Shown: positions 1-64,000 of the stretch, piece after piece
Layout of the letters: every line of letters begins with the position of its first letter
How positions within the stretch are numbered: position 1 is the first letter of the stretch
Virus record (IMG/VR): IMGVR_UViG_3300023184_009676
Coordinates: 33,276-97,275 of that record
DNA: 64,000 nt
Strand: one strand, 5' to 3'
DNA from: a virus
Program-made: the position numbers and the translations under genes
The notes under the pieces: generated by a model
Told to the model about the DNA's origin: nothing
The model's database searches: none
Seen by the model: only the letters and a program-made list of their open reading frames with translations

Positions 1-2
1 AA

Positions 3-728
3 GCTTCTAAAGCTGGTAAAGTATTAGGTATGGGAGCAAAAGTTGGAAAATTCGTAGGAGGTAGTCCATTTTTAGGAGATTTAGTAGATGTTGCTTCTAT
101 TGGTGCAGGAGCCCTCTCTGGAGGAGGAAACGCATCTGAAACAATGGGCGATATGATGTTAGAATCCGCGCAAGAAAGAGTAAATAAACCTGGTGCGCAC
201 ATGGGCGGCGACTTTTTAGCAGGCATGAGCGTAAGAGGAATGACAAGTTCTTTCTTAGCTAAAGATGTTAATAAAATGCAAGAGGGCGAAGGTGGCATAA
301 ATAGATTAGAAAATGCCATGAAAATGAAAGAATTGATAAAATCTCAGGGTGGCAGCGTCAGAAACTCTGAATTATTTAGCCCAGATTTTAGAAAAAATTT
401 AACAGATCCAGAATGGCAGAAATCTCATGGTCTTGCTCCTCATTTAGACAAATCTGGTGGCGTTGTTGCTCCAACTGGTGCGGCAATCCCAACTGGAGAT
501 GCTGCTGCAAAAGCCAATCCAAAATCAGAAGCTTCTAAAACCGAGGCAAAGCCACAAGAACCACAAAAGGTTGATGTCAAAATGAGTGCAGAGCCATTGC
601 ATGTAAATGTTACTGTTACTGACGAAAACGGCAAAAAAATACAAGAAATGCAGCAACAAATTGTTCAGTTCAAGCAAAAATTAGAAGAAGTAACTGGAAA
701 TAAAACTCCAGCAACTGTAAAAGCATAA
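3..728 (+). CDS. C-terminal end of a probable tail tape-measure protein (truncated by window edge)
   Basis: The reading frame is open from base 3, before the first ATG at 30, so this is the 3' end of a gene that starts outside the window. The visible part begins with Gly/Ala/Val-rich stretches (GKVLGMGAKVGKFVGG, then ASIGAGALSGGG) like the hydrophobic segments of tape-measure proteins. It continues with a Pro/Lys/Ala-rich linker and closes with a short coiled coil rich in Gln, Glu and Lys. Position directly upstream of tail-like genes supports a tape-measure or other tail-lumen protein. No catalytic motif is visible. The identification rests on composition and context, not on a family-specific motif; a structural protein of another kind is possible. 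Confidence 0.5.
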   Translation, partial: ASKAGKVLGMGAKVGKFVGGSPFLGDLVDVASIGAGALSGGGNASETMGDMMLESAQERVNKPGAHMGGDFLAGMSVRGMTSSFLAKDVNKMQEGEGGINRLENAMKMKELIKSQGGSVRNSELFSPDFRKNLTDPEWQKSHGLAPHLDKSGGVVAPTGAAIPTGDAAAKANPKSEASKTEAKPQEPQKVDVKMSAEPLHVNVTVTDENGKKIQEMQQQIVQFKQKLEEVTGNKTPATVKA

Positions 729-729
729 G

Positions 730-735
730 TATAAT
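730..735 (+). promoter_or_regulatory. TATAAT -10-like box close to start codon
   Basis: TATAAT ends 11 bases before the ATG at 747. No -35-like hexamer is obvious. It belongs to a set of similar boxes just upstream of start codons in this window, read here as late-type promoters giving very short leaders. Confidence 0.4.
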
Positions 736-746
736 ATTATAACTAT

Positions 747-2579
747 ATGGCAAATTTTGTAGGTTTAATAACTGGCACACTAGGGTACGAAAAAAAGAAA
801 GAATTTTTCGGCAACGCCCTTATGCTCAGGGAGGTTGATACATACAACTATGAAATTTATAGTACTGATTTTGCTACTCAAAGCGCAGATGTAATTCAAA
901 ACAAAATTCAACAGCAATTTTCAAGTGTTTACTCTGGAGATGTTAATGTCAAAGTATTTAATACCCAAAATACTTATCAATTTCCCAGCGATAGTTTAAG
1001 GGCTTCAAGATTTTCAGTAACAGTTGAAATTAAATTGCCATATGCCAATTTATCTAGCGACTTTACTGAATTAGCGGGAAATTATTATAAAGGTTTAGAT
1101 TCAACATTTTTTACTAACTATGGTAAATATTTATTGGATTTTAAAGAAGATTTCACCTTTGCAACCAATGCAAATGGAAACAGAGAATTTGGACACAGTG
1201 TTTCTTTTGGATTGCAAACTGGTTGGGCAGGAAGCAATTCTCAAACAGGAAGAAAATCTTATGCACAGCAATTAGTTAGCGGTATTTTTAGTCAAGACAA
1301 AAATACCACATTTGGCATAGATACAATGGTGGGTAATGTTCTTTATGTTGGGGACAGCGCGGTATTTAGAAATTATTATTCAGAGTCTTATGACTTAATG
1401 AAAAACTCTTATACTTTTTCAAGAAAAAGAGAGCAGTTACCAATTGATTCAACGAATTCAATTTATAACTTGAATTATTCAATTAACTTAAATACAGATG
1501 GAACCGTTGATGTTTCAGAAAAAGCTTCCACAATGGCAAAGATTAGCTTTGTTTCTGCAAAGACTGATTTTGAAAATTTTTATACTGGATCATATGGTCG
1601 TTGTAATATTATGTTTAATAAATTTTATAATTCAAACATTATGTTGCAAGATACGCAATATTCCACTTATGGAATAAATGCTATTTCTGGATTAATAAAT
1701 TCTCCATTAAAATTAACAAGATTTTATGATACAAACAGCTTGCAGTTAAATTATGATGTTACTTATACCAATAATCCAAACTATTCTGGCCCAGGAACAA
1801 TACAGTCAGAAACACTTGAATTTAATATTGATAAATATAATAGAGTTGAAGCGTCTCATGCTTTTGACTTTGTATCTAATAGGATTACGGGTAATGCCTC
1901 TACTTTTTCTAGTTTGATAAATTCTGCTATTTCTTCAACTGGGCCAACAGTAAGTGGGTATTATAGTTCAAATTTTTCTAATATCAACTCTATTTATCCA
2001 AAAATTAATTTGATTAAAAGCGCTGCAAGTTATCCTAATATTAAAACGAAAGCAATGGCAAAGTTTGAATATAGCAACAATCCAACTTATTTTGTCGCAT
2101 ATAATGGGGTAGTATTTAAGGTTTTAGATTATGATATCGAAAAGAAATCTCCCCCAGACATTATTAAAGAATACAAAATTGTTAATCGCCCTACAAAAAA
2201 GTCAATAATGACTTATGAATATCAATCGGAAAGGGGCATGATATCAGTAAATGTAAAAGCTTCAATTGGCAAACAAAATAATCAATTTTATCCAAATAAT
2301 GTTGGCAGTTTTTCACCATTAAATGATGATTCGAATGGTAATAGTTTACCGCTATATCAATATTTAAATGCGGTTTATCAATACGCTGGGCAATTATTCA
2401 TGACTCAATTTGGCGATCCAACCGTGGCTTTTAATTGGTTCATTGCTGATTCTAGTTATTCTTTTAGCTCCGAAGGAGAGCTGAATGTAAAAATAGATTA
2501 TAATTATACATTAAAGAAAAGATCCGACGTTATACAAGCAAATCAAAGACCGACGACAGTGGCGCTCGGTGGTTATTAA
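747..2579 (+). CDS. Tail/baseplate structural protein (paralogue of next gene)
   Basis: A 610-residue protein with no signal peptide, rich in Tyr, Asn, Ser and Phe and alternating beta-type sequence. Segments such as LNTDGTVDVSEKAS (about residue 250) and FATNANGNREFGHSVSF (about 130) look like repeats of one beta domain. The segment QNDDGTVNVNHKIS in the following gene matches the same pattern, so the two genes are probably diverged duplicates. It lies just after the tape-measure end and before large fibre-like genes, the usual place of distal tail and baseplate proteins. I do not recognise a named family; the function is inferred from position and composition. Confidence 0.55.
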   Translation: MANFVGLITGTLGYEKKKEFFGNALMLREVDTYNYEIYSTDFATQSADVIQNKIQQQFSSVYSGDVNVKVFNTQNTYQFPSDSLRASRFSVTVEIKLPYANLSSDFTELAGNYYKGLDSTFFTNYGKYLLDFKEDFTFATNANGNREFGHSVSFGLQTGWAGSNSQTGRKSYAQQLVSGIFSQDKNTTFGIDTMVGNVLYVGDSAVFRNYYSESYDLMKNSYTFSRKREQLPIDSTNSIYNLNYSINLNTDGTVDVSEKASTMAKISFVSAKTDFENFYTGSYGRCNIMFNKFYNSNIMLQDTQYSTYGINAISGLINSPLKLTRFYDTNSLQLNYDVTYTNNPNYSGPGTIQSETLEFNIDKYNRVEASHAFDFVSNRITGNASTFSSLINSAISSTGPTVSGYYSSNFSNINSIYPKINLIKSAASYPNIKTKAMAKFEYSNNPTYFVAYNGVVFKVLDYDIEKKSPPDIIKEYKIVNRPTKKSIMTYEYQSERGMISVNVKASIGKQNNQFYPNNVGSFSPLNDDSNGNSLPLYQYLNAVYQYAGQLFMTQFGDPTVAFNWFIADSSYSFSSEGELNVKIDYNYTLKKRSDVIQANQRPTTVALGGY

Positions 2580-2582
2580 TTT

Positions 2583-4247
2583 ATGACAAATAGCATAACA
2601 GTATCATATAATGGCACAGCACTAAGTCCCACGCCATTAATTAATTATTCAAAATCGCCAATTAATTTTGGTTATATCTATGGATACAATACAGATATAA
2701 CTTTGGATGGTCTTTATTCTGGTATATCAACTACTGGGGCAGCAATATCTGCTTTGACAACCATATTCGCAAATCAATTTAAAACATTAAGCGTTGACAC
2801 AGATACAACAGCAAATCTTTATAAATGGGATAATGTAACCGTTGATTCTATATCAATTGAACCAAATCCTTATTACTCGGGTAGCTTTGTTAAATATTCT
2901 ATTAAATTAAAATCTTATGATTTTCCCAGTGGAGTTATAGATCCTTCGAATGAATATTCTTTCACTCAAAATGATGATGGAACAGTAAATGTTAATCATA
3001 AAATTAGCGCTAGGGGCGTAAGAAACAATGTTGGAGCGTTTGCAAATGCAATCGCTTTCGTAGGTCAGTTTACTGGAAAAGACCCTTATTCAAATTGCGC
3101 ACCTTATTTTATTCCAAATGGAAGCGGGGTATTATTGAGTTCTTCAGAAAGTATAAATCGCGCAGAGGGCATATATAGCGTTAATGAAGTTTATAAATAT
3201 ATAACAGGAGATATAACAAGTCCTTATTTTCATACCACCAATTTAAGTATTGATGATAGCATTGAGGCAGACTTTAGAAAAATAAATTACGAATTAAAAA
3301 TACAAGGGTCGCCAATATCAAAAAATTTAGAAAATGTTATTTCTACTTTGAATTATAATCTCCAATCAGACATTGGAGACGAATTTGGATTTGATGTTTC
3401 CAACTGGGTAAAGGATACTTATTCTGCCACAATTGACTCTGGATCCGCATCAATTGATATTAAAGTCGGTTATATCTCTGGCGCATCAATAAAAACTGGA
3501 TTTTTTGATTATGATGTATCTTGGGATAATGATAGGTTAACAAATACAGAAAATTGGAGAATAAATGGGGATTTTAGATGTTTTGGTCCATTAGAATATA
3601 AAAGAAATCAATTAGATAAATTTAAGACCGCCAATAATATAAATTTCTCGGGAAACGATGCTTACCGTCCTTATTTGTCGGGACTGATAACTTCTTCTCC
3701 AATTTTTTCAAGTTTGCATGATTCTTTTAAGAGGTTGTCTTATAATTCAAAAATTGTTGTGAATGAGAATCAGAAATTAGCTACATTAAGGCTATCTTTG
3801 GAATTAAATGCTTCTTATGAGCCCGCTGGAGTTTCTGAATTAAGATATTCTTTGGATGGCTCTCCTTCTAAATGGATATATGAATTACTTCCTTCCGCAA
3901 ATATTGAAGGATCTTTTGTTGTTCAAGACTTGCAATTACAGACACAGCCAAAGCAAAAATTTACAATTTCGGCAAAAACATATGATAAAGCAGCCGCAGC
4001 ATCTGCCATTTATGGATATATGAATGGATTAACTTCAACATATGTAAATTCTGGCACGGACACCGATGTGGGGGCATTTTTAATTGATGAAAATTTACGC
4101 ACGGGTGTTTATGATATTTCTTTGTCCAAAGAATTTTTAGGAAATGATAATGCCTCAATTTCTTCTACTTTGTTAAAATTGCAGGCAATTGGTACATATT
4201 CTGGAACTGTTGCAGTTCGTCCTGGAGGATATAATTTTGGTTATTAA
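2583..4247 (+). CDS. Tail/baseplate structural protein, second copy
   Basis: A 554-residue beta-rich protein that starts 3 bases after the previous stop and shares with that gene the pattern [YF]-x-[FI]-x-x-N-x-D-G-T-V-x-V-x-x-K-x-S, at about residues 126-143 here. The spacing shows one transcript. No Shine-Dalgarno sequence precedes the ATG. The C-terminus is a mixed beta sequence with GTYSGTVAVRPGGY near the end. Most likely another copy of the same virion protein fold, which would let two related subunits form a ring or a stacked baseplate layer; this is inference. Confidence 0.5.
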   Translation: MTNSITVSYNGTALSPTPLINYSKSPINFGYIYGYNTDITLDGLYSGISTTGAAISALTTIFANQFKTLSVDTDTTANLYKWDNVTVDSISIEPNPYYSGSFVKYSIKLKSYDFPSGVIDPSNEYSFTQNDDGTVNVNHKISARGVRNNVGAFANAIAFVGQFTGKDPYSNCAPYFIPNGSGVLLSSSESINRAEGIYSVNEVYKYITGDITSPYFHTTNLSIDDSIEADFRKINYELKIQGSPISKNLENVISTLNYNLQSDIGDEFGFDVSNWVKDTYSATIDSGSASIDIKVGYISGASIKTGFFDYDVSWDNDRLTNTENWRINGDFRCFGPLEYKRNQLDKFKTANNINFSGNDAYRPYLSGLITSSPIFSSLHDSFKRLSYNSKIVVNENQKLATLRLSLELNASYEPAGVSELRYSLDGSPSKWIYELLPSANIEGSFVVQDLQLQTQPKQKFTISAKTYDKAAAASAIYGYMNGLTSTYVNSGTDTDVGAFLIDENLRTGVYDISLSKEFLGNDNASISSTLLKLQAIGTYSGTVAVRPGGYNFGY

Positions 4248-4265
4248 GTGTAATTAATCATATTA

Positions 4266-4274
4266 GGACAAAGG
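4266..4274 (+). repeat. GGACAAAGG motif upstream of fibre-like gene
   Basis: GGACAAAGG sits 3 bases before the ATG at 4278 and its AAGG part can serve as a ribosome binding site. The same nine bases recur at 16835-16843 in the leader of the giant fibre gene at 16857. Confidence 0.25.
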
Positions 4275-4277
4275 AAA

Positions 4278-6071
4278 ATGAATACTAACTCTTTTTTAAC
4301 TTGCTTAAATGCAGCAGGAGTAAACACAGGAATTTCTATTCTTGGTCTATATTCATTTTCTAGCGGCGTTCCTTCTTTGGTTTATAACCAAGTATATACA
4401 ACCGGCGCTAATCTATTTAGTGGCTCTCCTTACGCCCCTTCTTTGCCATTAATTTTTGTCGGTACAGGTAATCAAACTAGTGGTATTTTTTCAAAAACAC
4501 AACCTTATCAAATAGGTACAGGTATACCTAGTATTTTTTCCACAATTTTTTCCTTGAATTATAGCGGATGCTTAAATAATCAGAGTAATAATTATTTGCT
4601 TGCTTCAACGGTTTTCGATTATAATAGTTCTACTTCTGGGGTATCATTAGGCATAACTCCTTCTAATAGACTTTTTTTTAACACTAAAAATTATTCATAT
4701 ACTTTATCACAAGAAATTGGTAGTGGTGATTTTGCTTATTTTAGTGTTCAAGACAATAGATTTGTAAATATTGGATTAATGAATTTGAGAGACAATTCAT
4801 TTACTCAGAAATTTTATGATGCGGGGAGTGGGGCGCTAGATTCTTCTCAATTGTTTATTGGAGGAATGAAAAATTATCCACCTAATTTCACCGGATATTC
4901 TGGAGTTATAAAAGATATATATTTATTTAGCGGCAATTTGTCAAATCAATTCATAAGTAATTGTGTTGATTGCTCTTTTGCTACTGGTTCATCTTATTCT
5001 TCCTCAACATCTGGATATAGCTCCGCAAAAATAACTGGATCTTATTGGACGGGTATTTATGAAACTGGCATAACAGGTTATAAAACCGTTTCTACTTCAT
5101 ATGTAAAACAAGATGGAACTTCTGGAAGCCTTTATGTTAGTTCTGGGCTAACGGGAAATATTTTATCTTATTATGGTCTTACTCCTCAAATTCAAAACGT
5201 CCAGTATACCCTTACTGGTACTGGAATTTCAATTCAATATGATACAGGTACAAGAGCAAGCTACTCCGCCTTTGATTTATATATTCAGCAAGGGCTTGTT
5301 TCTGGGGACGTCGTAGAAGTTTATACTTATCCCGTAAATAACTCTAATATTGAATTATCTATCTTTAATAATTTTTATCCAATTGTGAGTGGGGAAGCAC
5401 AGATATATGGCAATGGTCTTGCGGAAACTTCTGGAGTAGATTATACCGTTGCCTTTAACAATTTAATTAGTGGTTTTGATAACAATGATATTCTTCTGTA
5501 TGACATTTATCCTGTAACTTTCACAATGCCTTATCAAAGCGGGTATGTTTCTACTGGCGCTTCTGGCGCTGGATATATTTCAATTACTGGTATAAGTGGT
5601 ATAAATTTGGCTTCGGGATTTAACTATGATTTTTACCTAAATGGTCAAAAAATGATTAGTGGCTTAAATTATACTTCTAGTGGGTCTACATTAAGGGTTT
5701 CTGGCAATGATTTATCCGACATTAATGACCCATATCAAGACTATCTTGAGGCTAAATTTATACCTATTTATTCTGGTTTTTTAAGAAATCTTTATCAAAT
5801 ATCTGGAAATCAATACTATATTAGCGGAATTTTAGGTTTTAATCAACAAATTTGGGTTAATGGCCTTAGACAAAGCCTTAATATTGATTATTATAAAAAT
5901 AGTAGATGTAGATTTTGTTCTGGTGATTTTAATGACCCTAATTATTCATTTAATTTATATAATAGTATAACTAATTTAGTTAATCTTTCACCAATTTATC
6001 CAGGTAGTGTGGTCCTAGGATTTGATGGATTACCTATATTAGACATTAACGGGGAAATAATTTATTTTTAA
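4278..6071 (+). CDS. Fibre-like protein with possible LamG/concanavalin-like N-terminal domain
   Basis: 597 residues, very rich in Ser, Gly, Tyr, Thr and Asn. Residues of about 90-225 have the rhythm of a LamG/concanavalin-like jelly roll: a surface description (NYLLASTVFDYNSSTSGVSLG), a central strand pair, then SQLFIGGMKNYPPNFTGYSGVIKDIYLFSG, which resembles the closing strands of that fold. The rest has repeated S-G and T-G turns typical of phage fibres and adhesins. It is preceded by an AAGG ribosome binding site. Likely role is host receptor binding or decoration of the tail tip. LamG is a motif-level judgement and has not been checked by any search. Confidence 0.45.
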   Translation: MNTNSFLTCLNAAGVNTGISILGLYSFSSGVPSLVYNQVYTTGANLFSGSPYAPSLPLIFVGTGNQTSGIFSKTQPYQIGTGIPSIFSTIFSLNYSGCLNNQSNNYLLASTVFDYNSSTSGVSLGITPSNRLFFNTKNYSYTLSQEIGSGDFAYFSVQDNRFVNIGLMNLRDNSFTQKFYDAGSGALDSSQLFIGGMKNYPPNFTGYSGVIKDIYLFSGNLSNQFISNCVDCSFATGSSYSSSTSGYSSAKITGSYWTGIYETGITGYKTVSTSYVKQDGTSGSLYVSSGLTGNILSYYGLTPQIQNVQYTLTGTGISIQYDTGTRASYSAFDLYIQQGLVSGDVVEVYTYPVNNSNIELSIFNNFYPIVSGEAQIYGNGLAETSGVDYTVAFNNLISGFDNNDILLYDIYPVTFTMPYQSGYVSTGASGAGYISITGISGINLASGFNYDFYLNGQKMISGLNYTSSGSTLRVSGNDLSDINDPYQDYLEAKFIPIYSGFLRNLYQISGNQYYISGILGFNQQIWVNGLRQSLNIDYYKNSRCRFCSGDFNDPNYSFNLYNSITNLVNLSPIYPGSVVLGFDGLPILDINGEIIYF

Positions 6072-6077
6072 TAATAT

Positions 6078-9000
6078 ATGATTCAAGTTTTACAAGGAGT
6101 AAAGGTTACGCCAAAAGGTGCAAAAAATCGTTTTTTGAGTGACGCCAAATGGAAGCAGCAATCATATGCTTTCGGGGGATGGATTTATGATGTATCTACT
6201 GAATTAAATTTCAGCACAAGTCCCACGGAAATTCAAATGCATGTTGCTTTGGAAACGTCTTCATTTTCTCAGTCCGTTGCCCTTTTTGATATTAATCAGG
6301 GGGATTTAAATTGTAGCGCTGATATAGGTGGGGCATCAAACGAAAGGACTTTTGATATAGATTTAGATGGGCTTGTTTTCTCTGACTTTCTTTTGTATTC
6401 TTATGATATTTCAATAGAAGCCGGCCAGAAAATTCTTCATATTGTTTTCAAAGACCATTCTCTTGTTCTTGATAAAATTTACGTGGGATTATTTAGAAAA
6501 GAAGGTTTTACTTTTCCTCATTTTGCCAGCTCACTTATTCAAATGCCAATGAGATGTCAGACTTGTCAATATGACGGCAGCGTCGTAAGTGGTACAGGCG
6601 TGGTTTCCAGAGATATTGGTTATGCGTCTTACGCTGGTATGAATGGAAAAGTTTACGATGGATTTTCAAATGTTTATTATGGAGATGGAAACGTTTATGA
6701 TTCTTGGGATAAATTGATTAAATTTTCAAATAACAAAGGCGCATCTCCTGGAACTTTTGGTACGTTTGATTTAAATGGCGGATATTTAATTCTTGGCTCT
6801 GAAAGCGCAACAACAGAAAGATGCAATAGTTCTCCTGATGTTACTTATAGTTTCATTGAATTACTTTCATCTCTAAGAAGCAACGGCTTATCTTTTAAAG
6901 GAGCTTTTCCAATTGGTTATATAGATTCAGATTCATTATATAGAAAAAATTACAATGGTCCACTAAGAAATGTTTTGGAAAATTGGTGCTCTGATTTGGG
7001 TTATACATTTTATTGTAGTGGTAAAACATTTATTGGCGTCAATTTAAAGAATCCTATTGATATCAGTAAATTAACTGGAATAGCTGATCCCACAAGTGAA
7101 CTTGGTCAAGGATTCCAGATTAATTATGGTGGTAATACAAATGGTACAGCTATTCTTTCTATGAATAGCAAGGTTTCTCTTGATGGAACATTTAAGCAGT
7201 CTGTGGTTGTAGAAAATGACTATCCTATTCAAGAAAAACAAACGAGCAAAAATGTTAAAAAATATATTGGCATAACTCCGATGCATCCCATTTCTTTAAA
7301 CGAAATAAATCAGGCCCAGATCAGTGATATCAATGTATATGGCACGCCTTTCTATAGAAGTGCTTATGATACAGATTGTTTTGATAAAGTATTCACTGCT
7401 GGTGGCCCTGCTACTGTAGAAAATTCTGCTTGGTATCTTAATTTTGCCAGATTAGATGGTAGAAGCTATGGTGATGTTGACGCGGCAATTGCGCTAACAA
7501 ATTATAATTCTTCTTTAAGGGATATGTTTGTTGCTCAAAGAGCTTTGCGTAATGTAAGCTATGGCGCAAACACCATATTAAGATATCAAAATGGGCAGCC
7601 TGTTACTGATGCAAATGGCGTCACATTGTATGATTCTTTAGCTAATCCATATTGCGTTGCAAATTTTAATGCCCTTGGAATGTTCCCAGTTTTAGAAATA
7701 ACTGATCAACAATTCAAAACAGATATTTTATCAGATAACATTACTAATGCAGAAAAAGATGGTTTATCTAATTTGAATATTGATCAACAATATTACAGAG
7801 TTTTCTTGGGTTATTATTTTTCTGATTATAAAGAAGATATAATAAACTGGGAAAAAGCCGCCGCAGACTCAATGTATAAATATGGCGCAGTCACACGCGG
7901 AACACTAACAACTTTTCCATTTGTGTCTGGAAATCTTTTGGAAGATATTTCTCCAACGGCTGGATTTTATGGTCAAAATGGCCTAGTTTATACAAGACTA
8001 GAAAACTCTTTTGATCCATCAACAGACAGATATCAAGACGTTAAGACTTTTCCAAATCCAGATGTTTTTGTTGGTTCTGGATATGTAAAATCCCTTTCTC
8101 AAGGAACTTATTACAGAAATAATTCTACTTATACTTCATTTATTCCTCCTGGTTATAGCGATTATCCTGGAAGAGTTCCGACGGGCCTATGGATTGCATC
8201 ATTAGATAATCCCTGGGGAACAACTCAGGAAGATTTCAATAGACAGTTAACGATGCAATTAACTGATGTCTGCGCGCAAAATTATAGTATCAGTCAAAGC
8301 GCACAAGAGCAACTAACTCAAACAGACAGACAAAATCAAGATTGGAGATTAGAAGATTTTCTTCCTATCGCTAATCCAGATTTAGAAAAGGTGGATGATT
8401 TAATTAGAACACTTGTTTATGATGGATATAATATAGATACCTTTCCAGACGAAGTTGTAACAACTTATGTTGATATTCACCGCATCCAAAAGAAGCATTG
8501 TAAAAAACTTCACATCTTAATCATTCCAGATACCATTACTCATCCGAATATCTATGCACAATTTAATTCAAGGCCAATTAATAAAATTAATCAAGCCGCA
8601 TTAAAGGCTTACAAACAGAGACTCTACGAGACTGACTTGAAAAAATTCACGACAGAGACTCCGAGTATTTGCAGCTTAAGTCTCCTTGACGAGATGTGTA
8701 GAAATTTATTAACTGGCGCGCAGGGATCAAATTATACCCTTCAAGGATTTAATTTTCCATCTACCCAGGCAAATGGTTGCATTTTGTTAGAAGATAAAAA
8801 TAAACCATTCTTTTATGGATTTCAAAATGATACACTATATCGTCCAAATTCAAGGAGCCTAGATATTTATATTCAGAAAAATCCAAATAAAAATTATTCT
8901 ATGCCAACTGATGTTAATGGAGATATTTATTTCTCTGATTTAGATGGGACTGTCGTTTTGCAAGATGGGTCATTAAACACATCAATTGTTTATCCCGTGC

Positions 9001-9557
9001 AACCAAATTCACAACAAAATGTCTCATATGGATATGGTTCTCAGGCAAATTATTCTGGAGTACTATCTACTAATATATTAGAAGAATATCGCATTCCAAA
9101 GATAACAAACATCTATGGTTCTCCAGTAAATACCACTGGAAATAATACAATTAAACAAAAAATGATCCATACTCCAGTTGATGATACATTACAGCCTCAA
9201 TTGGATCCAAATTCAAATAAAGCTACTACATATATTACCGTCATTTCTGGCGGAGGATACTCTAACATAGTTACTACTCCGCAACAATATTATAATTTAA
9301 TTTCAGGTATTAATAATTACAATCTTGATGTTCCAACAAAAACAATTGATTTGAGCTTGGCTGGTTCTCCAAGATTTTTCCCATCTGGATTTTTGCCTTA
9401 TTTAACTCCTTCCAATGGTTTAATAAGTATAAAATTAAGTGTGGGAGAAAATGGTGTAAAAACTGATATGACTTTTTCTGATAGGCCAAAACAGTTGCCA
9501 ACCGAGGAAGCAATATTGAACAAGATTGGACCAAGGATAAAAGGAATCTATAACTAA
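6078..9557 (+). CDS. Large tail protein, possible baseplate hub
   Basis: 1159 residues. The first 200 residues look like two small beta domains (IQVLQGVKVTPKGAKNRF onward) followed by a cysteine pair in RCQTCQYDG (about residue 158), a possible metal or disulfide site. The middle holds long aromatic-rich segments. Around residues 760-880 there is a more helical part with AALKAYKQRLYETDLKKF. It is the largest protein of the first structural block and lies between fibre-like genes, so a hub or tail-tip protein that organises fibres fits. No protease, lysozyme or lyase motif was seen. The role is inferred from size and position. Confidence 0.4.
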   Translation: MIQVLQGVKVTPKGAKNRFLSDAKWKQQSYAFGGWIYDVSTELNFSTSPTEIQMHVALETSSFSQSVALFDINQGDLNCSADIGGASNERTFDIDLDGLVFSDFLLYSYDISIEAGQKILHIVFKDHSLVLDKIYVGLFRKEGFTFPHFASSLIQMPMRCQTCQYDGSVVSGTGVVSRDIGYASYAGMNGKVYDGFSNVYYGDGNVYDSWDKLIKFSNNKGASPGTFGTFDLNGGYLILGSESATTERCNSSPDVTYSFIELLSSLRSNGLSFKGAFPIGYIDSDSLYRKNYNGPLRNVLENWCSDLGYTFYCSGKTFIGVNLKNPIDISKLTGIADPTSELGQGFQINYGGNTNGTAILSMNSKVSLDGTFKQSVVVENDYPIQEKQTSKNVKKYIGITPMHPISLNEINQAQISDINVYGTPFYRSAYDTDCFDKVFTAGGPATVENSAWYLNFARLDGRSYGDVDAAIALTNYNSSLRDMFVAQRALRNVSYGANTILRYQNGQPVTDANGVTLYDSLANPYCVANFNALGMFPVLEITDQQFKTDILSDNITNAEKDGLSNLNIDQQYYRVFLGYYFSDYKEDIINWEKAAADSMYKYGAVTRGTLTTFPFVSGNLLEDISPTAGFYGQNGLVYTRLENSFDPSTDRYQDVKTFPNPDVFVGSGYVKSLSQGTYYRNNSTYTSFIPPGYSDYPGRVPTGLWIASLDNPWGTTQEDFNRQLTMQLTDVCAQNYSISQSAQEQLTQTDRQNQDWRLEDFLPIANPDLEKVDDLIRTLVYDGYNIDTFPDEVVTTYVDIHRIQKKHCKKLHILIIPDTITHPNIYAQFNSRPINKINQAALKAYKQRLYETDLKKFTTETPSICSLSLLDEMCRNLLTGAQGSNYTLQGFNFPSTQANGCILLEDKNKPFFYGFQNDTLYRPNSRSLDIYIQKNPNKNYSMPTDVNGDIYFSDLDGTVVLQDGSLNTSIVYPVQPNSQQNVSYGYGSQANYSGVLSTNILEEYRIPKITNIYGSPVNTTGNNTIKQKMIHTPVDDTLQPQLDPNSNKATTYITVISGGGYSNIVTTPQQYYNLISGINNYNLDVPTKTIDLSLAGSPRFFPSGFLPYLTPSNGLISIKLSVGENGVKTDMTFSDRPKQLPTEEAILNKIGPRIKGIYN

Positions 9558-11434
9558 TGACACTCACTGGTATAAATTATCTTTATTTGCCACAAGTTAG
9601 CGGATTTTATTTTGACTTGTCTAATATAACTTTGTCGGATTTTAATAATCCTGTAACATTCTCTTTTATTGATAAGAGCTCGAACTCCTTTTCTTTTCAA
9701 TTTCTGAGCGGATATGTCTACGATAATTCTGGAAAAATTATTTCCTCTTGTAATTTATCGGATTATCAAGCTATAAATGGTTATATTGGTAATAATATCT
9801 TGAATTATCAGATAAATGGTATTTTTAATAAAATTCCCCTTCCTTTTAATAATTTAAATATATTGTATATATCATCTAGTTCAACTACAGTAAATTGTGA
9901 TGTTTCTATAAACTCAAATCCTATAAATTATTCTGTATCTTTCCCAAATACATATAATGTTAGTGGGCAATTAGTTGGCATCATAAATTCTGATACAAAT
10001 TTTACCGTTTATAATCCGAATTTGTTATTCTACAATAACTCTTTTCAATTATTGACTCCTCCATCGAGTGTTTTTACAATTAATTCTGGCTCTAATAGTT
10101 TTCCGCTTCAAGACGTTGATCCTGTTAGCGTGAGCTATTTAAATACATTTTCATTGGGTCTAACCTCTTCTTTTGGAGATATTGGTGGAAAATTTTCCTC
10201 TAATCGACAAGTTTATGCAACGAATTTATTAACATTGTCTGATTATGATTCAAATGTTTATTATCAAGATTCTTTATTTAATGGAAGTTGGAGTGGAAAT
10301 TCATTTTCTTATAGCGATAATCCTTTGAACTATAATCTTTCTTTTAATACTATTTATGGGGATATTTTTGGAGATAGCTTGCCATCAATTGTTTCTATTA
10401 AATATGAATCGTTGTATCCAATTGATAATTCTGGATACGCTTCTTCTTATGTGACTGGTTTTAATTTAACAAATAGCGGATTATATTCTGGCTCTGCCCC
10501 AAGTGCATCATTCACTAATTATTATTATGTTACTGGGTTAGAAAAGGCTAACGAGAGCTTTTTATTTAGCTCTGGATGCTCGAATCAAATTTTAACCACT
10601 TTTTCTGGAGGGTCGCCAAGTGGCAACGCTAGTGGGTATTTGAATCTCGTAAATGTTTACTTGAGTGGCATATATGGCTCTGGTGTTAAAAATTATAAAG
10701 CTGTCACCAATTATTCTGCTTTAAATAGCGGATCTGGTTATAAATTTTCTCCAAGTATTATCTTGGCAACAGGAGGTTCTTGCTACAGTTTACCAGATTA
10801 TTCTGGGATAGAACTTGGTCAATTTAAAAAAATTAGTGGATCTGGCTCTTTGCTTTCTCAAGCTGGGGGCCTCTATGGAGAAGTTTTAACAAGTCAAATA
10901 ACTGGTTCTGGAGGAGTAGTAACAGGATATAGAGTTACAGGATTAAACCTCACAAACATAGGATATGGATATGGGTCCAGCTATCCACCCACTGTATCCT
11001 TTATAAGGAGTACTGGGGATCCTTTGACTAGTAACGCTTCTGGAACTTTATCCTATAAATCCACTGGATTATATAATTTTACTGGATTTTGGACCACAAC
11101 CGTTGGATCTTCTACTTTGCCAATTTATTCCGCAGGGGGGAAAAATTATTATTCCGGAAATTTTCAATTGGGTCAATTTCAAAATTATATAAATTTAGGC
11201 GTGGCAGTTTCTGGATTAGATAATACTTCTCCTGTGACTGGTCTTTTGACTGTATATTTATCTGATGGCTTTACTGGAGTATCCGCCCAAAGATTAATAT
11301 TTCAATCTAGATCTTTTAATTCTTATACTGGTGCGCTTTTACCAAATCCATCTTTAATAAGTTATACTCCTCCGCCTGATTTAAGTGGGGTCTTCCAACA
11401 AAATCAACTCCAGTCTCAGACAATTTATTTTTAA
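9557..11434 (+). CDS. Ser/Gly/Tyr-rich fibre-like structural protein
   Basis: 625 residues, overlapping the previous stop by one base (TAATG), so it is translationally coupled. Composition is extreme: many S-G, Y-S-G and N-Y-S units such as SGLYSGSAPS and GSGGVVTGYRVTG. Such repeats are typical of extended beta-solenoid or fibre shafts. A pair of similar segments (TGFNLTNSGLYSGSAPSASF at about 300 and TGLNLTNIGYGYGSSYPPTVSF at about 460) shows an internal duplication: a strand, a turn and then a phrase containing (S/P)xxSF. No enzyme motif is visible. A tail fibre or head/tail decoration protein is the likely role. Confidence 0.45.
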   Translation: MTLTGINYLYLPQVSGFYFDLSNITLSDFNNPVTFSFIDKSSNSFSFQFLSGYVYDNSGKIISSCNLSDYQAINGYIGNNILNYQINGIFNKIPLPFNNLNILYISSSSTTVNCDVSINSNPINYSVSFPNTYNVSGQLVGIINSDTNFTVYNPNLLFYNNSFQLLTPPSSVFTINSGSNSFPLQDVDPVSVSYLNTFSLGLTSSFGDIGGKFSSNRQVYATNLLTLSDYDSNVYYQDSLFNGSWSGNSFSYSDNPLNYNLSFNTIYGDIFGDSLPSIVSIKYESLYPIDNSGYASSYVTGFNLTNSGLYSGSAPSASFTNYYYVTGLEKANESFLFSSGCSNQILTTFSGGSPSGNASGYLNLVNVYLSGIYGSGVKNYKAVTNYSALNSGSGYKFSPSIILATGGSCYSLPDYSGIELGQFKKISGSGSLLSQAGGLYGEVLTSQITGSGGVVTGYRVTGLNLTNIGYGYGSSYPPTVSFIRSTGDPLTSNASGTLSYKSTGLYNFTGFWTTTVGSSTLPIYSAGGKNYYSGNFQLGQFQNYINLGVAVSGLDNTSPVTGLLTVYLSDGFTGVSAQRLIFQSRSFNSYTGALLPNPSLISYTPPPDLSGVFQQNQLQSQTIYF

Positions 11435-11439
11435 AACCT

Positions 11440-12396
11440 ATGGCAGACACAAAAAGCTTGGCTTACGCAAAACAAACGAAGAAAAATGTAGATAGTCTAA
11501 ATACTAACTCTCTCATTACTGCCACTGTCATTGCCAATTACGGCGATCCAGGGCTCGATGAAGATTATTATTTTGATGTGTTGAGTAGATATGTTGTATG
11601 CGTTATAGAATCTTCCAATAGATTAATTACTTCAAACGGGTGGGCAAATGGAAAAAGTCTAATAGTCGTAAAAAGACCAGAGAGTTTATGGATAAATTAT
11701 CAAGGTGGCTTTACTAACGATGTAGCCACTCAGCAAAGAATAGATTATAATTTAAATACAAATGTCGGTCCAGCGGGTAATTACGCCACGAATGTTATAC
11801 CAAGAATCAATTATCCTTATCAAATGGGGGAAACTATTCAGGTTAGAAGACTGACCGAAACAGTATCTTCTTTAGTTCAAAATAATTATCAAAAGTTCTT
11901 TTATTCACAATGCACAAACAGTTTGACCGACACAAGATATAAAAACTATGGAATCTGGCATGAACAAGGGATGGGTACACTATCTTACTACGGCAGTACT
12001 CAACAAGCACAAATAACAGAAAAAACTTTGGCAAATATCGCGGGTTATCCAAATTATTTTAATATTCGCCTTAATAAATATCAATATGAGGCGTTTATGC
12101 TTACAAAGTATCCTGAATTGACAAAAGCCTTAACTCCATTTTTTTTAAGTAAAACGACTCCAAATCAAGCATACAAGAGTTATCAAGGAGGGTATCTTTT
12201 CTTTCAAAATGAATTTATTGCAATAAATAGAGTTCTATATGAAGATGTAAATGCTGGTCCCTTAACAAAACAAAGATTAAGCATTGATAGCTGTATACCG
12301 CTTATCGTTACCACGCCAAATTCATTTTCTGTGCCAAGCACAAGGGCAACAGCAACGATAAGTTATACGCCTACATATATAACAAAAAGTAATTAA
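11440..12396 (+). CDS. Structural protein of the tail block, unknown fold
   Basis: 318 residues, following the fibre-like gene by 5 bases. Unlike its neighbours it is less Gly-rich and more mixed, with Lys, Arg and Tyr spread through. It starts with a hydrophilic helix (ADTKSLAYAKQTKKNVDSL) and closes with SVPSTRATATISYTPTYITKSN. It is the last gene of the first rightward run and abuts the opposite-strand gene with no spare base. I do not recognise the family. Position suggests a virion protein such as a fibre base or tail-tip attachment subunit. Confidence 0.4.
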   Translation: MADTKSLAYAKQTKKNVDSLNTNSLITATVIANYGDPGLDEDYYFDVLSRYVVCVIESSNRLITSNGWANGKSLIVVKRPESLWINYQGGFTNDVATQQRIDYNLNTNVGPAGNYATNVIPRINYPYQMGETIQVRRLTETVSSLVQNNYQKFFYSQCTNSLTDTRYKNYGIWHEQGMGTLSYYGSTQQAQITEKTLANIAGYPNYFNIRLNKYQYEAFMLTKYPELTKALTPFFLSKTTPNQAYKSYQGGYLFFQNEFIAINRVLYEDVNAGPLTKQRLSIDSCIPLIVTTPNSFSVPSTRATATISYTPTYITKSN

Positions 12397-13134
12397 TTAC
12401 TTCTTTTTGGAAGCGGCTTTCTTTTTAATTCTTTCGATCAATTCAAATTGCTTGAATTTAGGAATATCAGAGACTGATTTCAATTCTTGTGCTCCATCAA
12501 ACTTTTCTTCAATGAGCTTTTCTTTTATCTTTTCAAAAGTCACGGAGTTTGCCGCCATAATCTCTTTTAAGAGAGAACTTGAAGAGTCTTGAGCTTCAGC
12601 GTCTTGCGAAGGAGTGCCGCCAATCTCTTCTTGGGAGACAATATTAATGCGAAGAAAATTTCTAACGCAGCGAACAAATGCTCTATTTTCAGCGATTGGA
12701 CCCAAATAATTCTTTGCAAAGCTAGTTGTATTATATGGACTTGCATCCCCAATGCTAGTAAATTTGATGACTCTTCCCTCTGTTTCAAAATTTGGAATCC
12801 AACTCATGGCGCAAGTAGCAATAACATAATCAGAAGCGGGAGAACTGGTTGTATATTCTACCGAATTATAACCCCTGATTTGGGCTAATTCTTTAATTCC
12901 CGCAAGGAGAATCATTAAATCTTTGTCTTCTAGTCCCTCAATGGTCTTCGGCACGGGTTTATTGTATCTTTCAAAATTAAGCTTATTGGGGACAAGATGC
13001 TTGGGGTTAATCATCTTTCTCCAGTCAATTAAATTATCCGCCCCATAGATATAATTAATTGCAGGACTACAAATCAACCCATATTCGTTTCTTGAAATGA
13101 CTTTACTTGGAATGCATGTATTTTTTTCGCTCAT
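12397..13134 (-). CDS. Possible Rad52/ERF-like single-strand annealing protein
   Basis: 245 residues. The central part reads GDASPYNTTSFAKNYLGPIAENRAFVRCVRNFLRI (split here for length: GDASPYNTTSFAKNYLG then PIAENRAFVRCVRNFLRI), residues about 130-165. A Gly-Asp-Ala-x-Pro-x-Asn phrase followed by a helix of the form AExRAxxRxxR is seen in phage single-strand annealing and Rad52-like proteins. The C-terminus is a Lys-rich helix ending KKKAASKKK, suited to DNA binding. It has its own promoter (TTGACA-N16-TAATCT) and stands between structural genes. The assignment is a motif resemblance only; a general phage DNA-metabolism protein is the safe statement. Confidence 0.4.
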   Translation of the reverse strand: MSEKNTCIPSKVISRNEYGLICSPAINYIYGADNLIDWRKMINPKHLVPNKLNFERYNKPVPKTIEGLEDKDLMILLAGIKELAQIRGYNSVEYTTSSPASDYVIATCAMSWIPNFETEGRVIKFTSIGDASPYNTTSFAKNYLGPIAENRAFVRCVRNFLRINIVSQEEIGGTPSQDAEAQDSSSSLLKEIMAANSVTFEKIKEKLIEEKFDGAQELKSVSDIPKFKQFELIERIKKKAASKKK

Positions 13135-13140
13135 ATTAAA

Positions 13141-13168
13141 AGATTAACCCGTATTTAAAAAATGTCAA
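13141..13168 (-). promoter_or_regulatory. Sigma-70-type promoter with a 6-base gap to the start codon
   Basis: On the minus strand TTGACA (13163-13168), a 16-base spacer and TAATCT (13141-13146) lie just before the ATG at 13134. The -10 ends 6 bases from the start codon, so the predicted transcript would be leaderless or nearly so. Confidence 0.55.
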
Positions 13169-14349
13169 GCTTTTGATTTAACAATTGTAAAAAAGTCTAA
13201 ATTATCCCAAAAAGAAGGTGAATCTATAACTTTTTGATATTCAAAATTATTATTGGCAATAATATTATTTTCAACAGCGGCCAAGCTATAATAAAGCTGA
13301 CCATTTGCTGCAACTGTTTTAGCAGAACGATAATAGAGGTAATCCTTGTCTTTTTTAAGCTCTTCTACTTTTTCTTTGCTTGGCTTCTCCATCGGATTGA
13401 TTGTGCCAAAAGAATAATATTTTATTTTTAATTTTTCTACTTTAGCCTGATCAAGGTCCGAGATTAAAATGAGTTTCAACCCTTCATCCCTGAGCTTCTT
13501 TAAAAAGTCTAACTGGTCTGTTTCGGTGATTTTAAAAACTAAATTTGCAATATTTTGTTTGAACTGCTTTAGCAAATTAATATTTACGGGTTTATCCATT
13601 ATTAAAAAAGACTTTTTGTATTGAGCTAGTTGGTAACCAAGGCTTTCGTCGTCGCAAATTACGTCTGCGCGAATTTCGACTATTCCTTCTGGATTAAAAA
13701 TGGCCTTTTTATAATTGGGGAGAGATTCTTGTATTGAAAAATGAGAATATTTATTACCGATAAAAACAGTTTCAAATGGAATTTTAAAATTAATATTTAA
13801 TTTTTCTAAAATAGAGTTTGCTATTTCTTCTGGATTAATTAAATTTATAGTTTTTGGATTTTCTTGCTCATTAAAAGATGGTTTTTTATTATCAGTCCTT
13901 AAAAAACTTTCAAAAACGAATTGATTATCTTTTTCTCCGAAATATGGTCCATTATTATTCGCGTAAGATACAGTGCTAATACTAACAATAGGTTTATTCT
14001 CTGAGCCAGCTATTTGGGATTCAATTCCATTGACGCCAAAAAACAACAATGACTTTTCCATTAGATAAGCCATCTGATTTATGGAAGTTTTTCCGCATAA
14101 ATTAACCACTCCGCCATAATTAATTGAGTCTGGATTGCCAAGTTGCAAAATTTTTATATTATTCTCTTCTAACTTCGGAGACAAGCAATTTATTACATCC
14201 TGCCAATAAAAATAGTCTTTTGCTGGAATTTTATTGTCTGGACGAAAAAGAATATATTTTTCGATAGGCAAAGGAAAATAGGCTTTATAAACAAAGGGTT
14301 TATCTATTTTTGCACCGCAGGATAATGCGTAAGATTCTAAAGTATGCAT
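13165..14349 (-). CDS. C-terminal half of a GT9-type glycosyltransferase plus unknown domain
   Basis: 394 residues. The first 170 residues match the second Rossmann half of heptosyltransferase-like (GT9) enzymes: KYILFRPDNK strand, a KILQLG strand, then NLCGKTSINQMAYLMEKSLLFFG leading to GIESQIAGSENKPIVSI, the usual nucleotide-sugar binding half. The missing first half is found at the C-terminus of the upstream gene, whose stop lies 2 bases before this ATG. The remaining 220 residues are an alpha/beta region of unknown role. The frame of this gene has a TAA a few bases upstream of its ATG, so a frameshift fusion is not possible. Donor and acceptor are not predictable. Confidence 0.6.
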   Translation of the reverse strand: MHTLESYALSCGAKIDKPFVYKAYFPLPIEKYILFRPDNKIPAKDYFYWQDVINCLSPKLEENNIKILQLGNPDSINYGGVVNLCGKTSINQMAYLMEKSLLFFGVNGIESQIAGSENKPIVSISTVSYANNNGPYFGEKDNQFVFESFLRTDNKKPSFNEQENPKTINLINPEEIANSILEKLNINFKIPFETVFIGNKYSHFSIQESLPNYKKAIFNPEGIVEIRADVICDDESLGYQLAQYKKSFLIMDKPVNINLLKQFKQNIANLVFKITETDQLDFLKKLRDEGLKLILISDLDQAKVEKLKIKYYSFGTINPMEKPSKEKVEELKKDKDYLYYRSAKTVAANGQLYYSLAAVENNIIANNNFEYQKVIDSPSFWDNLDFFTIVKSKA

Positions 14350-14351
14350 AT

Positions 14352-16289
14352 TTAATTATATTTTAAAGAAAAATCAATTTTATCACTTCCGTTATGCATG
14401 AATGCTGGAAGCTTTTGGGTCGTTAGATACGGCATATAAGCGACGTTAAAATAACCTTTATGAGAATTGTTACCTTCCAAAAAGACAATGTTTTCCATTG
14501 CTGGATTAAATTCTATCCATTTATCTACAAGAGAATTGCCATCAACGATTTCTTTATATTCTCTTTTTGTAGAAACATACAAAGCCCATTCGGGATACTT
14601 TTCTTTGATTGACCTAAAGAGAGAAGAGAGGAGAAATATATCTTCTGCGTTTCCAGGTTGAACAACAATTACCCTACCTTTGTCATTTGAATTTAAAAGG
14701 TCTTCAAATTTTATTCCTTGGGTATTTTTTTCTTGACCATTTTTAAATGCAACTTGACGAAAATAATCTTCTATTTGTTGGCGGTTCAGGTCTTTGTCTA
14801 TTCTGGCAATCCAATGTTTAAATCCATCATCATTCCTGTCTATTGACTTCTCATCAAGAATATTATGATACAGATGCAAAATCCATTCTGCGTTATCTTT
14901 AATTTCTGGGACTTTGTAATTAGGGCTTGGGTTATTTTTGGTTGGTTCAAAAGCAGAATCATCATTAACTTTAGGAGCGGAGTCAATAAAGTTTTCCAAA
15001 AATTTACCAATAACTTCCACAGAAAAATTATCAATGACCCATTGCCTGCCAGTTTTTCCAAGCTGTCTTTTTACTTCTGGCTTCATATTCAATACCTTAG
15101 TTAATTGCTTTGATATTGAATTCGGATAAGTGCTTGCTTTGATAAACATTGTGTCTGGCTCTCTATACTCTGCCCAATCAAGGGGCAGGGAGCCTGCTCC
15201 ATCTTCGCAAGAGTCTTCTCCACAACTATAATTGGTAACAAGCGTGACGAGTTCGGTCAATTTTGCTTCTTGAATTGGTATTTCTTGACCACCAGAAGTG
15301 AATGGGTGACAATAGACATCCATTAAATTATAAATTTCATTTAATTGAACTTCATCTACGCCAAATCCAGGTCCAGTTGTTGTTTGACTTTTTTCAGCCC
15401 TACAAAATCTACAATTTTCATCATTAGTAGAGAATGACTTTATTTCATACTTGCCGCAATTTCTACAGACATAAGTAGTCAATACATCAGAGAGTTTTAA
15501 TCCGTGCTCTTCTAGGAGCTTTTGGATATTCCATCCTTCTACCCAGGAAGTATGAAGCAATAGCTTTGTCTTCAAAGATGGATTCGCCTGTTTAAACATT
15601 TTGAATCCTTGAATCAAATTTGGGACACTCTTTCTAAGCTGATTCCTAAACACAAATCCGACGATAAATGTTTCTGGGTCAATGTTGTTTGCTTTTCTGA
15701 TGGCTAATCTTTGGGCTTCTGGTAATCTATAAAAATTATTTGTATTTAATGAACCTCTGACTGTTTTTGTATGGGTATGACCCATTTTATGTAGAGCTTT
15801 TGTGGCAAAATCTGCCCAGCTCCAATAATTTTTTGTCTTTTTGGCTGCAACGACTGCTTTATCAAGAATTGGAAGAGAATCTAATGTAGTCCATAAAGCG
15901 CAAGTAATTTTATTAAACCAAGGCTTCTCTATTGCGAAATCAATTCCCCAAATGTCTTGGATACCAATGTAAACATCTGGCTTCTCTTGTCTCACTGCGT
16001 CATCAATAGCGAAAGCTCCATATCCAGCCATTCTGCTGATTCCGTCCCAATTCTTGGGGTCATTTTGTTGTCTAATGAGCTCTATCTTATTGGGTTGAAT
16101 AGTAGCTAAGGTTTTCCAAGGGGTTCTATTTAACTCTTGAGCATTACCTTCGACTGAGCCAACCGCAAGATTAACCAGTTCATATTTATCAGTATTAAAA
16201 AGATACTCTAGAATATTTCTTGCATTTTTACCAAAACCTGTATTTGCCAATGGGAAATCAGTGTGAATAAGAACTTTCTTTTTTGCCAT
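14352..16289 (-). CDS. GT4 glycosyltransferase with zinc-ribbon insert and GT9-type N-terminal half
   Basis: 645 residues. The N-terminus (KKVLIHTDFPLANTGFGKNAR) is a GT-B Rossmann start typical of GT4 enzymes. Around residue 285 an insert with CRNCGKYEI...CRFCRAE forms a four-cysteine zinc ribbon. It is followed by a GT4 nucleotide-binding half (VDVYCHPFTSGGQEIPIQEAKLTELV, with the E-x7-E-like acidic pair). From about residue 540 a new Rossmann begins (GRVIVVQPGNAEDIFLLSSL, then LRS-like KEKYPEWALYVS), which is the first half of a GT9 enzyme and continues in the downstream gene. It transfers a sugar from a nucleotide donor to an unknown acceptor. Confidence 0.7.
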   Translation of the reverse strand: MAKKKVLIHTDFPLANTGFGKNARNILEYLFNTDKYELVNLAVGSVEGNAQELNRTPWKTLATIQPNKIELIRQQNDPKNWDGISRMAGYGAFAIDDAVRQEKPDVYIGIQDIWGIDFAIEKPWFNKITCALWTTLDSLPILDKAVVAAKKTKNYWSWADFATKALHKMGHTHTKTVRGSLNTNNFYRLPEAQRLAIRKANNIDPETFIVGFVFRNQLRKSVPNLIQGFKMFKQANPSLKTKLLLHTSWVEGWNIQKLLEEHGLKLSDVLTTYVCRNCGKYEIKSFSTNDENCRFCRAEKSQTTTGPGFGVDEVQLNEIYNLMDVYCHPFTSGGQEIPIQEAKLTELVTLVTNYSCGEDSCEDGAGSLPLDWAEYREPDTMFIKASTYPNSISKQLTKVLNMKPEVKRQLGKTGRQWVIDNFSVEVIGKFLENFIDSAPKVNDDSAFEPTKNNPSPNYKVPEIKDNAEWILHLYHNILDEKSIDRNDDGFKHWIARIDKDLNRQQIEDYFRQVAFKNGQEKNTQGIKFEDLLNSNDKGRVIVVQPGNAEDIFLLSSLFRSIKEKYPEWALYVSTKREYKEIVDGNSLVDKWIEFNPAMENIVFLEGNNSHKGYFNVAYMPYLTTQKLPAFMHNGSDKIDFSLKYN

Positions 16290-16299
16290 ATTTTAAATT

Positions 16300-16305
16300 A
16301 TTATA
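16300..16305 (-). promoter_or_regulatory. TATAAT -10-like box upstream of GT4 gene
   Basis: ATTATA on the plus strand reads TATAAT on the minus strand, 10 bases before the ATG at 16289. No clear -35. It belongs to the same late-type set as the other bare TATAAT boxes. Confidence 0.35.
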
Positions 16306-16308
16306 TAC

Positions 16309-16809
16309 TCAGAACGAGTTTTTTTCTGGAAGAGTTTCTTGTTTTTGAAAAGATTTATTTAAAGCGTGGATTAAAAATTCACGGATTAATCTTCCTTCAG
16401 CAAAAGTTAAGCCAATATAAAAACTGTTTTTTGCGCTAGAGTCTTCTTTGTCAGTAACAGCTATACTAAATGAATAACCTCTTTGAGAAGGTTTTTCTCC
16501 TTCTGCGACTTTATTCATCCATTGATTAAACTTGATTGCCTTTAGCTGCTTATCGCTATCGTGAACGGTTAAAAACTCCCTGCCTCTATCTAGGGCATCT
16601 AAAATAGCCGCAGCCTCAACTTGTCCAAGCTTAACATTAACTTGTTTAAATGGGTCATTTCTACTGGCTGAGAACGTTCCAATTTGACTATTTGGATCCC
16701 AAGTTGATTGTTTTATTAAAGTTGCAAAAATAGCATTATCTTTTGAAGATTGGGAAAAAGAGCAGGCAAACCCAGTATTGTTTTTATTCGGATGATATAT
16801 GGCCAACAT
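16309..16809 (-). CDS. Small possible nucleic-acid-binding protein
   Basis: 166 residues. Central sequence VNVKLGQVEAAAILDALDRGREFLTVHDSD leads to a basic KAIKFNQWM and then GYSFSIAVTDKEDSSAKNSFYIGLTFAEGRLIREFLIHALN. The pattern (strand, helix with acidic end, strands and a long C-terminal helix) resembles small single-stranded-DNA-binding folds of the Whirly/PC4 type, but I see no diagnostic motif, so that is only a suggestion. It is the first gene of the leftward block and faces the giant fibre gene across a shared promoter region. Confidence 0.35.
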   Translation of the reverse strand: MLAIYHPNKNNTGFACSFSQSSKDNAIFATLIKQSTWDPNSQIGTFSASRNDPFKQVNVKLGQVEAAAILDALDRGREFLTVHDSDKQLKAIKFNQWMNKVAEGEKPSQRGYSFSIAVTDKEDSSAKNSFYIGLTFAEGRLIREFLIHALNKSFQKQETLPEKNSF

Positions 16810-16819
16810 AGTGTATTTT

Positions 16820-16829
16820 ATTATATAAT
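16820..16829. promoter_or_regulatory. Overlapping divergent -10 boxes (palindrome ATTATATAAT)
   Basis: ATTATATAAT is a palindrome. Read leftward it gives TATAAT 10 bases before the ATG at 16809. Read rightward (16824-16829) it gives TATAAT ahead of a leader of 27 bases to the ATG at 16857. The two promoters share the same bases and so cannot be filled together. Confidence 0.45.
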
Positions 16830-16856
16830 AGAATGGACAAAGGTTCTAATAATTAG

Positions 16857-19800
16857 ATGAATATTACGACAAATAATTCAATTAAAAATAATATTTTTGA
16901 TGGCTCTTATCAAATTACTGTTTTGCCGATCCCTACTGGTACAGCATACTCTTTTTGGTCTAGTAAAATACTTAATCCCGCTGGGATAACTGGAAGTCTT
17001 GTATATTTATCTAATGAGCAGAGGGATTCTGGTTATCTTTTTTCTGGATATTCCTATACTGGGGACTCTTTTCCTTTTCCAAAGGGTATATTTTTAAGTG
17101 GTGCTACTTCGGAAGCTACGCCTGTTAGTGGTTATTTATATTATTCTTTAAATACTCCATTATTGGGTGTTTGTCATGGCGTGGGAAATACGGGAGAAAA
17201 CATGTGGTATAATGGTTATAATTTTTATAACGCATTTCATCCAGAGGGAACTTTTTCTCCACCATTTGGTCAAAATATTTCTGTTTATAAATCTAATTCA
17301 AATGGCACCGACGCCCTTGCTCAAAATGGTAATTGTTCAAGTTTAACAAGTCAAGAATATAATGATTTTTTTGGTATTGTTTCTAAGGCAGATATAAATG
17401 CCGAGGCTTCTGCGGATGGTATAGCTAATGGCGGAACTTCATTTATTAATTCCCCTGCTTATGCCTGTCCTGAAGAGGTTATTACGGTCTATTATTGGCA
17501 CGAATCCCAATACAATATTATTGGCGGTACGGTTGGGGCAATAACTGCAAATACTTTCTTTAATACAAATCCCATTCCTACTTCTTTGGACAATTTTGAC
17601 CGAAAAACTGCTTTAAGATATTCTGTTTCTAGTGAACAAGGTGGAACTTTACCAAATGGACAAAAAGAAACCATACAACATGTTTTATATGATGGTGGAG
17701 GAAAGCCAATCCCAGCTTATCAAACTGTTGGCGCAAATATTTTAAATACTGTTTTATGTCCATCTATTACCGCCGAAAGCTCTCTTTCCGTTGGAACACA
17801 AACAGAAAGCCAATTATTGCTTGCCGCAGATGTATTGAGTAATCCCTCTAAAGGGTTTTTTGATTATTTTAATTGGTGGAACCTTTGGCACTTTCTTTAC
17901 AAAGAAAATACCGATGGGTTTCCATTTCAAAATGATTATGGACTTTTTCAAGGAGAGGGTATCGTTATTCCAGCGGGAAAAAGCTCTAATTATGGTAGTC
18001 AACTTTTTGAGGCTCAAATTTCTAATGAAAATAATTATTGGGATAGGAGGCAGTGCCCGATGGGAATTAATTTTCTTCCGCATACATTTGGCGGGGCGAT
18101 TTATGCTTGTCCATCTTATACTTTTGAAATTCCATATTATGCTGCAACTAAAAAATTTGGATTTTATGGAGCTAGATTTCTCGATGGATGCATTAGCTTA
18201 ACTTTAGATAATACGCTCAATGGCCAGCCAAACTCCTCAGATTTACCGCCTAATTTTACTTATACTATACCACAAGAAGAAGAGCCAAGCCCAGATGTTG
18301 GCACGCTCTCAAGCAACAGTCGTTATGATAATCTTTTGGATATTGCTAATAAAGAAGAATTACATTCTGATTTTTACGCTATGAATAAGGGCTTATTCTT
18401 GTGGACAAATTCCACATTAATTAGTTCATCTAGTGATTTTATTAATTTAAGTTTAGTCCCAGGATTTCCTCAATTATATAGCAATTTATTGTCTCAGTAT
18501 TCCGCTGTTTTTCCTAATGGAAAATCTGATATATTAAAAAACGATTATTTATATATTAGCGGAGAAGAAAGTCAGTTTTATGATACTGGTATTTATTCTT
18601 TAATATTGTCTCAAAATTCTAATTATCAAAACTTTAAAAATAATTTATACGATATTTTATCAGGATCTTTACAGATTAGTTATTGGAATAATATAGAAAA
18701 AGATTATTCATACGCCGTTCTTTCTCAGAAAAATCAAGTCGATAATAGTTTTTATACTCAATTACAAGCGGGGAAACAATCAAGATTTTTCACTAGATAT
18801 TTAGAAAATTATGTAAAAGGCAATTCCGTTGATTTGTATCCAACGAATAAGATTTATTTTAGTTACGATTCTGCTAATAGTTATGTTGAAAGTTCTGGAT
18901 GGGCAAAGTCTCCAAATTCTTTTGGAACAGCTAGTAATTTTGATCCAAAAATAACTAGAAGATATTTTCTTGGGGCATATAGCAATGGTCAAGATGTTAC
19001 TGGAGTAGCTAATTTTTCTCAAAATTTTGCAGGGATTAATTTAAATAATTACTCCTTTTATCCTGGATATTTTAATGGAAATATAGGATTAGAATTGCCC
19101 CCTCCTTCTTTTTTGCCAGTTATTTCTGGAGTGTATGATTCAACAAATAACCCTAGCTTTAATAACGAATCAATTCAAGGTAATAGTTTCCCAACTGTAA
19201 CAAATGGTTGGAATTTGGTCGGATACAATGGAATAGGTAGGCTAAATTTAAACTTCTCTTGCTTTACTCCCATATTCGTTCAAAATCCTCTGCCTATAAC
19301 TCATTGTAAAATTGGTCAAGCTCCTACATTTAGGGCTTACGCAGTAGATTATCATACTATCCCCGAAGATAAGATGAACAATCGCTATCCTGAAATTAGA
19401 TATTGGATGGATAAATTAAAAATAAGTAATGGTAATAAATCAGTTAGCGCTAAAACTACAAATGCTTATCCGTTGTCTTATAAATGGTATAGAATTAAAA
19501 AAAGTGATTGCACTGGACCAGTTTCTGACCCAACAATTCAGGACGGCGACTTTAAGAAATTTCTATTAAATCCTGATTTTTCTAAAATTGTGCCTTCTAG
19601 TCAATCTGGTGATTGGTGCTGCTTGGAAGGAGATGACCAATATTGTACTTTGATTCACCCATCTGGATGCATCCCTCCTTTGCCTTCTCCAATATCAAGC
19701 TTAAAATATAAGTATGCCAATTATCCAATGCAGCAGACTTTAAAACAAAATAATTATAACATGACTTTCGTTAAGGGGGCGCAAAAAAATGAAGATGAAA

Positions 19801-21710
19801 ATTATTATTATTTCTGTATGGCAAGGGGAAGATTTGGTATAAGAATAAGCGAGCCTTCTCAATTATTTATTGAAGATTGGATAGATTTTGATGTAAGTAT
19901 GCGTAATGGAGGAAATAATGCATTTACAGCAAGTAAAGCCCTAACAGTTTCTTTCGACGCAGGAGATGTAACAATAAATTGTAATGCTTCTTCCGTTCCA
20001 TCTTATGCTGGATTTGTTCAAGACGCCGATGCCATTCCAGAAGATGTGGTAGAAGAACAAATTCCTCCGCCAAATCGTGGATATGGAGATGTTTTTTCTT
20101 ATAAATTTGTTGGACCATGGGGATATAGAGGGGCAGTGCAAAGTTATACCCCTGGGACATTAAATGATACAAGGGGACTTAGAGAAACCTGGGGTAGGCT
20201 TTTGCATTATGGTTCTCTTTTTCATTATCATAGGGCGCTTTCCCAAACAGAAGGCGATGCATTATATGGAAGAAATCATTTGCCAGTTTGTAATAGCAGC
20301 AATCAAATGTCCGCCAAGCAACAAGGGATAAAGGTTGTTGTCAATGGAATTACTCATTGGGCTAATATGCAAAATCCTATTGCAGATACAAAGGGTTCAT
20401 ATGGAGTTAAATGGAGCAAGCTTGGTAACGCCGCAGAGCTTTATAATCCCGCCGCCTCTATTGTAAATGGTGGTATTGACACCAGCGCCTCGCCAGGATT
20501 GGGTCAATGGCAATATGGAAATAATTTTGGAACAATCCATAGCTTTGGATGGAATAGTAACTTGCTAAATCCTGGGACGACCTTGACAGCGACGAACATA
20601 GAAAATGGCGATTTAACTACCACTCCTGGAACTTTATCAACCACTGAATTTCAAAAATTAAAAACAAATCTTCTCGGTGCGGGAACTCTTGCGGGAAAAA
20701 ATTGTGGTTGGCACAAGGGAGGACTAGGGAGATCTACTTCTTACTGGATAGAAGGTTTTAATGCTTTTTATATTTTCTGTGACCCTTTAAAAAAGAAAAA
20801 TGTCACAAATTATAATTATATGAGTCCAGGATTAAGACAGTCTAATAGCTCAATTCAATATTTCTGGTTGGGTAAACCAAATAATTCATATCTTGAAAGA
20901 TATCCAATGTTTGGCCCTTACGCTTATCAATGGAGGGTAAGAAGGCAAAATAGAGATAGAAATGGTAATGGTGTTTCAGAAGGATTTTATTCTTATGGAT
21001 GGGGATCAAATTATAGTTTAATATATGATAATCCAGCTATTTATGGCCTTTTTACTAAATATAAACAAAAAAATCAATCTACTCTTGCAGAGATTAATAG
21101 CTATAGAATTTCTGCGTTTGGGTCTGCGGATGCTGCCTTGAGTGTTTCAAGCACTCGATTTGGATTTACAAATGGTGATGGAGGGGCAAGGACGTATGGA
21201 AATGTTTGGATAGGTAATATTTCTGACCCAACTCCAAATACCACCAGAGATTATGTAAATAAAGGATATGCCAATGCTTTAAGCCCACAGTTTTCTTTAT
21301 ATGGATGTTCTGATGCCGATATTAACGCTGGAAACTGTTTTGATCCATGTATCAGTATGAGATATCAAAATGGGTTCTTGCCAGGCGGCAAAAGACAAGA
21401 CCTTTTTACGGCAAATAATTCATATCGCATTATTGCAAATAATCCAGTAGTAAATAATGTCACTGGCTCTTCAACAATCGTTTTATCAGAAAATACTTCT
21501 TTTCGTGGTCCTTTTGGCTCTCCACATATAAAATATTTGTCATCTTTAGGTACAAAAGTGAATGGATTTTCTCCCTGTTTTGATGGTGGCGCAGACCATT
21601 GTAATTATATTACCCCCACTATTAATATTGGAGATTCAACTTATTATGAAGGCAGGGGTCCAGCTATAATAAATACCGCAATAAGCGTATCACAGGTCAC
21701 GAATTTTTAA
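16857..21710 (+). CDS. Giant fibre or tail-appendage protein
   Basis: 1617 residues, Tyr/Asn/Gly/Ser-rich, no signal peptide or transmembrane segment. The N-terminus is beta-rich with LYYSLNTPLLGVCHGVGNTG and SVGTQTESQLLL. The middle holds a Cys-rich patch (residues about 885-945) with SDCTGP, GDWCCLEGDDQYCTL and HPSGCIPPLP, which suggests disulfide- or metal-stabilised loops. The C-terminus includes GFSPCFDGGADHCNYITP and ends TAISVSQVTNF. The leader carries GGACAAAGG, shared with another fibre-like gene. Size, composition and position before a second giant gene fit a receptor-binding fibre or large virion appendage. No depolymerase motif was recognised. Confidence 0.5.
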   Translation: MNITTNNSIKNNIFDGSYQITVLPIPTGTAYSFWSSKILNPAGITGSLVYLSNEQRDSGYLFSGYSYTGDSFPFPKGIFLSGATSEATPVSGYLYYSLNTPLLGVCHGVGNTGENMWYNGYNFYNAFHPEGTFSPPFGQNISVYKSNSNGTDALAQNGNCSSLTSQEYNDFFGIVSKADINAEASADGIANGGTSFINSPAYACPEEVITVYYWHESQYNIIGGTVGAITANTFFNTNPIPTSLDNFDRKTALRYSVSSEQGGTLPNGQKETIQHVLYDGGGKPIPAYQTVGANILNTVLCPSITAESSLSVGTQTESQLLLAADVLSNPSKGFFDYFNWWNLWHFLYKENTDGFPFQNDYGLFQGEGIVIPAGKSSNYGSQLFEAQISNENNYWDRRQCPMGINFLPHTFGGAIYACPSYTFEIPYYAATKKFGFYGARFLDGCISLTLDNTLNGQPNSSDLPPNFTYTIPQEEEPSPDVGTLSSNSRYDNLLDIANKEELHSDFYAMNKGLFLWTNSTLISSSSDFINLSLVPGFPQLYSNLLSQYSAVFPNGKSDILKNDYLYISGEESQFYDTGIYSLILSQNSNYQNFKNNLYDILSGSLQISYWNNIEKDYSYAVLSQKNQVDNSFYTQLQAGKQSRFFTRYLENYVKGNSVDLYPTNKIYFSYDSANSYVESSGWAKSPNSFGTASNFDPKITRRYFLGAYSNGQDVTGVANFSQNFAGINLNNYSFYPGYFNGNIGLELPPPSFLPVISGVYDSTNNPSFNNESIQGNSFPTVTNGWNLVGYNGIGRLNLNFSCFTPIFVQNPLPITHCKIGQAPTFRAYAVDYHTIPEDKMNNRYPEIRYWMDKLKISNGNKSVSAKTTNAYPLSYKWYRIKKSDCTGPVSDPTIQDGDFKKFLLNPDFSKIVPSSQSGDWCCLEGDDQYCTLIHPSGCIPPLPSPISSLKYKYANYPMQQTLKQNNYNMTFVKGAQKNEDENYYYFCMARGRFGIRISEPSQLFIEDWIDFDVSMRNGGNNAFTASKALTVSFDAGDVTINCNASSVPSYAGFVQDADAIPEDVVEEQIPPPNRGYGDVFSYKFVGPWGYRGAVQSYTPGTLNDTRGLRETWGRLLHYGSLFHYHRALSQTEGDALYGRNHLPVCNSSNQMSAKQQGIKVVVNGITHWANMQNPIADTKGSYGVKWSKLGNAAELYNPAASIVNGGIDTSASPGLGQWQYGNNFGTIHSFGWNSNLLNPGTTLTATNIENGDLTTTPGTLSTTEFQKLKTNLLGAGTLAGKNCGWHKGGLGRSTSYWIEGFNAFYIFCDPLKKKNVTNYNYMSPGLRQSNSSIQYFWLGKPNNSYLERYPMFGPYAYQWRVRRQNRDRNGNGVSEGFYSYGWGSNYSLIYDNPAIYGLFTKYKQKNQSTLAEINSYRISAFGSADAALSVSSTRFGFTNGDGGARTYGNVWIGNISDPTPNTTRDYVNKGYANALSPQFSLYGCSDADINAGNCFDPCISMRYQNGFLPGGKRQDLFTANNSYRIIANNPVVNNVTGSSTIVLSENTSFRGPFGSPHIKYLSSLGTKVNGFSPCFDGGADHCNYITPTINIGDSTYYEGRGPAIINTAISVSQVTNF

Positions 21711-21719
21711 ATATATTAG

Positions 21720-21725
21720 TATAAT
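21720..21725 (+). promoter_or_regulatory. TATAAT -10-like box 6 bases before the start codon
   Basis: TATAAT at 21720-21725 is followed by AATAAA and the ATG at 21732. No -35-like sequence stands 17 bases upstream. Transcription would start at or next to the start codon. Confidence 0.4.
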
Positions 21726-21731
21726 AATAAA

Positions 21732-24700
21732 ATGAGTATCAATAGTCAATTATTTGGTTTGGCATCTTCCGTCGTTTATATAAGAGAGGGAGGCAGTGCC
21801 ACGGCTAAAAATATTATACAAGCCATGAGTAATGCCTTTGGCGGAACTAATGACGATGGGACATATGCGTATAATTTGTTTCAAGCTGATACGGGTATAC
21901 TTTACACAAATGGCTTTGATTTGTCATATGCAAGTTATGCTAATCTTGAAAATACCGTTTCTCCATTTGTCGGTAACGTTCCAGTTTTAAGTGTGGGGGT
22001 GTCTGCTCTGACTTATGGATATGGAAACTATTATTCTATTGGCGAATCTAAAATAGTAAATTATATAAATAAATTTAATGCAGCAATGGGGTATTCTAAT
22101 ATTTCCATTACAGAATCAAATTTTGATAGTATTTTTTCAAGTTTGTCTTTGCATGGAATTAATAATGATGTAATAAATTCTCCAGACGCCGCAAATCCTC
22201 TTGGTAAAAATGTTAATTATAATTGGTATGATTCTTCTGTTTTATTTGGTTTAGATAAATCTACAACGCACACTAATGTCATCAAAGACATAGAAAATCA
22301 ATATTATTATCTTACGGGAAAACTAATTTATGATCCTATTCCTGGAGATTTGGTAAAATGTATCTCTTCTGGAGCTTTGATAAATACTTCAAGTGGGGTA
22401 ATTTCTATTAATTATATCTTGAATCAACCCTGCTACGATGCAGATTCTTATGTTGGTCCAGTTTCTGGAATTAATTTTTATAGAACATTTAATGATGGGC
22501 CAGGAACCTCTGGTTATTTTGATGATGCTGTTGCACAAGAATACGCGAATTTTGACAAAGCTATTTTAGCAAAAGAAGATTATTCTTCAAATAATAGAGC
22601 CTTGTATTCTTATCAAACCGACCAAAGCGGCAACTATTTATTTTTAAAATCTGGAGTAAACATTGATGTTCCTGGCGTATTTAATCAATCGGAGGAATAT
22701 GGCGCAGGACACACCAACAAGATATCGGTTGGACAATATTGTTCTTTTACTGGCTACTATGCGGAAGGCGTGCCATTAATGAGAATGCATCAGGGAGATA
22801 ATCAATTAAAATGGAACGTCCAAAAGAGTTACGTTGGAGACTATCCTAATGGTATTTGTGTCATTACTAGTTCTTTAAAGAATTGGACTGGTTGGAAATT
22901 AGTTGATTTTGAATTAGACGAAAGTCAATCTGTATATTTTGAAAATGTTTTAACTAATCCAGACGCCAATTTAAAAAGATTTTTAAAAAGATGCTTAAGT
23001 TTAACTAATTCAAAAGATTCTCATGGTGACCCCATAACTCCTTATAGTTTGGTATATGAATATGATACTGGGGTATTGGCTTGCTATGGGCCTTATAATG
23101 CTCCCACTGACGAATTGGGTCACCTTATCCCAACCTACGTTGGTCCTCCTCAATTAAATGGATCTGCTGATTTACCTGGGCTTGCCTTTTATCAGACTTT
23201 TGATAATTCAAATTTTCCAGATTCGGGCGGAGAATATATTACAATTAATATTCGCCCAGTAATATCTAGTTCGTCTGCGGGGTCAATAAATGGAGATTCT
23301 ACAAGGACTTTTTCTTCTAGCGTATCGACCTCCACTCTTTTTTCTTTGTCTGGTTCTTCTCACGCAGGTTTAAATGCTGCGAAATTAAATTTTAGTAAAA
23401 AAATTGATTCTTCGGGCCTCTCTGGTTACGACGATATATTTAAAAAATGTTTATCTATTGGTGATAATTTTCAAAATTCTATTTCTGGCACCTTATATCC
23501 ACAATCAAACGCTGGATTTAATTACTCTGGAGGAGTGTATTTTTCTGGAAATGAAGCCATATATCCTCAAGATTTGTTGCATTTATCCAAGCTTATTGGG
23601 TCAGAATATTCTGGCGTAATGTTTTTGACTGGCTTCCAAAATATAAATGATAATTCTGTATCATTAGTAAATAGATATGATTCCCAATTCTATACTGGTA
23701 ATGTTTCTAATGGGGTCAAAACCACTGGAGAAAATATAGGGTATTATTATTTTCAAGACACAATCTTGGGGGCATCAAACGCGGGATGGGAAAATTTTGC
23801 TCCAATTCCTCCTGATGTTCAAAATGATGCTGATTATTTACCTTATTTCTCGGGAATCTATTCTGGAATTTCTTTAACTAGTAAAGTGGAGAACTATCTA
23901 CCAAGATATTATTCTGGACCATATAGAAGCTATTCCATAAAATTTTTATATCCAAATGCTTCTGGCGCAACAGCGGCGTATAATTCTAAATTAAATGGTT
24001 TTCCATATAAAATTACGTATTCCATGACGATTAAGGAGGAGTCTGCGAGAGAACTATATTGCTTGTCTGGGCTTTATAGCAGCACTCAAAATTTATACCC
24101 AATTAGAGCTAATTCTTTTGGAGGAATATCCGCATTAAATGAATTAATGCCAACCATGTTTTTAAGTCCTTATACATATAATTTTGAAGCAAATAAAACT
24201 ATTTATCCAGACTCTGGTCAATTCAGTAATTCTGCTTATTTTAATGGATTTGTTAATGGTTTTTACGTACCCAATTTTAGAAATAATCTTAGTGACCCTT
24301 ATTATGCACCAAATTATTGCACTCAATCTTTTTTAAATAGCAATACGTATCAAGACTCTTGCTCTTTTGTAAATGGAATTAAAACTACTGGAAAAGTTAA
24401 TTATAAAGTCATTTATACAGGCGGAGGATTAACTAATAAAGTTGGTTTCATTGAGCCTGCGCTAGATTCTACCTTGTTTTGGAATTATTCATCTAATAAA
24501 ATAACTGGCGAAGCTTTTTATACTCCTCCAGTTTTTGATTTATCAACTTATAAAATCAATCCCCCTCAAAGTTTTTTGGATGCGACTGTGAATAAATTGT
24601 TTGGTAAAAAAACTGATCCAACTTTTTCAAATAATGGCCTTGTAAGAACTGGTATTTTGGTTGATGGTTTTGACCCAATTTTTTATGAATACGTCGGGGG

Positions 24701-26531
24701 AAGAATAGGCTCTGGAGCAAATAATGAAGGCGGATATCATAGTAAAAATATTATCGGTGATCAATGGCTGGACTTTTATGTAAAAAATTGGGGAGTTTAC
24801 GCTGCTCCAAATTGTCCCAATTATGGAACTCACGAAGAACGTCTTGCTAAGAATGATAATTATTTGATACTTTCATCATTTACAAGCGGCGCGCTTAATA
24901 TTTATGCCCGAGGATTAAACTATTATCCTTATTTTAGTAATTGGACTTATAGCAAAATGAATGGTCTGGGAAATATAGGAGTTGCAACCAAGCAAATTAA
25001 TTTAGTTAGTGAATCTTATTATAATTTTGATTTAAAAAATATATTTCCTACTAAGACTGTCCCTTTAAGTGGCGATTTCTATTTTTCTGGGGGTTTTAAT
25101 ATTGGCCCCTTCCCTCAAGACGTTGAGCTTTGCGTTTCTGGAACAGACTCTATAATTCCTAGTGGCTATCTTTTTGTAGATGGGGAACAAATGACTTTTG
25201 ATTATCTTGGCAACTGTCCAATAAATAATATGGAAAACTTTGTTCCTAATTCTGGAATTATCCTAGGCCAAGCAGGAAGGGGCTCTCTTTTAACTACTTT
25301 TAAATTGATTCCTTCTGGTTCATATGTAAATTTAAATGTCAAAAGTTTTACTTCTATTGGATCTGGATTAGTTGGATTTACTGGAGCTTCAACTGTAACT
25401 ATTCGCCCAAGGACTTTATTGGGGGCGGTTAACGTTGATAATTATGATGATTATGGATATCCATTCATTTCTGGAGACTATAGGGCCAATATGGATTCTT
25501 CTAATTATATAAATAATGGCTCAGAAAGTCTTTTTTCAATAAGTCTTAATCAATTTACGGATTTGATTGGTCAAACTATATCAAAGCAGACCCCCGTACT
25601 CTCAGAAATCATTTTCCCTATTCCTGGTTCTGATTTCATTCCTTATTTGAGTGGATTGGGTCTAGTTAGATCTGATGCAAATGGCAACTATGTATTTACT
25701 ACTACAAACGGACCCACTTATGATTATTGGATAAATAAAAATCCTTATGCTCTTTTTACTGGCGTTAGAGAATCTACAAGGCTTTCAGTTAAGATTGAAG
25801 ATATCTCCATGGATTATTCTGCTATACCATATCAAAATTATAAAAATATCGTTGTATCTGGTGGATGTACAATAAGTGGAGAATTTTCTTATACTGGACA
25901 AGCAGAGAGCGCAATAATTTCCCAAGGTATAGTTTTGTCTGGATGGACTGGAAGCGGATATTCTGCCGCCGTATTAAAAGATCTTTCCGCCCCAATCTAT
26001 GTGTCTGATATATTGAGTCGTCTTCCTGGAAATTCAATTCCTTCTGGACAAGGTATAAATTATCTTTTGGAGGCCCCTTCTTTGATGAAAAAGAGAAAGA
26101 ACTTTTTTAGAATTACTGGAGGCGATACTTATATTGATGCCGCACCACCAGACGTAACTAATTATAATAAATTTGCTTGGCCAGCCTTGAGCGATTTAGC
26201 GACATTAAATCCAAAAATAGTTTACGAAGAACTTCCTCCAGAAGATGGATTTATATTTCCCACGGACAATTTGATATTTAGCGCCTCTCAAGGTCAAACT
26301 ATTTTGACGGGTGCGACATCTGGGACGAAATTTAATCCAATAGAAAATGTCACTTATCAAGCGATTTTGAACTACGCTTTCCTAGATAGTACCGCAACCA
26401 ATTCATTATATAATTCTGGTAAATGTATTTTCCCATTTGCAGAAGGGTCTAATATAATAAACAGCGGTAATTTGACTGGAGTCCTTGTTAACGAAGGTAC
26501 TCCATTGGCAGTCTATGTGAATTTTGTATAA
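21732..26531 (+). CDS. Giant fibre or virion appendage protein, second
   Basis: 1599 residues, similar in size and composition to the preceding gene (Tyr, Asn, Ser, Gly). It is beta-rich through its whole length, with aromatic repeats such as GSEYSGVMFLTG, YSGPYRSYSIKF and GVYFSGNEA. Around residues 1130-1240 there are Gly-rich loops such as GQAGRGSLLTTF and a short collagen-like turn set. The gene ends 1 base short of a convergent leftward gene. A fibre shaft or head whisker is the probable role. No lyase, glycosidase or peptidase motif is visible. It has its own TATAAT box. Confidence 0.5.
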   Translation: MSINSQLFGLASSVVYIREGGSATAKNIIQAMSNAFGGTNDDGTYAYNLFQADTGILYTNGFDLSYASYANLENTVSPFVGNVPVLSVGVSALTYGYGNYYSIGESKIVNYINKFNAAMGYSNISITESNFDSIFSSLSLHGINNDVINSPDAANPLGKNVNYNWYDSSVLFGLDKSTTHTNVIKDIENQYYYLTGKLIYDPIPGDLVKCISSGALINTSSGVISINYILNQPCYDADSYVGPVSGINFYRTFNDGPGTSGYFDDAVAQEYANFDKAILAKEDYSSNNRALYSYQTDQSGNYLFLKSGVNIDVPGVFNQSEEYGAGHTNKISVGQYCSFTGYYAEGVPLMRMHQGDNQLKWNVQKSYVGDYPNGICVITSSLKNWTGWKLVDFELDESQSVYFENVLTNPDANLKRFLKRCLSLTNSKDSHGDPITPYSLVYEYDTGVLACYGPYNAPTDELGHLIPTYVGPPQLNGSADLPGLAFYQTFDNSNFPDSGGEYITINIRPVISSSSAGSINGDSTRTFSSSVSTSTLFSLSGSSHAGLNAAKLNFSKKIDSSGLSGYDDIFKKCLSIGDNFQNSISGTLYPQSNAGFNYSGGVYFSGNEAIYPQDLLHLSKLIGSEYSGVMFLTGFQNINDNSVSLVNRYDSQFYTGNVSNGVKTTGENIGYYYFQDTILGASNAGWENFAPIPPDVQNDADYLPYFSGIYSGISLTSKVENYLPRYYSGPYRSYSIKFLYPNASGATAAYNSKLNGFPYKITYSMTIKEESARELYCLSGLYSSTQNLYPIRANSFGGISALNELMPTMFLSPYTYNFEANKTIYPDSGQFSNSAYFNGFVNGFYVPNFRNNLSDPYYAPNYCTQSFLNSNTYQDSCSFVNGIKTTGKVNYKVIYTGGGLTNKVGFIEPALDSTLFWNYSSNKITGEAFYTPPVFDLSTYKINPPQSFLDATVNKLFGKKTDPTFSNNGLVRTGILVDGFDPIFYEYVGGRIGSGANNEGGYHSKNIIGDQWLDFYVKNWGVYAAPNCPNYGTHEERLAKNDNYLILSSFTSGALNIYARGLNYYPYFSNWTYSKMNGLGNIGVATKQINLVSESYYNFDLKNIFPTKTVPLSGDFYFSGGFNIGPFPQDVELCVSGTDSIIPSGYLFVDGEQMTFDYLGNCPINNMENFVPNSGIILGQAGRGSLLTTFKLIPSGSYVNLNVKSFTSIGSGLVGFTGASTVTIRPRTLLGAVNVDNYDDYGYPFISGDYRANMDSSNYINNGSESLFSISLNQFTDLIGQTISKQTPVLSEIIFPIPGSDFIPYLSGLGLVRSDANGNYVFTTTNGPTYDYWINKNPYALFTGVRESTRLSVKIEDISMDYSAIPYQNYKNIVVSGGCTISGEFSYTGQAESAIISQGIVLSGWTGSGYSAAVLKDLSAPIYVSDILSRLPGNSIPSGQGINYLLEAPSLMKKRKNFFRITGGDTYIDAAPPDVTNYNKFAWPALSDLATLNPKIVYEELPPEDGFIFPTDNLIFSASQGQTILTGATSGTKFNPIENVTYQAILNYAFLDSTATNSLYNSGKCIFPFAEGSNIINSGNLTGVLVNEGTPLAVYVNFV

Positions 26532-26532
26532 C

Positions 26533-29094
26533 TCAGGATTCTTTCAGTTCCGCGAGCTTACTATAAATTTTATTTTGCTGTGTGGCTATGATGTCTGCGA
26601 ATACGCAATCATCTTCCATTTTTGTGCCGCATACAATAACAATGTCCCCTTCTTTTGGCATACCATTATTTAAAGACTTGCATTGCTCAAGTTTATCTTT
26701 AAAAATCATCACCTTCAAGCTTCCTGTTTCGTCGCTAATTTGAAATCTGCCATAAGCATTTCCATTTTTCGTTTTTCCCGTCTTTGGCGACTCTTCTAAT
26801 ATTCCAATAAAATCGCACTTTGTTTTTTCTCCATATCCTTGAATATCCGCAATAGATTCAAGTGTCTCTTTTTTTGAAATGAATATATCAATCAATTTTT
26901 TACCATGAGTATATCCAATCAACTTGTTCTCATACCACCAATTTGCAAAATCCATACATCCTTTATTCTGCAAATAAATTAATTTATATTTTTCAGAATG
27001 CTTTTTTATGGTTTCAAATCTGGAAGCCTTGATAAGGTTTTTGCCTTTTTCGTCTTTAATCGTTTCTACAAGAGCTTTAACTGTTTTAGATACGCTATCT
27101 TCATAATTTCTGGCATAATTAATAACATGCCTCTTCTCTTTATCGGTCAAAATATTCCAAAGTTGAGCTTCATAAACCAGTAATGGGCGATTATTAGATA
27201 AACTATCAAGTGTCCCCGCCTGAATGAGCGCAGAAAGAACTCCTATTCCAAGACCAGCCTCCTTAGAAGATTCAAAAAGTTCGAATTTATTAGAGTGACG
27301 TCTTTTAAAGTTGTTAAACTTTTCAATTGTTTTTTCACTTACTCCTCTAATAGAAGACAAGCCAAATCGAATATTCTTATCTTCAATAGAAAAGTCAACT
27401 TCAGAAAGGGTTAAGCTAGGAGGCAGCAACTCTACTTTTAAGGCATTCATTTCTTTGTGAATTTTGGATATCTCGCCAATGGGGTCGGGTTCATGCCTAG
27501 TCATTTTCAATAATGACAAATAGAACTGAGTGGGATGATTAAACTTCAAATAGACTGTCTGCGCGCATAGGACAGAATAAGAAAAGCTATGAGATTTATT
27601 AAATTGATAGCCGCCAGAGTCTTCAACGATTTTCCAGAAGACTTCTCCCACTTCTTTTGGAAGGTTATTTTCTTTAACTTTTTCTTCAATCTTGGCTTTC
27701 CAAGTCTTGATTTCTTCGATTTTCTTTTTACCAATGCATCGACGAATCTGTTCTGATTCATCCAGAGTAAATCCAATTTTATTAGCCATTTTCATAGCCT
27801 GCTCTTGATAAAGACACAATCCACCAGTTTCACGCAATACATCGTCAAAAAATGGGTGAATTGAATCTACCGTTCCAGTATTGGAATAATTAGCAAAATT
27901 ATCGGCAAACTGCAAAGCTCCTGGTCGAGCAATTGCCAATACAGCACTAATTTCAGACAAACTCTTTGGTTTAACCTTTTTTGCAACCTTAAAGTTAGTC
28001 TCCGCTTCAATTTGGAATAGTCCATGAGGATGTTTTAAATCCTGCAAATGCAAATAAATAGATTCATCATTGACATTGATATCTTGAGGTTTAATACCCA
28101 AAGATTTACAGCAATCATCAATTACAGATACGCTTCTTAAACCAAGTGCGTCCAGCTTTACTGCAAATTCTGCGACCCAGCCCATGTCATAGCTAGAAAC
28201 CTCTTCTTTGTCAGAAGAAAGTTCTGTTGGACAACAATCCTCCAATTTATCAAAAGAAATAAGAATTCCAGAAGGATGCACTCCCTTGTTTTTAATTAAA
28301 TCTTTTAATTTTAAGGCGGTATCATAAATCAAAGAGTTGCTCCTGCACCATTCCTGAAATTCTGGCGAAGTCTCATACGCCTCTTTCATATCCATGATGA
28401 CTCCATGATTCTTTGGAATAAAACCTGTGACCATAGTCATTTCTTCTTCTGGTTTCATGCCCAAGACTTTGCCAACTTCTTTAATGCAAAGCTTTGCAGA
28501 AAGAGTATTCAAAGTAAGAATTTTTGAAGTTTTACCTTTGTATTTTTGATTGATATAATCAATAACCTTTGAACGCTGATAATAATCAAAATCAATGTCC
28601 ACATCCATCAGAAGAGAACCTGCAAGATAAATAATTCCATCAATGACTGTCTTTTTTGAGCGAGTCTTTGAAATGAAGCGTTCAAAATATAATTCGTTTT
28701 TTAATGAATCAATTTTTGTTACACCAATGAGAAAAAGAACAAGGCTTCCTGCCGCAGAGCCTCGACCTGGACCAGTTGGAATATTTTGCTCTCTACAAAA
28801 GTTTACAACATCCCATACCAATAGAATATAATCAACAAGGCCAAGGTCATTAATTGTATCTAATTCGTATTTGACTCTTGTAGAATAGTCTTTGTATTCC
28901 TTTGAGCCTTTAGGATGCCCCAAAGCAAGAAAACCTTTTTTACAAAGAGAACGCAAAAAATCAAAATTAGAACAATCTTCGCCTAAACCTAAATCTTTTC
29001 TATGTCTTTCTTCAATCTTGATTTCTGGAAGACGAACTCCCTTGATTGGGCTTTCAATAGCGGAGAATTGACTGACAAAATCCAAAGTATTCAT
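26533..29094 (-). CDS. dnaE: DNA polymerase III alpha catalytic core without PHP domain
   Basis: 853 residues of a C-family polymerase lacking the usual N-terminal PHP domain. GPGRGSAAGS (residues 108-117) is the palm glycine loop. DVDIDF (164-169) holds two catalytic aspartates and KLDALGL the third. An insert of about 20 residues (KKTVIDGIIYLAGSLL) precedes the DxD. The finger/thumb motifs YQEQAMKMANKIGF, RCIGKKK and YQFNKSHSFSYSVL are all present. The late part has a helix-hairpin-helix region and an OB fold (GRFQISDETGSLKVMIF). The first four bases overlap the stop of the exonuclease gene (ATGA), so the two are translationally coupled. Together with the two genes upstream it makes a three-part polymerase. 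Confidence 0.9.
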   Translation of the reverse strand: MNTLDFVSQFSAIESPIKGVRLPEIKIEERHRKDLGLGEDCSNFDFLRSLCKKGFLALGHPKGSKEYKDYSTRVKYELDTINDLGLVDYILLVWDVVNFCREQNIPTGPGRGSAAGSLVLFLIGVTKIDSLKNELYFERFISKTRSKKTVIDGIIYLAGSLLMDVDIDFDYYQRSKVIDYINQKYKGKTSKILTLNTLSAKLCIKEVGKVLGMKPEEEMTMVTGFIPKNHGVIMDMKEAYETSPEFQEWCRSNSLIYDTALKLKDLIKNKGVHPSGILISFDKLEDCCPTELSSDKEEVSSYDMGWVAEFAVKLDALGLRSVSVIDDCCKSLGIKPQDINVNDESIYLHLQDLKHPHGLFQIEAETNFKVAKKVKPKSLSEISAVLAIARPGALQFADNFANYSNTGTVDSIHPFFDDVLRETGGLCLYQEQAMKMANKIGFTLDESEQIRRCIGKKKIEEIKTWKAKIEEKVKENNLPKEVGEVFWKIVEDSGGYQFNKSHSFSYSVLCAQTVYLKFNHPTQFYLSLLKMTRHEPDPIGEISKIHKEMNALKVELLPPSLTLSEVDFSIEDKNIRFGLSSIRGVSEKTIEKFNNFKRRHSNKFELFESSKEAGLGIGVLSALIQAGTLDSLSNNRPLLVYEAQLWNILTDKEKRHVINYARNYEDSVSKTVKALVETIKDEKGKNLIKASRFETIKKHSEKYKLIYLQNKGCMDFANWWYENKLIGYTHGKKLIDIFISKKETLESIADIQGYGEKTKCDFIGILEESPKTGKTKNGNAYGRFQISDETGSLKVMIFKDKLEQCKSLNNGMPKEGDIVIVCGTKMEDDCVFADIIATQQNKIYSKLAELKES

Positions 29095-29735
29095 ATTTCT
29101 ATTTGATATTTTAGCTTATTCCAGACTTTGAGATTTAATTGCAAATCAACCAGTGCATTATGCAAGTTGTCATAGTCATGATCTATATTATACTCCTTAC
29201 CAAGAGAAGTCAAGTTTGTTTTGATGCCTTTTATATGTGCGTTCGCCATTGTATACTGATAATCCATCCAAACATCATCATTTGGTCGATAAGGGCGATT
29301 CATCTTGACTCCTTGTGCCACGGACTTTGTGTCAATTACTTTATTAAGGATAAACGACCAATCTTCACCCATGTATTCAAAATATCCTTTTAATAAATAA
29401 ATATCAAATCGCAGGCCATTATGCATAATGATTTTATCTGCCCATTTTAATGCTTCAAGAATTTTGGGAAACGCTTCGTCGGGCGTGACGCTATTCTTAT
29501 CAAAATGAGCTTGATTGAATTTCGTGACCATTGCTGCCCCCGCTCCTATTTTAAATTTACAATCATCCCATTTAATCAATGAATCTATTTCTTCAATGAT
29601 TTCTTCTCCCTCTACCTTTAGCACAGCAATTTGCCAAGGTCTATTTACCTGAAAATTTAAATTTAAATTAAATGTTTCGCAGTCAATAAGAGCAATCTTT
29701 GCTTTTTTATTAAATCTGATAAGATGTTCGTCCAT
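29091..29735 (-). CDS. dnaQ: DnaQ-like DEDDh 3'-5' proofreading exonuclease
   Basis: 214 residues. All DEDDh motifs are visible: ExoI DCETFN (Asp18, Glu20), ExoII HNGLRFDIYLL (Asp111) and ExoIII LHNALVDLQLN (His192, Asp197). It removes mismatched 3' ends for the polymerase encoded by the next gene, with which its stop overlaps by 4 bases. It follows the PHP gene by 4 bases. Gene order PHP, exonuclease, polymerase mirrors the domain order of PolC, where the exonuclease is inserted in the PHP domain. Usual length for a stand-alone epsilon is about 200-240 residues, so this is complete. Confidence 0.88.
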   Translation of the reverse strand: MDEHLIRFNKKAKIALIDCETFNLNLNFQVNRPWQIAVLKVEGEEIIEEIDSLIKWDDCKFKIGAGAAMVTKFNQAHFDKNSVTPDEAFPKILEALKWADKIIMHNGLRFDIYLLKGYFEYMGEDWSFILNKVIDTKSVAQGVKMNRPYRPNDDVWMDYQYTMANAHIKGIKTNLTSLGKEYNIDHDYDNLHNALVDLQLNLKVWNKLKYQIEI

Positions 29736-29739
29736 AATA

Positions 29740-30501
29740 TTATTTGTTGTTTTCGATTAACCAGCGGTCATAATTAAATGAATCGCTACAAAGATGATTA
29801 AACTCTGGCTTTTCTATATTTGTTCTTTCTGAAATGCATCTAAAAGTGTTATAGGCAATAAAATCAAGTTTTGATTTATAATAAATGCTTTGCGCCTCAA
29901 GAGTTTCTAATTTATTATTTTTGCTATAGTCAATAGCTTTTTTCCTGAGCAGCCCATCAAATGGGATACCATTGTCTTCTAGAAGCATTATTGGCTTAAT
30001 TGCGCCAAACTCGGGAACATGAAAATGACCTTCGAAAGAATTTAAATGGAGAAAAGAATCGTAGAATGGGATAGCAAGACTCAAATCCTCAGACCACAAT
30101 CTATGAAGATTTTCAAAGTCTAGACAAGCATTATAGTAAAATCCTTCTTTTGCCGCAACACTCCATAGTTTAATTAAAGCTTGATAACCTTTATTGCTCT
30201 TGGCAAAGATAATGTATTTGGCTCGGTTCTTTAACGAGTCGCCGTTCTGATTTTTAATGTCTTTGGTGATCGAAATCCTTAAACCAAATATTAATTTAAG
30301 TTTATTCTCTGTGCATCGGGCAATCGCTTCTAAAAAAGAAGAGACATTATCCTCGACAAGACAAAGATGGTCTTGCTTGGAATGAAGAACTAAATCAATT
30401 ATAGAAACAGGATAATTTTCAATTGAACCCGATGATTTATCTAAAGTATTAATTGACTTTCCCAAAGAAAAGTGGCTTTTGTAACAAGCAAGTTTTTGCA
30501 T
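29740..30501 (-). CDS. Stand-alone PHP-domain part of DNA polymerase III alpha, metal site degenerate
   Basis: 253 residues that match the N-terminal PHP domain of DnaE. The helix pattern LVLHSKQDHLCLVEDNV and KLKLIFGLRISI aligns with the usual region after the metal site. The metal-binding phrase, HLHVHS in active forms, reads ACYKSHFS here, so Cys and Lys replace two histidines and only His10 remains. The LTDHG equivalent is LVEDNV, so metal binding and PHP phosphoesterase activity are not expected. Its role would be structural, scaffolding polymerase and exonuclease. It has its own promoter-like region (-35 TTGACT 30532-30537, -10 TATGAT 30507-30512, spacer 19, so weak). Confidence 0.72.
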   Translation of the reverse strand: MQKLACYKSHFSLGKSINTLDKSSGSIENYPVSIIDLVLHSKQDHLCLVEDNVSSFLEAIARCTENKLKLIFGLRISITKDIKNQNGDSLKNRAKYIIFAKSNKGYQALIKLWSVAAKEGFYYNACLDFENLHRLWSEDLSLAIPFYDSFLHLNSFEGHFHVPEFGAIKPIMLLEDNGIPFDGLLRKKAIDYSKNNKLETLEAQSIYYKSKLDFIAYNTFRCISERTNIEKPEFNHLCSDSFNYDRWLIENNK

Positions 30502-30506
30502 ATGTT

Positions 30507-30537
30507 ATCATAGTGCCATTGGTTTAAAAAAAGTCAA
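30507..30537 (-). promoter_or_regulatory. Weak promoter candidate upstream of PHP gene
   Basis: Minus-strand TTGACT (30532-30537) and TATGAT (30507-30512) are separated by 19 bases, longer than optimal, and TATGAT ends 5 bases before the ATG. A stretch of seven T between the two boxes is shared with other promoters here. Confidence 0.35.
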
Positions 30538-30539
30538 GC

Positions 30540-31592
30540 TTAAAAATCATCCAGTGCGTCTTTATATTTTTTTTCTACCTTTGTCTCTGGCAATTCGCCT
30601 ATTGCATTACAATATCTTGGACAACCTTTATAAACTGCTTCTTCTATGATTTGCCCTTCTTTGAGAATAATATCTTCTTTCTTTTTGTAAGACTTGATTT
30701 CTTTTCCATCTTTTTTAACAATATAATAAGTAAAGCCAAACTTGTAACTGCAATGCCACATGGGAGAGCCATCTTTTTTTAATTGACCAGGTTGTTTTGC
30801 AAATCCACACATGAGCTTCCCAGAAAAAGTTCCGTCTGTTGGCATTCCCTTATCTGCCGCCATATTGGAATAAGCTTGCTTTTCAGAAAAATTCTCTAAT
30901 CTATTCTGAATGGATTCAAGATAATATTCCGCGCCTTTTAATTGGTCTTCGTTAAATGATATTTCTACGATTGGGTCTTCTGGGAATTGTAAAAAGACAA
31001 ATCTAACTTTTGGGGTTAGCTCGGGCCATATTTTCTTACAGGCAATCGAATATATAATGCCCTGAAGATTAGAGTCAATATCCTCTCCTTCAAATTTCTT
31101 CTTTGAAGTTTTATAGTCATCAATGATAATCTCATTACCCTTTTTGGATGGGCGGTCAATAAATCCACGAATTAAATATCTGGGGGATTCATTTAAAATA
31201 TTAAACTCATATTCTGGTTTGATGAGTTTTGCGCCCTTAACATAAAAGTCCGCCTTCAATCCAACAAGAATCATTTGGTTAATATGGTCATAAACTTCTT
31301 TTGTATTTGGAAGCTTATACTTCTTGATTTTAGTTTTAATAAATCTGTTCACCGTGGGGCATCCAGAGATATGGTCTTGTTTAATTATTAATTTATATTT
31401 ATTTTTGTGCTTTGGTAGAATCAGCAACTCAAATAAATCATGGACAACGGAACCTTTTAATGCTCCATCGTTCGTGGAGTCAGGGACATTATTCTTATAC
31501 TTTTGAAAATATGTCCAGCTACAGCCCTCAAAAGTCTTTACTTTCGATGCGGAGATTGCCGTAAGTTCTAGTTTAGGTATTGCTTCTTCCAT
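30540..31592 (-). CDS. PD-(D/E)XK nuclease, RecB/Cas4-like, possible Fe-S cluster
   Basis: 350 residues. The N-terminus ISASKVKTFEGCSWTYFQKY is the S-x-S-x-hydrophobic phrase of RecB/Cas4-type nucleases, with a first cysteine at about residue 25. GALKGSVVHDLFELL is the G-x-x-x-H motif. GFIDRPSKKGNEIIIDDYKTSKK gives the catalytic D...DxK core (D-D-Y-K). Cysteines near the end (MCGFAK, MWHCSYKF, GCPRYCNAIGE) could complete a four-cysteine Fe-S cluster as in Cas4 and AddB. It lies between primase and polymerase genes, so it may process replication ends. It overlaps the upstream primase gene by 25 bases. Confidence 0.75.
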   Translation of the reverse strand: MEEAIPKLELTAISASKVKTFEGCSWTYFQKYKNNVPDSTNDGALKGSVVHDLFELLILPKHKNKYKLIIKQDHISGCPTVNRFIKTKIKKYKLPNTKEVYDHINQMILVGLKADFYVKGAKLIKPEYEFNILNESPRYLIRGFIDRPSKKGNEIIIDDYKTSKKKFEGEDIDSNLQGIIYSIACKKIWPELTPKVRFVFLQFPEDPIVEISFNEDQLKGAEYYLESIQNRLENFSEKQAYSNMAADKGMPTDGTFSGKLMCGFAKQPGQLKKDGSPMWHCSYKFGFTYYIVKKDGKEIKSYKKKEDIILKEGQIIEEAVYKGCPRYCNAIGELPETKVEKKYKDALDDF

Positions 31593-32467
31593 GAATAAAT
31601 TTCCTCGCAGCTCATTTCACCAAAATCTTTGGCAGTCGGTAGAGCAATAGTGACTTGACTTTCGTCAAAATAATTTAAAAGTTTTTCTTTATATTCTAGT
31701 GATGCTTTGTTTCCAACAAAGCTGTTGTATTCGTCATTATTCAAAGAAATAATAATGCGTCCTGCGTCTAATCTCAAAAGATGTTGTATAATTTTGGCGC
31801 TAAGACTCACCCCAAAAGACACAAGAACGTTGTTTATTCCACACTCCATCATCTTTAAACAGTCTCCAATTGATTCAACCAGTATAACTGAGTTGGTCTT
31901 TTTGATTTCTTCCGAGGCGTTGGTGGGAAAAATGAAGTCTTTCTTCTGCCCAAGTATCTTCCATTTCGGCAAAGAGTCGTTATTTTGCAAAAGCCTTCCA
32001 GCAAAACCAATTAAATCCTCTCTGTCGCTAAAGATTGGAAATACATATCTGCCCTTCATCCTGCCATTTTGGGCTACTCCACCGCGAAATTGATTTAAGA
32101 TGTGGTCAGAAATGCCTCTTTTCTTCCAATATGAGTTATCTTTTAACAATTTAATTAAAAGTTCCTTATCAAACTTCTTAGTATCGCATAATTCTATGGA
32201 TTCTGAGTTACTTATAGATATCGGCAGGTCTCCAATGTAATTTTTAGTATCTCTTATAGAGGGCAAATTGAGGGTTTTTTGAACCAACTGTGCCAAACCA
32301 CCTCCAATTCGCTCTGCGTGGTCATACCATTGACCATTTGATTTTCTAATACAAAGGACAGTTGGGTTGTCTGAATCACGATACAGGGGTTTTGCCCTCC
32401 ATACATCTCCAGAATCAACCAGAGTGACATATCCAATGCTATTTAATACCGAAAGGACGTCGCTCAT
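31568..32467 (-). CDS. DnaG-like primase with degenerate zinc domain and TOPRIM core
   Basis: 299 residues. The N-terminal 70 residues have the layout of a CHC2 primase zinc domain (WRAKPLYRDSDNPTVLCIRKSNGQWYDH), but only one cysteine is left, so zinc binding looks lost. The fold continues with HILNQFRGGVAQNGRMKGRYVFPIFSD, the RNA-polymerase-domain signature, then a TOPRIM core: VILVESIGDCLKMMECG (catalytic Glu) and IISLNNDEYN, where the usual D-x-D is N-N-D. It makes RNA primers with the helicase whose gene overlaps its start by 4 bases (ATGA), and probably translates with it. Confidence 0.75.
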   Translation of the reverse strand: MSDVLSVLNSIGYVTLVDSGDVWRAKPLYRDSDNPTVLCIRKSNGQWYDHAERIGGGLAQLVQKTLNLPSIRDTKNYIGDLPISISNSESIELCDTKKFDKELLIKLLKDNSYWKKRGISDHILNQFRGGVAQNGRMKGRYVFPIFSDREDLIGFAGRLLQNNDSLPKWKILGQKKDFIFPTNASEEIKKTNSVILVESIGDCLKMMECGINNVLVSFGVSLSAKIIQHLLRLDAGRIIISLNNDEYNSFVGNKASLEYKEKLLNYFDESQVTIALPTAKDFGEMSCEEIYSWKKQYLN

Positions 32468-33948
32468 AGCGTTTCCTCTCTGATTGTGGGTTGGTCAGCT
32501 ACCAAGAACTGAGAGTTTTGCCTATTGATTGTATCAAGTAGAGAGCCTCTTTCTTCTATTTTAAAGTTATTAATATTAAAATTAATAAAATTAGGCACAT
32601 ATTTCTGAGTTCCATCTGGGAAAGTCCTACGAATCAAGTTATTGTGTCCCGCAGCATTTCTTCCTTGATAACGCGCCTTGATTTCAATCAATTTATGCGT
32701 TCCACTTTCTGGAGTATCCATGACCATCTCATCTTCTGTTCTGCGACGGAAAATGCCCAAATAAGTTGTAAACCACATCAATCGGTCTGAAAGAGCGATG
32801 GCTGAACCGTCATCCGTGACATCCTGAGCTTTTTTATTTGTATTTTCTCCAGAACGATTCAATTGGATGGCCGTAAGCAAAGGAAAGTCAAATTCGACAG
32901 AAATTCTTTTAAGCTTGTCCACCTTTTCTCCTAAAGCCTGATGCTCCGCCCAGTTTTGGGCAAGCTTTTCTCCCGTCAATTTAAGATAGTCATAAACGAC
33001 AATAGCTTTATTACCCCTTCCAACGACGTTCAAATACCAACGACGAATGATGGAACAAACTTCATCGACGTTTTTATTGCCAACATAATAATGATAAGTT
33101 CTATAATCTTTCTTGAGATTCTTAAGGTGCTTCCTTACTTTTTCAACGTAATCAGGATTCTTTCTCCAATTACCGCTTTCAAGATACCAAAGGGGAACTC
33201 CTGAATTCGCTGCTGCGGTACGAAATTTAATTTCTTCAGTTGTCATTTCTGTGTCAAGGATAAGAACGGGGACCTTATTAATCCTTCCTGATTCATTTGC
33301 CCAGTCATTGAGGATAGTTGTTTTGCCTTGTCCTGCACGAGAAGCAATCGCATAGATATTTCCTCCGCGCAATCCACCATAGCAACGATTAAATTCGGGA
33401 TAAGGAGTAGTTAACCCGTTTTCTTCTTGAGGATTATTGCCTCTTTCTTCAACCATTTCTAGAATATCTTGAAAAAGATCGGCGGGTTTACCATCATTAT
33501 CAAAAGAGATGATCTTTTCTCCATAGATTGCGTCTACTTCTGAAATGGTAGTATTTAATTCTTGATTGGCGGATTTGTTGACATGATCTTTGATTCTATT
33601 GCAAGATTCTTCAATATCTCTCAACGCCCTGAGTTTAACAAGCTCTCTGCAAGCCTTAAGAGTTGCGTCCTTTGTGATTGATGCAAAGGAGATACTTTCT
33701 ACATAGGAGAAAATATCAATATTATCTTTGAATGAAATACCAAGGTTTTTAATCTTTTGAGCTAAGATAACCTTGTCAATTTTTTCATTTTGAAGAAATG
33801 AAGACCTGATGCAGCTATAAATTGTAGAATGTGGTTGAGCGACGAAGTCTTTTTCGGAGACGAAAGATTCTATTTCAGATATTGCATCTTGATTTTGAAT
33901 CAATCCTGCTAAAACGTGTTTTTCTATCTGTAATGAATGTAAAGGCAT
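32464..33948 (-). CDS. dnaB: DnaB-family replicative helicase
   Basis: The start at 33948 (MPLHSLQIEKHVLAGLIQN) is chosen because it matches the usual DnaB N-terminus and is the first ATG. A longer TTG-initiated frame to 33972 would overlap the promoter. The N-terminal helical domain is followed by the RecA-like motor with Walker A IASRAGQGKTTILND, Walker B-like IVVYDYLK, and LLTAIQLNRSGE (sensor with arginine). The product is about 494 residues, within the family range. It unwinds the fork as a hexamer and recruits primase, whose gene overlaps its stop. A -35/-10 pair precedes it. Confidence 0.9.
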   Translation of the reverse strand: MPLHSLQIEKHVLAGLIQNQDAISEIESFVSEKDFVAQPHSTIYSCIRSSFLQNEKIDKVILAQKIKNLGISFKDNIDIFSYVESISFASITKDATLKACRELVKLRALRDIEESCNRIKDHVNKSANQELNTTISEVDAIYGEKIISFDNDGKPADLFQDILEMVEERGNNPQEENGLTTPYPEFNRCYGGLRGGNIYAIASRAGQGKTTILNDWANESGRINKVPVLILDTEMTTEEIKFRTAAANSGVPLWYLESGNWRKNPDYVEKVRKHLKNLKKDYRTYHYYVGNKNVDEVCSIIRRWYLNVVGRGNKAIVVYDYLKLTGEKLAQNWAEHQALGEKVDKLKRISVEFDFPLLTAIQLNRSGENTNKKAQDVTDDGSAIALSDRLMWFTTYLGIFRRRTEDEMVMDTPESGTHKLIEIKARYQGRNAAGHNNLIRRTFPDGTQKYVPNFINFNINNFKIEERGSLLDTINRQNSQFLVADQPTIREETL

Positions 33949-33960
33949 ACGATACTTTAT

Positions 33961-33989
33961 AGTATGCCCCAAAATTCGTTTTTAGTCAA
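33961..33989 (-). promoter_or_regulatory. Sigma-70-type promoter of the helicase operon
   Basis: Minus-strand TTGACT (33984-33989) and CATACT (33961-33966) are separated by 17 bases. The -10 ends 12 bases before the ATG at 33948, giving a very short leader. Confidence 0.5.
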
Positions 33990-33992
33990 GAT

Positions 33993-34295
33993 TTAAATTA
34001 CGTCTGAATCGTCTTCACCAGATTCAGCTTCTTCATCTCTTACGGATGTTTCAATATTGAATCTTGCGCTTTCGATATTCATGTCGTTTAAAGCCACTGC
34101 CCAATCTGTTATATGCTTTTGCAAAGCTAAACAATGCGCAGGGGAATCAAACGTCATTATATTTTCTGGTTGGCCATCTTCATTATTAAAATAAAATAAA
34201 ATAAACCCTCCAGCCGTATGCTCAACCAATTGATTGATTATCTGGTCTGGAACCGACCCATTGTTTTTACTTTTTTGCTTCGACATCTTACTCAT
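33993..34295 (-). CDS. Small acidic-tailed protein of the replication block
   Basis: 100 residues. The N-terminus is basic (SKMSKQKSKNNGS), the middle is a compact alpha/beta domain (GGFILFYFNNEDGQPENIMTF, then ALQKHITDWAVALNDM), and the C-terminus is strongly acidic (RDEEAESGEDDSDVI). Acidic tails are common in phage single-strand-binding or recombination partner proteins. It sits between helicase and the PD-(D/E)XK/RecA genes. I do not recognise a family; a replication accessory role is inferred from position and charge. Confidence 0.4.
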   Translation of the reverse strand: MSKMSKQKSKNNGSVPDQIINQLVEHTAGGFILFYFNNEDGQPENIMTFDSPAHCLALQKHITDWAVALNDMNIESARFNIETSVRDEEAESGEDDSDVI

Positions 34296-34364
34296 AATTA
34301 CACACTTATATCCATCAAGTATATAATATTAATATTAATGACTAATATTTAGAAAATAAATTGG

Positions 34365-34778
34365 TCAGAGTGTAATATTGAATCTCTCAACGAAAAAAGT
34401 TACAGATAATTCCTTAATTTCTTTTGTATAAATGATAACCTGTTGGAATTTATTATCCAATAACCATTTGGATTTTATTTCATCATTTTTTATTCCTTTT
34501 AGAAACGCAGCGCGGGAATTATTATGAAAATAATGAAAGTCTTCATGTTGGGGACCATGAACTTCAATTGCTATTTTTCTTGTGGCATTTAAAATATCGA
34601 CTTTTAATAAACTTCCATAAACAGGGAACTCTTCATAAACAATATTATTTTTCCAATAAGGATATAAAAATTTTTTTACATCTGCTTGGGCAATGGAGCG
34701 AGACTTCTTATCCCACTCGATAAGAAATCTCGTTACATTTTTATTCGTCAATTTACCGTTTATACTTAAAAGTCTCAT
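34365..34778 (-). CDS. Small PD-(D/E)XK endonuclease, VSR/DUF559-like
   Basis: 137 residues. The core is VYEEFPVYGSLLKVDILNATRKIAIEVHGPQHED (split: VYEEFPVYGSLLKVDIL, then NATRKIAIEVHGPQHED). The E...VDI...IEVHG-x-QH arrangement fits the small PD-(D/E)XK endonucleases of the VSR/DUF559 type, with Asp in KVDIL and Glu in AIEVHG as metal ligands. The C-terminal strand QQVIIYTKEI completes the fold. It overlaps the recA stop by 4 bases (ATGA), so it is translated with recombinase and may nick or resolve recombination intermediates. A homing-type nuclease is the alternative. Confidence 0.6.
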   Translation of the reverse strand: MRLLSINGKLTNKNVTRFLIEWDKKSRSIAQADVKKFLYPYWKNNIVYEEFPVYGSLLKVDILNATRKIAIEVHGPQHEDFHYFHNNSRAAFLKGIKNDEIKSKWLLDNKFQQVIIYTKEIKELSVTFFVERFNITL

Positions 34779-35869
34779 GCTTTGTTTAACGCATTTCTAA
34801 ATTTATTAAAAAGATAGTCTCTAATATCGGTATGCTCTTCCAAGTACTTCCTTAGATTATCTGAGCCTTGGTGCTGCTTATCCATATCTAATTTATTTTC
34901 TTTTAATTCGGTCAATAAAGAGTCAGAAATTGTTACCCATGCGCCTTTGGCAAGCGCAAACTGCCAAGACAAAAGCTGGTCAATGATTTCATATTCAATC
35001 CAGATACTTTGTCCATCCTTGCGACCATATTTAATTGGATACTTTACTTCTGTTCCAGTCTTTTCGTTTGGGGTCTTGCGGAACATTATTTTACACCAGT
35101 GACCAACGGGCTTCTCTTCCTTATCTTTAATGATATCTTTTTGCCATCTCTGCTGAAATTCAAGAATCCAATCGCTGTAATGCAAAGCGGCATTTCCTCC
35201 TGAAGCATTTGTAACCTTTGGGTCACCCTTGACATATTGGCTAATCTGAATAGATGAGCGAACTTGAGAAATTAGGAAACAAATGTGCCCTCTGCTTGAG
35301 AAAGCTGCCGCCATCTTCCTGAGAAGGTCTGCCGTCAACAACGCTGCTCCAGCAGTTTTATTTGCTTCGGTTGCAGACTTGAGCAAGTCGTTTCTAGGAA
35401 CAAGAGCATCAAGAGAGTCAAGGATAAAGAAATAATACTTATCGTCTTCCTTATCTCTAATGAGGCCCCTCATTAAATCAATTACAAATTCATAATCATT
35501 AGTGGGGATTACTCTCCATTGATTGGGGTCAGTAGATACTCCTGACCTACAGATGATGTCTGCGCTTAATCTTCCCTCTGATTTGATATAAATTACTTGC
35601 CCCTTCTTTGGATGAAGTTTTTGAAAACTCGCTGCAAAAGCCATTGCATTGCTTGTTTTGCCACCCTCTGTAATTCCACTAGAGCGCACGATTCCTGGAC
35701 GAATCCCGCCTCCCATTTCAATATCTAAATTGAGACTGCCGCTGCTGACGACATAATCTACTGCTTCGTCAAAAGCATAATGATATTCAGAATTATCCTT
35801 GAGATACTTATCTAAGACCGTCATTTGCTTGTTATCGGGTTCTTCTTTTTGTTCTTTGATTTTTGCCAT
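34775..35869 (-). CDS. recA: RecA-family recombinase
   Basis: 364 residues. Walker A is GITEGGKT (residues 65-72). Walker B-like FFILDSLDALV follows, then HICFLISQVRSS, the RecA L1/L2 loop region. NASGGNAALHYSDWILEF corresponds to the RecA NALKFYA region. The C-terminal domain is present and mixed. Such phage RecA proteins form filaments on single-stranded DNA and exchange strands during replication restart. The gene sits upstream of the small nuclease and helicase genes. Confidence 0.85.
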   Translation of the reverse strand: MAKIKEQKEEPDNKQMTVLDKYLKDNSEYHYAFDEAVDYVVSSGSLNLDIEMGGGIRPGIVRSSGITEGGKTSNAMAFAASFQKLHPKKGQVIYIKSEGRLSADIICRSGVSTDPNQWRVIPTNDYEFVIDLMRGLIRDKEDDKYYFFILDSLDALVPRNDLLKSATEANKTAGAALLTADLLRKMAAAFSSRGHICFLISQVRSSIQISQYVKGDPKVTNASGGNAALHYSDWILEFQQRWQKDIIKDKEEKPVGHWCKIMFRKTPNEKTGTEVKYPIKYGRKDGQSIWIEYEIIDQLLSWQFALAKGAWVTISDSLLTELKENKLDMDKQHQGSDNLRKYLEEHTDIRDYLFNKFRNALNKA

Positions 35870-35873
35870 AATG

Positions 35874-36263
35874 TTATTTATATAAATTTAAAAAGTCTTT
35901 TAGGGATTTGGGTTGTTTTTTAAAAACAGTGTCTTCTCCTATCTTATTTTGAGATAGCATTATCTCCTGATATTTAGGAGAAAAATCTGAAATAGATTTC
36001 TTATAATTAAAAAACTGTTCTTGTAAATACTGCTGACCATAATCCGCAATAAAATAAGCAAGAGATGGGATTTTTTTATTATACGGAGGGATAACCCAAA
36101 GAAGAAAATCTGGATTATACTTTTTGCAAAGAGTATTTGCAATCTTCATTTCCCTCGGCCAGAAATACTTTTCAGAAAAACTAGCGGGGTCAACGAATTT
36201 AGAAATGATTTTGTGCTGAATCTTTGGCTCTTTTTTAAGAGGTTTTTCTTGAATTAATTTCAT
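35874..36263 (-). CDS. Small unknown protein between gmd and recA
   Basis: 129 residues, Lys- and Phe/Tyr-rich, with WVIPPYNKKIPSLAYFIADYGQQYLQEQFF as the only distinctive phrase. No signal peptide, transmembrane segment or cysteine motif. The start overlaps the last 29 bases of the GDP-mannose dehydratase gene, and the stop lies 4 bases before recA, so it is co-transcribed. I do not recognise a family. It may be a replication accessory. Confidence 0.45.
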   Translation of the reverse strand: MKLIQEKPLKKEPKIQHKIISKFVDPASFSEKYFWPREMKIANTLCKKYNPDFLLWVIPPYNKKIPSLAYFIADYGQQYLQEQFFNYKKSISDFSPKYQEIMLSQNKIGEDTVFKKQPKSLKDFLNLYK

Positions 36264-37308
36264 TGATGTCTGATAGTACCATACGTTCTACCAGTTTGTC
36301 AAATGAAATCTTTGGGTTCCAGCCAAGCTCAGTTCTTGCGAGCGTCGAATCTCCAAGAAGAATATCAACTTCAGCAGGGCGATAAAATTTTGGATTAATT
36401 TTGACCAAAACAGAGCCTTTGACATTCAAATCTTCCGCCAATTTATTTGTGATTGAATATTCTTCGTTCAACCCCTTTCCGTGCCATGCTCCATCAATTC
36501 CAGCGACTTTAAATGCTTTTTCAATAAATTCTCTAATAGAATGTGTTTCATTAGAAGAAAGAATATATTCCTTGGGTTTTTCTTGATTCATCATTAACCA
36601 TACGCCTTCAATAAAGTCTTCTGCATGAGACCAGTCACGTTGCGCATCAATGTTTCCAAGTTCAAGCGGGGCAAATTCTTGATTATTATCTATTGCATTT
36701 TTAATTCTTGCCGCATTAGTGGTAATTTTTCTTGTAACAAACTCAATGCCACGCCTTTCACTTTCGTGATTATACAAAATACAATGCACGGCATATAAAT
36801 TATAAGAGTCTCGGTAGACCTTTGTTAAATGTCTTGCCGCAGCTTTTGCTGCTCCATATGGGCTTCTTGGGCGAATGGGGTGACTGAGGTCTTGGGGAGT
36901 ATAAATTACGTCTCCCATTTCTTCTGAGCTTCCTGCGCTATAAAAACGGCAATTTGGCGCAAATTTTCGTATTGCTTCTAGGCACCTAAGTACTCCCATT
37001 GCACCTGCATCAAAAGTTTGTTCTGGAATTTGCCAACTGATTCCTACAAAAGATTGAGAGGCAAAATTAATAAAATAATCTGGATTAACTTCTCTAACAA
37101 CGTTCTCTATTGATTGAGAATCGCACAAATCTCCTGTAATTAATTGAAACCTGGGATTTTTTAATGCATTTTCTATATTTGAATAATCTGGTTTAGCGGA
37201 TCTTCTGACCATTCCATAAATCTGATGGGGGGTGTGTTCCAGTAGATAATCTACCATATAAGACCCATCTTGACCAGTTACCCCAGTAATAATTATTCTT
37301 TTTTCCAT
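36235..37308 (-). CDS. gmd: GDP-mannose 4,6-dehydratase
   Basis: 357 residues, the typical length. The NAD(P)-binding start GVTGQDGSYM, the sequence INFASQSFVGISWQIPEQT, the active-site SSEEMG and the catalytic YGAAKAAAR (Tyr-x3-Lys) are all of GMD type. It turns GDP-mannose into GDP-4-keto-6-deoxymannose, the branch-point for GDP-fucose, GDP-rhamnose and GDP-colitose. A GT10 (fucosyltransferase-like) gene, two epimerases and a 3-dehydrase lie further along the same strand, so the product could be used there. It is the first gene of the glycan block next to recA. Confidence 0.92.
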   Translation of the reverse strand: MEKRIIITGVTGQDGSYMVDYLLEHTPHQIYGMVRRSAKPDYSNIENALKNPRFQLITGDLCDSQSIENVVREVNPDYFINFASQSFVGISWQIPEQTFDAGAMGVLRCLEAIRKFAPNCRFYSAGSSEEMGDVIYTPQDLSHPIRPRSPYGAAKAAARHLTKVYRDSYNLYAVHCILYNHESERRGIEFVTRKITTNAARIKNAIDNNQEFAPLELGNIDAQRDWSHAEDFIEGVWLMMNQEKPKEYILSSNETHSIREFIEKAFKVAGIDGAWHGKGLNEEYSITNKLAEDLNVKGSVLVKINPKFYRPAEVDILLGDSTLARTELGWNPKISFDKLVERMVLSDINEINSRKTS

Positions 37309-37340
37309 ATTGTTTTGTTCATCTATAATACCGTTCTATA

Positions 37341-38183
37341 TTAGATGTATTTTAAAATTTTTTCTACTTTCGCCGTCCACTTCATTGTTTCAATGTCTCT
37401 AACGATTGGTTCTGAGTGCTTCATCGCTGCGTTGACGGAAGATATCAAGGATTTCTCTAAGTCAAAGAGGTCGTAAGTGTATATCCCAGCTTTCGGGGAA
37501 TTATAGGCTAAAAGAGTCGGCCTTTCCATACTTACCATAGGCGTCTCACAAGCATATCCCTCGAAGAACCTTTGACCGAGCATATCCTCTTCCATCGGTG
37601 AGATGTCTAAGAAGCACCTTGACTGCGCGGCAGCAGTCCTTATACCGTCGAAATACGTATGTGGGGAATGTAGGTTGAAATTTTCTTCGACAATCTTTAG
37701 GATTTCTCTCCTAATGCCTTGCGTTTTTCTACCACCGACAAAGCATACGTCATATTTTTTATCGAGGTTTTCTTTGTAAAAAATTTCTTCATCACATCCC
37801 ATAGCAATGAAAATGACCTTTTTGTCCATTTTTCTCCACCAGTGATACCCGTATTCAAACGCATCAAATACGATGGATACATGATTGGCGACATCCATCC
37901 ACCATCCTAGACGGGTATCGAACCCTTGCTTAAATAACTCAAGCCCGTTTTGGTAACAGTCGATTGAATAGATTGCTGTTTTTTCTTTTGGAGTATTGAT
38001 TTGGTAGCAATGCGCCGAATCGACGAACAAATATTTATCAGCCACTACGGACGCCGCATCGTGAGGATGAGCGAATACGACTTTAAGCCCAAGTTTTCTA
38101 AATGCCTTTAGGATTAGATGCCCCGTGGTCCATGGACAATCTGGAATAAATGATACACAGAAAGTTCTGTTATCTTGAATCAT
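37341..38183 (-). CDS. CgeB-like glycosyltransferase
   Basis: 280 residues. N-terminal Rossmann (FCVSFIPDCPWTTGHLILKAFRKLGL). The second half has DVCFVGGRKTQGIRREIL and LDISPMEEDMLGQRFFEGYACETPMVSMERP, a pattern of GT-B transferases of the CgeB type (acidic E-x-x-x-G-Q-R-FFE-Y/A-C motif). The stop shares one base with the start of the radical SAM gene to its right on the map. The base composition is richer in GC than neighbouring genes (a sampled 60-base line of this region gives about 43 percent, against 25-30 percent nearby), a sign of recent transfer. Acceptor unknown. Confidence 0.65.
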   Translation of the reverse strand: MIQDNRTFCVSFIPDCPWTTGHLILKAFRKLGLKVVFAHPHDAASVVADKYLFVDSAHCYQINTPKEKTAIYSIDCYQNGLELFKQGFDTRLGWWMDVANHVSIVFDAFEYGYHWWRKMDKKVIFIAMGCDEEIFYKENLDKKYDVCFVGGRKTQGIRREILKIVEENFNLHSPHTYFDGIRTAAAQSRCFLDISPMEEDMLGQRFFEGYACETPMVSMERPTLLAYNSPKAGIYTYDLFDLEKSLISSVNAAMKHSEPIVRDIETMKWTAKVEKILKYI

Positions 38184-39331
38184 CAGATGAACTCCTTATG
38201 GTCGATGTTCTGCGGAGTCCTTGCCTCGACTTCTCGTAAGAACTGCTCCTTGTCTTCTGCCTTATGATAATCCGAGTATAGCTCCCAGAGAATCTTGTTG
38301 CTTTCGTGGGGCTTACATAGTTGAGTGCAAAAGGCAAACTTCTCTTTTTCTTCAATCAATTTCATCACTTCAAGCTTCAGACCTACATCGTTCCAGATGT
38401 CAATGAATGATTTTTCGTAAATGGAGCCGTAGCTATATTGTTTATGTCCACGATGATTCGTGCAGACGTAAACTAGCCCATCTGCTCCGATACATGGAGA
38501 GACTTGTGAGCCAAGGCACTTTTCGTATTTGCGCCCATATTTCTTTGGATCATCAATTAGGTCATCCAGCTTATATGTATTAGCTTGATACTTGCTGCCG
38601 AGAATAATGCTCGCTTCCTGAAGAATGTCTTTGGCGACTTTCCAAAAATCAGTATTCCTTTGAATACCAGACTCCCTTTCGATATTAACAATTTCTGGTT
38701 TGAACTGGCAATAAGTAATATCCATATCTTTGAAGAGATTGGCGAATGGGATTACTTCATTTACGTTTTCTGGGGTAACCACAAATCCAACTCCGACATT
38801 AATTCGATTGCCATGCGCTTTATTCGCAGCAATCATCTTTTGGATATTGGACATTACCTTATCCCAATCACACGATGACCTAGTGTGGCGAATTCGATTG
38901 TATGTGTCTGGAAGGCCAGCGTCTATAGAAAATCTCATCCAAGAGAAGTATTGCGCGATTACATCGAAAAGGTCGAACTTATCCAACAGGCTTCCGTTCG
39001 TGAACATGCCCATCTTTATAGAACCTTCTTCTCCGATTTTTATGATAGCCTTCTTTAAGTGCGGATTTACAGTTGGCTCCCCGCCCCCCGTCCAATTAAT
39101 AGCCTTCGCTTTAATTTTGATGAGTTCATCACATAATTTCAACAAGGCGGCTTCTGATAGAATTTGTTTCCCCGCGTGAACGTGTGAAGCTAGACAAAAA
39201 TTACAAGCATGATTGCATACGTTACTTGGGTCAATCTCCACCAGAATCGGCGGAGAGATATTCGCCTTTAACAACTGTTTAACGTAGTCGAAATTGGCTA
39301 GGATTTTATCCTGTGGCGAAAAGATATTCAT
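38183..39331 (-). CDS. Radical SAM enzyme with SPASM-like C-terminal cluster
   Basis: The start is taken at 39331 (MNIFSPQDKILANFDYV); a TTG-initiated frame to 39355 is possible. A GGAG site precedes this ATG by about 10 bases. PSNVCNHACNFC contains the CxxxCxxC that holds the radical SAM 4Fe-4S cluster. Next come TGGGEPTVNPHL (the GGE motif), MGMFTNGSLL and WMRFSIDAG. The C-terminal half has CLGSQVSPCIGADGLVYVC and CTQLCKPHESN, the SPASM-type cysteines that bind extra clusters. Such enzymes modify peptides or small molecules by radical chemistry. It overlaps the CgeB-like gene by one base and the upstream 48-residue gene by one base (TAATG). GC content is raised, as in its partner. Confidence 0.82.
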   Translation of the reverse strand: MNIFSPQDKILANFDYVKQLLKANISPPILVEIDPSNVCNHACNFCLASHVHAGKQILSEAALLKLCDELIKIKAKAINWTGGGEPTVNPHLKKAIIKIGEEGSIKMGMFTNGSLLDKFDLFDVIAQYFSWMRFSIDAGLPDTYNRIRHTRSSCDWDKVMSNIQKMIAANKAHGNRINVGVGFVVTPENVNEVIPFANLFKDMDITYCQFKPEIVNIERESGIQRNTDFWKVAKDILQEASIILGSKYQANTYKLDDLIDDPKKYGRKYEKCLGSQVSPCIGADGLVYVCTNHRGHKQYSYGSIYEKSFIDIWNDVGLKLEVMKLIEEKEKFAFCTQLCKPHESNKILWELYSDYHKAEDKEQFLREVEARTPQNIDHKEFI

Positions 39332-39477
39332 TAGTTTTTTTCTCCAAAAATACAAAAGGAGTTATTTATGTCAACTTGGGAATTAAAGATTTTTTGGTAT
39401 CCGGCTCTATCACGTAATCCTTTATGATGAACGGGGAAAAGATATTGCTGTATAGACTTTGTAATTTTCTTACTCAT
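39331..39477 (-). CDS. 48-residue unknown protein coupled to the radical SAM gene
   Basis: A frame of 48 codons plus stop. It begins at an ATG that overlaps the previous stop (ATGA, 39474-39477) and its TAA overlaps the next ATG (TAATG, 39329-39333). Both junctions are typical of coupled translation, which is the main reason to call it real. The product starts SKKITKSIQQYLFPVHHKG and ends in NNSFCIFGEKN. It has the size of a substrate peptide for radical SAM/SPASM enzymes, though no leader or core motif is recognisable. Other explanations are a short linker peptide or a regulatory ORF. Confidence 0.5.
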   Translation of the reverse strand: MSKKITKSIQQYLFPVHHKGLRDRAGYQKIFNSQVDINNSFCIFGEKN

Positions 39478-40286
39478 AGTTCATTATAAATCTGTTTGAT
39501 GCCATTTGTCAAGCTTATTTTTGGATTCCAGATATTTAAAATATATTTATCTGGGTCATTCTTTTTATTCATTTGAATGTCGTATGAGTCTCCAATAGAA
39601 ATTGATGCACCAGATATTGAAGAGATTAATTTAGCTATATCAATGATCTTTGTCCATTCAAAGTTTGTAATATGAAGATTTTCATTTCTGGGAATTTCTT
39701 GGTATTTATTCATTAAAATTTCAAGACATTCTGAGCAGTCGTCTGCGTGTAAAAATTGCCTCTCTTCTTCTCCAGAGGTTTTTATGGCGATATGACCCTT
39801 GTTTTTTGCTGCTTTTATAAAATCAGTGATTACATGGAACTTCTTTTCATCTGTCTCTAATCCGTAAACATTCCAAAATTTAACAAGCAATCCACCAAGA
39901 GTTTGAGTATACTTCTCTCCTATAGACTTTAATAATCCATAATTTGAATAACTCATATTTGCCATTTGACTAGAAGCAAACAAAAATGGGGTCTTGTATT
40001 TTTCTAAAGACTCGAAAGTATAAAGCATAAGCTTCATATTATTATCCATAAATTCTTTGGTATCTTGATATTTCTTCAAATATGTTGAGCCGCCAACATC
40101 AAAAGACAGGAAAAATACAAAATCTATATTAGGTAAGATAGAATCTAAGACAAATCTATTTCTTAAGTCTTCTTCTAAAGAGTTTTCTATATCAAATCCA
40201 ATGATATTATATCCTTTTTGAGATAAATAGTTTTTGAGGGAATGTCCTATTTGACCGCTAGAACCAAGTATTAAAATATTTTTCAT
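39474..40286 (-). CDS. NAD-dependent epimerase/dehydratase (extended SDR)
   Basis: 270 residues. The Rossmann start ILGSSGQIGHSLKNYL (G-x-x-G-x-x-G), then FFLSFDVGGSTYLKK and the phrase ASSQMANMSYSNYGLLKSIGEKY (Ser and Tyr-x3-Lys in YGLLK), all of extended SDR type. It would epimerise or reduce a sugar nucleotide, plausibly the product of the GMD or RfbH-type reactions. Its stop overlaps a short coupled ORF by 4 bases. Substrate cannot be predicted from sequence. Confidence 0.75.
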   Translation of the reverse strand: MKNILILGSSGQIGHSLKNYLSQKGYNIIGFDIENSLEEDLRNRFVLDSILPNIDFVFFLSFDVGGSTYLKKYQDTKEFMDNNMKLMLYTFESLEKYKTPFLFASSQMANMSYSNYGLLKSIGEKYTQTLGGLLVKFWNVYGLETDEKKFHVITDFIKAAKNKGHIAIKTSGEEERQFLHADDCSECLEILMNKYQEIPRNENLHITNFEWTKIIDIAKLISSISGASISIGDSYDIQMNKKNDPDKYILNIWNPKISLTNGIKQIYNEL

Positions 40287-40287
40287 T

Positions 40288-41118
40288 TTATGCGTGTTTT
40301 AAAAAACAATTTTCGTATAGCCATTTATCGGGCGAAGCGAATTTTTCAAATTTATCAAAATTTTCTTCAATTACTTGCTTTTTGTTATTATAGTCTTCTA
40401 CGCTAATTTTTGCCAGTATTTGTTTCAGGTCTTCTATTGTTTCCCAAGTATAAAATCCATCTTTATTAAAATGATTTGACATATTTGGGTCTCCCCAATA
40501 AATAGGAATACATCCCGAAGCAAAACAATCAATAATTTTATCTGTAAAATAATTGGGAAATCTACAGTTTTCCGCAACTATCATATACATATAGTCTTTA
40601 AATGGCGCCACTCTTCCATCTGGCTCATCGCTAAACCATTTGTAACCACTTCCCCAAAGTTCAAGTTCGGGGTGCAAATTCATGGATATCAATTTGTGGC
40701 GAAGCTGATGTCCTGGAGCATAATTTTTATTTGATGCAACAATTGATAATAATTTGCTCTTGGGATAGATTTTGCAATTTTGCTTTGGTATCCAACAAGC
40801 GCCACCGCAATAAGCTTGTTTATATTTTGGATTATTTGGGATTGGAGTGTAAGTATAAATATAATCAAATTTATGTTCTATTTGATGAATATGATTGATT
40901 ACATACGGTTTTATTATTGGGCTTTCTGCTGCTAGTGCAATTTTGTATTTTGATTTAACTTTGTCTACAATTGGGTCAAAACACATTTCATCTGTAAATA
41001 AAGATATGCCGTCAAATTCCATTAGCGGGGGCTTGATATATTCTACCAAAGGCTCTGGCCAATGCATATTAATATAAGGTCCATCTCCAGTATTCTTGTC
41101 AAAAAAATTAATTTTCAT
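40288..41118 (-). CDS. GT10-like (fucosyltransferase-type) glycosyltransferase
   Basis: 276 residues. The phrase CRFPNYFTDKIIDCFASGCIPIYWGDPN (split: NYFTDKIIDCFASG, then CIPIYWGDPN) is the classic alpha-1,3-fucosyltransferase motif Y-x-T-E-K-x-x-D-x-x-x-x-G-x-x-P-V-Y-x-G. The N-terminal half shows the family's short Rossmann (IALAAESPIIKPYVINHIHQ). The donor would be GDP-fucose or another GDP-deoxysugar. The gmd gene in this cluster supplies a GDP-6-deoxysugar intermediate, so the pairing is sensible. No transmembrane anchor is present. Confidence 0.75.
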   Translation of the reverse strand: MKINFFDKNTGDGPYINMHWPEPLVEYIKPPLMEFDGISLFTDEMCFDPIVDKVKSKYKIALAAESPIIKPYVINHIHQIEHKFDYIYTYTPIPNNPKYKQAYCGGACWIPKQNCKIYPKSKLLSIVASNKNYAPGHQLRHKLISMNLHPELELWGSGYKWFSDEPDGRVAPFKDYMYMIVAENCRFPNYFTDKIIDCFASGCIPIYWGDPNMSNHFNKDGFYTWETIEDLKQILAKISVEDYNNKKQVIEENFDKFEKFASPDKWLYENCFLKHA

Positions 41119-41813
41119 ATATTTTTTTTGTGTTCGTCTATCTTTTTCTCCAATTCTGTTTCTGTATAGTCTTGAAAATGCTGAAAACCTCGTGGGGACA
41201 TTTGGCGACCCAGATAATTAATTATTGCTTCTGGATTATTTGAAATATCATGGATATGAGAATATACGCATTCGTTTGCTTTGGCCGTTATATATCCTTT
41301 TGTTGCGGCTCTGTATGCAAGCTCTCTTTCGCAGCCAAGTGGGGAAGCAATTTCATCATAAACATAATCTCCGCAATCTTTTATCATTTTAGATTTTAAA
41401 CCCAAAACAAATCCCTGCGGTATTGATATTATGTCGTTTGGTTTTCCTCCCATTCCTACGCATGAAATTCCTATATTATCTGGTATAAGTGTCTCAACTA
41501 AAGACTTATATGTCGCTGGATGAACTGCGCAATCGTCACTCAACATTATTAAATATTTTGACCAAGAAATTTTGTATGCTAGATTTATAGCTTTTGCAAA
41601 TCCCATATTTTGACTGGAAAAAATAAATCTTGTTATTCTTGGCTCATTTTTTGCATATTCTAATATTTTCCAACTTTCTTCTGAGTAAAAATTTATAATT
41701 AAAATAAATTCATCGGGTGGGAATCCGCTATATGCTTCCTCGACTCTTTTTTTGATATTATCTAAAGATTTATAGCCTATCGTTAGTATTGCATAATTAT
41801 TTTTATTATCCAT
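41115..41813 (-). CDS. GT2-like glycosyltransferase
   Basis: The start is placed at 41813 because AAGGA lies 5 bases before it; an upstream ATG at 41831 is possible. About 232 residues. The N-terminal Rossmann is ILTIGYKSLDNIKKR and the donor site LIMLSDDCAVHP (DxD-like DDC). GGKPNDIISIPQGFVLGLKSKMI covers the acceptor region. It overlaps the upstream GT8-like gene by 8 bases and the next gene by 4. It transfers one sugar in an oligosaccharide chain; donor and acceptor unknown. Confidence 0.7.
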   Translation of the reverse strand: MDNKNNYAILTIGYKSLDNIKKRVEEAYSGFPPDEFILIINFYSEESWKILEYAKNEPRITRFIFSSQNMGFAKAINLAYKISWSKYLIMLSDDCAVHPATYKSLVETLIPDNIGISCVGMGGKPNDIISIPQGFVLGLKSKMIKDCGDYVYDEIASPLGCERELAYRAATKGYITAKANECVYSHIHDISNNPEAIINYLGRQMSPRGFQHFQDYTETELEKKIDEHKKNI

Positions 41814-42498
41814 AGAGTTCCTTATAGTCATTTTCTATTGTTTGGAATTTATTTCCATTTCCATACTTGCATGGACCGGCATAATGAATAAAATCGGAGT
41901 TATATCTATTATTCTGTTCGTCAAATTCTCCCAAATCCATTCTGTTGAAGCTATGAGATAAAGATTTAAATGGAATTTTGTTCTTGGCTACAGCAAAATT
42001 TAAAGCAGTTTGCTCTCCTCCGTCAATGCTAAAGCATTTTTGTGTAAATTGAATTTTTGAAATCAAAGAAAATAGATTAACATGAGGCTTTGAATATAAA
42101 ACGCACCCAGAATTAAAATACATTTTTCTGTTATCTATCAACGGCCATTCAAAATCTGGACTATAAGTATCAATCCAGGAGTCCCTTTTCATATGTTCTG
42201 CATTGCTGTTTTCATTGAATGCGTATAAATAATTTTCGTCTGGATACTCTTCAAATATATTTTTTGCAGAAGGGGTGACTAATACGTCTGCATCTAAACA
42301 TAATACTCTATCATATTCTTCCAAGAGTTCCAAACATTGAAGTTTTTCAAAATAGTGATTTATAAAATTATATTTTTGCCCATTGCACAAAAAGAAAGAC
42401 AATTGATATTTTTCTGCGTATTTTGCTATGGAATTTAAACAAAATTTATATCTGGAAGGATCTCCAAGAGCCAAGCTGAATATTGCTAATTTTTTCAT
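41806..42498 (-). CDS. GT8-like glycosyltransferase
   Basis: 230 residues. It starts with KLAIFSLALGDPSRYKFCLNSI, a GT-A strand and helix. VLCLDADVLVTPSAKNIFEEY is the DxD metal site. YFNSGCVLYSKPHVNLF fits the family's NxG pattern (N-S-G). SIDGGEQTALNFAVAKNKI and FIHYAGPCKYGNGNKF (His-x-x-G) match GT8 C-terminal ligands. It overlaps the preceding GT9-like gene by 53 bases, an unusually long overlap for a gene pair but with intact proteins on both sides. Likely transfers glucose, galactose or N-acetylglucosamine. Confidence 0.72.
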   Translation of the reverse strand: MKKLAIFSLALGDPSRYKFCLNSIAKYAEKYQLSFFLCNGQKYNFINHYFEKLQCLELLEEYDRVLCLDADVLVTPSAKNIFEEYPDENYLYAFNENSNAEHMKRDSWIDTYSPDFEWPLIDNRKMYFNSGCVLYSKPHVNLFSLISKIQFTQKCFSIDGGEQTALNFAVAKNKIPFKSLSHSFNRMDLGEFDEQNNRYNSDFIHYAGPCKYGNGNKFQTIENDYKELYG

Positions 42499-43486
42499 TA
42501 TTTATAACTTCTTTTATTATATATTCTGCGAGTAATTTCGGAGATAAATTCTCGCATTCTCTTTTGCATGATTGAGATAAATTTTCTCCACCAAAAGCTT
42601 CTAAAAAATATGATGGACATTTCTTTCTGCATTCTAAATGCAAATGACTTGGGAAAAATGAATTCCCAAGTTTAAAAAATTCTACTTTATTAATTAAACA
42701 CGCTTGAAACAAAACAATGGGCTTATTTCTTATATTAAATGCATGATGTACTCCGCCATCACTCATTATTCCATAATCCATATAATCTACATTCCTTATT
42801 AAATTAAAAATGTCTCCTGTGTCTGGGCAATGCTCGTCTCCAATTCCAAAATTTTCTTGAGAAAATTCAAATATTTTTATTCTAGGATTGGAATACTTTA
42901 ATGTTTTTACTAGCTCTTTCCATGATTCTAGCCCTTTCATACCATTAAATCTGAACCCTTTTCCATCGCAATAGGGGTGAGGCGTTGTTTTGCCTGAAAG
43001 TTTTGTGGTGGGAACAATTCCTACGTTAATAAAATTAGTATTATTTTCGTATTTTGGCACATTTATTTCTGATAAAAAGCTTTGTTTTTTATCAAAAAGT
43101 AAGTTTTCTAGCCCTAATTGAAGTAGGTAATTCAATGTGATTATATTTGCTGTTGGATGGTTTTCTAAAAGTTCTGCATTATCTTTCCAGAACGCAAACG
43201 TCTTTGGGTGCCAATCTGGATAAATTACCTTTATATTTTCTATTTTCTCATCTGAAAGGGCGTATTGATGATAATTAACGTATATTTCTTGCTGATTCGG
43301 TTCTCTAACCAAGTCTACGTTTTTATCCAATTTAAATATATCTATAAGAAATCCATAAGTGATTACTTCTAGGGTGCAATCTGGATATATTGATTTTAAA
43401 ATCTTGGGAACAAAAGTAAAAATTAAACTATCCCCAAGGTTTTTTGGGAATATCCATCTTGGAAAATATAATCGAATATTTTTCAT
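42446..43486 (-). CDS. GT9/heptosyltransferase-like glycosyltransferase
   Basis: 346 residues. N-terminal GDSLIFTFVPKILKSIYPDCTLEVITYG matches the glycosyltransferase-9 start (G-D-x-L-x-x-x-P-x-L-x-x-L-K-x-x-x-P-x-A-x-I). The C-terminal half has MDYGIMSDGGVHHAFNIRNKPIVLFQ, like the donor loop (SDGGxxH). Cysteines near the end (ECRKKCPSYF, SCKRECENL) may bind a metal. It is a complete, unsplit version of the fold, in contrast with the split one at 13165-16289. Heptose or another ADP-sugar donor is likely. Confidence 0.65.
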   Translation of the reverse strand: MKNIRLYFPRWIFPKNLGDSLIFTFVPKILKSIYPDCTLEVITYGFLIDIFKLDKNVDLVREPNQQEIYVNYHQYALSDEKIENIKVIYPDWHPKTFAFWKDNAELLENHPTANIITLNYLLQLGLENLLFDKKQSFLSEINVPKYENNTNFINVGIVPTTKLSGKTTPHPYCDGKGFRFNGMKGLESWKELVKTLKYSNPRIKIFEFSQENFGIGDEHCPDTGDIFNLIRNVDYMDYGIMSDGGVHHAFNIRNKPIVLFQACLINKVEFFKLGNSFFPSHLHLECRKKCPSYFLEAFGGENLSQSCKRECENLSPKLLAEYIIKEVINNEKISNIQLGSWRSFQI

Positions 43487-43489
43487 CTT

Positions 43490-44308
43490 TTATTTTATTA
43501 ACTCCTTTAGTCCATTTTTTATGTCTATTTTTTGGATAAAGCCTAATTCTTTTATCTTTTTGCAATCTAAGACCATGTCTTTCGCCTGTACTATTTTATG
43601 GAAGCTTGATGCCTCTAAAGGAGTAATTTTACTGGTGGAACCAGTTTCTTGTATTATAAAATCAATCATTTCTCTAAAGTTTTGTGGAATTCCGCTCCCT
43701 ATATTTATTATCTGATTGTGGTCTGAATTATTAATACATAAATTGATTGCATTACATACATCAGAGACATGCATATAATCTCTTACAAATTGTCCATCAT
43801 TATATAATTCTATATCTTCTTTATTTTTTATTTTTTTGACAAGATACTGTAACGCATTTTTTTGTTTAGATATTCCTTTGTCATTCTTACCGTAAACATT
43901 ACATAGTCGAAGTATTCTATATTTTATATTAAACGTTGCGCAGTAGCTTATAATTAAATCTTCTGCGCATTTTTTTGTTATACTATAAAAACCTTTTGGA
44001 TTACAGCAAAAATCTTCCTTCGCTGGTAAATCAACATTTCCATAAACAAACCAGCTGCTTATAAAATTAAAAGTAATATCTTTGTCTTTGCAGTGACTTA
44101 ATACTTTTAATAATTTAATTAAATTTGTATTTACATCTTTGTAGATATCATCAAATACATGATAATTATGAGTGGTGCTAATCATGTATAGCACATCTTT
44201 AAATAAGGGAATATCGCCTGCCCTGTTGTGTATATGGGTAGATTCAGGGTACAGATTATAATAATTGCTACCTATAAATCCTGTGCCGCCAAATAAGTCA
44301 ACTTTCAT
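43490..44308 (-). CDS. NAD-dependent epimerase/dehydratase (SDR)
   Basis: 272 residues. GGTGFIGSNYYNLY gives the G-x-x-G-x-x-G start. MISTTHNYHVFDD is the NAD loop. SSWFVYGNVDLPAKED has the serine, and GFYSITKKCAED has the catalytic Tyr-x3-Lys. VRDYMHVSDVCNAI is the substrate-binding Arg-Asp-Tyr phrase (R-D-x-x-x-V-x-D). It overlaps the start of the RfbH-type gene by 11 bases. As a neighbour of a 3-dehydrase, it may carry out the final reduction or epimerisation of a dideoxysugar. Confidence 0.75.
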   Translation of the reverse strand: MKVDLFGGTGFIGSNYYNLYPESTHIHNRAGDIPLFKDVLYMISTTHNYHVFDDIYKDVNTNLIKLLKVLSHCKDKDITFNFISSWFVYGNVDLPAKEDFCCNPKGFYSITKKCAEDLIISYCATFNIKYRILRLCNVYGKNDKGISKQKNALQYLVKKIKNKEDIELYNDGQFVRDYMHVSDVCNAINLCINNSDHNQIINIGSGIPQNFREMIDFIIQETGSTSKITPLEASSFHKIVQAKDMVLDCKKIKELGFIQKIDIKNGLKELIK

Positions 44309-45599
44309 ATTTCGACAAAACTTCTTGAATATATTCTATATTTTCTTTTGATATTGTTGGGGAGCATCCGACAAAGAATACTAAATCCAGAACTTTATTC
44401 GATTCTGGATATTTTTGATAATCATCAAGGTGTTTATAGCCTTTATGCATTAGGAGATTGCCTGCAAAATAATTACGGGTCTGTATTCCATTTTTCTCCA
44501 AATAATTAACTAGATTGAGCTTTTGAGTCTTATTGTTGCAAATGATAGGTACTCCAAATGGAACCCAATCTGTATCACTCAAGCATTTTGGAAATCTTAT
44601 GTCTTTTACGTTATCTTTGAACACTTTCCATATTTCTAATAAATTATCTGCTCTTTTTTCACAAATAAATTCAAGTTTTTTTAATTGTTCAATTCCTATT
44701 GCTCCTTGCAAGTCTAAAGGTTTTAGATTGTATCCAATTCTATTGAATACATATTTATGGTCAATTATTGTGTCTGGAAAGTCACTTAGCCAGTTTGAAA
44801 ATCTTTTTCCACAAGAGCCATTGGCCAAAAGATTACATGTTCCTACGCACCAGCAATCTCTTCCCCAAGTTCCATAGCTTCTAGCTAATTGAACAAGTTC
44901 TTCCATATTAGAAGATACCATGCCTCCTTCAAGGGTAGTAATTTCGTGAGCTGGGTAAAAAGAACATGATGAAGCTACGGCATACTCATTTAAATATCTA
45001 CCTTTCCATTTTGAACCCAAAGAATCGCAGTTATCTAGCAAAAGACTAATATCTCTTGATTCACAGATATTTAATAAAACATCCATGTCGGGTGGATTAC
45101 CCAATACTGGGCTAAGAAATATTGCTTTTGTATTATCCGTAATCTTGTCTTTTATCTTGCTAAGGTCAAAATTTAATGTATCCCATTCAATATCTACAAA
45201 TACTGGCTTTAATCCATTTTGGACGATAGAAGATACTGTCGTTGGGAAGCCCACAGCGGAAACGATGATTTCGTCTCCGTCTTGCCATTTAAAATACTCC
45301 TTGCAAGCAGCAATTAAGAGTAGGTTTGCTGAACTTCCGCTATTAGTAAAAAAAGAAAATTTTTGATTTATTTTGTTGCTAAATTCCTTTTCAAATTGAG
45401 CGCAAGTTTCTCCGGAGCTTGACCATTTTCCAAATAATAGGGTTTCGATTGCTGCCGCCATTTCATTTTCATCAAAATAAGCTCCAGAATAATATACTTT
45501 ATTTTTTGGGGCATTTAGATTATGGCAAAACTTTGGAAGATTTCCATGCTCTTCTTGGAGTTTTAATATAAAATTTTTTATAATTTCTCTTTTGCTCAT
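44298..45599 (-). CDS. RfbH-type 3-dehydrase (DegT fold, PMP/Fe-S)
   Basis: 433 residues, usual for RfbH/DdhC. It belongs to the DegT/DnrJ/EryC1 fold, but the lysine that binds PLP is replaced by histidine in SFYPAHEITTLEGGMV. That change marks 3-dehydrases of the E1/ColD type rather than aminotransferases. The phrase RDCWCVGTCNLLANGSCGKRF (split: RDCWCVGTCNLL, then ANGSCGKRF) matches the E1 [2Fe-2S] ligand group of CDP-4-keto-6-deoxyglucose-3-dehydrase. It would remove the C3 hydroxyl of a 4-keto-6-deoxy sugar nucleotide. No rfbF/rfbG or reductase partner was recognised in the window. Confidence 0.82.
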   Translation of the reverse strand: MSKREIIKNFILKLQEEHGNLPKFCHNLNAPKNKVYYSGAYFDENEMAAAIETLLFGKWSSSGETCAQFEKEFSNKINQKFSFFTNSGSSANLLLIAACKEYFKWQDGDEIIVSAVGFPTTVSSIVQNGLKPVFVDIEWDTLNFDLSKIKDKITDNTKAIFLSPVLGNPPDMDVLLNICESRDISLLLDNCDSLGSKWKGRYLNEYAVASSCSFYPAHEITTLEGGMVSSNMEELVQLARSYGTWGRDCWCVGTCNLLANGSCGKRFSNWLSDFPDTIIDHKYVFNRIGYNLKPLDLQGAIGIEQLKKLEFICEKRADNLLEIWKVFKDNVKDIRFPKCLSDTDWVPFGVPIICNNKTQKLNLVNYLEKNGIQTRNYFAGNLLMHKGYKHLDDYQKYPESNKVLDLVFFVGCSPTISKENIEYIQEVLSKYES

Positions 45600-45602
45600 A
45601 GT

Positions 45603-46340
45603 CTATTGTGATTTTTGTTTGTCGAATCCAATTCTATCATGATTGGTAAGAAACTTTAAATATATTTTTTCTGCACCTTTGTTTATTTTTTCTGAATATT
45701 CTGGGCTTCTGTTTTCGTAGTCATAAGTATAATTGACTAAAAGCTTTGGAATATTATAAAATTCATAATGTTTCACCGCTCTGCTAAATAAATCATAATC
45801 TTCGCTGACGCAAGAATCGTCGTATCCTCCACATTTGGTTAATATTCTTTTATTAAAAATTAAAGATGGATGAGCCATTGGATTATTACCTATATGGTAA
45901 CTATGAAGAATTTGTTCGTGTGTTTCTGGATAAAAAACTTCTCTAATGCCATCTTTCGTATAGAAAAACATACCTGTTCCACAAACATCAATTTTATTTT
46001 CAATTACAAATGGGAATTGAATCTCTATCTTGTTTGGCAGCCATTCATCATCACAATCAAGAATAGAAAAATAATCGCAGTGATTAATTTTCATTGCCGC
46101 AAAAAGGCTGGTATTTCTTCCTGCAACCAATCCTTTTTCTGGACTTGTTGCGTAAATTATGTTTTCATATTTTGATATTACTTCCAAAAGATTATCTGTT
46201 GAAGCAAGGTCATTAACCACGACTATCTTGTAATTGAATATTCCTTTTTTAAAAACGGTTTGATTAACTACGGAATCGAGGGCTTTTTTTATTATTTTTG
46301 ATCCGTTTTTCACCGTCATTAATATTGCGATTGTTTCCAT
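45603..46340 (-). CDS. GT2 glycosyltransferase
   Basis: 245 residues. IAILMTVKNGSKIIKKALDSVVNQT is a typical GT2 N-terminus. IVVVNDLASTDNLLEVI gives the first Asp. FSILDCDDEWLPNKIEIQ has the DxD (DCDDEW). GGYDDSCVSEDYDLFSRAVKH carries the catalytic ED motif. It uses a UDP- or dTDP-sugar to add a hexose. It sits 3 bases from the RfbH gene. Confidence 0.78.
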   Translation of the reverse strand: METIAILMTVKNGSKIIKKALDSVVNQTVFKKGIFNYKIVVVNDLASTDNLLEVISKYENIIYATSPEKGLVAGRNTSLFAAMKINHCDYFSILDCDDEWLPNKIEIQFPFVIENKIDVCGTGMFFYTKDGIREVFYPETHEQILHSYHIGNNPMAHPSLIFNKRILTKCGGYDDSCVSEDYDLFSRAVKHYEFYNIPKLLVNYTYDYENRSPEYSEKINKGAEKIYLKFLTNHDRIGFDKQKSQ

Positions 46341-46350
46341 ATTTTTGCCA

Positions 46351-46896
46351 TTATTGTACTTTGACTATCCAAGAAGAGTCTCCAAATTGCTGATTTATTC
46401 CCCCCAGAGTATCTTTAATGGCGTTTTGAACAGTTTGCCAACCAATATCGTGTCCACCAATAAAGCCGCTTTTCTTTATTTTTGGAAGCCAATTATTAAT
46501 ATCGTCTTTTAAATCTTGATAAGCGTGAGAGCCATCTAAATATACAAAGTCTAAACTATTTTCTTCAAACTTTTCGGACGCTTCTTTACTTGTCATTTTC
46601 ATTTTGATGATTTTTGAAGAATCTTTTATGTTTTCATCAAAGAGGCTCTCCACTTCATTCATATTTCCTTTTTGAGAAGCTCCATCGTTTGGGTCGTAAA
46701 AATCTTTCCAGGGGTCAACAGCAAAAATTTTAATTATTTTATCGCTAGACTCCCACATTAACGTGGATTCACCATAATAACAACCCACTTCAACCATGGT
46801 AGATTCTGGATTTAATAAAGAGATAATGTCTTCAATACCAAGTGATCCCTCTGGTCTCATTCCTGTGTTTGGTAAAGTTTTACATATTTTTTTCAT
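46351..46896 (-). CDS. Class I SAM-dependent methyltransferase (Methyltransf_24 type)
   Basis: 181 residues. Motif I MVEVGCYYGESTLMWESS binds SAM, FAVDPW follows as the acidic loop, and DFVYLDGSHAYQDLKDDINNWLPKI is the family's LDGxHxY segment. FIGGHDIGWQTVQNAI ends it. Such enzymes often O-methylate sugars or rhamnose-type residues. It lies between glycosyltransferase genes, so it probably modifies the glycan made by this cluster. Confidence 0.72.
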   Translation of the reverse strand: MKKICKTLPNTGMRPEGSLGIEDIISLLNPESTMVEVGCYYGESTLMWESSDKIIKIFAVDPWKDFYDPNDGASQKGNMNEVESLFDENIKDSSKIIKMKMTSKEASEKFEENSLDFVYLDGSHAYQDLKDDINNWLPKIKKSGFIGGHDIGWQTVQNAIKDTLGGINQQFGDSSWIVKVQ

Positions 46897-46899
46897 ATT

Positions 46900-47742
46900 T
46901 TATTCGGTTATTGTATTCCAAAAGTCAAAAGATGAGCTATTGCATTTATTTATAAAGTCATTCATTCCCAGTCTTTTCATTTCGTGGATACATCCTATTT
47001 TATCATTAATCATCATTTCCATTCCTGATAAAGCTGCCTCTCCTGCGGCTCTACAAAAAGGTTCATCTATTCTAGGGAAATATATAAAAGTTTTATATTT
47101 ATTATATAGTTCGGGCATCTTTTCGTGAGATACTTTTCCAAGGAATTCTATATTTGGAATGCTTGTGGCTAAATGTTCAAAAATCTTTTCTCCCCATCCA
47201 GCGACGACAAATTGTATTTGCGGATTATCTATAGCGTATCTAAAAAAGTCAAAAGTGCCTTTGAATTCGTGCATGAATCCGACGTAAAGGACTTTATCTT
47301 CCCTATTATTCTTATTATCAAAAAAGATAGATGAATCTATTGGGTCTGGAACTATTCTAACATTAATAAAATAATCTCCGTAATGATTTTTAAATAAATT
47401 ATAATGATATTCAGTTAGGAAGAATGCATTTTTACAGCTTGTGTAAAGCTGATGTCTTTTAGACTGAGAAAGATATCTATTCATATCATGCTCGATTCTT
47501 GAATGAGCTTTTGCAGAAGATAAATAATCAATTATAAATGGATATTTCTGGTTTAAAAATTCAAGATTTGCAGAAATCACATGGTCGTAAGAGTTTTTAA
47601 GCGATTCTGGGTCTGAATCACAAGTAAAATGAGTTATATTTAAACCCATCTGCCTTCCCTTTTTAATAATAATCTCATCGCTTCTTTGAGCGCCTCCAGG
47701 ACTATGCAAAATTGAAAAATCAGAAATCCAAAGAATGTTCAT
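46900..47742 (-). CDS. GT4 glycosyltransferase
   Basis: 280 residues. NILWISDFSILHSPGGAQRSDE is the Gly-rich N-terminal loop typical of GT4. VRIVPDPIDSSIFFDN and KVLYVGFMHEFKGTFDFF make the donor half, with VVAGWGEKIF. FPRIDEPFCRAAGEAALSGMEMMIND carries the E-x7-E motif (E...E) that binds the donor. The size is a little short for the family but both halves are seen. A single sugar is transferred to a growing glycan. Confidence 0.75.
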   Translation of the reverse strand: MNILWISDFSILHSPGGAQRSDEIIIKKGRQMGLNITHFTCDSDPESLKNSYDHVISANLEFLNQKYPFIIDYLSSAKAHSRIEHDMNRYLSQSKRHQLYTSCKNAFFLTEYHYNLFKNHYGDYFINVRIVPDPIDSSIFFDNKNNREDKVLYVGFMHEFKGTFDFFRYAIDNPQIQFVVAGWGEKIFEHLATSIPNIEFLGKVSHEKMPELYNKYKTFIYFPRIDEPFCRAAGEAALSGMEMMINDKIGCIHEMKRLGMNDFINKCNSSSFDFWNTITE

Positions 47743-47751
47743 ATACTGTAA

Positions 47752-48597
47752 TTATCTATTCCATATAGCGGAATATTCTCTAGTTAGACCAGAGTCTTTG
47801 TCTATATATTCAAATTTAAATTCTATTTGGGGTATTGTTGTGAACCTGGCCTCTCTTAACTTGCTGAATAAGTCTTTTAAAGAGACTGTTTTGGGTATAT
47901 TTACGTCTGCCACTTGCTCTCTGTTCGCTGAATAACCTATTACCTTTTTTATATAGATGTGAGACTTTGCCTGTTTTAGAAGATTGGATAGTTGAGAAAA
48001 GAATGGGTCGTTTTTGCTATTAGAATAAGATGCGGGAGTAGAGAATCTAATAGAGTTAAAAGCAACCTCTCCATTAAATTTATCTAAACCAAAATTAAAA
48101 ACATCATCGCATTCAAATTTATTACCTTCTTCATCCAAGAAGTATCCATAAAAAGTAAATATTTCTTCGTTTGTTTTTATATCTTTGGAGGCAGAGAAGA
48201 CAAATGTTTTTTCTTTTATTGTCCATTCTGCGTTATTGCCACTATTTGATGTATTATATATTGGACCAAATCCCAATGGCAAAACAGTATATACTATTTC
48301 TTCTCCGACTGGTTGATGCTTTGGCATCCATTTAAAATAATATTCCTCTGCGTCTTTAAATCCAAGATTTTTGGACAAATTTTCTATATGCTTTTGCCTA
48401 GGATGAATTATTTTTTCTTGTTTTAAATGATTAAATATTCCTTTGGCAGTAAGAATAAAATCGGGTAATATTACAAACGGGCACTCCTCTAAGACTTCTC
48501 CTTTAGAGATTGGTGCATTGGCAAATACTCCAAATCCTTCTACTGGAGAGTTTCTTACTTCTATTTTAGATGAGAAAGTCAGTCTGTTTTTTTGCAT
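47752..48597 (-). CDS. SET-domain protein (putative lysine methyltransferase)
   Basis: 281 residues. The N-terminal part has GFGVFANAPISKGEVLEECP (residues 21-40), the SAM-side strand of SET domains. GFGPIYNTSNSGNNAEW (about 109-125) is the N-H-S-x-x-P-N-A pattern, though the histidine is replaced by threonine. DIKTNEEIFTFYGYF (139-153) supplies the last tyrosine-containing motif. The remainder is unfamiliar. The canonical NHS being NTS may lower activity. Genes of this fold are usual in eukaryotes and in some bacteria and are not standard phage parts. It overlaps the next gene by 32 bases and is embedded in a glycan cluster; the target is not known. Confidence 0.7.
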   Translation of the reverse strand: MQKNRLTFSSKIEVRNSPVEGFGVFANAPISKGEVLEECPFVILPDFILTAKGIFNHLKQEKIIHPRQKHIENLSKNLGFKDAEEYYFKWMPKHQPVGEEIVYTVLPLGFGPIYNTSNSGNNAEWTIKEKTFVFSASKDIKTNEEIFTFYGYFLDEEGNKFECDDVFNFGLDKFNGEVAFNSIRFSTPASYSNSKNDPFFSQLSNLLKQAKSHIYIKKVIGYSANREQVADVNIPKTVSLKDLFSKLREARFTTIPQIEFKFEYIDKDSGLTREYSAIWNR

Positions 48598-48925
48598 GGG
48601 GATGTTTCTTTCCAGTTTTTTGTTCGTATTTTAACTCTGCACTTCTGCGCATTTCGTCTTGTCCAGAATTGCCACCTCTTTTTTCAGAAAGCTCTGCGCT
48701 TTTATCCCATAATTGACCTAAAGAATAATTTTTGTGTCTTGTTTTTCTTACAAAGTCTTTTGGATCATTTAGGCTTAGTTGTGTGTCTATTGAAGCCTGC
48801 GGCTTGCAAAACTCTCTTTGCCATTTAACTCCTTTTTCATCTACGTAGACGTGTTCTTCGCTCATAGCCTGAACGATTTCTATGATTTTTCCATTTTCTG
48901 GATGAGAGAATGTATAAATAGGCAT
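48566..48925 (-). CDS. FmdB-like small protein without zinc cysteines
   Basis: 119 residues. MPIYTFSHPENGKIIEIVQAM resembles the start of FmdB/zinc-ribbon proteins (MPTYEF), but the usual C-x-x-C pairs are absent and only one cysteine (EFCKPQ) remains. The rest is charged: DPKDFVRKTRHKNYSLGQLWDKSAELSEK. The tail is Lys/His-rich (KHPHAKKQTDFLI). Function unknown; a structural or regulatory small protein is possible. It lies between an FkbM methyltransferase gene and a SET gene. Confidence 0.5.
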   Translation of the reverse strand: MPIYTFSHPENGKIIEIVQAMSEEHVYVDEKGVKWQREFCKPQASIDTQLSLNDPKDFVRKTRHKNYSLGQLWDKSAELSEKRGGNSGQDEMRRSAELKYEQKTGKKHPHAKKQTDFLI

Positions 48926-48928
48926 AAT

Positions 48929-49624
48929 TTAAAGATTTATATCAAAATTATCTGAAATTGGAACACGAGAAGCAATAAACAAAGTTCTTGATTTTTCTTT
49001 TATTGGGATGGAAAAACAATTTACAAATCCCTTTACCCCCATAACTTTTTTGAATTCAATAAATTCTTCTTCATCGCAAGAGACTTCACCGCAAATAGAT
49101 TTAACATTCTTTTCTATGAGATTTGAATTGGTAAGGATTTCTCTTTCTGCATATCCTATATTTATCTTCATTACGTCAATCTCTTCTCCATAGCAATACT
49201 CAGTTAAAATTGTATCTAAGCTATGGCACTGACATGGGTAATAATTTTCCTGCTCTTCCTTAATCAATCCGACTGAAGATAAATCAAAATAAATATTATC
49301 AACGAATTCTGGGGTGGAGAATTTACCAATTATTGATTCGGTATATATCCCCAATTGAAAAGGAGTAACTCTTCCAACAAAGTCTAGCTTGTAAGAATTT
49401 TGAAGTAACGACTTAAAATTATCTAAAAATGGTTCTAGAGCATATACCTTTCTTGCACCTAGGGTAAGCGCAGTAAAAGAGAAAAAACCAGCGTGCGCAC
49501 CAATATCCAAGAATATTTTGGAATTGTCTTTGTTTGCTTTTAATTTATAATAATTATTAAAAAAGACATTATCAAAAATACCTTGGTCATTAGTGAAACT
49601 TCTAGTTATGATTTCTGGGGTCAT
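48929..49624 (-). CDS. FkbM-family SAM-dependent methyltransferase
   Basis: 231 residues. IFLDIGAHAGFFSFTALTLGARKVYALEP is the FkbM motif I (D-I-G-A-x-x-G-x-x-S), and CHSLDTILTEY with EEIDVMKINIGYAEREIL gives the family's second half (L-D...D-x-x-K-x-D/N-x-x-G). In classic FkbM, KID is usual; here it is KINIG. These enzymes O-methylate sugars. It follows a GT4 gene and precedes the FmdB-like gene. Confidence 0.72.
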   Translation of the reverse strand: MTPEIITRSFTNDQGIFDNVFFNNYYKLKANKDNSKIFLDIGAHAGFFSFTALTLGARKVYALEPFLDNFKSLLQNSYKLDFVGRVTPFQLGIYTESIIGKFSTPEFVDNIYFDLSSVGLIKEEQENYYPCQCHSLDTILTEYCYGEEIDVMKINIGYAEREILTNSNLIEKNVKSICGEVSCDEEEFIEFKKVMGVKGFVNCFSIPIKEKSRTLFIASRVPISDNFDINL

Positions 49625-49626
49625 AT

Positions 49627-50721
49627 TTATGATACCGATACAATAACATTTTCAACGAACTTTTCTTTAGAAAAAGTCAATTGTAGAGACTTTCCAGCCT
49701 CGTTCTGTCTATTAGATAACGCTTTTTGACAAGTTAATTCACAAGCAGAGATAAACTCTTCTTCGTTGAAGTCGTATATGTTTCCTTGATTGAATGGTTG
49801 TCCCTTTTGAAAAAAGACTCCATCATAAGCTGGTATTTTACCAGAAGGATTTACCCAAGTGACCATATCATTTGTTGCCCAGTCTTTGTAGGTATGGGCA
49901 TTTAGCAATATAGCATGTTTGCCTATGGCAACGCTTTGAAACTCTGGGAGAGCCCATCCTTCTCCACCAGAAAGGCCAAGCACGATATCTCCGCTATTAA
50001 GAAAATCATTATACATTGAATTTTCATTCATTGGAGGGTAAAAGCTTACATTAAAAGGCTTTTCTCCGCCAAGAATTCCACCAATAATCTGCTGGTTCTG
50101 CTGCTCAGAAAGGAATCCATTATAAATTGCGCATTGGAGGGAGTAATTTGGTTTATTTCCAAACTTCTTTATCCAAGATTGGATGACTTTGGCATGGTTC
50201 TTTCTTTTTTCAAACTTTCCACAAAGATTAAAAACGACCCTTTCGTCATTAAAAAATTTCTTCTTAGCAGAGAAAAAGTTAAAAGAATCAAAAGCCAATG
50301 GCAAATATCCTGTTTCAACTCCTGCTTTTTTAAATATCTCACAACTGTACTTGGACGAAAAGTATGTTTTATTATTCTTTGCGATATTAAGCTCTACATT
50401 AGTTGGTTCGTCCAATTCATGGAAAGATAATAGGCTTTGATTTTTAGAAAATGATTCTAGTGAGCCATTTAAATGCCAAAGTTTAAAAATTGGGATATCT
50501 CTAGTATAGTTTTCAAGACCATTAACGATTTTAGAATTAACCCAGTCACTAAATTCTTTTGTAACAGTTTGACTAGATAAATCTACTTGGCCAATAGGAA
50601 ATAAATAAATATCATGTTTTACCCCCGTAGACTTTTCTTGTTCAAAAATAGTACGGAGCAAAAGAGACGACACTTGACCAAAGCTAACTCTATTGAGTGG
50701 TAAATTTAATGCTAATTTCAT
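49627..50721 (-). CDS. GT4-like glycosyltransferase
   Basis: 364 residues. LALNLPLNRVSFGQVSSLLL begins the fold. FNLCGKFEKRKNHAKVIQSWIKKF is the linker to the donor half, typical of GT4. The donor motif reads DIVLGLSGGEGWALPEFQSVAIGKHAILLNAH, where EGWALPEFQS is the E-x-x-G-x-x-x-x-E motif. Last gene of the leftward glycan block in coordinates but first in transcription. A terminator lies just upstream of its start, so its own transcript must start in the terminator-flanking bases or read through. Confidence 0.72.
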   Translation of the reverse strand: MKLALNLPLNRVSFGQVSSLLLRTIFEQEKSTGVKHDIYLFPIGQVDLSSQTVTKEFSDWVNSKIVNGLENYTRDIPIFKLWHLNGSLESFSKNQSLLSFHELDEPTNVELNIAKNNKTYFSSKYSCEIFKKAGVETGYLPLAFDSFNFFSAKKKFFNDERVVFNLCGKFEKRKNHAKVIQSWIKKFGNKPNYSLQCAIYNGFLSEQQNQQIIGGILGGEKPFNVSFYPPMNENSMYNDFLNSGDIVLGLSGGEGWALPEFQSVAIGKHAILLNAHTYKDWATNDMVTWVNPSGKIPAYDGVFFQKGQPFNQGNIYDFNEEEFISACELTCQKALSNRQNEAGKSLQLTFSKEKFVENVIVSVS

Positions 50722-50728
50722 ATTTAAT

Positions 50729-50757
50729 TAAAAAAGGGAGGAGCTTTTGCTCCTCCC
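50729..50757 (-). terminator. Rho-independent terminator after DUF736-like gene
   Basis: On the minus strand GGGGAGGAGC, loop AAAA, GCTCCTCCC is followed by TTTTTT. A 9-base-pair GC-rich stem and a U run. It ends the 51805/51089 transcript and separates it from the glycan block. Confidence 0.85.
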
Positions 50758-50768
50758 CTATATTGGGA

Positions 50769-51089
50769 TTAGATGAGTTCTTCTGCATCTTCTTGCTGAA
50801 GTGGTGCTGGAGCAGTCTTTACTACCTTTTTAATAGCCGCTGGAGCAGCTGCGGCAGAAGCTACAGGGCTATTTGCACTGGGTCTGGGCTTAGACAAGTA
50901 CATTCTCAAATCAGGATGGTTGTCAGCCTTCTTAAATTTATTAGAGAAAATGACGACCTGAATATCCTCATTGCCCTCGGGGAGTGCTGAACGCTTGATT
51001 GTGCCAGACAAGAACTTCTGTCCCTTGCCTTCCTTCTTCCACAATGCGCCAAGCTCAATTTGATCCGACTTAGTATTAGTTTGTTCCAT
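50769..51089 (-). CDS. DUF736-like small DNA-associated protein
   Basis: 106 residues. IELGALWKKEGKGQKFLSGTIK, then VVIFSNKFKKADNHPDLRMYLSKP matches the DUF736 pattern (G-A-L-W-K-x-E... and F-x-N-K-x-K-x-x-x-H-P-D-x-x-x-Y). This compact domain is often carried by phages and plasmids and is presumed to act in DNA metabolism. The Ala/Pro-rich tail ending EDAEELI is acidic and could bind partners. It has its own strong promoter and leader hairpin and ends at a strong terminator, so it is expressed as a single-gene unit. Confidence 0.6.
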   Translation of the reverse strand: MEQTNTKSDQIELGALWKKEGKGQKFLSGTIKRSALPEGNEDIQVVIFSNKFKKADNHPDLRMYLSKPRPSANSPVASAAAAPAAIKKVVKTAPAPLQQEDAEELI

Positions 51090-51113
51090 ATATTTAGTTA
51101 GTTTTATAGTTAA

Positions 51114-51130
51114 AGCTTATTTTTTAAGCT
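51114..51130 (-). promoter_or_regulatory. Leader hairpin of DUF736-like gene
   Basis: AGCTTA, five-base loop, TAAGCT in the 5' leader (six base pairs). It lies between the transcription start predicted near 51133 and the ATG at 51089. Confidence 0.35.
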
Positions 51131-51139
51131 AGTAAAATT

Positions 51140-51168
51140 ATTGTATTGTATAGTTCTGATAAAGTCAA
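51140..51168 (-). promoter_or_regulatory. Sigma-70-type promoter of the DUF736-like gene
   Basis: Minus-strand TTGACT (51163-51168), 17-base spacer and TACAAT (51140-51145), close to consensus. The leader is about 44 bases. It overlaps the 3' end of the sigma-like gene region (51176) upstream. Confidence 0.65.
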
Positions 51169-51175
51169 GTTATTT

Positions 51176-51805
51176 TTAAATCAAATCACAAATATTATCA
51201 GAGTGCTTCATTTTATTTTTAATTAAAATTAATCCCTTTTTGTGAAGGCACATCACCGTTTGTGGAGATGCTTTGATTTTTCTTGCTATTTTATTCCAAA
51301 TCATTTTCTTTCCTGCAAAATATCTATATTCAAATATGTCTTTAATCCTTGGGTCTTTCATTTGCCCCAATATATCAAATATGTAATCCTTACTCTCTTC
51401 CAAAGAGTTTTGGGATTCAAAATAGTTGTTGAATATTTGCTGCTCTTCTATCTTTCTCTGTACATCTTCATCACATGATGGCATTATAAATCTTCTTGAA
51501 TTTATTGAATTAAGGCAAAGATATCTTGCGTAATTGCCAATCCAAGAAGAGAGTTTTGTTTTCTTTTTAGGGTTAAAAGTCTTTACGCAGTGAAAGATAA
51601 TCATGTCCTTTTCATTAAAAATATCTTGTAGATTAAATCCACAATTACTTATTGAAGAAGAATATTTTTGACACATCTTATAAAATACATTCTCGTATCT
51701 CCTGCAAATCTCTAAAAAGCATTCGCTGCAAGCTTTATTTTTTACCTGCCTAATCAAATAAAGGTCAGATTTGTTTTCTAATGAATTGTTCAACAGTTTT
51801 GACAT
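51176..51805 (-). CDS. Sigma-70-like RNA polymerase sigma factor
   Basis: 209 residues. Region 2-like: FLEICRRYENVFYKMCQKY, then NEKDMIIFHCVKTFNPKKKTKLSSWIGNYARYLCLNSI (split: FHCVKTFNPKKKTKLS, SWIGNYARYLCLNSI) contains the F-x-x-x-K-G-x-x-x-T-x-x-x-x-x-Y-x-R-like core. Region 4-like: IKDIFEYRYFAGKKMIWNKIARKIKASPQTVMCLHKKGLILIKNKM, a helix-turn-helix (split). It would redirect host RNA polymerase to phage promoters. A long overlap of 41 bases with the dNMP kinase gene precedes it. It lies with the other small regulatory genes. Confidence 0.65.
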   Translation of the reverse strand: MSKLLNNSLENKSDLYLIRQVKNKACSECFLEICRRYENVFYKMCQKYSSSISNCGFNLQDIFNEKDMIIFHCVKTFNPKKKTKLSSWIGNYARYLCLNSINSRRFIMPSCDEDVQRKIEEQQIFNNYFESQNSLEESKDYIFDILGQMKDPRIKDIFEYRYFAGKKMIWNKIARKIKASPQTVMCLHKKGLILIKNKMKHSDNICDLI

Positions 51806-52352
51806 ATTTATTTAATCCTGAGTTTTTTAAAGAGAAGTTCGGCTGCTTCTTCCATTCTATAAGAAGGTCAGAGTTTTCCTTCAAGAATGGGTCGTTTTTC
51901 TTTTCGTCGTTATTTGCTGGTGCAACAGTCTTTCCATTATCAATCATTGATATATGAATCAATTTTCCGCCAAGAGTATTTCTTACCCAAAAAACTTCAT
52001 CTTTTTCATATTCGCAATATCTGATATCAGTTATTACTGCAATATTCTCGTTTGATTCCCTAACATAGTCTTGTATATGACTGGTTACAAGATTTGTCCA
52101 ATGAGTTCCATCGGACTGCTTTCTTCTAATCTTTCCATGCTCCACAAGGATGGGTCTAACTAAATCTTTTTCTTCTCTTGAGCAATTAAATATATCTATA
52201 TTATATAATTCTTTAATAAATGAAAATAGCTCCGTCTTTAGGGCGTCAGCTAGTGCGAAACGCTTAATATTTGGGTTATTGAAGTTTAAGAGAGAAAACA
52301 TGGTGTCTTTACCAGACCCAGCAACGCCGCATAATCCAATAATTTGATTCAT
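51765..52352 (-). CDS. Deoxynucleoside monophosphate kinase, T4 gp1-like
   Basis: 195 residues. P-loop GLCGVAGSGKDTMFSLL (G-x-x-G-S-G-K-D-T). FALADALKTELFSFI is the ADPLK-like phrase seen in phage dNMP kinases. ITDIRYCEYEKDEV (D-x-R) and HISMIDNGK follow. It phosphorylates dNMPs from host DNA breakdown and feeds the reductase-derived dNTP pool. The AG/T-rich 5' region contains three hairpins (52412-52479). Confidence 0.72.
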   Translation of the reverse strand: MNQIIGLCGVAGSGKDTMFSLLNFNNPNIKRFALADALKTELFSFIKELYNIDIFNCSREEKDLVRPILVEHGKIRRKQSDGTHWTNLVTSHIQDYVRESNENIAVITDIRYCEYEKDEVFWVRNTLGGKLIHISMIDNGKTVAPANNDEKKNDPFLKENSDLLIEWKKQPNFSLKNSGLNKYVKTVEQFIRKQI

Positions 52353-52411
52353 ATCTAATACTTAGACTATCAAACGCCTAAAATTGTTCAAGCTTTATAA
52401 AACGTGAGTAG

Positions 52412-52479
52412 AATTGCTTCGCAATTAAATCCTGCGGATTTATGGGAGGTAGGAAATTATATTCGTTAATATTGACGAA
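52412..52479. ncRNA. Three tandem hairpins (leader or small RNA region)
   Basis: Hairpin 1 52412-52426 (AATTGC, loop of 3, GCAATT) abuts hairpin 2 at 52427-52441 (AAATCC, loop of 3, GGATTT). Hairpin 3 at 52462-52479 is a near-palindrome (TTCGTTAATATTGACGAA, one mismatch). They lie between the terminator of the ncRNA and the kinase start. Role unknown. Confidence 0.45.
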
Positions 52480-52514
52480 CGCGTAAGCCTGTTATGATTT
52501 CTTTAAGCAAAAAT

Positions 52515-52945
52515 AGAAAAAATACCCCCAATATAATAATATTTTTATTATTACTTGGGAGTATCCTGAAATAATTTCTTCGAAGGGCATTATTATTTAA
52601 TGGTCCTAGCCAACGGACAGAAATCCAGAAGTGATTTTCACACTAGACAGCTACCATATAGGTGATGAGAGAGATTCTAAAACTCATTTACGCTGCCAAT
52701 ACCTCGTTTCCGAAATGTCGGGCAAACTCCACAATTTACTTGCAGACTCTTTTATTTTGCATCTGACTATGCAGCCGTCTTCTTTGTCAATTAGGAATCT
52801 CCTTCGTCCGTAGACTGGCTTAAGATTCCGCGTCAAAACAATTATATTGTTAAGGCCAATGGGTTTAGGCTTCTTGTAGAACGCTAGACTTAGCAAACCT
52901 TATCTGATTTCTCTCAGTAGGCTAAAAGGCGACATCACCTTTAAT
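52515..52945 (-). ncRNA. Candidate large structured non-coding RNA
   Basis: About 430 bases without a convincing coding frame, on the minus strand. A TTGACA-N18-TAGTAT promoter (52952-52981) and a strong terminator hairpin (52522-52564) with a downstream U run frame it. Within it, local stems in the transcribed strand are: CUGA/UCAG; GCUA/UAGC; AACAAU/AUUGUU; GGAAUC/GAUUCC enclosing GUC-UACG-GAC (a UNCG-type tetraloop); UGCAU/AUGCA; CCGA/UCGG. Long-range matches are GGUGAUG (52933-52939) with CAUCACC (52661-52667) and ACGGAC (52806-52811) with GUCCGU (52613-52618), which would cross. A sampled 60-base line has about 42 percent GC, above surrounding non-coding DNA. I do not recognise the family; GOLLD or ROOL-like phage RNAs are comparable in kind, not proven. 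Confidence 0.6.
52522..52564 (-). terminator. Terminator of the ncRNA
   Basis: Stem of ten pairs (ATACTCCCAA with TTGGGGGTAT, one G-U on the transcribed strand) topped by a perfect eight-pair AT stem and an AAAA loop. On the minus strand it is followed by TTTTTTCTATTTTT. The G-U pair appears only in the leftward RNA, which supports this direction. Confidence 0.7.
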
Positions 52946-52951
52946 TTACTT

Positions 52952-52981
52952 ATACTAATCATTTATTTACAAAAATGTCAA
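52952..52981 (-). promoter_or_regulatory. Promoter of the candidate ncRNA
   Basis: Minus-strand TTGACA (52976-52981), 18-base spacer, TAGTAT (52952-52957). It overlaps on the other strand the region ahead of the rightward gene at 53008. Predicted start near 52945. Confidence 0.45.
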
Positions 52982-52990
52982 TATAAAATC

Positions 52991-52996
52991 TATAAT
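52991..52996 (+). promoter_or_regulatory. TATAAT -10-like box upstream of membrane protein gene
   Basis: TATAAT ends 11 bases before the ATG at 53008. It is divergent from the ncRNA promoter. Confidence 0.4.
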
Positions 52997-53007
52997 AAGA
53001 TTGAGTT

Positions 53008-53361
53008 ATGAATAATATTTTATTTATCTTTTGGAATATTTTAATTTTATATATCTTGTTGGAGACTGACGCGATATATAAATGGGCGAAGCTTTTTAAG
53101 TTAAAATGCTTTAAATATCAAGAATTTGAAGAAAAACAGGCAATATTTCAGCGTTACCAATATTTCTTATCAAGCAAATATCCAAACTTTATTGTTTCTC
53201 TAGTTACTTGTCAAGAGTGTTTAGCTATTTGGTTAAATATAATGCAATTTGTATTCTTTTCAAATTTATTAGGGGGATGGATGGCTTTCGGATTAAATTG
53301 TATTGCAACTTTATATGGGGTATCTGTTTTTAAATATCTTTTAAAAAAAACTTATGAGTAA
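53008..53361 (+). CDS. Small membrane protein with TCxxC motif (DUF1360-like?)
   Basis: 117 residues. Hydrophobic segment 4-20 (ILFIFWNILILYILL) and two further ones near residues 70-110 (FIVSLVTCQECLAIWLNIMQFVFF, GGWMAFGLNCIATLYGVSVF). TCQECLAIW resembles the C-x-x-C-L-x-x-W phrase seen in the DUF1360 membrane family, which is a resemblance only. An unidentified phage membrane protein is the safe call. It overlaps the next gene by 8 bases. Confidence 0.5.
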   Translation: MNNILFIFWNILILYILLETDAIYKWAKLFKLKCFKYQEFEEKQAIFQRYQYFLSSKYPNFIVSLVTCQECLAIWLNIMQFVFFSNLLGGWMAFGLNCIATLYGVSVFKYLLKKTYE

Positions 53362-53869
53362 CATAGTTTACGAAAGAATAGCAAGGGAGAAAACTCAAAA
53401 AATAAATTTTACACGAAAGAAAGAACAGCCAAAAGAAATTGATGAAATGAATCAACAACAAGAAAAAGATTCATCCCCACCAATCGAACCAGAAAGATTA
53501 AAACAAGAACTTTTAAAAAAAATAAATCCAAAGCCTAAAATAATTATGAATGAACAACCAGCGCAAATAGAAGAACCAGTAATTGAATTAATTCATTTTT
53601 CTGCATTAATAGAATTTGTTGGTTGGTACGAACAAAACAAAGATAAATTTTCAGAAGGGCAAAACAGGGCACTAAAGACATTAATAGAAGCAAGGGACAT
53701 GACTGTCGGAGGTTGCAACTGCGATAGAGAAAAAAGAAAATACATTGCAGAAGATTATTTTAAGAAATTTTGGATGACAAATCAATCCACAGACCTGCTT
53801 CCTACACTATTAAAAATAGTAAAATCAAAAAAAATTATTTTTGGAGATTTTTTAAGTTATCCCTCTTAA
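53354..53869 (+). CDS. Unknown cytoplasmic protein
   Basis: 171 residues. N-terminal half is charged and Gln/Glu/Lys-rich (EEIDEMNQQQEKDSS-type), probably disordered. The C-terminal half is compact and carries GGCNCDREKRKYIAEDYFKKFW, a C-x-C pair that could bind a metal. Its start overlaps the membrane protein gene. No known family recognised. Confidence 0.4.
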   Translation: MSNIVYERIAREKTQKINFTRKKEQPKEIDEMNQQQEKDSSPPIEPERLKQELLKKINPKPKIIMNEQPAQIEEPVIELIHFSALIEFVGWYEQNKDKFSEGQNRALKTLIEARDMTVGGCNCDREKRKYIAEDYFKKFWMTNQSTDLLPTLLKIVKSKKIIFGDFLSYPS

Positions 53870-53885
53870 AACGTTGTATCTATCT

Positions 53886-53929
53886 TTGCATCAAAAAAAG
53901 TCTTGCGCTATACTCAAAAGTAGCGTAAG
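53886..53929 (+). promoter_or_regulatory. Promoter and overlapping inverted repeat upstream of ribonucleotide reductase
   Basis: TTGCAT (53886-53891), 17-base spacer, TATACT (53909-53914). An inverted repeat CTTGCGCTA (53902-53910) / TAGCGTAAG (53921-53929) covers the -10 and the start. Eight of nine positions match, so this could be an operator or a 5' hairpin. It does not match the usual NrdR box. Confidence 0.55.
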
Positions 53930-53950
53930 ATAAGAATAGATTTACTTTTT

Positions 53951-56851
53951 ATGGACAAAAACAATTTTAACGGTCTTGAGGAAATGGCTAATTTTACTTT
54001 TACCACAAAATACGCCAAGTACGATGAAAAAAAGAAGCGCAGGGAGACTTGGGACGAAACTGTTTCTCGCGTGGAGAAGATGCATCTAAAGAAATTCAAT
54101 TATCTTTCCGAAAAAGATAAAGAGCAGATTGCGAAAGCCTTCGATTTCGTTCGCGAAAAGAAAATTACGCCATCAATGCGTTCGATGCAGTTTGGTGGTA
54201 AAGCTGTCGAAGCCCACAATGGCAGAATTTTTAATTGCCTATCTAAAGAAACCAAATTCATAACAGAAAAAGGAGTAAAGTCTTTTTTAGATTTCAAAAA
54301 TGGTGACAAAACAACTGTTTTGACGCACAAAGGTAATTGGAAGCGAGCGGTAGTCAGGTATTATGGATTCGATGATTTATATCCAATTACTATTTCGAGA
54401 TGCAAAAATAAACAAATTGTTTTCGCAACAAAAGATCATCGGTGGATTCTAAAAGATGGGTCTTTTACCCCTTCTTTAACCGAAGGTCAAATACTAAGAG
54501 GGGCAGAAGATATTTTCTCTTCGTTTTCTTATGAAGAAGCCTCTCCAATGGAGAAATTATACTGGTGCTATGGATATGTGTTTGGAGACGGCTCAATTGT
54601 TACAAGTGGAAAAAACAAATATTCAATGGTTCGTCTTTGCAAAAAAGATAGTTCCCATCAAAAAAGATTTGAAGAAATGGGATTTTCTACCTCTCAGCCT
54701 CTTTCTTGCGATGGAGATTTCTTTGCCTACACTGGGTCATATTTAAAAACAGCGCCATGCCCAGGACAAGATTCTCCAACTCTAATTAGGGCATTTGTCG
54801 CGGGGTATTGCGATGCCGACGCATCAAAAAACAATAACTCTAATAGAAATTATAGCACGAATAATAAATATAACTCTATTCAAGCTACGGGACAGAACCA
54901 TATAGATTTTATTCGTTCTTGCTTCCCTATTGCGGGTATTTATTTAGTTTCCGAAGAGGATTTGACTGGACAAGAGACAAATTTTGGTATTAGAGGAGAC
55001 GTCACTATAAGATTTAGAATATTTAACGCGCCAAATAATAAAGAAAATAGTAATACACCTTTTATAGTTTCTTCTATTGGAGAACCAAAAAATGACGAAG
55101 TTTGGTGCCTTGAAGTTGAAGACGATGAATCTTTTGTTTTCCCAACTGGATTAGCTACTGGGAATTGCGCTGTGCGTCACATTGATTCTCTTCGCTCTTT
55201 TGCAGAGTCTTTTTATACTTTGCTTTGTGGTACTGGTGTCGGTTTTGGCATCACCAATTTCTTTTTAAACCGTCTTCCAGATTTAGTTAATACAACAGAT
55301 AAGACTGGAACAGTGATAACTTATGTTGTTCAAGATAATATTGAAGGGTGGGGCGATTCAATTGAAGCATTGATGAATTGTTATTTTAAGAATACTCCTT
55401 ATTCTGGCCGAAAGATTGTTTTTGATTATAGTCGTATTCGCGCCAAGGGAACAAAATTGAAAACTGGCGGCGGCAAGGCTCCTGGTTATAAAGGCTTAAA
55501 GAATTGCCACAAGAAAGTCAAGGCAATGCTCGACAAGATTATTGAAGATAATGATCAGAAAAGACTCAAAACAATTGATGCTTATGATATTTTGATGCAT
55601 TGTGCTGATGCAGTTCTTAGCGGTGGTATTCGTCGCTCTGCCTGTAGCGTCATTTTTGAAGCCTCTGACGAGGACATGATGAACGCAAAAACTGGAAAAT
55701 GGTTTGAAGAAAACGCGCAGAGAGCAAGAAGCAATAACTCTGCAATCATTATCCGTGAGAAAACTTCTTATAAGGAATTTTGCAATCTTATTGAAAAAAC
55801 CAAGCAGTTTGGCGAACCAGGATTTTTGTATGTTGTAGATGAGAAGCAGCTTTTAAATCCCTGTTTTGAAATCTCATTTATTCCAATGACTGCTGATGGG
55901 CGTTGTGGTTTTCAATTTTGTAATCTAACATCTGTCAATGGCGCAAAGACTACCACTCTTCAAGAGTTTAAGGATGCAACTTGGGCAGCATCTCTTATTG
56001 GAACATTACAAGCGGGATATACAACCTTCCCATATTTGGGGCATACTTCAGAAGAGTTGACTAGAGAAGAATCTCTCCTCGGCGTATCAATAACGGGAAT
56101 GATGGATAACCCAGAAGTTTTGTTTAACGCTAGGAATCAAAAAGAAGCTGCAAAAATTGCCGTTGAAACGAATAAAGAATGGGCAAAGAAAATCGGCATC
56201 AATCAAGCCGCCCGTGTGACCTGCATTAAGCCAGAGGGGACAAATTCAATTGTACTGTCTGCTGCATCTGGTATTCATCCCCATCACGCCAGAAAGTATT
56301 TTCGCCGCATTCAAGTTAATAAAGAAGACAATGTCTATAATTTCTTTAAGATGTTTAATGACCACGCTTGTGAAGAAAGCGTTTGGAGCGCAAATAAGAC
56401 TGATGATGTTATAACCTTTCCAATCGTCATCTCTGATAAAGCTAAAATCAAGAGCGATTTAAATGCAATTGAGCATTTAAAATTAATTAAATTAACCCAA
56501 GAAAATTGGGTTAATACAGGAACAACAGAGGTAAATAAAAAGCCTCTCAACCATAGTGTTAGCTGCACCGTAATGGTTAAAGATGACGAATGGGAAGAGG
56601 TGACAAAGTTCTTATTTGAAAATCAAAAAGACTTTACCGCCGTTTCTCTTCTCCCATATTCTGGCGACAAGATTTATAAACAAGCTCCTATGGAAGCGGT
56701 AATTACTCCAGAGGATGAAGCCAAGTTTGATGCCTTATTGAAAAATTGGAATAAGGTTGATTATAAAAAGCTCGAAGAAGACGAAGACACAACCAATCAC
56801 GGAGCGGAGGCCGCTTGTGCAGGAGGGGCTTGCGAAGTAACAAAGATATAG
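53951..56851 (+). CDS. nrdJ: Ribonucleotide reductase, class II (B12-dependent) type, with intein
   Basis: 966 residues including an intein of 310 residues. The extein has SMRSMQFGGKAVEAHNGRIFN, then CAVRHIDSLRSFAESFY and LLCGTGVGFG, the pattern of adenosylcobalamin-type reductases. GGIRRSACS (Cys 565) and NPCFEISF (Cys 638) carry the radical-relay cysteines. PEGTNSIVLSAASGIHPHHARKYF is the substrate loop. The C-terminus AEAACAGGACEV holds the redox cysteine pair used by a reductant. It reduces ribonucleotides for phage DNA synthesis. The class is inferred from extein motifs, and no separate small subunit is seen. The promoter has an inverted repeat over its -10. Confidence 0.8.
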   Translation: MDKNNFNGLEEMANFTFTTKYAKYDEKKKRRETWDETVSRVEKMHLKKFNYLSEKDKEQIAKAFDFVREKKITPSMRSMQFGGKAVEAHNGRIFNCLSKETKFITEKGVKSFLDFKNGDKTTVLTHKGNWKRAVVRYYGFDDLYPITISRCKNKQIVFATKDHRWILKDGSFTPSLTEGQILRGAEDIFSSFSYEEASPMEKLYWCYGYVFGDGSIVTSGKNKYSMVRLCKKDSSHQKRFEEMGFSTSQPLSCDGDFFAYTGSYLKTAPCPGQDSPTLIRAFVAGYCDADASKNNNSNRNYSTNNKYNSIQATGQNHIDFIRSCFPIAGIYLVSEEDLTGQETNFGIRGDVTIRFRIFNAPNNKENSNTPFIVSSIGEPKNDEVWCLEVEDDESFVFPTGLATGNCAVRHIDSLRSFAESFYTLLCGTGVGFGITNFFLNRLPDLVNTTDKTGTVITYVVQDNIEGWGDSIEALMNCYFKNTPYSGRKIVFDYSRIRAKGTKLKTGGGKAPGYKGLKNCHKKVKAMLDKIIEDNDQKRLKTIDAYDILMHCADAVLSGGIRRSACSVIFEASDEDMMNAKTGKWFEENAQRARSNNSAIIIREKTSYKEFCNLIEKTKQFGEPGFLYVVDEKQLLNPCFEISFIPMTADGRCGFQFCNLTSVNGAKTTTLQEFKDATWAASLIGTLQAGYTTFPYLGHTSEELTREESLLGVSITGMMDNPEVLFNARNQKEAAKIAVETNKEWAKKIGINQAARVTCIKPEGTNSIVLSAASGIHPHHARKYFRRIQVNKEDNVYNFFKMFNDHACEESVWSANKTDDVITFPIVISDKAKIKSDLNAIEHLKLIKLTQENWVNTGTTEVNKKPLNHSVSCTVMVKDDEWEEVTKFLFENQKDFTAVSLLPYSGDKIYKQAPMEAVITPEDEAKFDALLKNWNKVDYKKLEEDEDTTNHGAEAACAGGACEVTKI
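54236..55165 (+). mobile_element. LAGLIDADG-type intein in ribonucleotide reductase
   Basis: 310 codons. Splice start Cys96 (CLSKETKF), after Asn in IFN. End is ...ATGN, followed by extein Cys (CAVRH), the required +1 nucleophile; so the site is N|C...N|C. The penultimate residue is Gly instead of His, as in some inteins. The endonuclease has GYVFGDGS (about residues 206-213) and AGYCDADA (about 283-290), the two DOD-type LAGLIDADG motifs. Codon and base pattern is a little AT-richer than the extein. It lies next to a conserved region, usual for homing. Confidence 0.85.
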
Positions 56852-56852
56852 T

Positions 56853-56957
56853 ATGTATGTTCAATTAGAATTTCCATTTGTAGACCAGTTTTATATAGAG
56901 ATGGAGACAATATCTCGAATATATGAATATGGTGTAACTATTGTTACGATTAAATAA
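56853..56957 (+). CDS. 34-residue small protein next to tmRNA
   Basis: ATG one base after the reductase stop region, open for 34 codons to a TAA. Product starts MYVQLEFPFVDQFYIEM and ends YEYGVTIVTIK. No motif. It may be real by position, yet the next base block is the tmRNA and chance is possible. Confidence 0.3.
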   Translation: MYVQLEFPFVDQFYIEMETISRIYEYGVTIVTIK

Positions 56958-56962
56958 TTTTT

Positions 56963-57337
56963 GGGGACGTACTGGTTTCGATTTGCGAAAAACGACCTTA
57001 ATTGCACACAGAGGATGATGGTTGGCCTCTTAAAATATCTATCAAAAACTCAACTGCTAACGCATTGAAATCGCTCGCTTTTGTGCCTGTCGTGGGCAGA
57101 GAAGTGGCTGCCGTAGCCTAATTGTTGGCTACCCGTTTGTCTCTTGATTCTCGCTATAGAGAACAAACGATATTAGCGAGAAAAAACGCGGGGGCTAATG
57201 TGCGTAATCAGGAGCCGAAAACTCAAAAGGAAAGGAAAGTCAGTTCCAGTCTTTTGTTTTATCAAGTCTGACTAAGTGTGTAGAAATTTTGGGAGTTCGT
57301 TGCAAAGACGCGGGTTCAACTCCCGCCGTCTCCACCA
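56963..57337 (+). ncRNA. ssrA: Phage-encoded tmRNA
   Basis: The 5' end GGGGACG pairs with CGUCUCC before the 3' ACCA (seven pairs, one G-U). The T arm GCGGG-UUCAACU-CCCGC is next to it. The encoded tag reads from about 57056, starts ANALKS and ends EVAAVA before UAA at 57119-57121, a 21-residue tag with resume codon GCU. CCA is encoded. It rescues stalled ribosomes and tags their peptides for proteolysis. It lies directly after the reductase. Phage tmRNAs are known but uncommon. Confidence 0.9.
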
Positions 57338-57384
57338 ATTTATTTATTTGAATAATTTATTCTATCATCCTGTCTAATATACAG

Positions 57385-57675
57385 ATGAACACACCACCAG
57401 AAGATTTAAAGTCTCAAATGCTTACAGAAGCAATGCTTATCCTAAATTCTGTAGCCTTTCTTGAAAAGCAAGTCTATAATAAGATAGCTGAAATCGAAGA
57501 AGCCACAAACAACAACTTATATGAAGATGTTGATAGGTTAGAGAGAGAAACAAAAGCCCTTCTTCGAAAAATCCAGTTGGAGAATTCCAACATGGACAGC
57601 TTTACAAAAAAGTATCAAGAAAAGGTTAATAATGAAAAAAAAGCAATTTTATCTAGTTTTAAACAAAAAAAATAA
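57385..57675 (+). CDS. Small coiled-coil protein
   Basis: 96 residues, heptad-like from residue 10 to 90 (MLILNSVAFLEKQVYNKI..., LERETKALLRKIQLENSN). Hydrophilic, no cysteines. It directly follows the tmRNA and overlaps the next small gene. No family recognised; it may assemble with a partner such as the next proteins. Confidence 0.5.
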   Translation: MNTPPEDLKSQMLTEAMLILNSVAFLEKQVYNKIAEIEEATNNNLYEDVDRLERETKALLRKIQLENSNMDSFTKKYQEKVNNEKKAILSSFKQKK

Positions 57676-57784
57676 ATATACATACGGCGCGTTCCCCAGA
57701 ACAAAAAAGGGAAAAGAAGAAGCGGTGGCGTACAAGGAGACACTTAAAAAAACTAATAAAAAATTAGAATTTGTTATAAAGTGA
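57632..57784 (+). CDS. 50-residue basic protein overlapping its neighbours
   Basis: Starts inside the previous gene (44-base overlap) with ATGAAAAAAAAGCAA and ends at TGA overlapping the next start. It reads KKKQFYLVLNKKNKYTYGAFP, then RTKKGKEEAVAYKETLKKT, ending KLEFVIK. Very basic. The phrase YLVLNKKNKYTYG...PRTKKGKEEA resembles short phage beta-hairpin proteins. A real gene is plausible because the frame fills an otherwise empty gap. Confidence 0.5.
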   Translation: MKKKQFYLVLNKKNKYTYGAFPRTKKGKEEAVAYKETLKKTNKKLEFVIK

Positions 57785-57786
57785 TT

Positions 57787-57975
57787 ATGGACAACGGAAT
57801 AGATAAAAAAGAAAAAGTATTAGAATTAATAGATCAATTGATATCTCTTGAGAAACAAGTTGACCTTGAATACAAGAAACTCCTCTACTCCCAAAAGGGA
57901 GAAATGGTCGGGGCAGGGGATAATGTCGTGGTCTTTCATTTAAAAATTTTAAAAGATTTAGTCAAGGAACTATGA
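57787..57975 (+). CDS. Small helical protein
   Basis: 62-64 residues. An ATG at 57787 is preferred; a GTG at 57781 would overlap the previous TGA. It is a helix with Leu heptads (KVLELIDQLISLEKQVDLEYKKLL) ending VVVFHLKILKDLVKEL. Stop overlaps the next start (ATGA). No family recognised. Confidence 0.45.
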   Translation: MDNGIDKKEKVLELIDQLISLEKQVDLEYKKLLYSQKGEMVGAGDNVVVFHLKILKDLVKEL

Positions 57976-58265
57976 TTACAATTGGTTTAATAAATGAACT
58001 TAAATTTATTGCTGAGTCTTTAAAATCTCCTGTATCAATGGAGCTAAAAACAAACAGGGTAAAAGAAAAAATAATTGTTAAAATAGAAAATGACTTTTTA
58101 GACATATGGTACATGGATAATCATATATGGACTGAAACCCTAAAAGAATCAACCAGTATGTTTGGAATAGAAAGTTGCGATAATATCGCAAAGATAATTT
58201 GGATGATTGATTCTGGAGACAAAGAGAACTGGAGACGCTTCTCTTTTTATGACGAAAAAACTTGA
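57972..58265 (+). CDS. Small unknown protein
   Basis: 97 residues. Mixed alpha/beta; FLDIWYMDNHIWTETL is Trp-rich. Ends KENWRRFSFYDEKT. Co-translated with the gene before it (four-base overlap). Family not recognised. Confidence 0.45.
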   Translation: MITIGLINELKFIAESLKSPVSMELKTNRVKEKIIVKIENDFLDIWYMDNHIWTETLKESTSMFGIESCDNIAKIIWMIDSGDKENWRRFSFYDEKT

Positions 58266-58290
58266 CACATAAATAAGTATAAGTTATTCT
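58262..58290 (+). promoter_or_regulatory. Sigma-70-type promoter of ECF-like sigma gene
   Basis: TTGACA (58262-58267), 17-base spacer, TATTCT (58285-58290), 11 bases before the ATG at 58302. The leader would be only a few bases. Confidence 0.6.
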
Positions 58291-58301
58291 TTTGTCATCA
58301 A

Positions 58302-58817
58302 ATGACAAACCAAGAATTTTCAGAAAAGATAGAGTCTTCAATTCAAAAAGGAAAAGCTTTTTTACACACCAAATTTAAACTTTCTTCGCATGACGCAGAA
58401 GACTGCGTTCAAAATTCAGCAATAAAAGCTTACAAAAACCTCTCCTCTTTTAATTCTAAGTCTCAATTTGATACATGGTTTTTGACCATCGTAAAAAACG
58501 AAGCATTAAATTTTCTTTCAAAAAAACATTTGCAATGTGTTGAACTACAAGAAGCTCTAACTGTAAAATCTTCAGAAGATGACTCAAATAAAGACTATAT
58601 CTCATTGGTAGAGCAGGGTTTAAAGCAGTTAAACGAGAGAAATAAGACAATTATTGAGATGAGCGTCAAGCAATGTTATTCGACAAAAGAAATGTCAGAG
58701 ATTTTAAATATCCCAATGTCCTCTGTGAGAACCCGTCTTTTTTACGCAAAAAAGAAATTAAAAAGTATAATAAAGAGCAATGCACACAAATCAAACATAC
58801 AACTCCCTAATCATTGA
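58302..58817 (+). CDS. ECF-like sigma factor
   Basis: 171 residues. Region 2: LSSHDAEDCVQNSAIKAYKNLSSFNSKSQFDTWFLTIVKNEALNFL (split: AEDCVQNSAIKAYKNL, FDTWFLTIVKNEALNFL), typical of ECF-type sigma 2 (D-A-E-D-x-x-Q...F-x-x-W-L-x-x-I-x-x-N). Region 4: LNERNKTIIEMSVKQCYSTKEMSEILNIPMSSVRTRLFYAKKKLK (split), a helix-turn-helix. It could direct host RNA polymerase to phage promoters. It overlaps the next gene by 38 bases. A second sigma-like gene lies at 51176. Confidence 0.75.
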   Translation: MTNQEFSEKIESSIQKGKAFLHTKFKLSSHDAEDCVQNSAIKAYKNLSSFNSKSQFDTWFLTIVKNEALNFLSKKHLQCVELQEALTVKSSEDDSNKDYISLVEQGLKQLNERNKTIIEMSVKQCYSTKEMSEILNIPMSSVRTRLFYAKKKLKSIIKSNAHKSNIQLPNH

Positions 58818-59346
58818 AAATATAGGAAAGATTCAGTTTCCCCTTTCGTTGAAAAACGTTGTAGAGAAAGCTGACTGGTCAAAACAGTCTTGGGCGTCTA
58901 TTGGTTTGCCAGCCTTTGGCTCCACTTTTTGTGTCTCTAATGACATTTTGTATTTTCAAGAGGACGCAGAGGGAAATACGTTGCTAAAATTGAGTGAGTT
59001 TACGGGAGAGGTCTTGGCAAACACCACTTTGATTTCTGAAGAAAAAGGGCAAGATAGCCATGTATTTTCTTTTAAACTTTTATTTTTTAAAGGACTTCTT
59101 TGTGAATCTGAGATGAAAGAGTTAAAAACTATTACTTATGAAGACTATTCAAAGGGATATGAAAAATTTAAAATTGAAACAGAGAAAAAAATAAATGTTA
59201 TCAATAGCTTCTGGTATAAGAAAATTTATAAACCCTATTCATTTTTGGTAAAAGGCGTGGCATTTATCTTTATTGCCCCAGTAGAATTCATTACAAAAAT
59301 AATGTATAAGTCTTTCGAGGCTATGCTCTTTATTGATGAACCTTAA
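58780..59346 (+). CDS. Unknown protein with C-terminal hydrophobic segment
   Basis: 188 residues. Beta-rich N-terminal domain (ASIGLPAFGSTFCVSNDILYFQEDAEGNTLLKL), then a charged linker and a segment near residues 155-180 (YSFLVKGVAFIFIAPVEFITKIMY) hydrophobic enough for a membrane helix. Overlaps the sigma gene. Could be an anti-sigma or membrane-bound regulator because of that pairing, but this is not shown by motif. Confidence 0.4.
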   Translation: MHTNQTYNSLIIENIGKIQFPLSLKNVVEKADWSKQSWASIGLPAFGSTFCVSNDILYFQEDAEGNTLLKLSEFTGEVLANTTLISEEKGQDSHVFSFKLLFFKGLLCESEMKELKTITYEDYSKGYEKFKIETEKKINVINSFWYKKIYKPYSFLVKGVAFIFIAPVEFITKIMYKSFEAMLFIDEP

Positions 59347-59360
59347 AAAAATTTGACAAA

Positions 59361-59609
59361 ATGCAAAACTCAATTAATAATAACTATATGAATCAACAAA
59401 TGGACCAACAAATGGCTCTAAACGAGCTACTCAAGGATGCGACAGACATGGCTTGTTCTTGTGGTAATATTTATTTTACCCCAGCAATTAACCTTAAAAA
59501 GGTCTCGGCCTTGATTTCGCCTACCCAAAAGGAAGAACTCGCGCAAATGGGCGTACTGCTATGTTCAAAATGCGGCACCAAGTTTGAACGCCCAACGATA
59601 ATTTCGTAA
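59361..59609 (+). CDS. Small zinc-ribbon protein
   Basis: 82 residues. The middle carries ACSCGNIYF and near the end LLCSKCGTKFERP, a four-cysteine (C-x-C / C-x-x-C) zinc ribbon. The N-terminus is Gln/Asn-rich. Ends before the bidirectional terminator. Small zinc-ribbon phage proteins of this type often bind RNA polymerase or ribosomes, but the role here is not known. Confidence 0.5.
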   Translation: MQNSINNNYMNQQMDQQMALNELLKDATDMACSCGNIYFTPAINLKKVSALISPTQKEELAQMGVLLCSKCGTKFERPTIIS

Positions 59610-59627
59610 TAGCATTAGAAAACAAAA

Positions 59628-59655
59628 AACCCGCCAGATGAAAATCTAGCGGGTT
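59628..59655. terminator. Bidirectional Rho-independent terminator
   Basis: AACCCGC...GCGGGTT stem (59628-59655) with an inner AGAT/ATCT. On the plus strand it is followed by ATTCTTTTTTT, and on the minus strand by TTTTTTG. It separates two convergent operons. Confidence 0.8.
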
Positions 59656-59674
59656 ATTCTTTTTTTACTCTTTA

Positions 59675-60328
59675 CTAGAATTTGTCTTTTAATTCTTTTT
59701 CTCTCTCTGGATTAAGGGGTGCGTCATAGGGATATTCTTTTCCAGTATTGTTAACTGCAACTTCGTCGTCATAACAAGGTTCAACATTACGCAATTCAGG
59801 CAATGATTTAAGAATATCGTCTTCGGAATACCATGTATATCCATCCCAATCTTCATCTGCGTCAACATGAACAGGTTTTTCATAATAGTACTCAGTTAAT
59901 TCTTTGAGTCTTGATGGCTGTTCTTGAACAAGAGGATTGGTAGGGGAAATAATTTTATTCAAATGATTCATTTCATCACTCAAACCAGCAACATCTCCAA
60001 TCTTTGTTGGAGAGTGCGGCTCATGTCTGGAAGCGATTGATGAAACTGGCTTTGAACTCCACATTTTGCAAGACCAATAATTGGCTTTCCATTTGGGCCC
60101 AGGAGTCTCACAATGATGGCGCGCACGATAACTTTTTTGGCGCTCTGGATTGTCACGCTTAATCTCCATATTTGGGTCACCAAATGTAACTTTAACGATA
60201 TTACCCTTGTCGTTCTTTACATAAACGGCAAACTTTTTGGGGCCATCAGGAGTGCGAAAAGGCTTATTTAAAGCCCTTTTTTGTTTTGTGGCGGCAAGAC
60301 TGTGTGAAAAATCAACAATGTATTTCAT
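59675..60328 (-). CDS. Conserved phage protein with FGDP...RARHHC motif
   Basis: 217 residues. The core is FGDPNMEIKRDNPERQKSYRARHHC then PGPKWKANYWSCKMW (split for length). FGDPNM-x-I-K-R-D-N and the C...W-S-C-K-M-W pair are known to me from several tailed-phage proteins annotated only as prohead or structural. Acidic second half with DADEDWDGYTWYSEDD. A role in the head or assembly is likely, by analogy. It and the next gene form a leftward pair. Confidence 0.5.
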   Translation of the reverse strand: MKYIVDFSHSLAATKQKRALNKPFRTPDGPKKFAVYVKNDKGNIVKVTFGDPNMEIKRDNPERQKSYRARHHCETPGPKWKANYWSCKMWSSKPVSSIASRHEPHSPTKIGDVAGLSDEMNHLNKIISPTNPLVQEQPSRLKELTEYYYEKPVHVDADEDWDGYTWYSEDDILKSLPELRNVEPCYDDEVAVNNTGKEYPYDAPLNPEREKELKDKF

Positions 60329-60331
60329 ATA

Positions 60332-60337
60332 ATTATA
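60332..60337 (-). promoter_or_regulatory. TATAAT -10-like box 3 bases before the start
   Basis: Plus-strand ATTATA at 60332-60337 reads TATAAT on the minus strand, three bases before the ATG at 60328. The gap is short for a promoter, so it may be chance; it is still listed with the similar boxes. Confidence 0.25.
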
Positions 60338-60364
60338 TTTATTATTACACTTTTATCCGTTATC

Positions 60365-61354
60365 TTACAGGGCTTTTTCTTTCACCTGTTTTTCAATAAT
60401 TTCTCCCAAATTTATCAAAGGCTTCATCTTTTCTGTTGATTGGAAGCTGTCTTGAAATCCACCATCATCAAATTTTTGGGCATCCCAACCACTAGAAATC
60501 TGTTTGTTTGGAGGGGTAAATCCAGAATCAAATGAATCTTTTGGCAAATAATTGTCGCCAACAGGAGTAACTTGATTTTCTCCTTTTATTTCTAATTGCA
60601 AAGAATCAACTACGCCACCCTCATAAGGATAACCGCCTTTGTGGTCATCTCCAGAGGTTTGTTTTTTAATATCTTTTGATTTGGGTTTTTCGCCATGATA
60701 TTCAAGATTGCCGCCTTCATCACGATAAGTTTTTAAAACCCAAAGGTTCTTGACATAAGAATTTTTTTCACCAAACTTCTCATTAGCCCTTTGCTTTACT
60801 CTTGATAATTTATCTTGGTCTCTGTAAGTTACTGAGGCAAAGTCAAGCTCTTTTTTATGGATATCTGAAATCGGCTTCATTGCCGCGCTTTGAGGAACTT
60901 GATTTCCATATGGATAAATTTCCATAAAAGCATCTTGTGGAGTAGGCTTCATCTTATCCAATTCTTTTGGAGTCAAGAAATCAGCAGGGCGATGATGTTG
61001 CTGCTCAAATAAAGTAGTTTTATTGCTCTTATCTATTTTTTCTTGTTCGGCAAGGGTTTGAGTAGGCAAGACATCCTTCGTCAAGTCAAGTTGTGCTTCA
61101 AAAAATACCTTGCTATCTTCAGTATAATCCCTCTTTTTTAACACAGTATCAACGGACCCCTTGAAAAAATCTATCTCATCATCAATAAAAGGATTTTTAT
61201 CGTTTCCAATGGGATTTTTTGACGCAGTATTAATTTCTTCTGAAATTTCTTGGACTGCATCTTTATTTTTATTTTTCTCTATCCAATATTTTTCTCTCCA
61301 AGAATCATAAGGTTCATCTTTAAAGAGGTCAATATTCTTAAATATATTAGCCAT
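60365..61354 (-). CDS. Hydrophilic unknown protein (scaffold-like)
   Basis: 329 residues, Lys/Asp/Glu/Pro/Gly-rich, few aromatics, no cysteine motif. It reads FDDGGFQDSFQSTEKMKPLINL near the end and ends with a helix (IIEKQVKEKAL). Low-complexity acidic and basic patches suit a scaffold or head-assembly protein, but the evidence is composition only. It lies directly ahead of the FGDP-family gene on one transcript. Confidence 0.4.
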   Translation of the reverse strand: MANIFKNIDLFKDEPYDSWREKYWIEKNKNKDAVQEISEEINTASKNPIGNDKNPFIDDEIDFFKGSVDTVLKKRDYTEDSKVFFEAQLDLTKDVLPTQTLAEQEKIDKSNKTTLFEQQHHRPADFLTPKELDKMKPTPQDAFMEIYPYGNQVPQSAAMKPISDIHKKELDFASVTYRDQDKLSRVKQRANEKFGEKNSYVKNLWVLKTYRDEGGNLEYHGEKPKSKDIKKQTSGDDHKGGYPYEGGVVDSLQLEIKGENQVTPVGDNYLPKDSFDSGFTPPNKQISSGWDAQKFDDGGFQDSFQSTEKMKPLINLGEIIEKQVKEKAL

Positions 61355-61359
61355 ATCTA

Positions 61360-61365
61360 ATTATA
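61360..61365 (-). promoter_or_regulatory. TATAAT -10-like box upstream of 329-residue gene
   Basis: TATAAT on the minus strand ends 5 bases before the ATG at 61354. No -35 match. Confidence 0.35.
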
Positions 61366-61414
61366 TTACACAAAAAACGCCATTCTATTATTTTATTTAT
61401 GTGTAACTATTTTA

Positions 61415-61648
61415 ATGAATGAAGAAGATAAATCAAAATTGAATGAGCCAGAGCCAAATAAAGAAATTCCACCAACGAATGATAATTCTTCCCTTTTTGG
61501 AGTTACAATTAGAGGATGGATTGCAATGGGTGTCGTGGCAACAATCTGCTTAATGTCTGGATTAAAGATAGATATTAAAGAACCCTTATATACTTTAGCT
61601 GGATTGATTGTTGGGTTCTACTTTGGGCAGAATCCCAAAAAGTCATAA
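61415..61648 (+). CDS. Small membrane protein, possible holin
   Basis: 77 residues. A hydrophilic N-terminus (NEEDKSKLNEPEPNKEIPP) precedes two membrane helices, WIAMGVVATICLMSG and LYTLAGLIVGFYFG. Two helices, a short loop and a basic tail (NPKKS) are typical of class II-like holins. Location ahead of a lipoprotein and spanin-like pair supports lysis. No endolysin is seen in the window. Confidence 0.45.
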   Translation: MNEEDKSKLNEPEPNKEIPPTNDNSSLFGVTIRGWIAMGVVATICLMSGLKIDIKEPLYTLAGLIVGFYFGQNPKKS

Positions 61649-61676
61649 TTTATATAAAGGAAATAAGTTTTAACTC

Positions 61677-61682
61677 TATAAT
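61677..61682 (+). promoter_or_regulatory. TATAAT -10-like box 6 bases before lipoprotein start
   Basis: TATAAT followed by AGGTAT and the ATG at 61689. Confidence 0.4.
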
Positions 61683-61688
61683 AGGTAT

Positions 61689-62204
61689 ATGAAAAAGTTT
61701 TTAACTATTATTGGTATTGCATTAGTTAGTTTTGGTCTTTTAACTGGCTGTGTCACAGCTTCAAACCCAAGTGGTCAGGTTGCTGTTGGTGGAGTTCATA
61801 TTGACCCCGCCGCAACAGGTAATGCCGTTCGCATTGCTGCCAAATTAGGCGCAATGGCGACAATTCAACATGACCCGAAAACGAGAGAATACTTTCAACT
61901 TTCAGCGGCAGGAATCGGCGCAATTATTGCAGCGGGAAATTATAACCCAACAAACATCCAAGCTTCACTTGATGGTTTGACAGGTAATTCTACAGTTTCC
62001 ATGAGTATCGCAGACGCTCTTTCTCTTTATCAAGATTTCTTTGGTAAATTAGTTGCAGAGAAACTTGACGCACAAAGCCCCTATACAATTCCTGTTCTTA
62101 CTGGTCTTGCTTTGGGATTGCAAGATGCCGTAAATTTGACTGCTCCAGCGGCAAATAATACGAATGCTACCACTCCTAACACAATACCCTCCCCAACAAA
62201 ATAA
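61689..62204 (+). CDS. Lipoprotein of unknown function
   Basis: 171 residues. Signal peptide KKFLTIIGIALVSFGLLTGC ends in the lipobox LLTGC (Cys 20). The mature part is Ala/Gly/Asn-rich with AAGIGAIIAAGNYNP and ends in a Pro/Thr/Asn-rich tail (NNTNATTPNTIPSPTK). It would be anchored in a membrane, probably the outer one. In a lysis region it could be a large outer spanin partner or a surface-exclusion protein. Its sequence gives no enzyme motif. Confidence 0.6.
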   Translation: MKKFLTIIGIALVSFGLLTGCVTASNPSGQVAVGGVHIDPAATGNAVRIAAKLGAMATIQHDPKTREYFQLSAAGIGAIIAAGNYNPTNIQASLDGLTGNSTVSMSIADALSLYQDFFGKLVAEKLDAQSPYTIPVLTGLALGLQDAVNLTAPAANNTNATTPNTIPSPTK

Positions 62205-62210
62205 ACTGTT

Positions 62211-62405
62211 ATGGGCTTTTTATCTGGAATATTTACTGCAATAACTGGAGTTTTTAACTATATAGTTGGACGCTCCAATGCAAATAACGCTGCTGATGTT
62301 AAAGCTGCCCAAAAAGGCAAAGATGAAATCATTCAAGTAGACAAAACAAATAAAGCCATTGAGAAAAGGGATACAAAGGAAATTCAAAATGAACTTAGTG
62401 AATAA
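62211..62405 (+). CDS. Small inner-membrane protein, possible i-spanin
   Basis: 64 residues. An N-terminal hydrophobic helix (GFLSGIFTAITGVFNYIVG) is followed by a charged, helical tail (ADVKAAQKGKDEIIQVDKTNKAIEKRDTKEIQNELSE). That plan, with an overlapping lipoprotein gene behind it, is the layout of Rz/Rz1 spanins. It is shorter than most i-spanins, so this is tentative. Confidence 0.45.
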   Translation: MGFLSGIFTAITGVFNYIVGRSNANNAADVKAAQKGKDEIIQVDKTNKAIEKRDTKEIQNELSE

Positions 62406-62742
62406 ATATGTTTTGTTGCTGTGTGCAACTATGTTTTTAAGCATTGGGTGCGTTAGCACAGTTACGCCAGTTCAAGTTGTGTCAACTGGGGCTTCATTTG
62501 ATAATGGAGAAAGAAACAGTGGTTTCATTGGTTGGACAACAAATAATTCAATAACTTACGCTATCATTTCTGAACACGCAAGGGACAGATACAATTCCTT
62601 GATTGATATTTACGGCAATAAAATTATACCACCCATAAAAAAAGACTATGGAGTAACAGATAATAAAACAAATTGTTTCATTACTCTGGAAGCACTCTCT
62701 AACTTTGCCAAAATGAATCGTTGGCGCAAAAACGGTCAATAA
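62389..62742 (+). CDS. Lipoprotein, possible o-spanin
   Basis: 117 residues from the ATG at 62389, chosen for its AAAGGA ribosome site 8 bases upstream; a longer frame from 62359 lacks one. Signal peptide NLVNKYVLLLCATMFLSIGC ends with SIGC. The mature domain is about 95 residues (SFDNGERNSGFIGWTTNNSITYAIISEHARDRYNSL). It overlaps the preceding gene by 17 bases in another frame, typical of an Rz1-like gene. A longer mature domain than typical o-spanins is the reason for doubt. Confidence 0.5.
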   Translation: MNLVNKYVLLLCATMFLSIGCVSTVTPVQVVSTGASFDNGERNSGFIGWTTNNSITYAIISEHARDRYNSLIDIYGNKIIPPIKKDYGVTDNKTNCFITLEALSNFAKMNRWRKNGQ

Positions 62743-62783
62743 TCAAGCATATCAGCCTTTATTTTGTGTAATAAAGGGGGAAT

Positions 62784-63410
62784 ATGGAAAATTTCCTACT
62801 TGACAATTCTAATAAAATTTATTATACAATCTCTATTTTAACAGCAATTATTACTTTTTTAGGTTTTTTATTTAAATATCTAAGAAAGATAATATTAAAA
62901 ATAAGAGAAAGAAATGCCAGAGTTGAAGAAATTCACACCAAGGTGGAAAAAATCTTTGAAGAAATTACCCCCAATCACGGCTCTTCAATAAAAGACAAGA
63001 TAAATTCGTTGGACAAACGAATGGATAAAGTAGATGAAAACCTTGTTATAAACAATAAACTTACCGAAAAAATATTTTACAGACAAAGATGGATATTAGA
63101 TAACCAATCTGCGGCGGTTTTTGAAAGCGATACAAAAGGAAAATGTATCTGGGCAAACGTTAATTATTTAAAATTAGTTCAAAGAGATATGGGTTTTATT
63201 TTGGGCAATGGCTGGAAAAATATTATTCACCCAGAGGATAGAGAAAGAGTGGTTCGCAACTGGGAACTTTGCGTCAAAGATGGCATTGATGCAGAAGATA
63301 CATACAGAATCATTGATATTGAAGGAAGAGTTTATAGAGTTTTCTGCTCTGCTACTAAAACAGAAGGTAATGGATATATTGGTTCAATAAAAGTACTTGA
63401 CAACGAGTAA
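62784..63410 (+). CDS. Membrane-anchored coiled-coil PAS-domain protein
   Basis: 208 residues. Hydrophobic segment 14-35 (TISILTAIITFLGFLFKYL) is a membrane anchor, followed by a basic stretch and a coiled coil (residues about 50-100). Then a PAS core from about residue 105: FESDTKGKCIWANVNYLKLVQRDMGFILGNGWKNIIHPEDRERVVRNWE (split: FESDTKGKCIWANVNYL, GNGWKNIIHPEDRERVV) and DTYRIIDIEGRVYRVFCSATKT. G-W...I-H-P-D/E-D-R is the PAS_3-type signature. No kinase or output domain follows. It has a GGGGG ribosome site. A sensing PAS in a lysis-region protein is unusual in phages. Confidence 0.7.
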   Translation: MENFLLDNSNKIYYTISILTAIITFLGFLFKYLRKIILKIRERNARVEEIHTKVEKIFEEITPNHGSSIKDKINSLDKRMDKVDENLVINNKLTEKIFYRQRWILDNQSAAVFESDTKGKCIWANVNYLKLVQRDMGFILGNGWKNIIHPEDRERVVRNWELCVKDGIDAEDTYRIIDIEGRVYRVFCSATKTEGNGYIGSIKVLDNE

Positions 63411-63444
63411 TTTTTATTTTTTATAAAAGAATCATTTTTTGCCC

Positions 63445-63450
63445 TATAAT
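63445..63450 (+). promoter_or_regulatory. TATAAT -10-like box 7 bases before start
   Basis: TATAAT, then AAGCATT and the ATG at 63458. Confidence 0.4.
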
Positions 63451-63457
63451 AAGCATT

Positions 63458-64000
63458 ATGGAGCAGAAGAATGGAAATCGCACTTATGTAACAATGAATT
63501 GTTCGGGGTGCGGCAAATCTTTTGAAAAAATTCAATACGAATACGAAAGAAAATCTGCCCAAGGTCAAACAAATTTTTTTTGTAGCGAAGCTTGCGCAAG
63601 TAAATCAATTGGATTGGCGAGGATAGATGAACTTAGCCCATTTAAAATAATTTTCTCGACTTCAAAAAGTGGTGCAAAAAAGAAAAAACTAGAATTTAAT
63701 TTGACCCTAATTGAATTGAAAAAGAAATGGGACGAACAAAAAGGAATTTGCCCTTATTCTAAAAAGAAAATGGTTTTACCCACAAGTGCTTCCAAAAAAA
63801 CTGTTATACCTTCACTAAAATCTGCCTCTTTAGACAGAATAGATTCTTCAAAGGGTTACACATTGGATAATATAGAGTTCGTTACCAGATTTGTAAATTT
63901 AGGAAAAAATACATACCCAGGAGAAGAGGTTCATAGTTTTTTAAAAGAAATGATTGAAGAATGGAATTGTAACGAAATTGACTCACTACCACCCATATAA
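63458..64000 (+). CDS. Zinc-ribbon plus HNH-like endonuclease
   Basis: 180 residues ending at TAA on the last base of the window. N-terminal zinc ribbon MNCSGCGKSFEK...FFCSEACASK (C-x-x-C / C-x3-C). The C-terminal half has WDEQKGICPYSKKKM and SASLDRIDSSKGYTLDNIEFVTRFVNLGKN (split: SASLDRIDSSKGYTLDN), a DRID-x-x-x-GY-x-x-x-N form of HNH-like endonucleases, in which the leading His is not obvious. Probably a small homing or group-specific nuclease. Confidence 0.6.
   Translation: MEQKNGNRTYVTMNCSGCGKSFEKIQYEYERKSAQGQTNFFCSEACASKSIGLARIDELSPFKIIFSTSKSGAKKKKLEFNLTLIELKKKWDEQKGICPYSKKKMVLPTSASKKTVIPSLKSASLDRIDSSKGYTLDNIEFVTRFVNLGKNTYPGEEVHSFLKEMIEEWNCNEIDSLPPI

Follow-up and report, generated by a model that had tools for sequence, protein, structure and literature searches.

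A probable stand-alone structured RNA of an uncultured phage lineage, with a conserved 3' domain and an exchanged 5' domain

A stand-alone, trans-acting structured noncoding RNA is the best explanation for a gene-free gap in the DNA of an uncultured phage lineage, and we give this reading a probability of roughly 0.8. The gap lies in a window of 64 kb, the whole stretch of DNA that was analysed, which belongs to a 97-kb virus record. It measures exactly 655 bases (52353–53007), as the initial annotation had it, the kinase ORF starting at 52352 on the minus strand and the next ORF at 53008. Its flanks are a deoxynucleoside monophosphate kinase gene (51765–52352, minus strand) and a small ORF unassigned to any family (53008–53361, plus strand). 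The RNA gene was placed at 52509–52945 on the minus strand from the promoter and terminator positions, the absence of a shared coding frame and covariation; the predicted transcript is ~430 nt long, with its ends (start ~52945, end ~52509–52515) inferred from the promoter and terminator positions. The proposal of a self-contained structured noncoding RNA, maybe of a new class, was supported by the lack of an Rfam match together with clear covariation.

Relatives were sought by anchoring on the ribonucleotide reductase gene located 1 kb from the RNA, which gave 21 contigs. The RNA was present in four distinct relatives, L005/L009 (G001), L011/L012 (G006), L025 (G011), and L010 (G005), at the equivalent position ahead of the same divergent ORF. 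Sure members are thus five (the window and these four), two of them nearly identical in the 3' domain and all from one source collection. L003 and L004 have the kinase in common with the window and lack the RNA. With the RNA or its neighbours as queries, a single close relative carrying it was recovered. BLAST detected no relatives of the window RNA or of three homologous versions in the phage collection, nor any in the plasmid collection, where the window RNA was the query; weak matches were AT-rich terminator matches and were discarded. Scanning the viral collection for strings from the 3' domain returned the nearest relative only. A looser hairpin motif recovered the known members and two false positives, rejected because they lay inside other sequence and lacked the fold; in bacterial and archaeal genomes it matched 64 loci, none of which (0/64) fitted the covariance model. 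A 12-bit match in Microcystis phage Mel-JY01 was judged to be noise. Besides the known members and locus L019, described below, no convincing copy was detected in any other fetched virus record.

The same five phages carry a tmRNA gene (56963–57337 in the window, plus strand) near the reductase; none was detected at the cut-off in the other contigs searched. Since the five phages form one lineage, this co-occurrence is not independent evidence of a link to the RNA and may reflect shared descent only. The predicted tag of the tmRNA is unusually long, with 21 residues (ANALKSLAFVPVVGREVAAVA), and no phage SmpB to match it was found in the contigs examined. Beside the reductase of other phage contigs (L008 and L015), ARAGORN predicted a tRNA-Pyl with a CUA anticodon (10160–10234, plus strand).

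The RNA gene is preceded by a sigma-70-type promoter, TTGACA-N18-TAGTAT (52952–52981, minus strand), with the boxes at 52981–52976 and 52957–52952 and an 18-nt spacer. By itself, a promoter scan found 7 elements vs. 6.7 by chance. The minus-strand promoter was nevertheless confirmed by its retention in the homologues: TTGAC was invariant in all five at the same spacing of 18, the boxes reading TTGACA/TATAAT in L025 and TTGACT/TATTAT in L010, with a weaker −10 box (TAAGTT) in L012. The sigma-70-like type of the promoter suggests that host RNA polymerase could read the gene. At the other end stands a predicted intrinsic terminator, UACUCCCAA..UUGGGGGUA with a U tract (52509–52563, minus strand), the hairpin spanning 52563–52523. 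Equivalent hairpins of different sequence were present in all homologues. The strand-specific pair noted in this terminator was verified, U-G in the minus-strand RNA being A-C on the other strand. A terminator scan passed over the window hairpin owing to the stem and loop limits of the scan.

To evaluate structure, a covariance model was built on a 172-nt core from four versions, with L010 held out. The model found L010 at 73.2 bits (E 2.8e-17), and the same alignment stripped of base pairs gave 36.6 bits; therefore, half of the signal is structure. Among the 34 core pairs counted in five members, 97.0% of cells were standard pairs and 16 pairs changed on both sides vs. 6.2 in shuffles (0/500 shuffles as high), counts that lean towards the model, as it already contained 28 of these pairs when the alignment was fitted to it. 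Sliding the partners by 1–3 columns lowered pairing to 34–48%. Less biased are the held-out score and the helix found by RNAalifold, which recovered the by-eye helices from the five-member alignment and added an overlooked one, GGCAGC/GCUGUC, of a three-way junction. The covariation that the initial annotation had called for was therefore found in the homologues. By our own count, the 34-pair table contained 12 G-U cells and no A-C cells, a result that places the fold in the minus-strand RNA. Comparison of the five versions thus establishes, at the level of sequence, the core structure and its strand, the retention of promoter and terminator, and the domain exchange described below.

All helices lie on the minus strand. 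Directly after the predicted start, the P0 hairpin AAAGG/CCUUU (52925–52942) has a stem in all homologues. Strands of P0 swapped between homologues mostly still pair (11/12), so that P0 is supported by position more than by covariation. The P1 hairpin AGCC-ua-[CUGA..UCAG]-auaa-GGUU (52896–52923) was supported by RNAalifold on the other four versions and by strand swaps, the inner stem keeping 20/20 pairs in native combinations vs. 37/80 with strands swapped between homologues. The S0 hairpin UGCAU/AUGCA (52758–52773) had 3/5 pairs changed on both sides and 100% kept. It is followed by a conserved A-rich AAAAUAAAAGAG and the S1 hairpin UCUGCAA/UUGUGGA (52728–52746), identified by pair counts, whose stem reads CUGCAA/UUGUGG, CCAUGA/UCAUGG, or CUACGA/UCGUAG among homologues. 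The RNAalifold helix, P9 (52646–52697), closes the three-way junction holding S2 and S3; 4/6 of its pairs changed on both sides with 100% kept, and it reads GGUAGC/GCUAUC, GGCGGC/GUCGUC, and AAUAAC/GUUAUU in relatives. Inside the junction, the S2 hairpin AUGAG/CUCAU (52665–52687), preceded by a conserved CGUAA, was supported by pair counts and is AUGGG/CCUAU in L010; the S3 hairpin ACC/GGU (52653–52663) was 93% kept with little variation. Further downstream are S4, AGUG/CACU (52630–52644; 4/4 pairs changed on both sides, 100% kept), S5, GUCC/GGAC with UUGGCU in its loop (52603–52618; 2/4 pairs changed on both sides), and S6, AAAUAAU/AUUAUUU (52569–52598), which has different stems in the window, L005, L012, and L025 and is unclear in L010.

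The energy-minimum fold and two structural details of the initial annotation count for nothing in this case. The energy-minimum fold has a long closing helix that the relatives do not share, and this helix was rejected. The UNCG tetraloop exists (GUC-UACG-GAC, 52815–52806); however, it lies in a 5' domain that the closest relative lacks, and is therefore not a defining feature. Crossing long-range pairs were not confirmed. AGCC (52923–52920) is a candidate for pairing with GGCU in the S5 loop, but it also pairs locally with GGUU, and such a crossing pair is not family-wide since L019 has no S5.

Folding energy supported a structured RNA weakly, with z of −4.3 for the window with the terminator hairpin and −1.95 without it, and from −3.0 to +1.2 without it in relatives; comparative evidence lifts the RNA above chance. 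It is therefore highly improbable that the gap is random or degenerate intergenic sequence, or that it hides a short protein-coding gene: once the terminator is left out, the energy hardly beats that of shuffled sequence, but the covariation contradicts chance or decay. AUGAG in S2 opens a short frame, yet stops occur in every frame of all members and the frames after AUGAG are wholly different among members, so a short peptide there was rejected as well.

A phage contig of 209 kb (L019/G010) contains a probable distant homologue in a noncoding region. The five-member model matched it weakly (14.3 bits, E 0.008), in a search where noise reaches 12.6 bits and E-values are rough. Just upstream, outside the model, are a P0 AAAGG/CCUUU and then a P1 UUUAAGCC-[GCUAA..UUAGC]-AAGGUUU, a motif combination of which ~7 occur per million shuffled bases, and a hairpin resembling a terminator closes the region. 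When the L010 RNA was compared with this locus by BLAST, its best match was this same region, collinear over 238 nt (E 0.13). L019 keeps P0, P1, S0, S1, S2, and a terminator, while S5 is absent.

No known RNA family was recognised. At the gathering thresholds of Rfam 15 the gap had no match, and the only match in the window was the separate tmRNA. Permissive filters (E≤10) gave five chance matches in the window, all far below gathering scores. The RNA was unmatched by the Rfam models of RNase P RNA, group I/II introns, HEARO, 6S, and tmRNA, and by the covariance models of GOLLD, ROOL, and OLE at gathering score or at E≤10. The initial statement that no family is recognised was upheld by this Infernal/Rfam-type check even at E≤10. 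The reading that these models missed a diverged member of a large family already described (GOLLD, ROOL, OLE, RNase P, group I/II intron, or HEARO) draws on the size, the phage location, and the conserved 3' and variable 5' parts, which resemble GOLLD (PMC12286853); it is very unlikely, as the permissive search at E≤10 gave no match to any of these families in four of the five distinct versions, and L012 had nothing at gathering scores.

The likeness to GOLLD and ROOL stated in the initial annotation holds in style and not as family membership. GOLLD, found in phages and prophages, is a large RNA with no established function; its 3' region is conserved and its 5' region less so, it is often located beside tRNAs, and it forms RNA cages (PMC12286853). 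The RNA described here likewise combines a conserved 3' with a variable 5' part (98% vs. 45% identity between the window and L005), a resemblance rather than membership, and has a translation RNA nearby, the tmRNA 4 kb away in place of tRNAs. In contrast to GOLLD, which is often >800 nt, it is ~430 nt long and has no Rfam match. ROOL is a large structured phage and prophage RNA found near tRNA islands with no protein partner known (PMC12286853); our RNA shares with it being a large structured phage RNA, and differs in having no Rfam match or established conserved kissing loop. OLE, a bacterial RNA of ~600 nt mostly from Gram-positive extremophiles and anaerobes (PMC12054373), is similarly a large, elaborately structured noncoding RNA with a function yet to be settled; here, however, there was no Rfam match, and no OLE partner protein was identified. 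Compared with descriptions in the open-access literature, the ~430-nt RNA is, judged by its sequence, a new phage RNA family.

Alignment of the window with G001 over 60 kb, at ~88–89% identity, revealed only four breaks of >40 bases: 37310–39461, 46346–46892, 54239–55162, and 52767–52943. The third is extra sequence inserted into the reductase and interpreted as an intein; the G001 reductase, which is 98% identical, lacks it. The last is the 5' domain of the RNA (minus strand), a block replaced relative to G001, with 45% identity, no better than shuffled; the 3' domain of the window and L005 (G001) was 97–98% identical and the promoter 96%. With 97% identity vs. a window mean of 89%, the 3' domain ranks in the top 8% of 250-base stretches in the window (195/2360 as high), and its conservation above most of the window also speaks against a chance or decayed stretch; many of the higher stretches lie in the recently exchanged 41–47 kb region. 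That region (~41000–47000) is a sugar/glycosyltransferase-like cluster up to 99–100% identical to G001 vs. a backbone of ~88%, and its identity marks it as a recent exchange.

Comparison of these genomes thus divides the RNA into a 3' domain that is conserved and a 5' domain that can be exchanged. Each domain is 80% alike between L005 and L012, which makes it likelier that the new 5' domain was acquired in the lineage of the window. Helices of the 5' domain were picked by eye, RNAalifold recovering only P1 and S0 there, and those of the junction after P1 are less certain. Beyond P0/P1, the fold of the window 5' domain is unsupported since that part has no homologue.

A long cis-acting leader of the following operon, that is, a riboswitch or attenuator with the hairpin as a regulated terminator, is an unlikely reading. 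The RNA does precede the kinase, sigma-like, and sugar genes in the same orientation and has a terminator at its end, and a sigma-like gene is located further downstream in all five members. However, the gene that comes first beyond the terminator is not the same in every phage: the window and L005 have the kinase there, L010 an IMP dehydrogenase-like gene, L012 a sigma-like gene, and L025 an endonuclease-like gene, so that no constant regulated gene stands directly downstream; in the probable member L019, the RNA is on the strand opposite to the kinase. For these reasons, action in trans is more probable than a leader role. Nor was a conserved antiterminator found: the window and L005 could form ACUCC/GGAGU but L012 could not, and this pairing was rejected. 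A possible separate promoter, TTGAA-N20-TCTAA, is located just before the kinase. Elements TTGAA-N19/20-TCTAA occur shortly before genes at 52391 (minus), 57348 (plus), and 16881 (minus), with 5 in the window vs. 1.35 in shuffles, and may be the promoter used by the sigma factor that the phage itself encodes (58302–58817).

As a trans-acting RNA, the ~430-nt molecule would be transcribed from its sigma-70-type promoter to the intrinsic terminator. The 3' domain (S0, S1, the P9 three-way junction, S4, S5, and S6) would serve as a conserved scaffold and the 5' domain (P0, P1, and the variable multi-helix part) as an exchangeable module. The scaffold would bind a constant partner, either itself, as in GOLLD/ROOL assemblies, or host gene-expression machinery, e.g., the ribosome, and the swapped 5' domain would meet a partner that varies between hosts or rival elements. 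Judging from the domain exchange, this is the most likely mechanism, and GOLLD is, by analogy, the nearest model for how the RNA could work. Possible pairing of the RNA with other phage genes was limited to matches of 12–13 nt, mostly AT-rich. More speculatively, and less likely than not, the RNA may represent a new class whose conserved scaffold carries a swappable 5' recognition module, exchanged as a cassette between close phages like tail-fibre or defence genes, and hence a specificity-bearing counter-defence or host-takeover device, or an RNA assembly with a replaced cap.

With clear boundaries and ~430 nt, the RNA is small enough for easy study, and two closely related phages differing in one complete RNA domain constitute a natural experiment. 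Large structured RNAs with no assigned function are uncommon; those known from phages, GOLLD and ROOL, assemble into RNA cages, and every further family broadens the recognised roles of RNA in infection.
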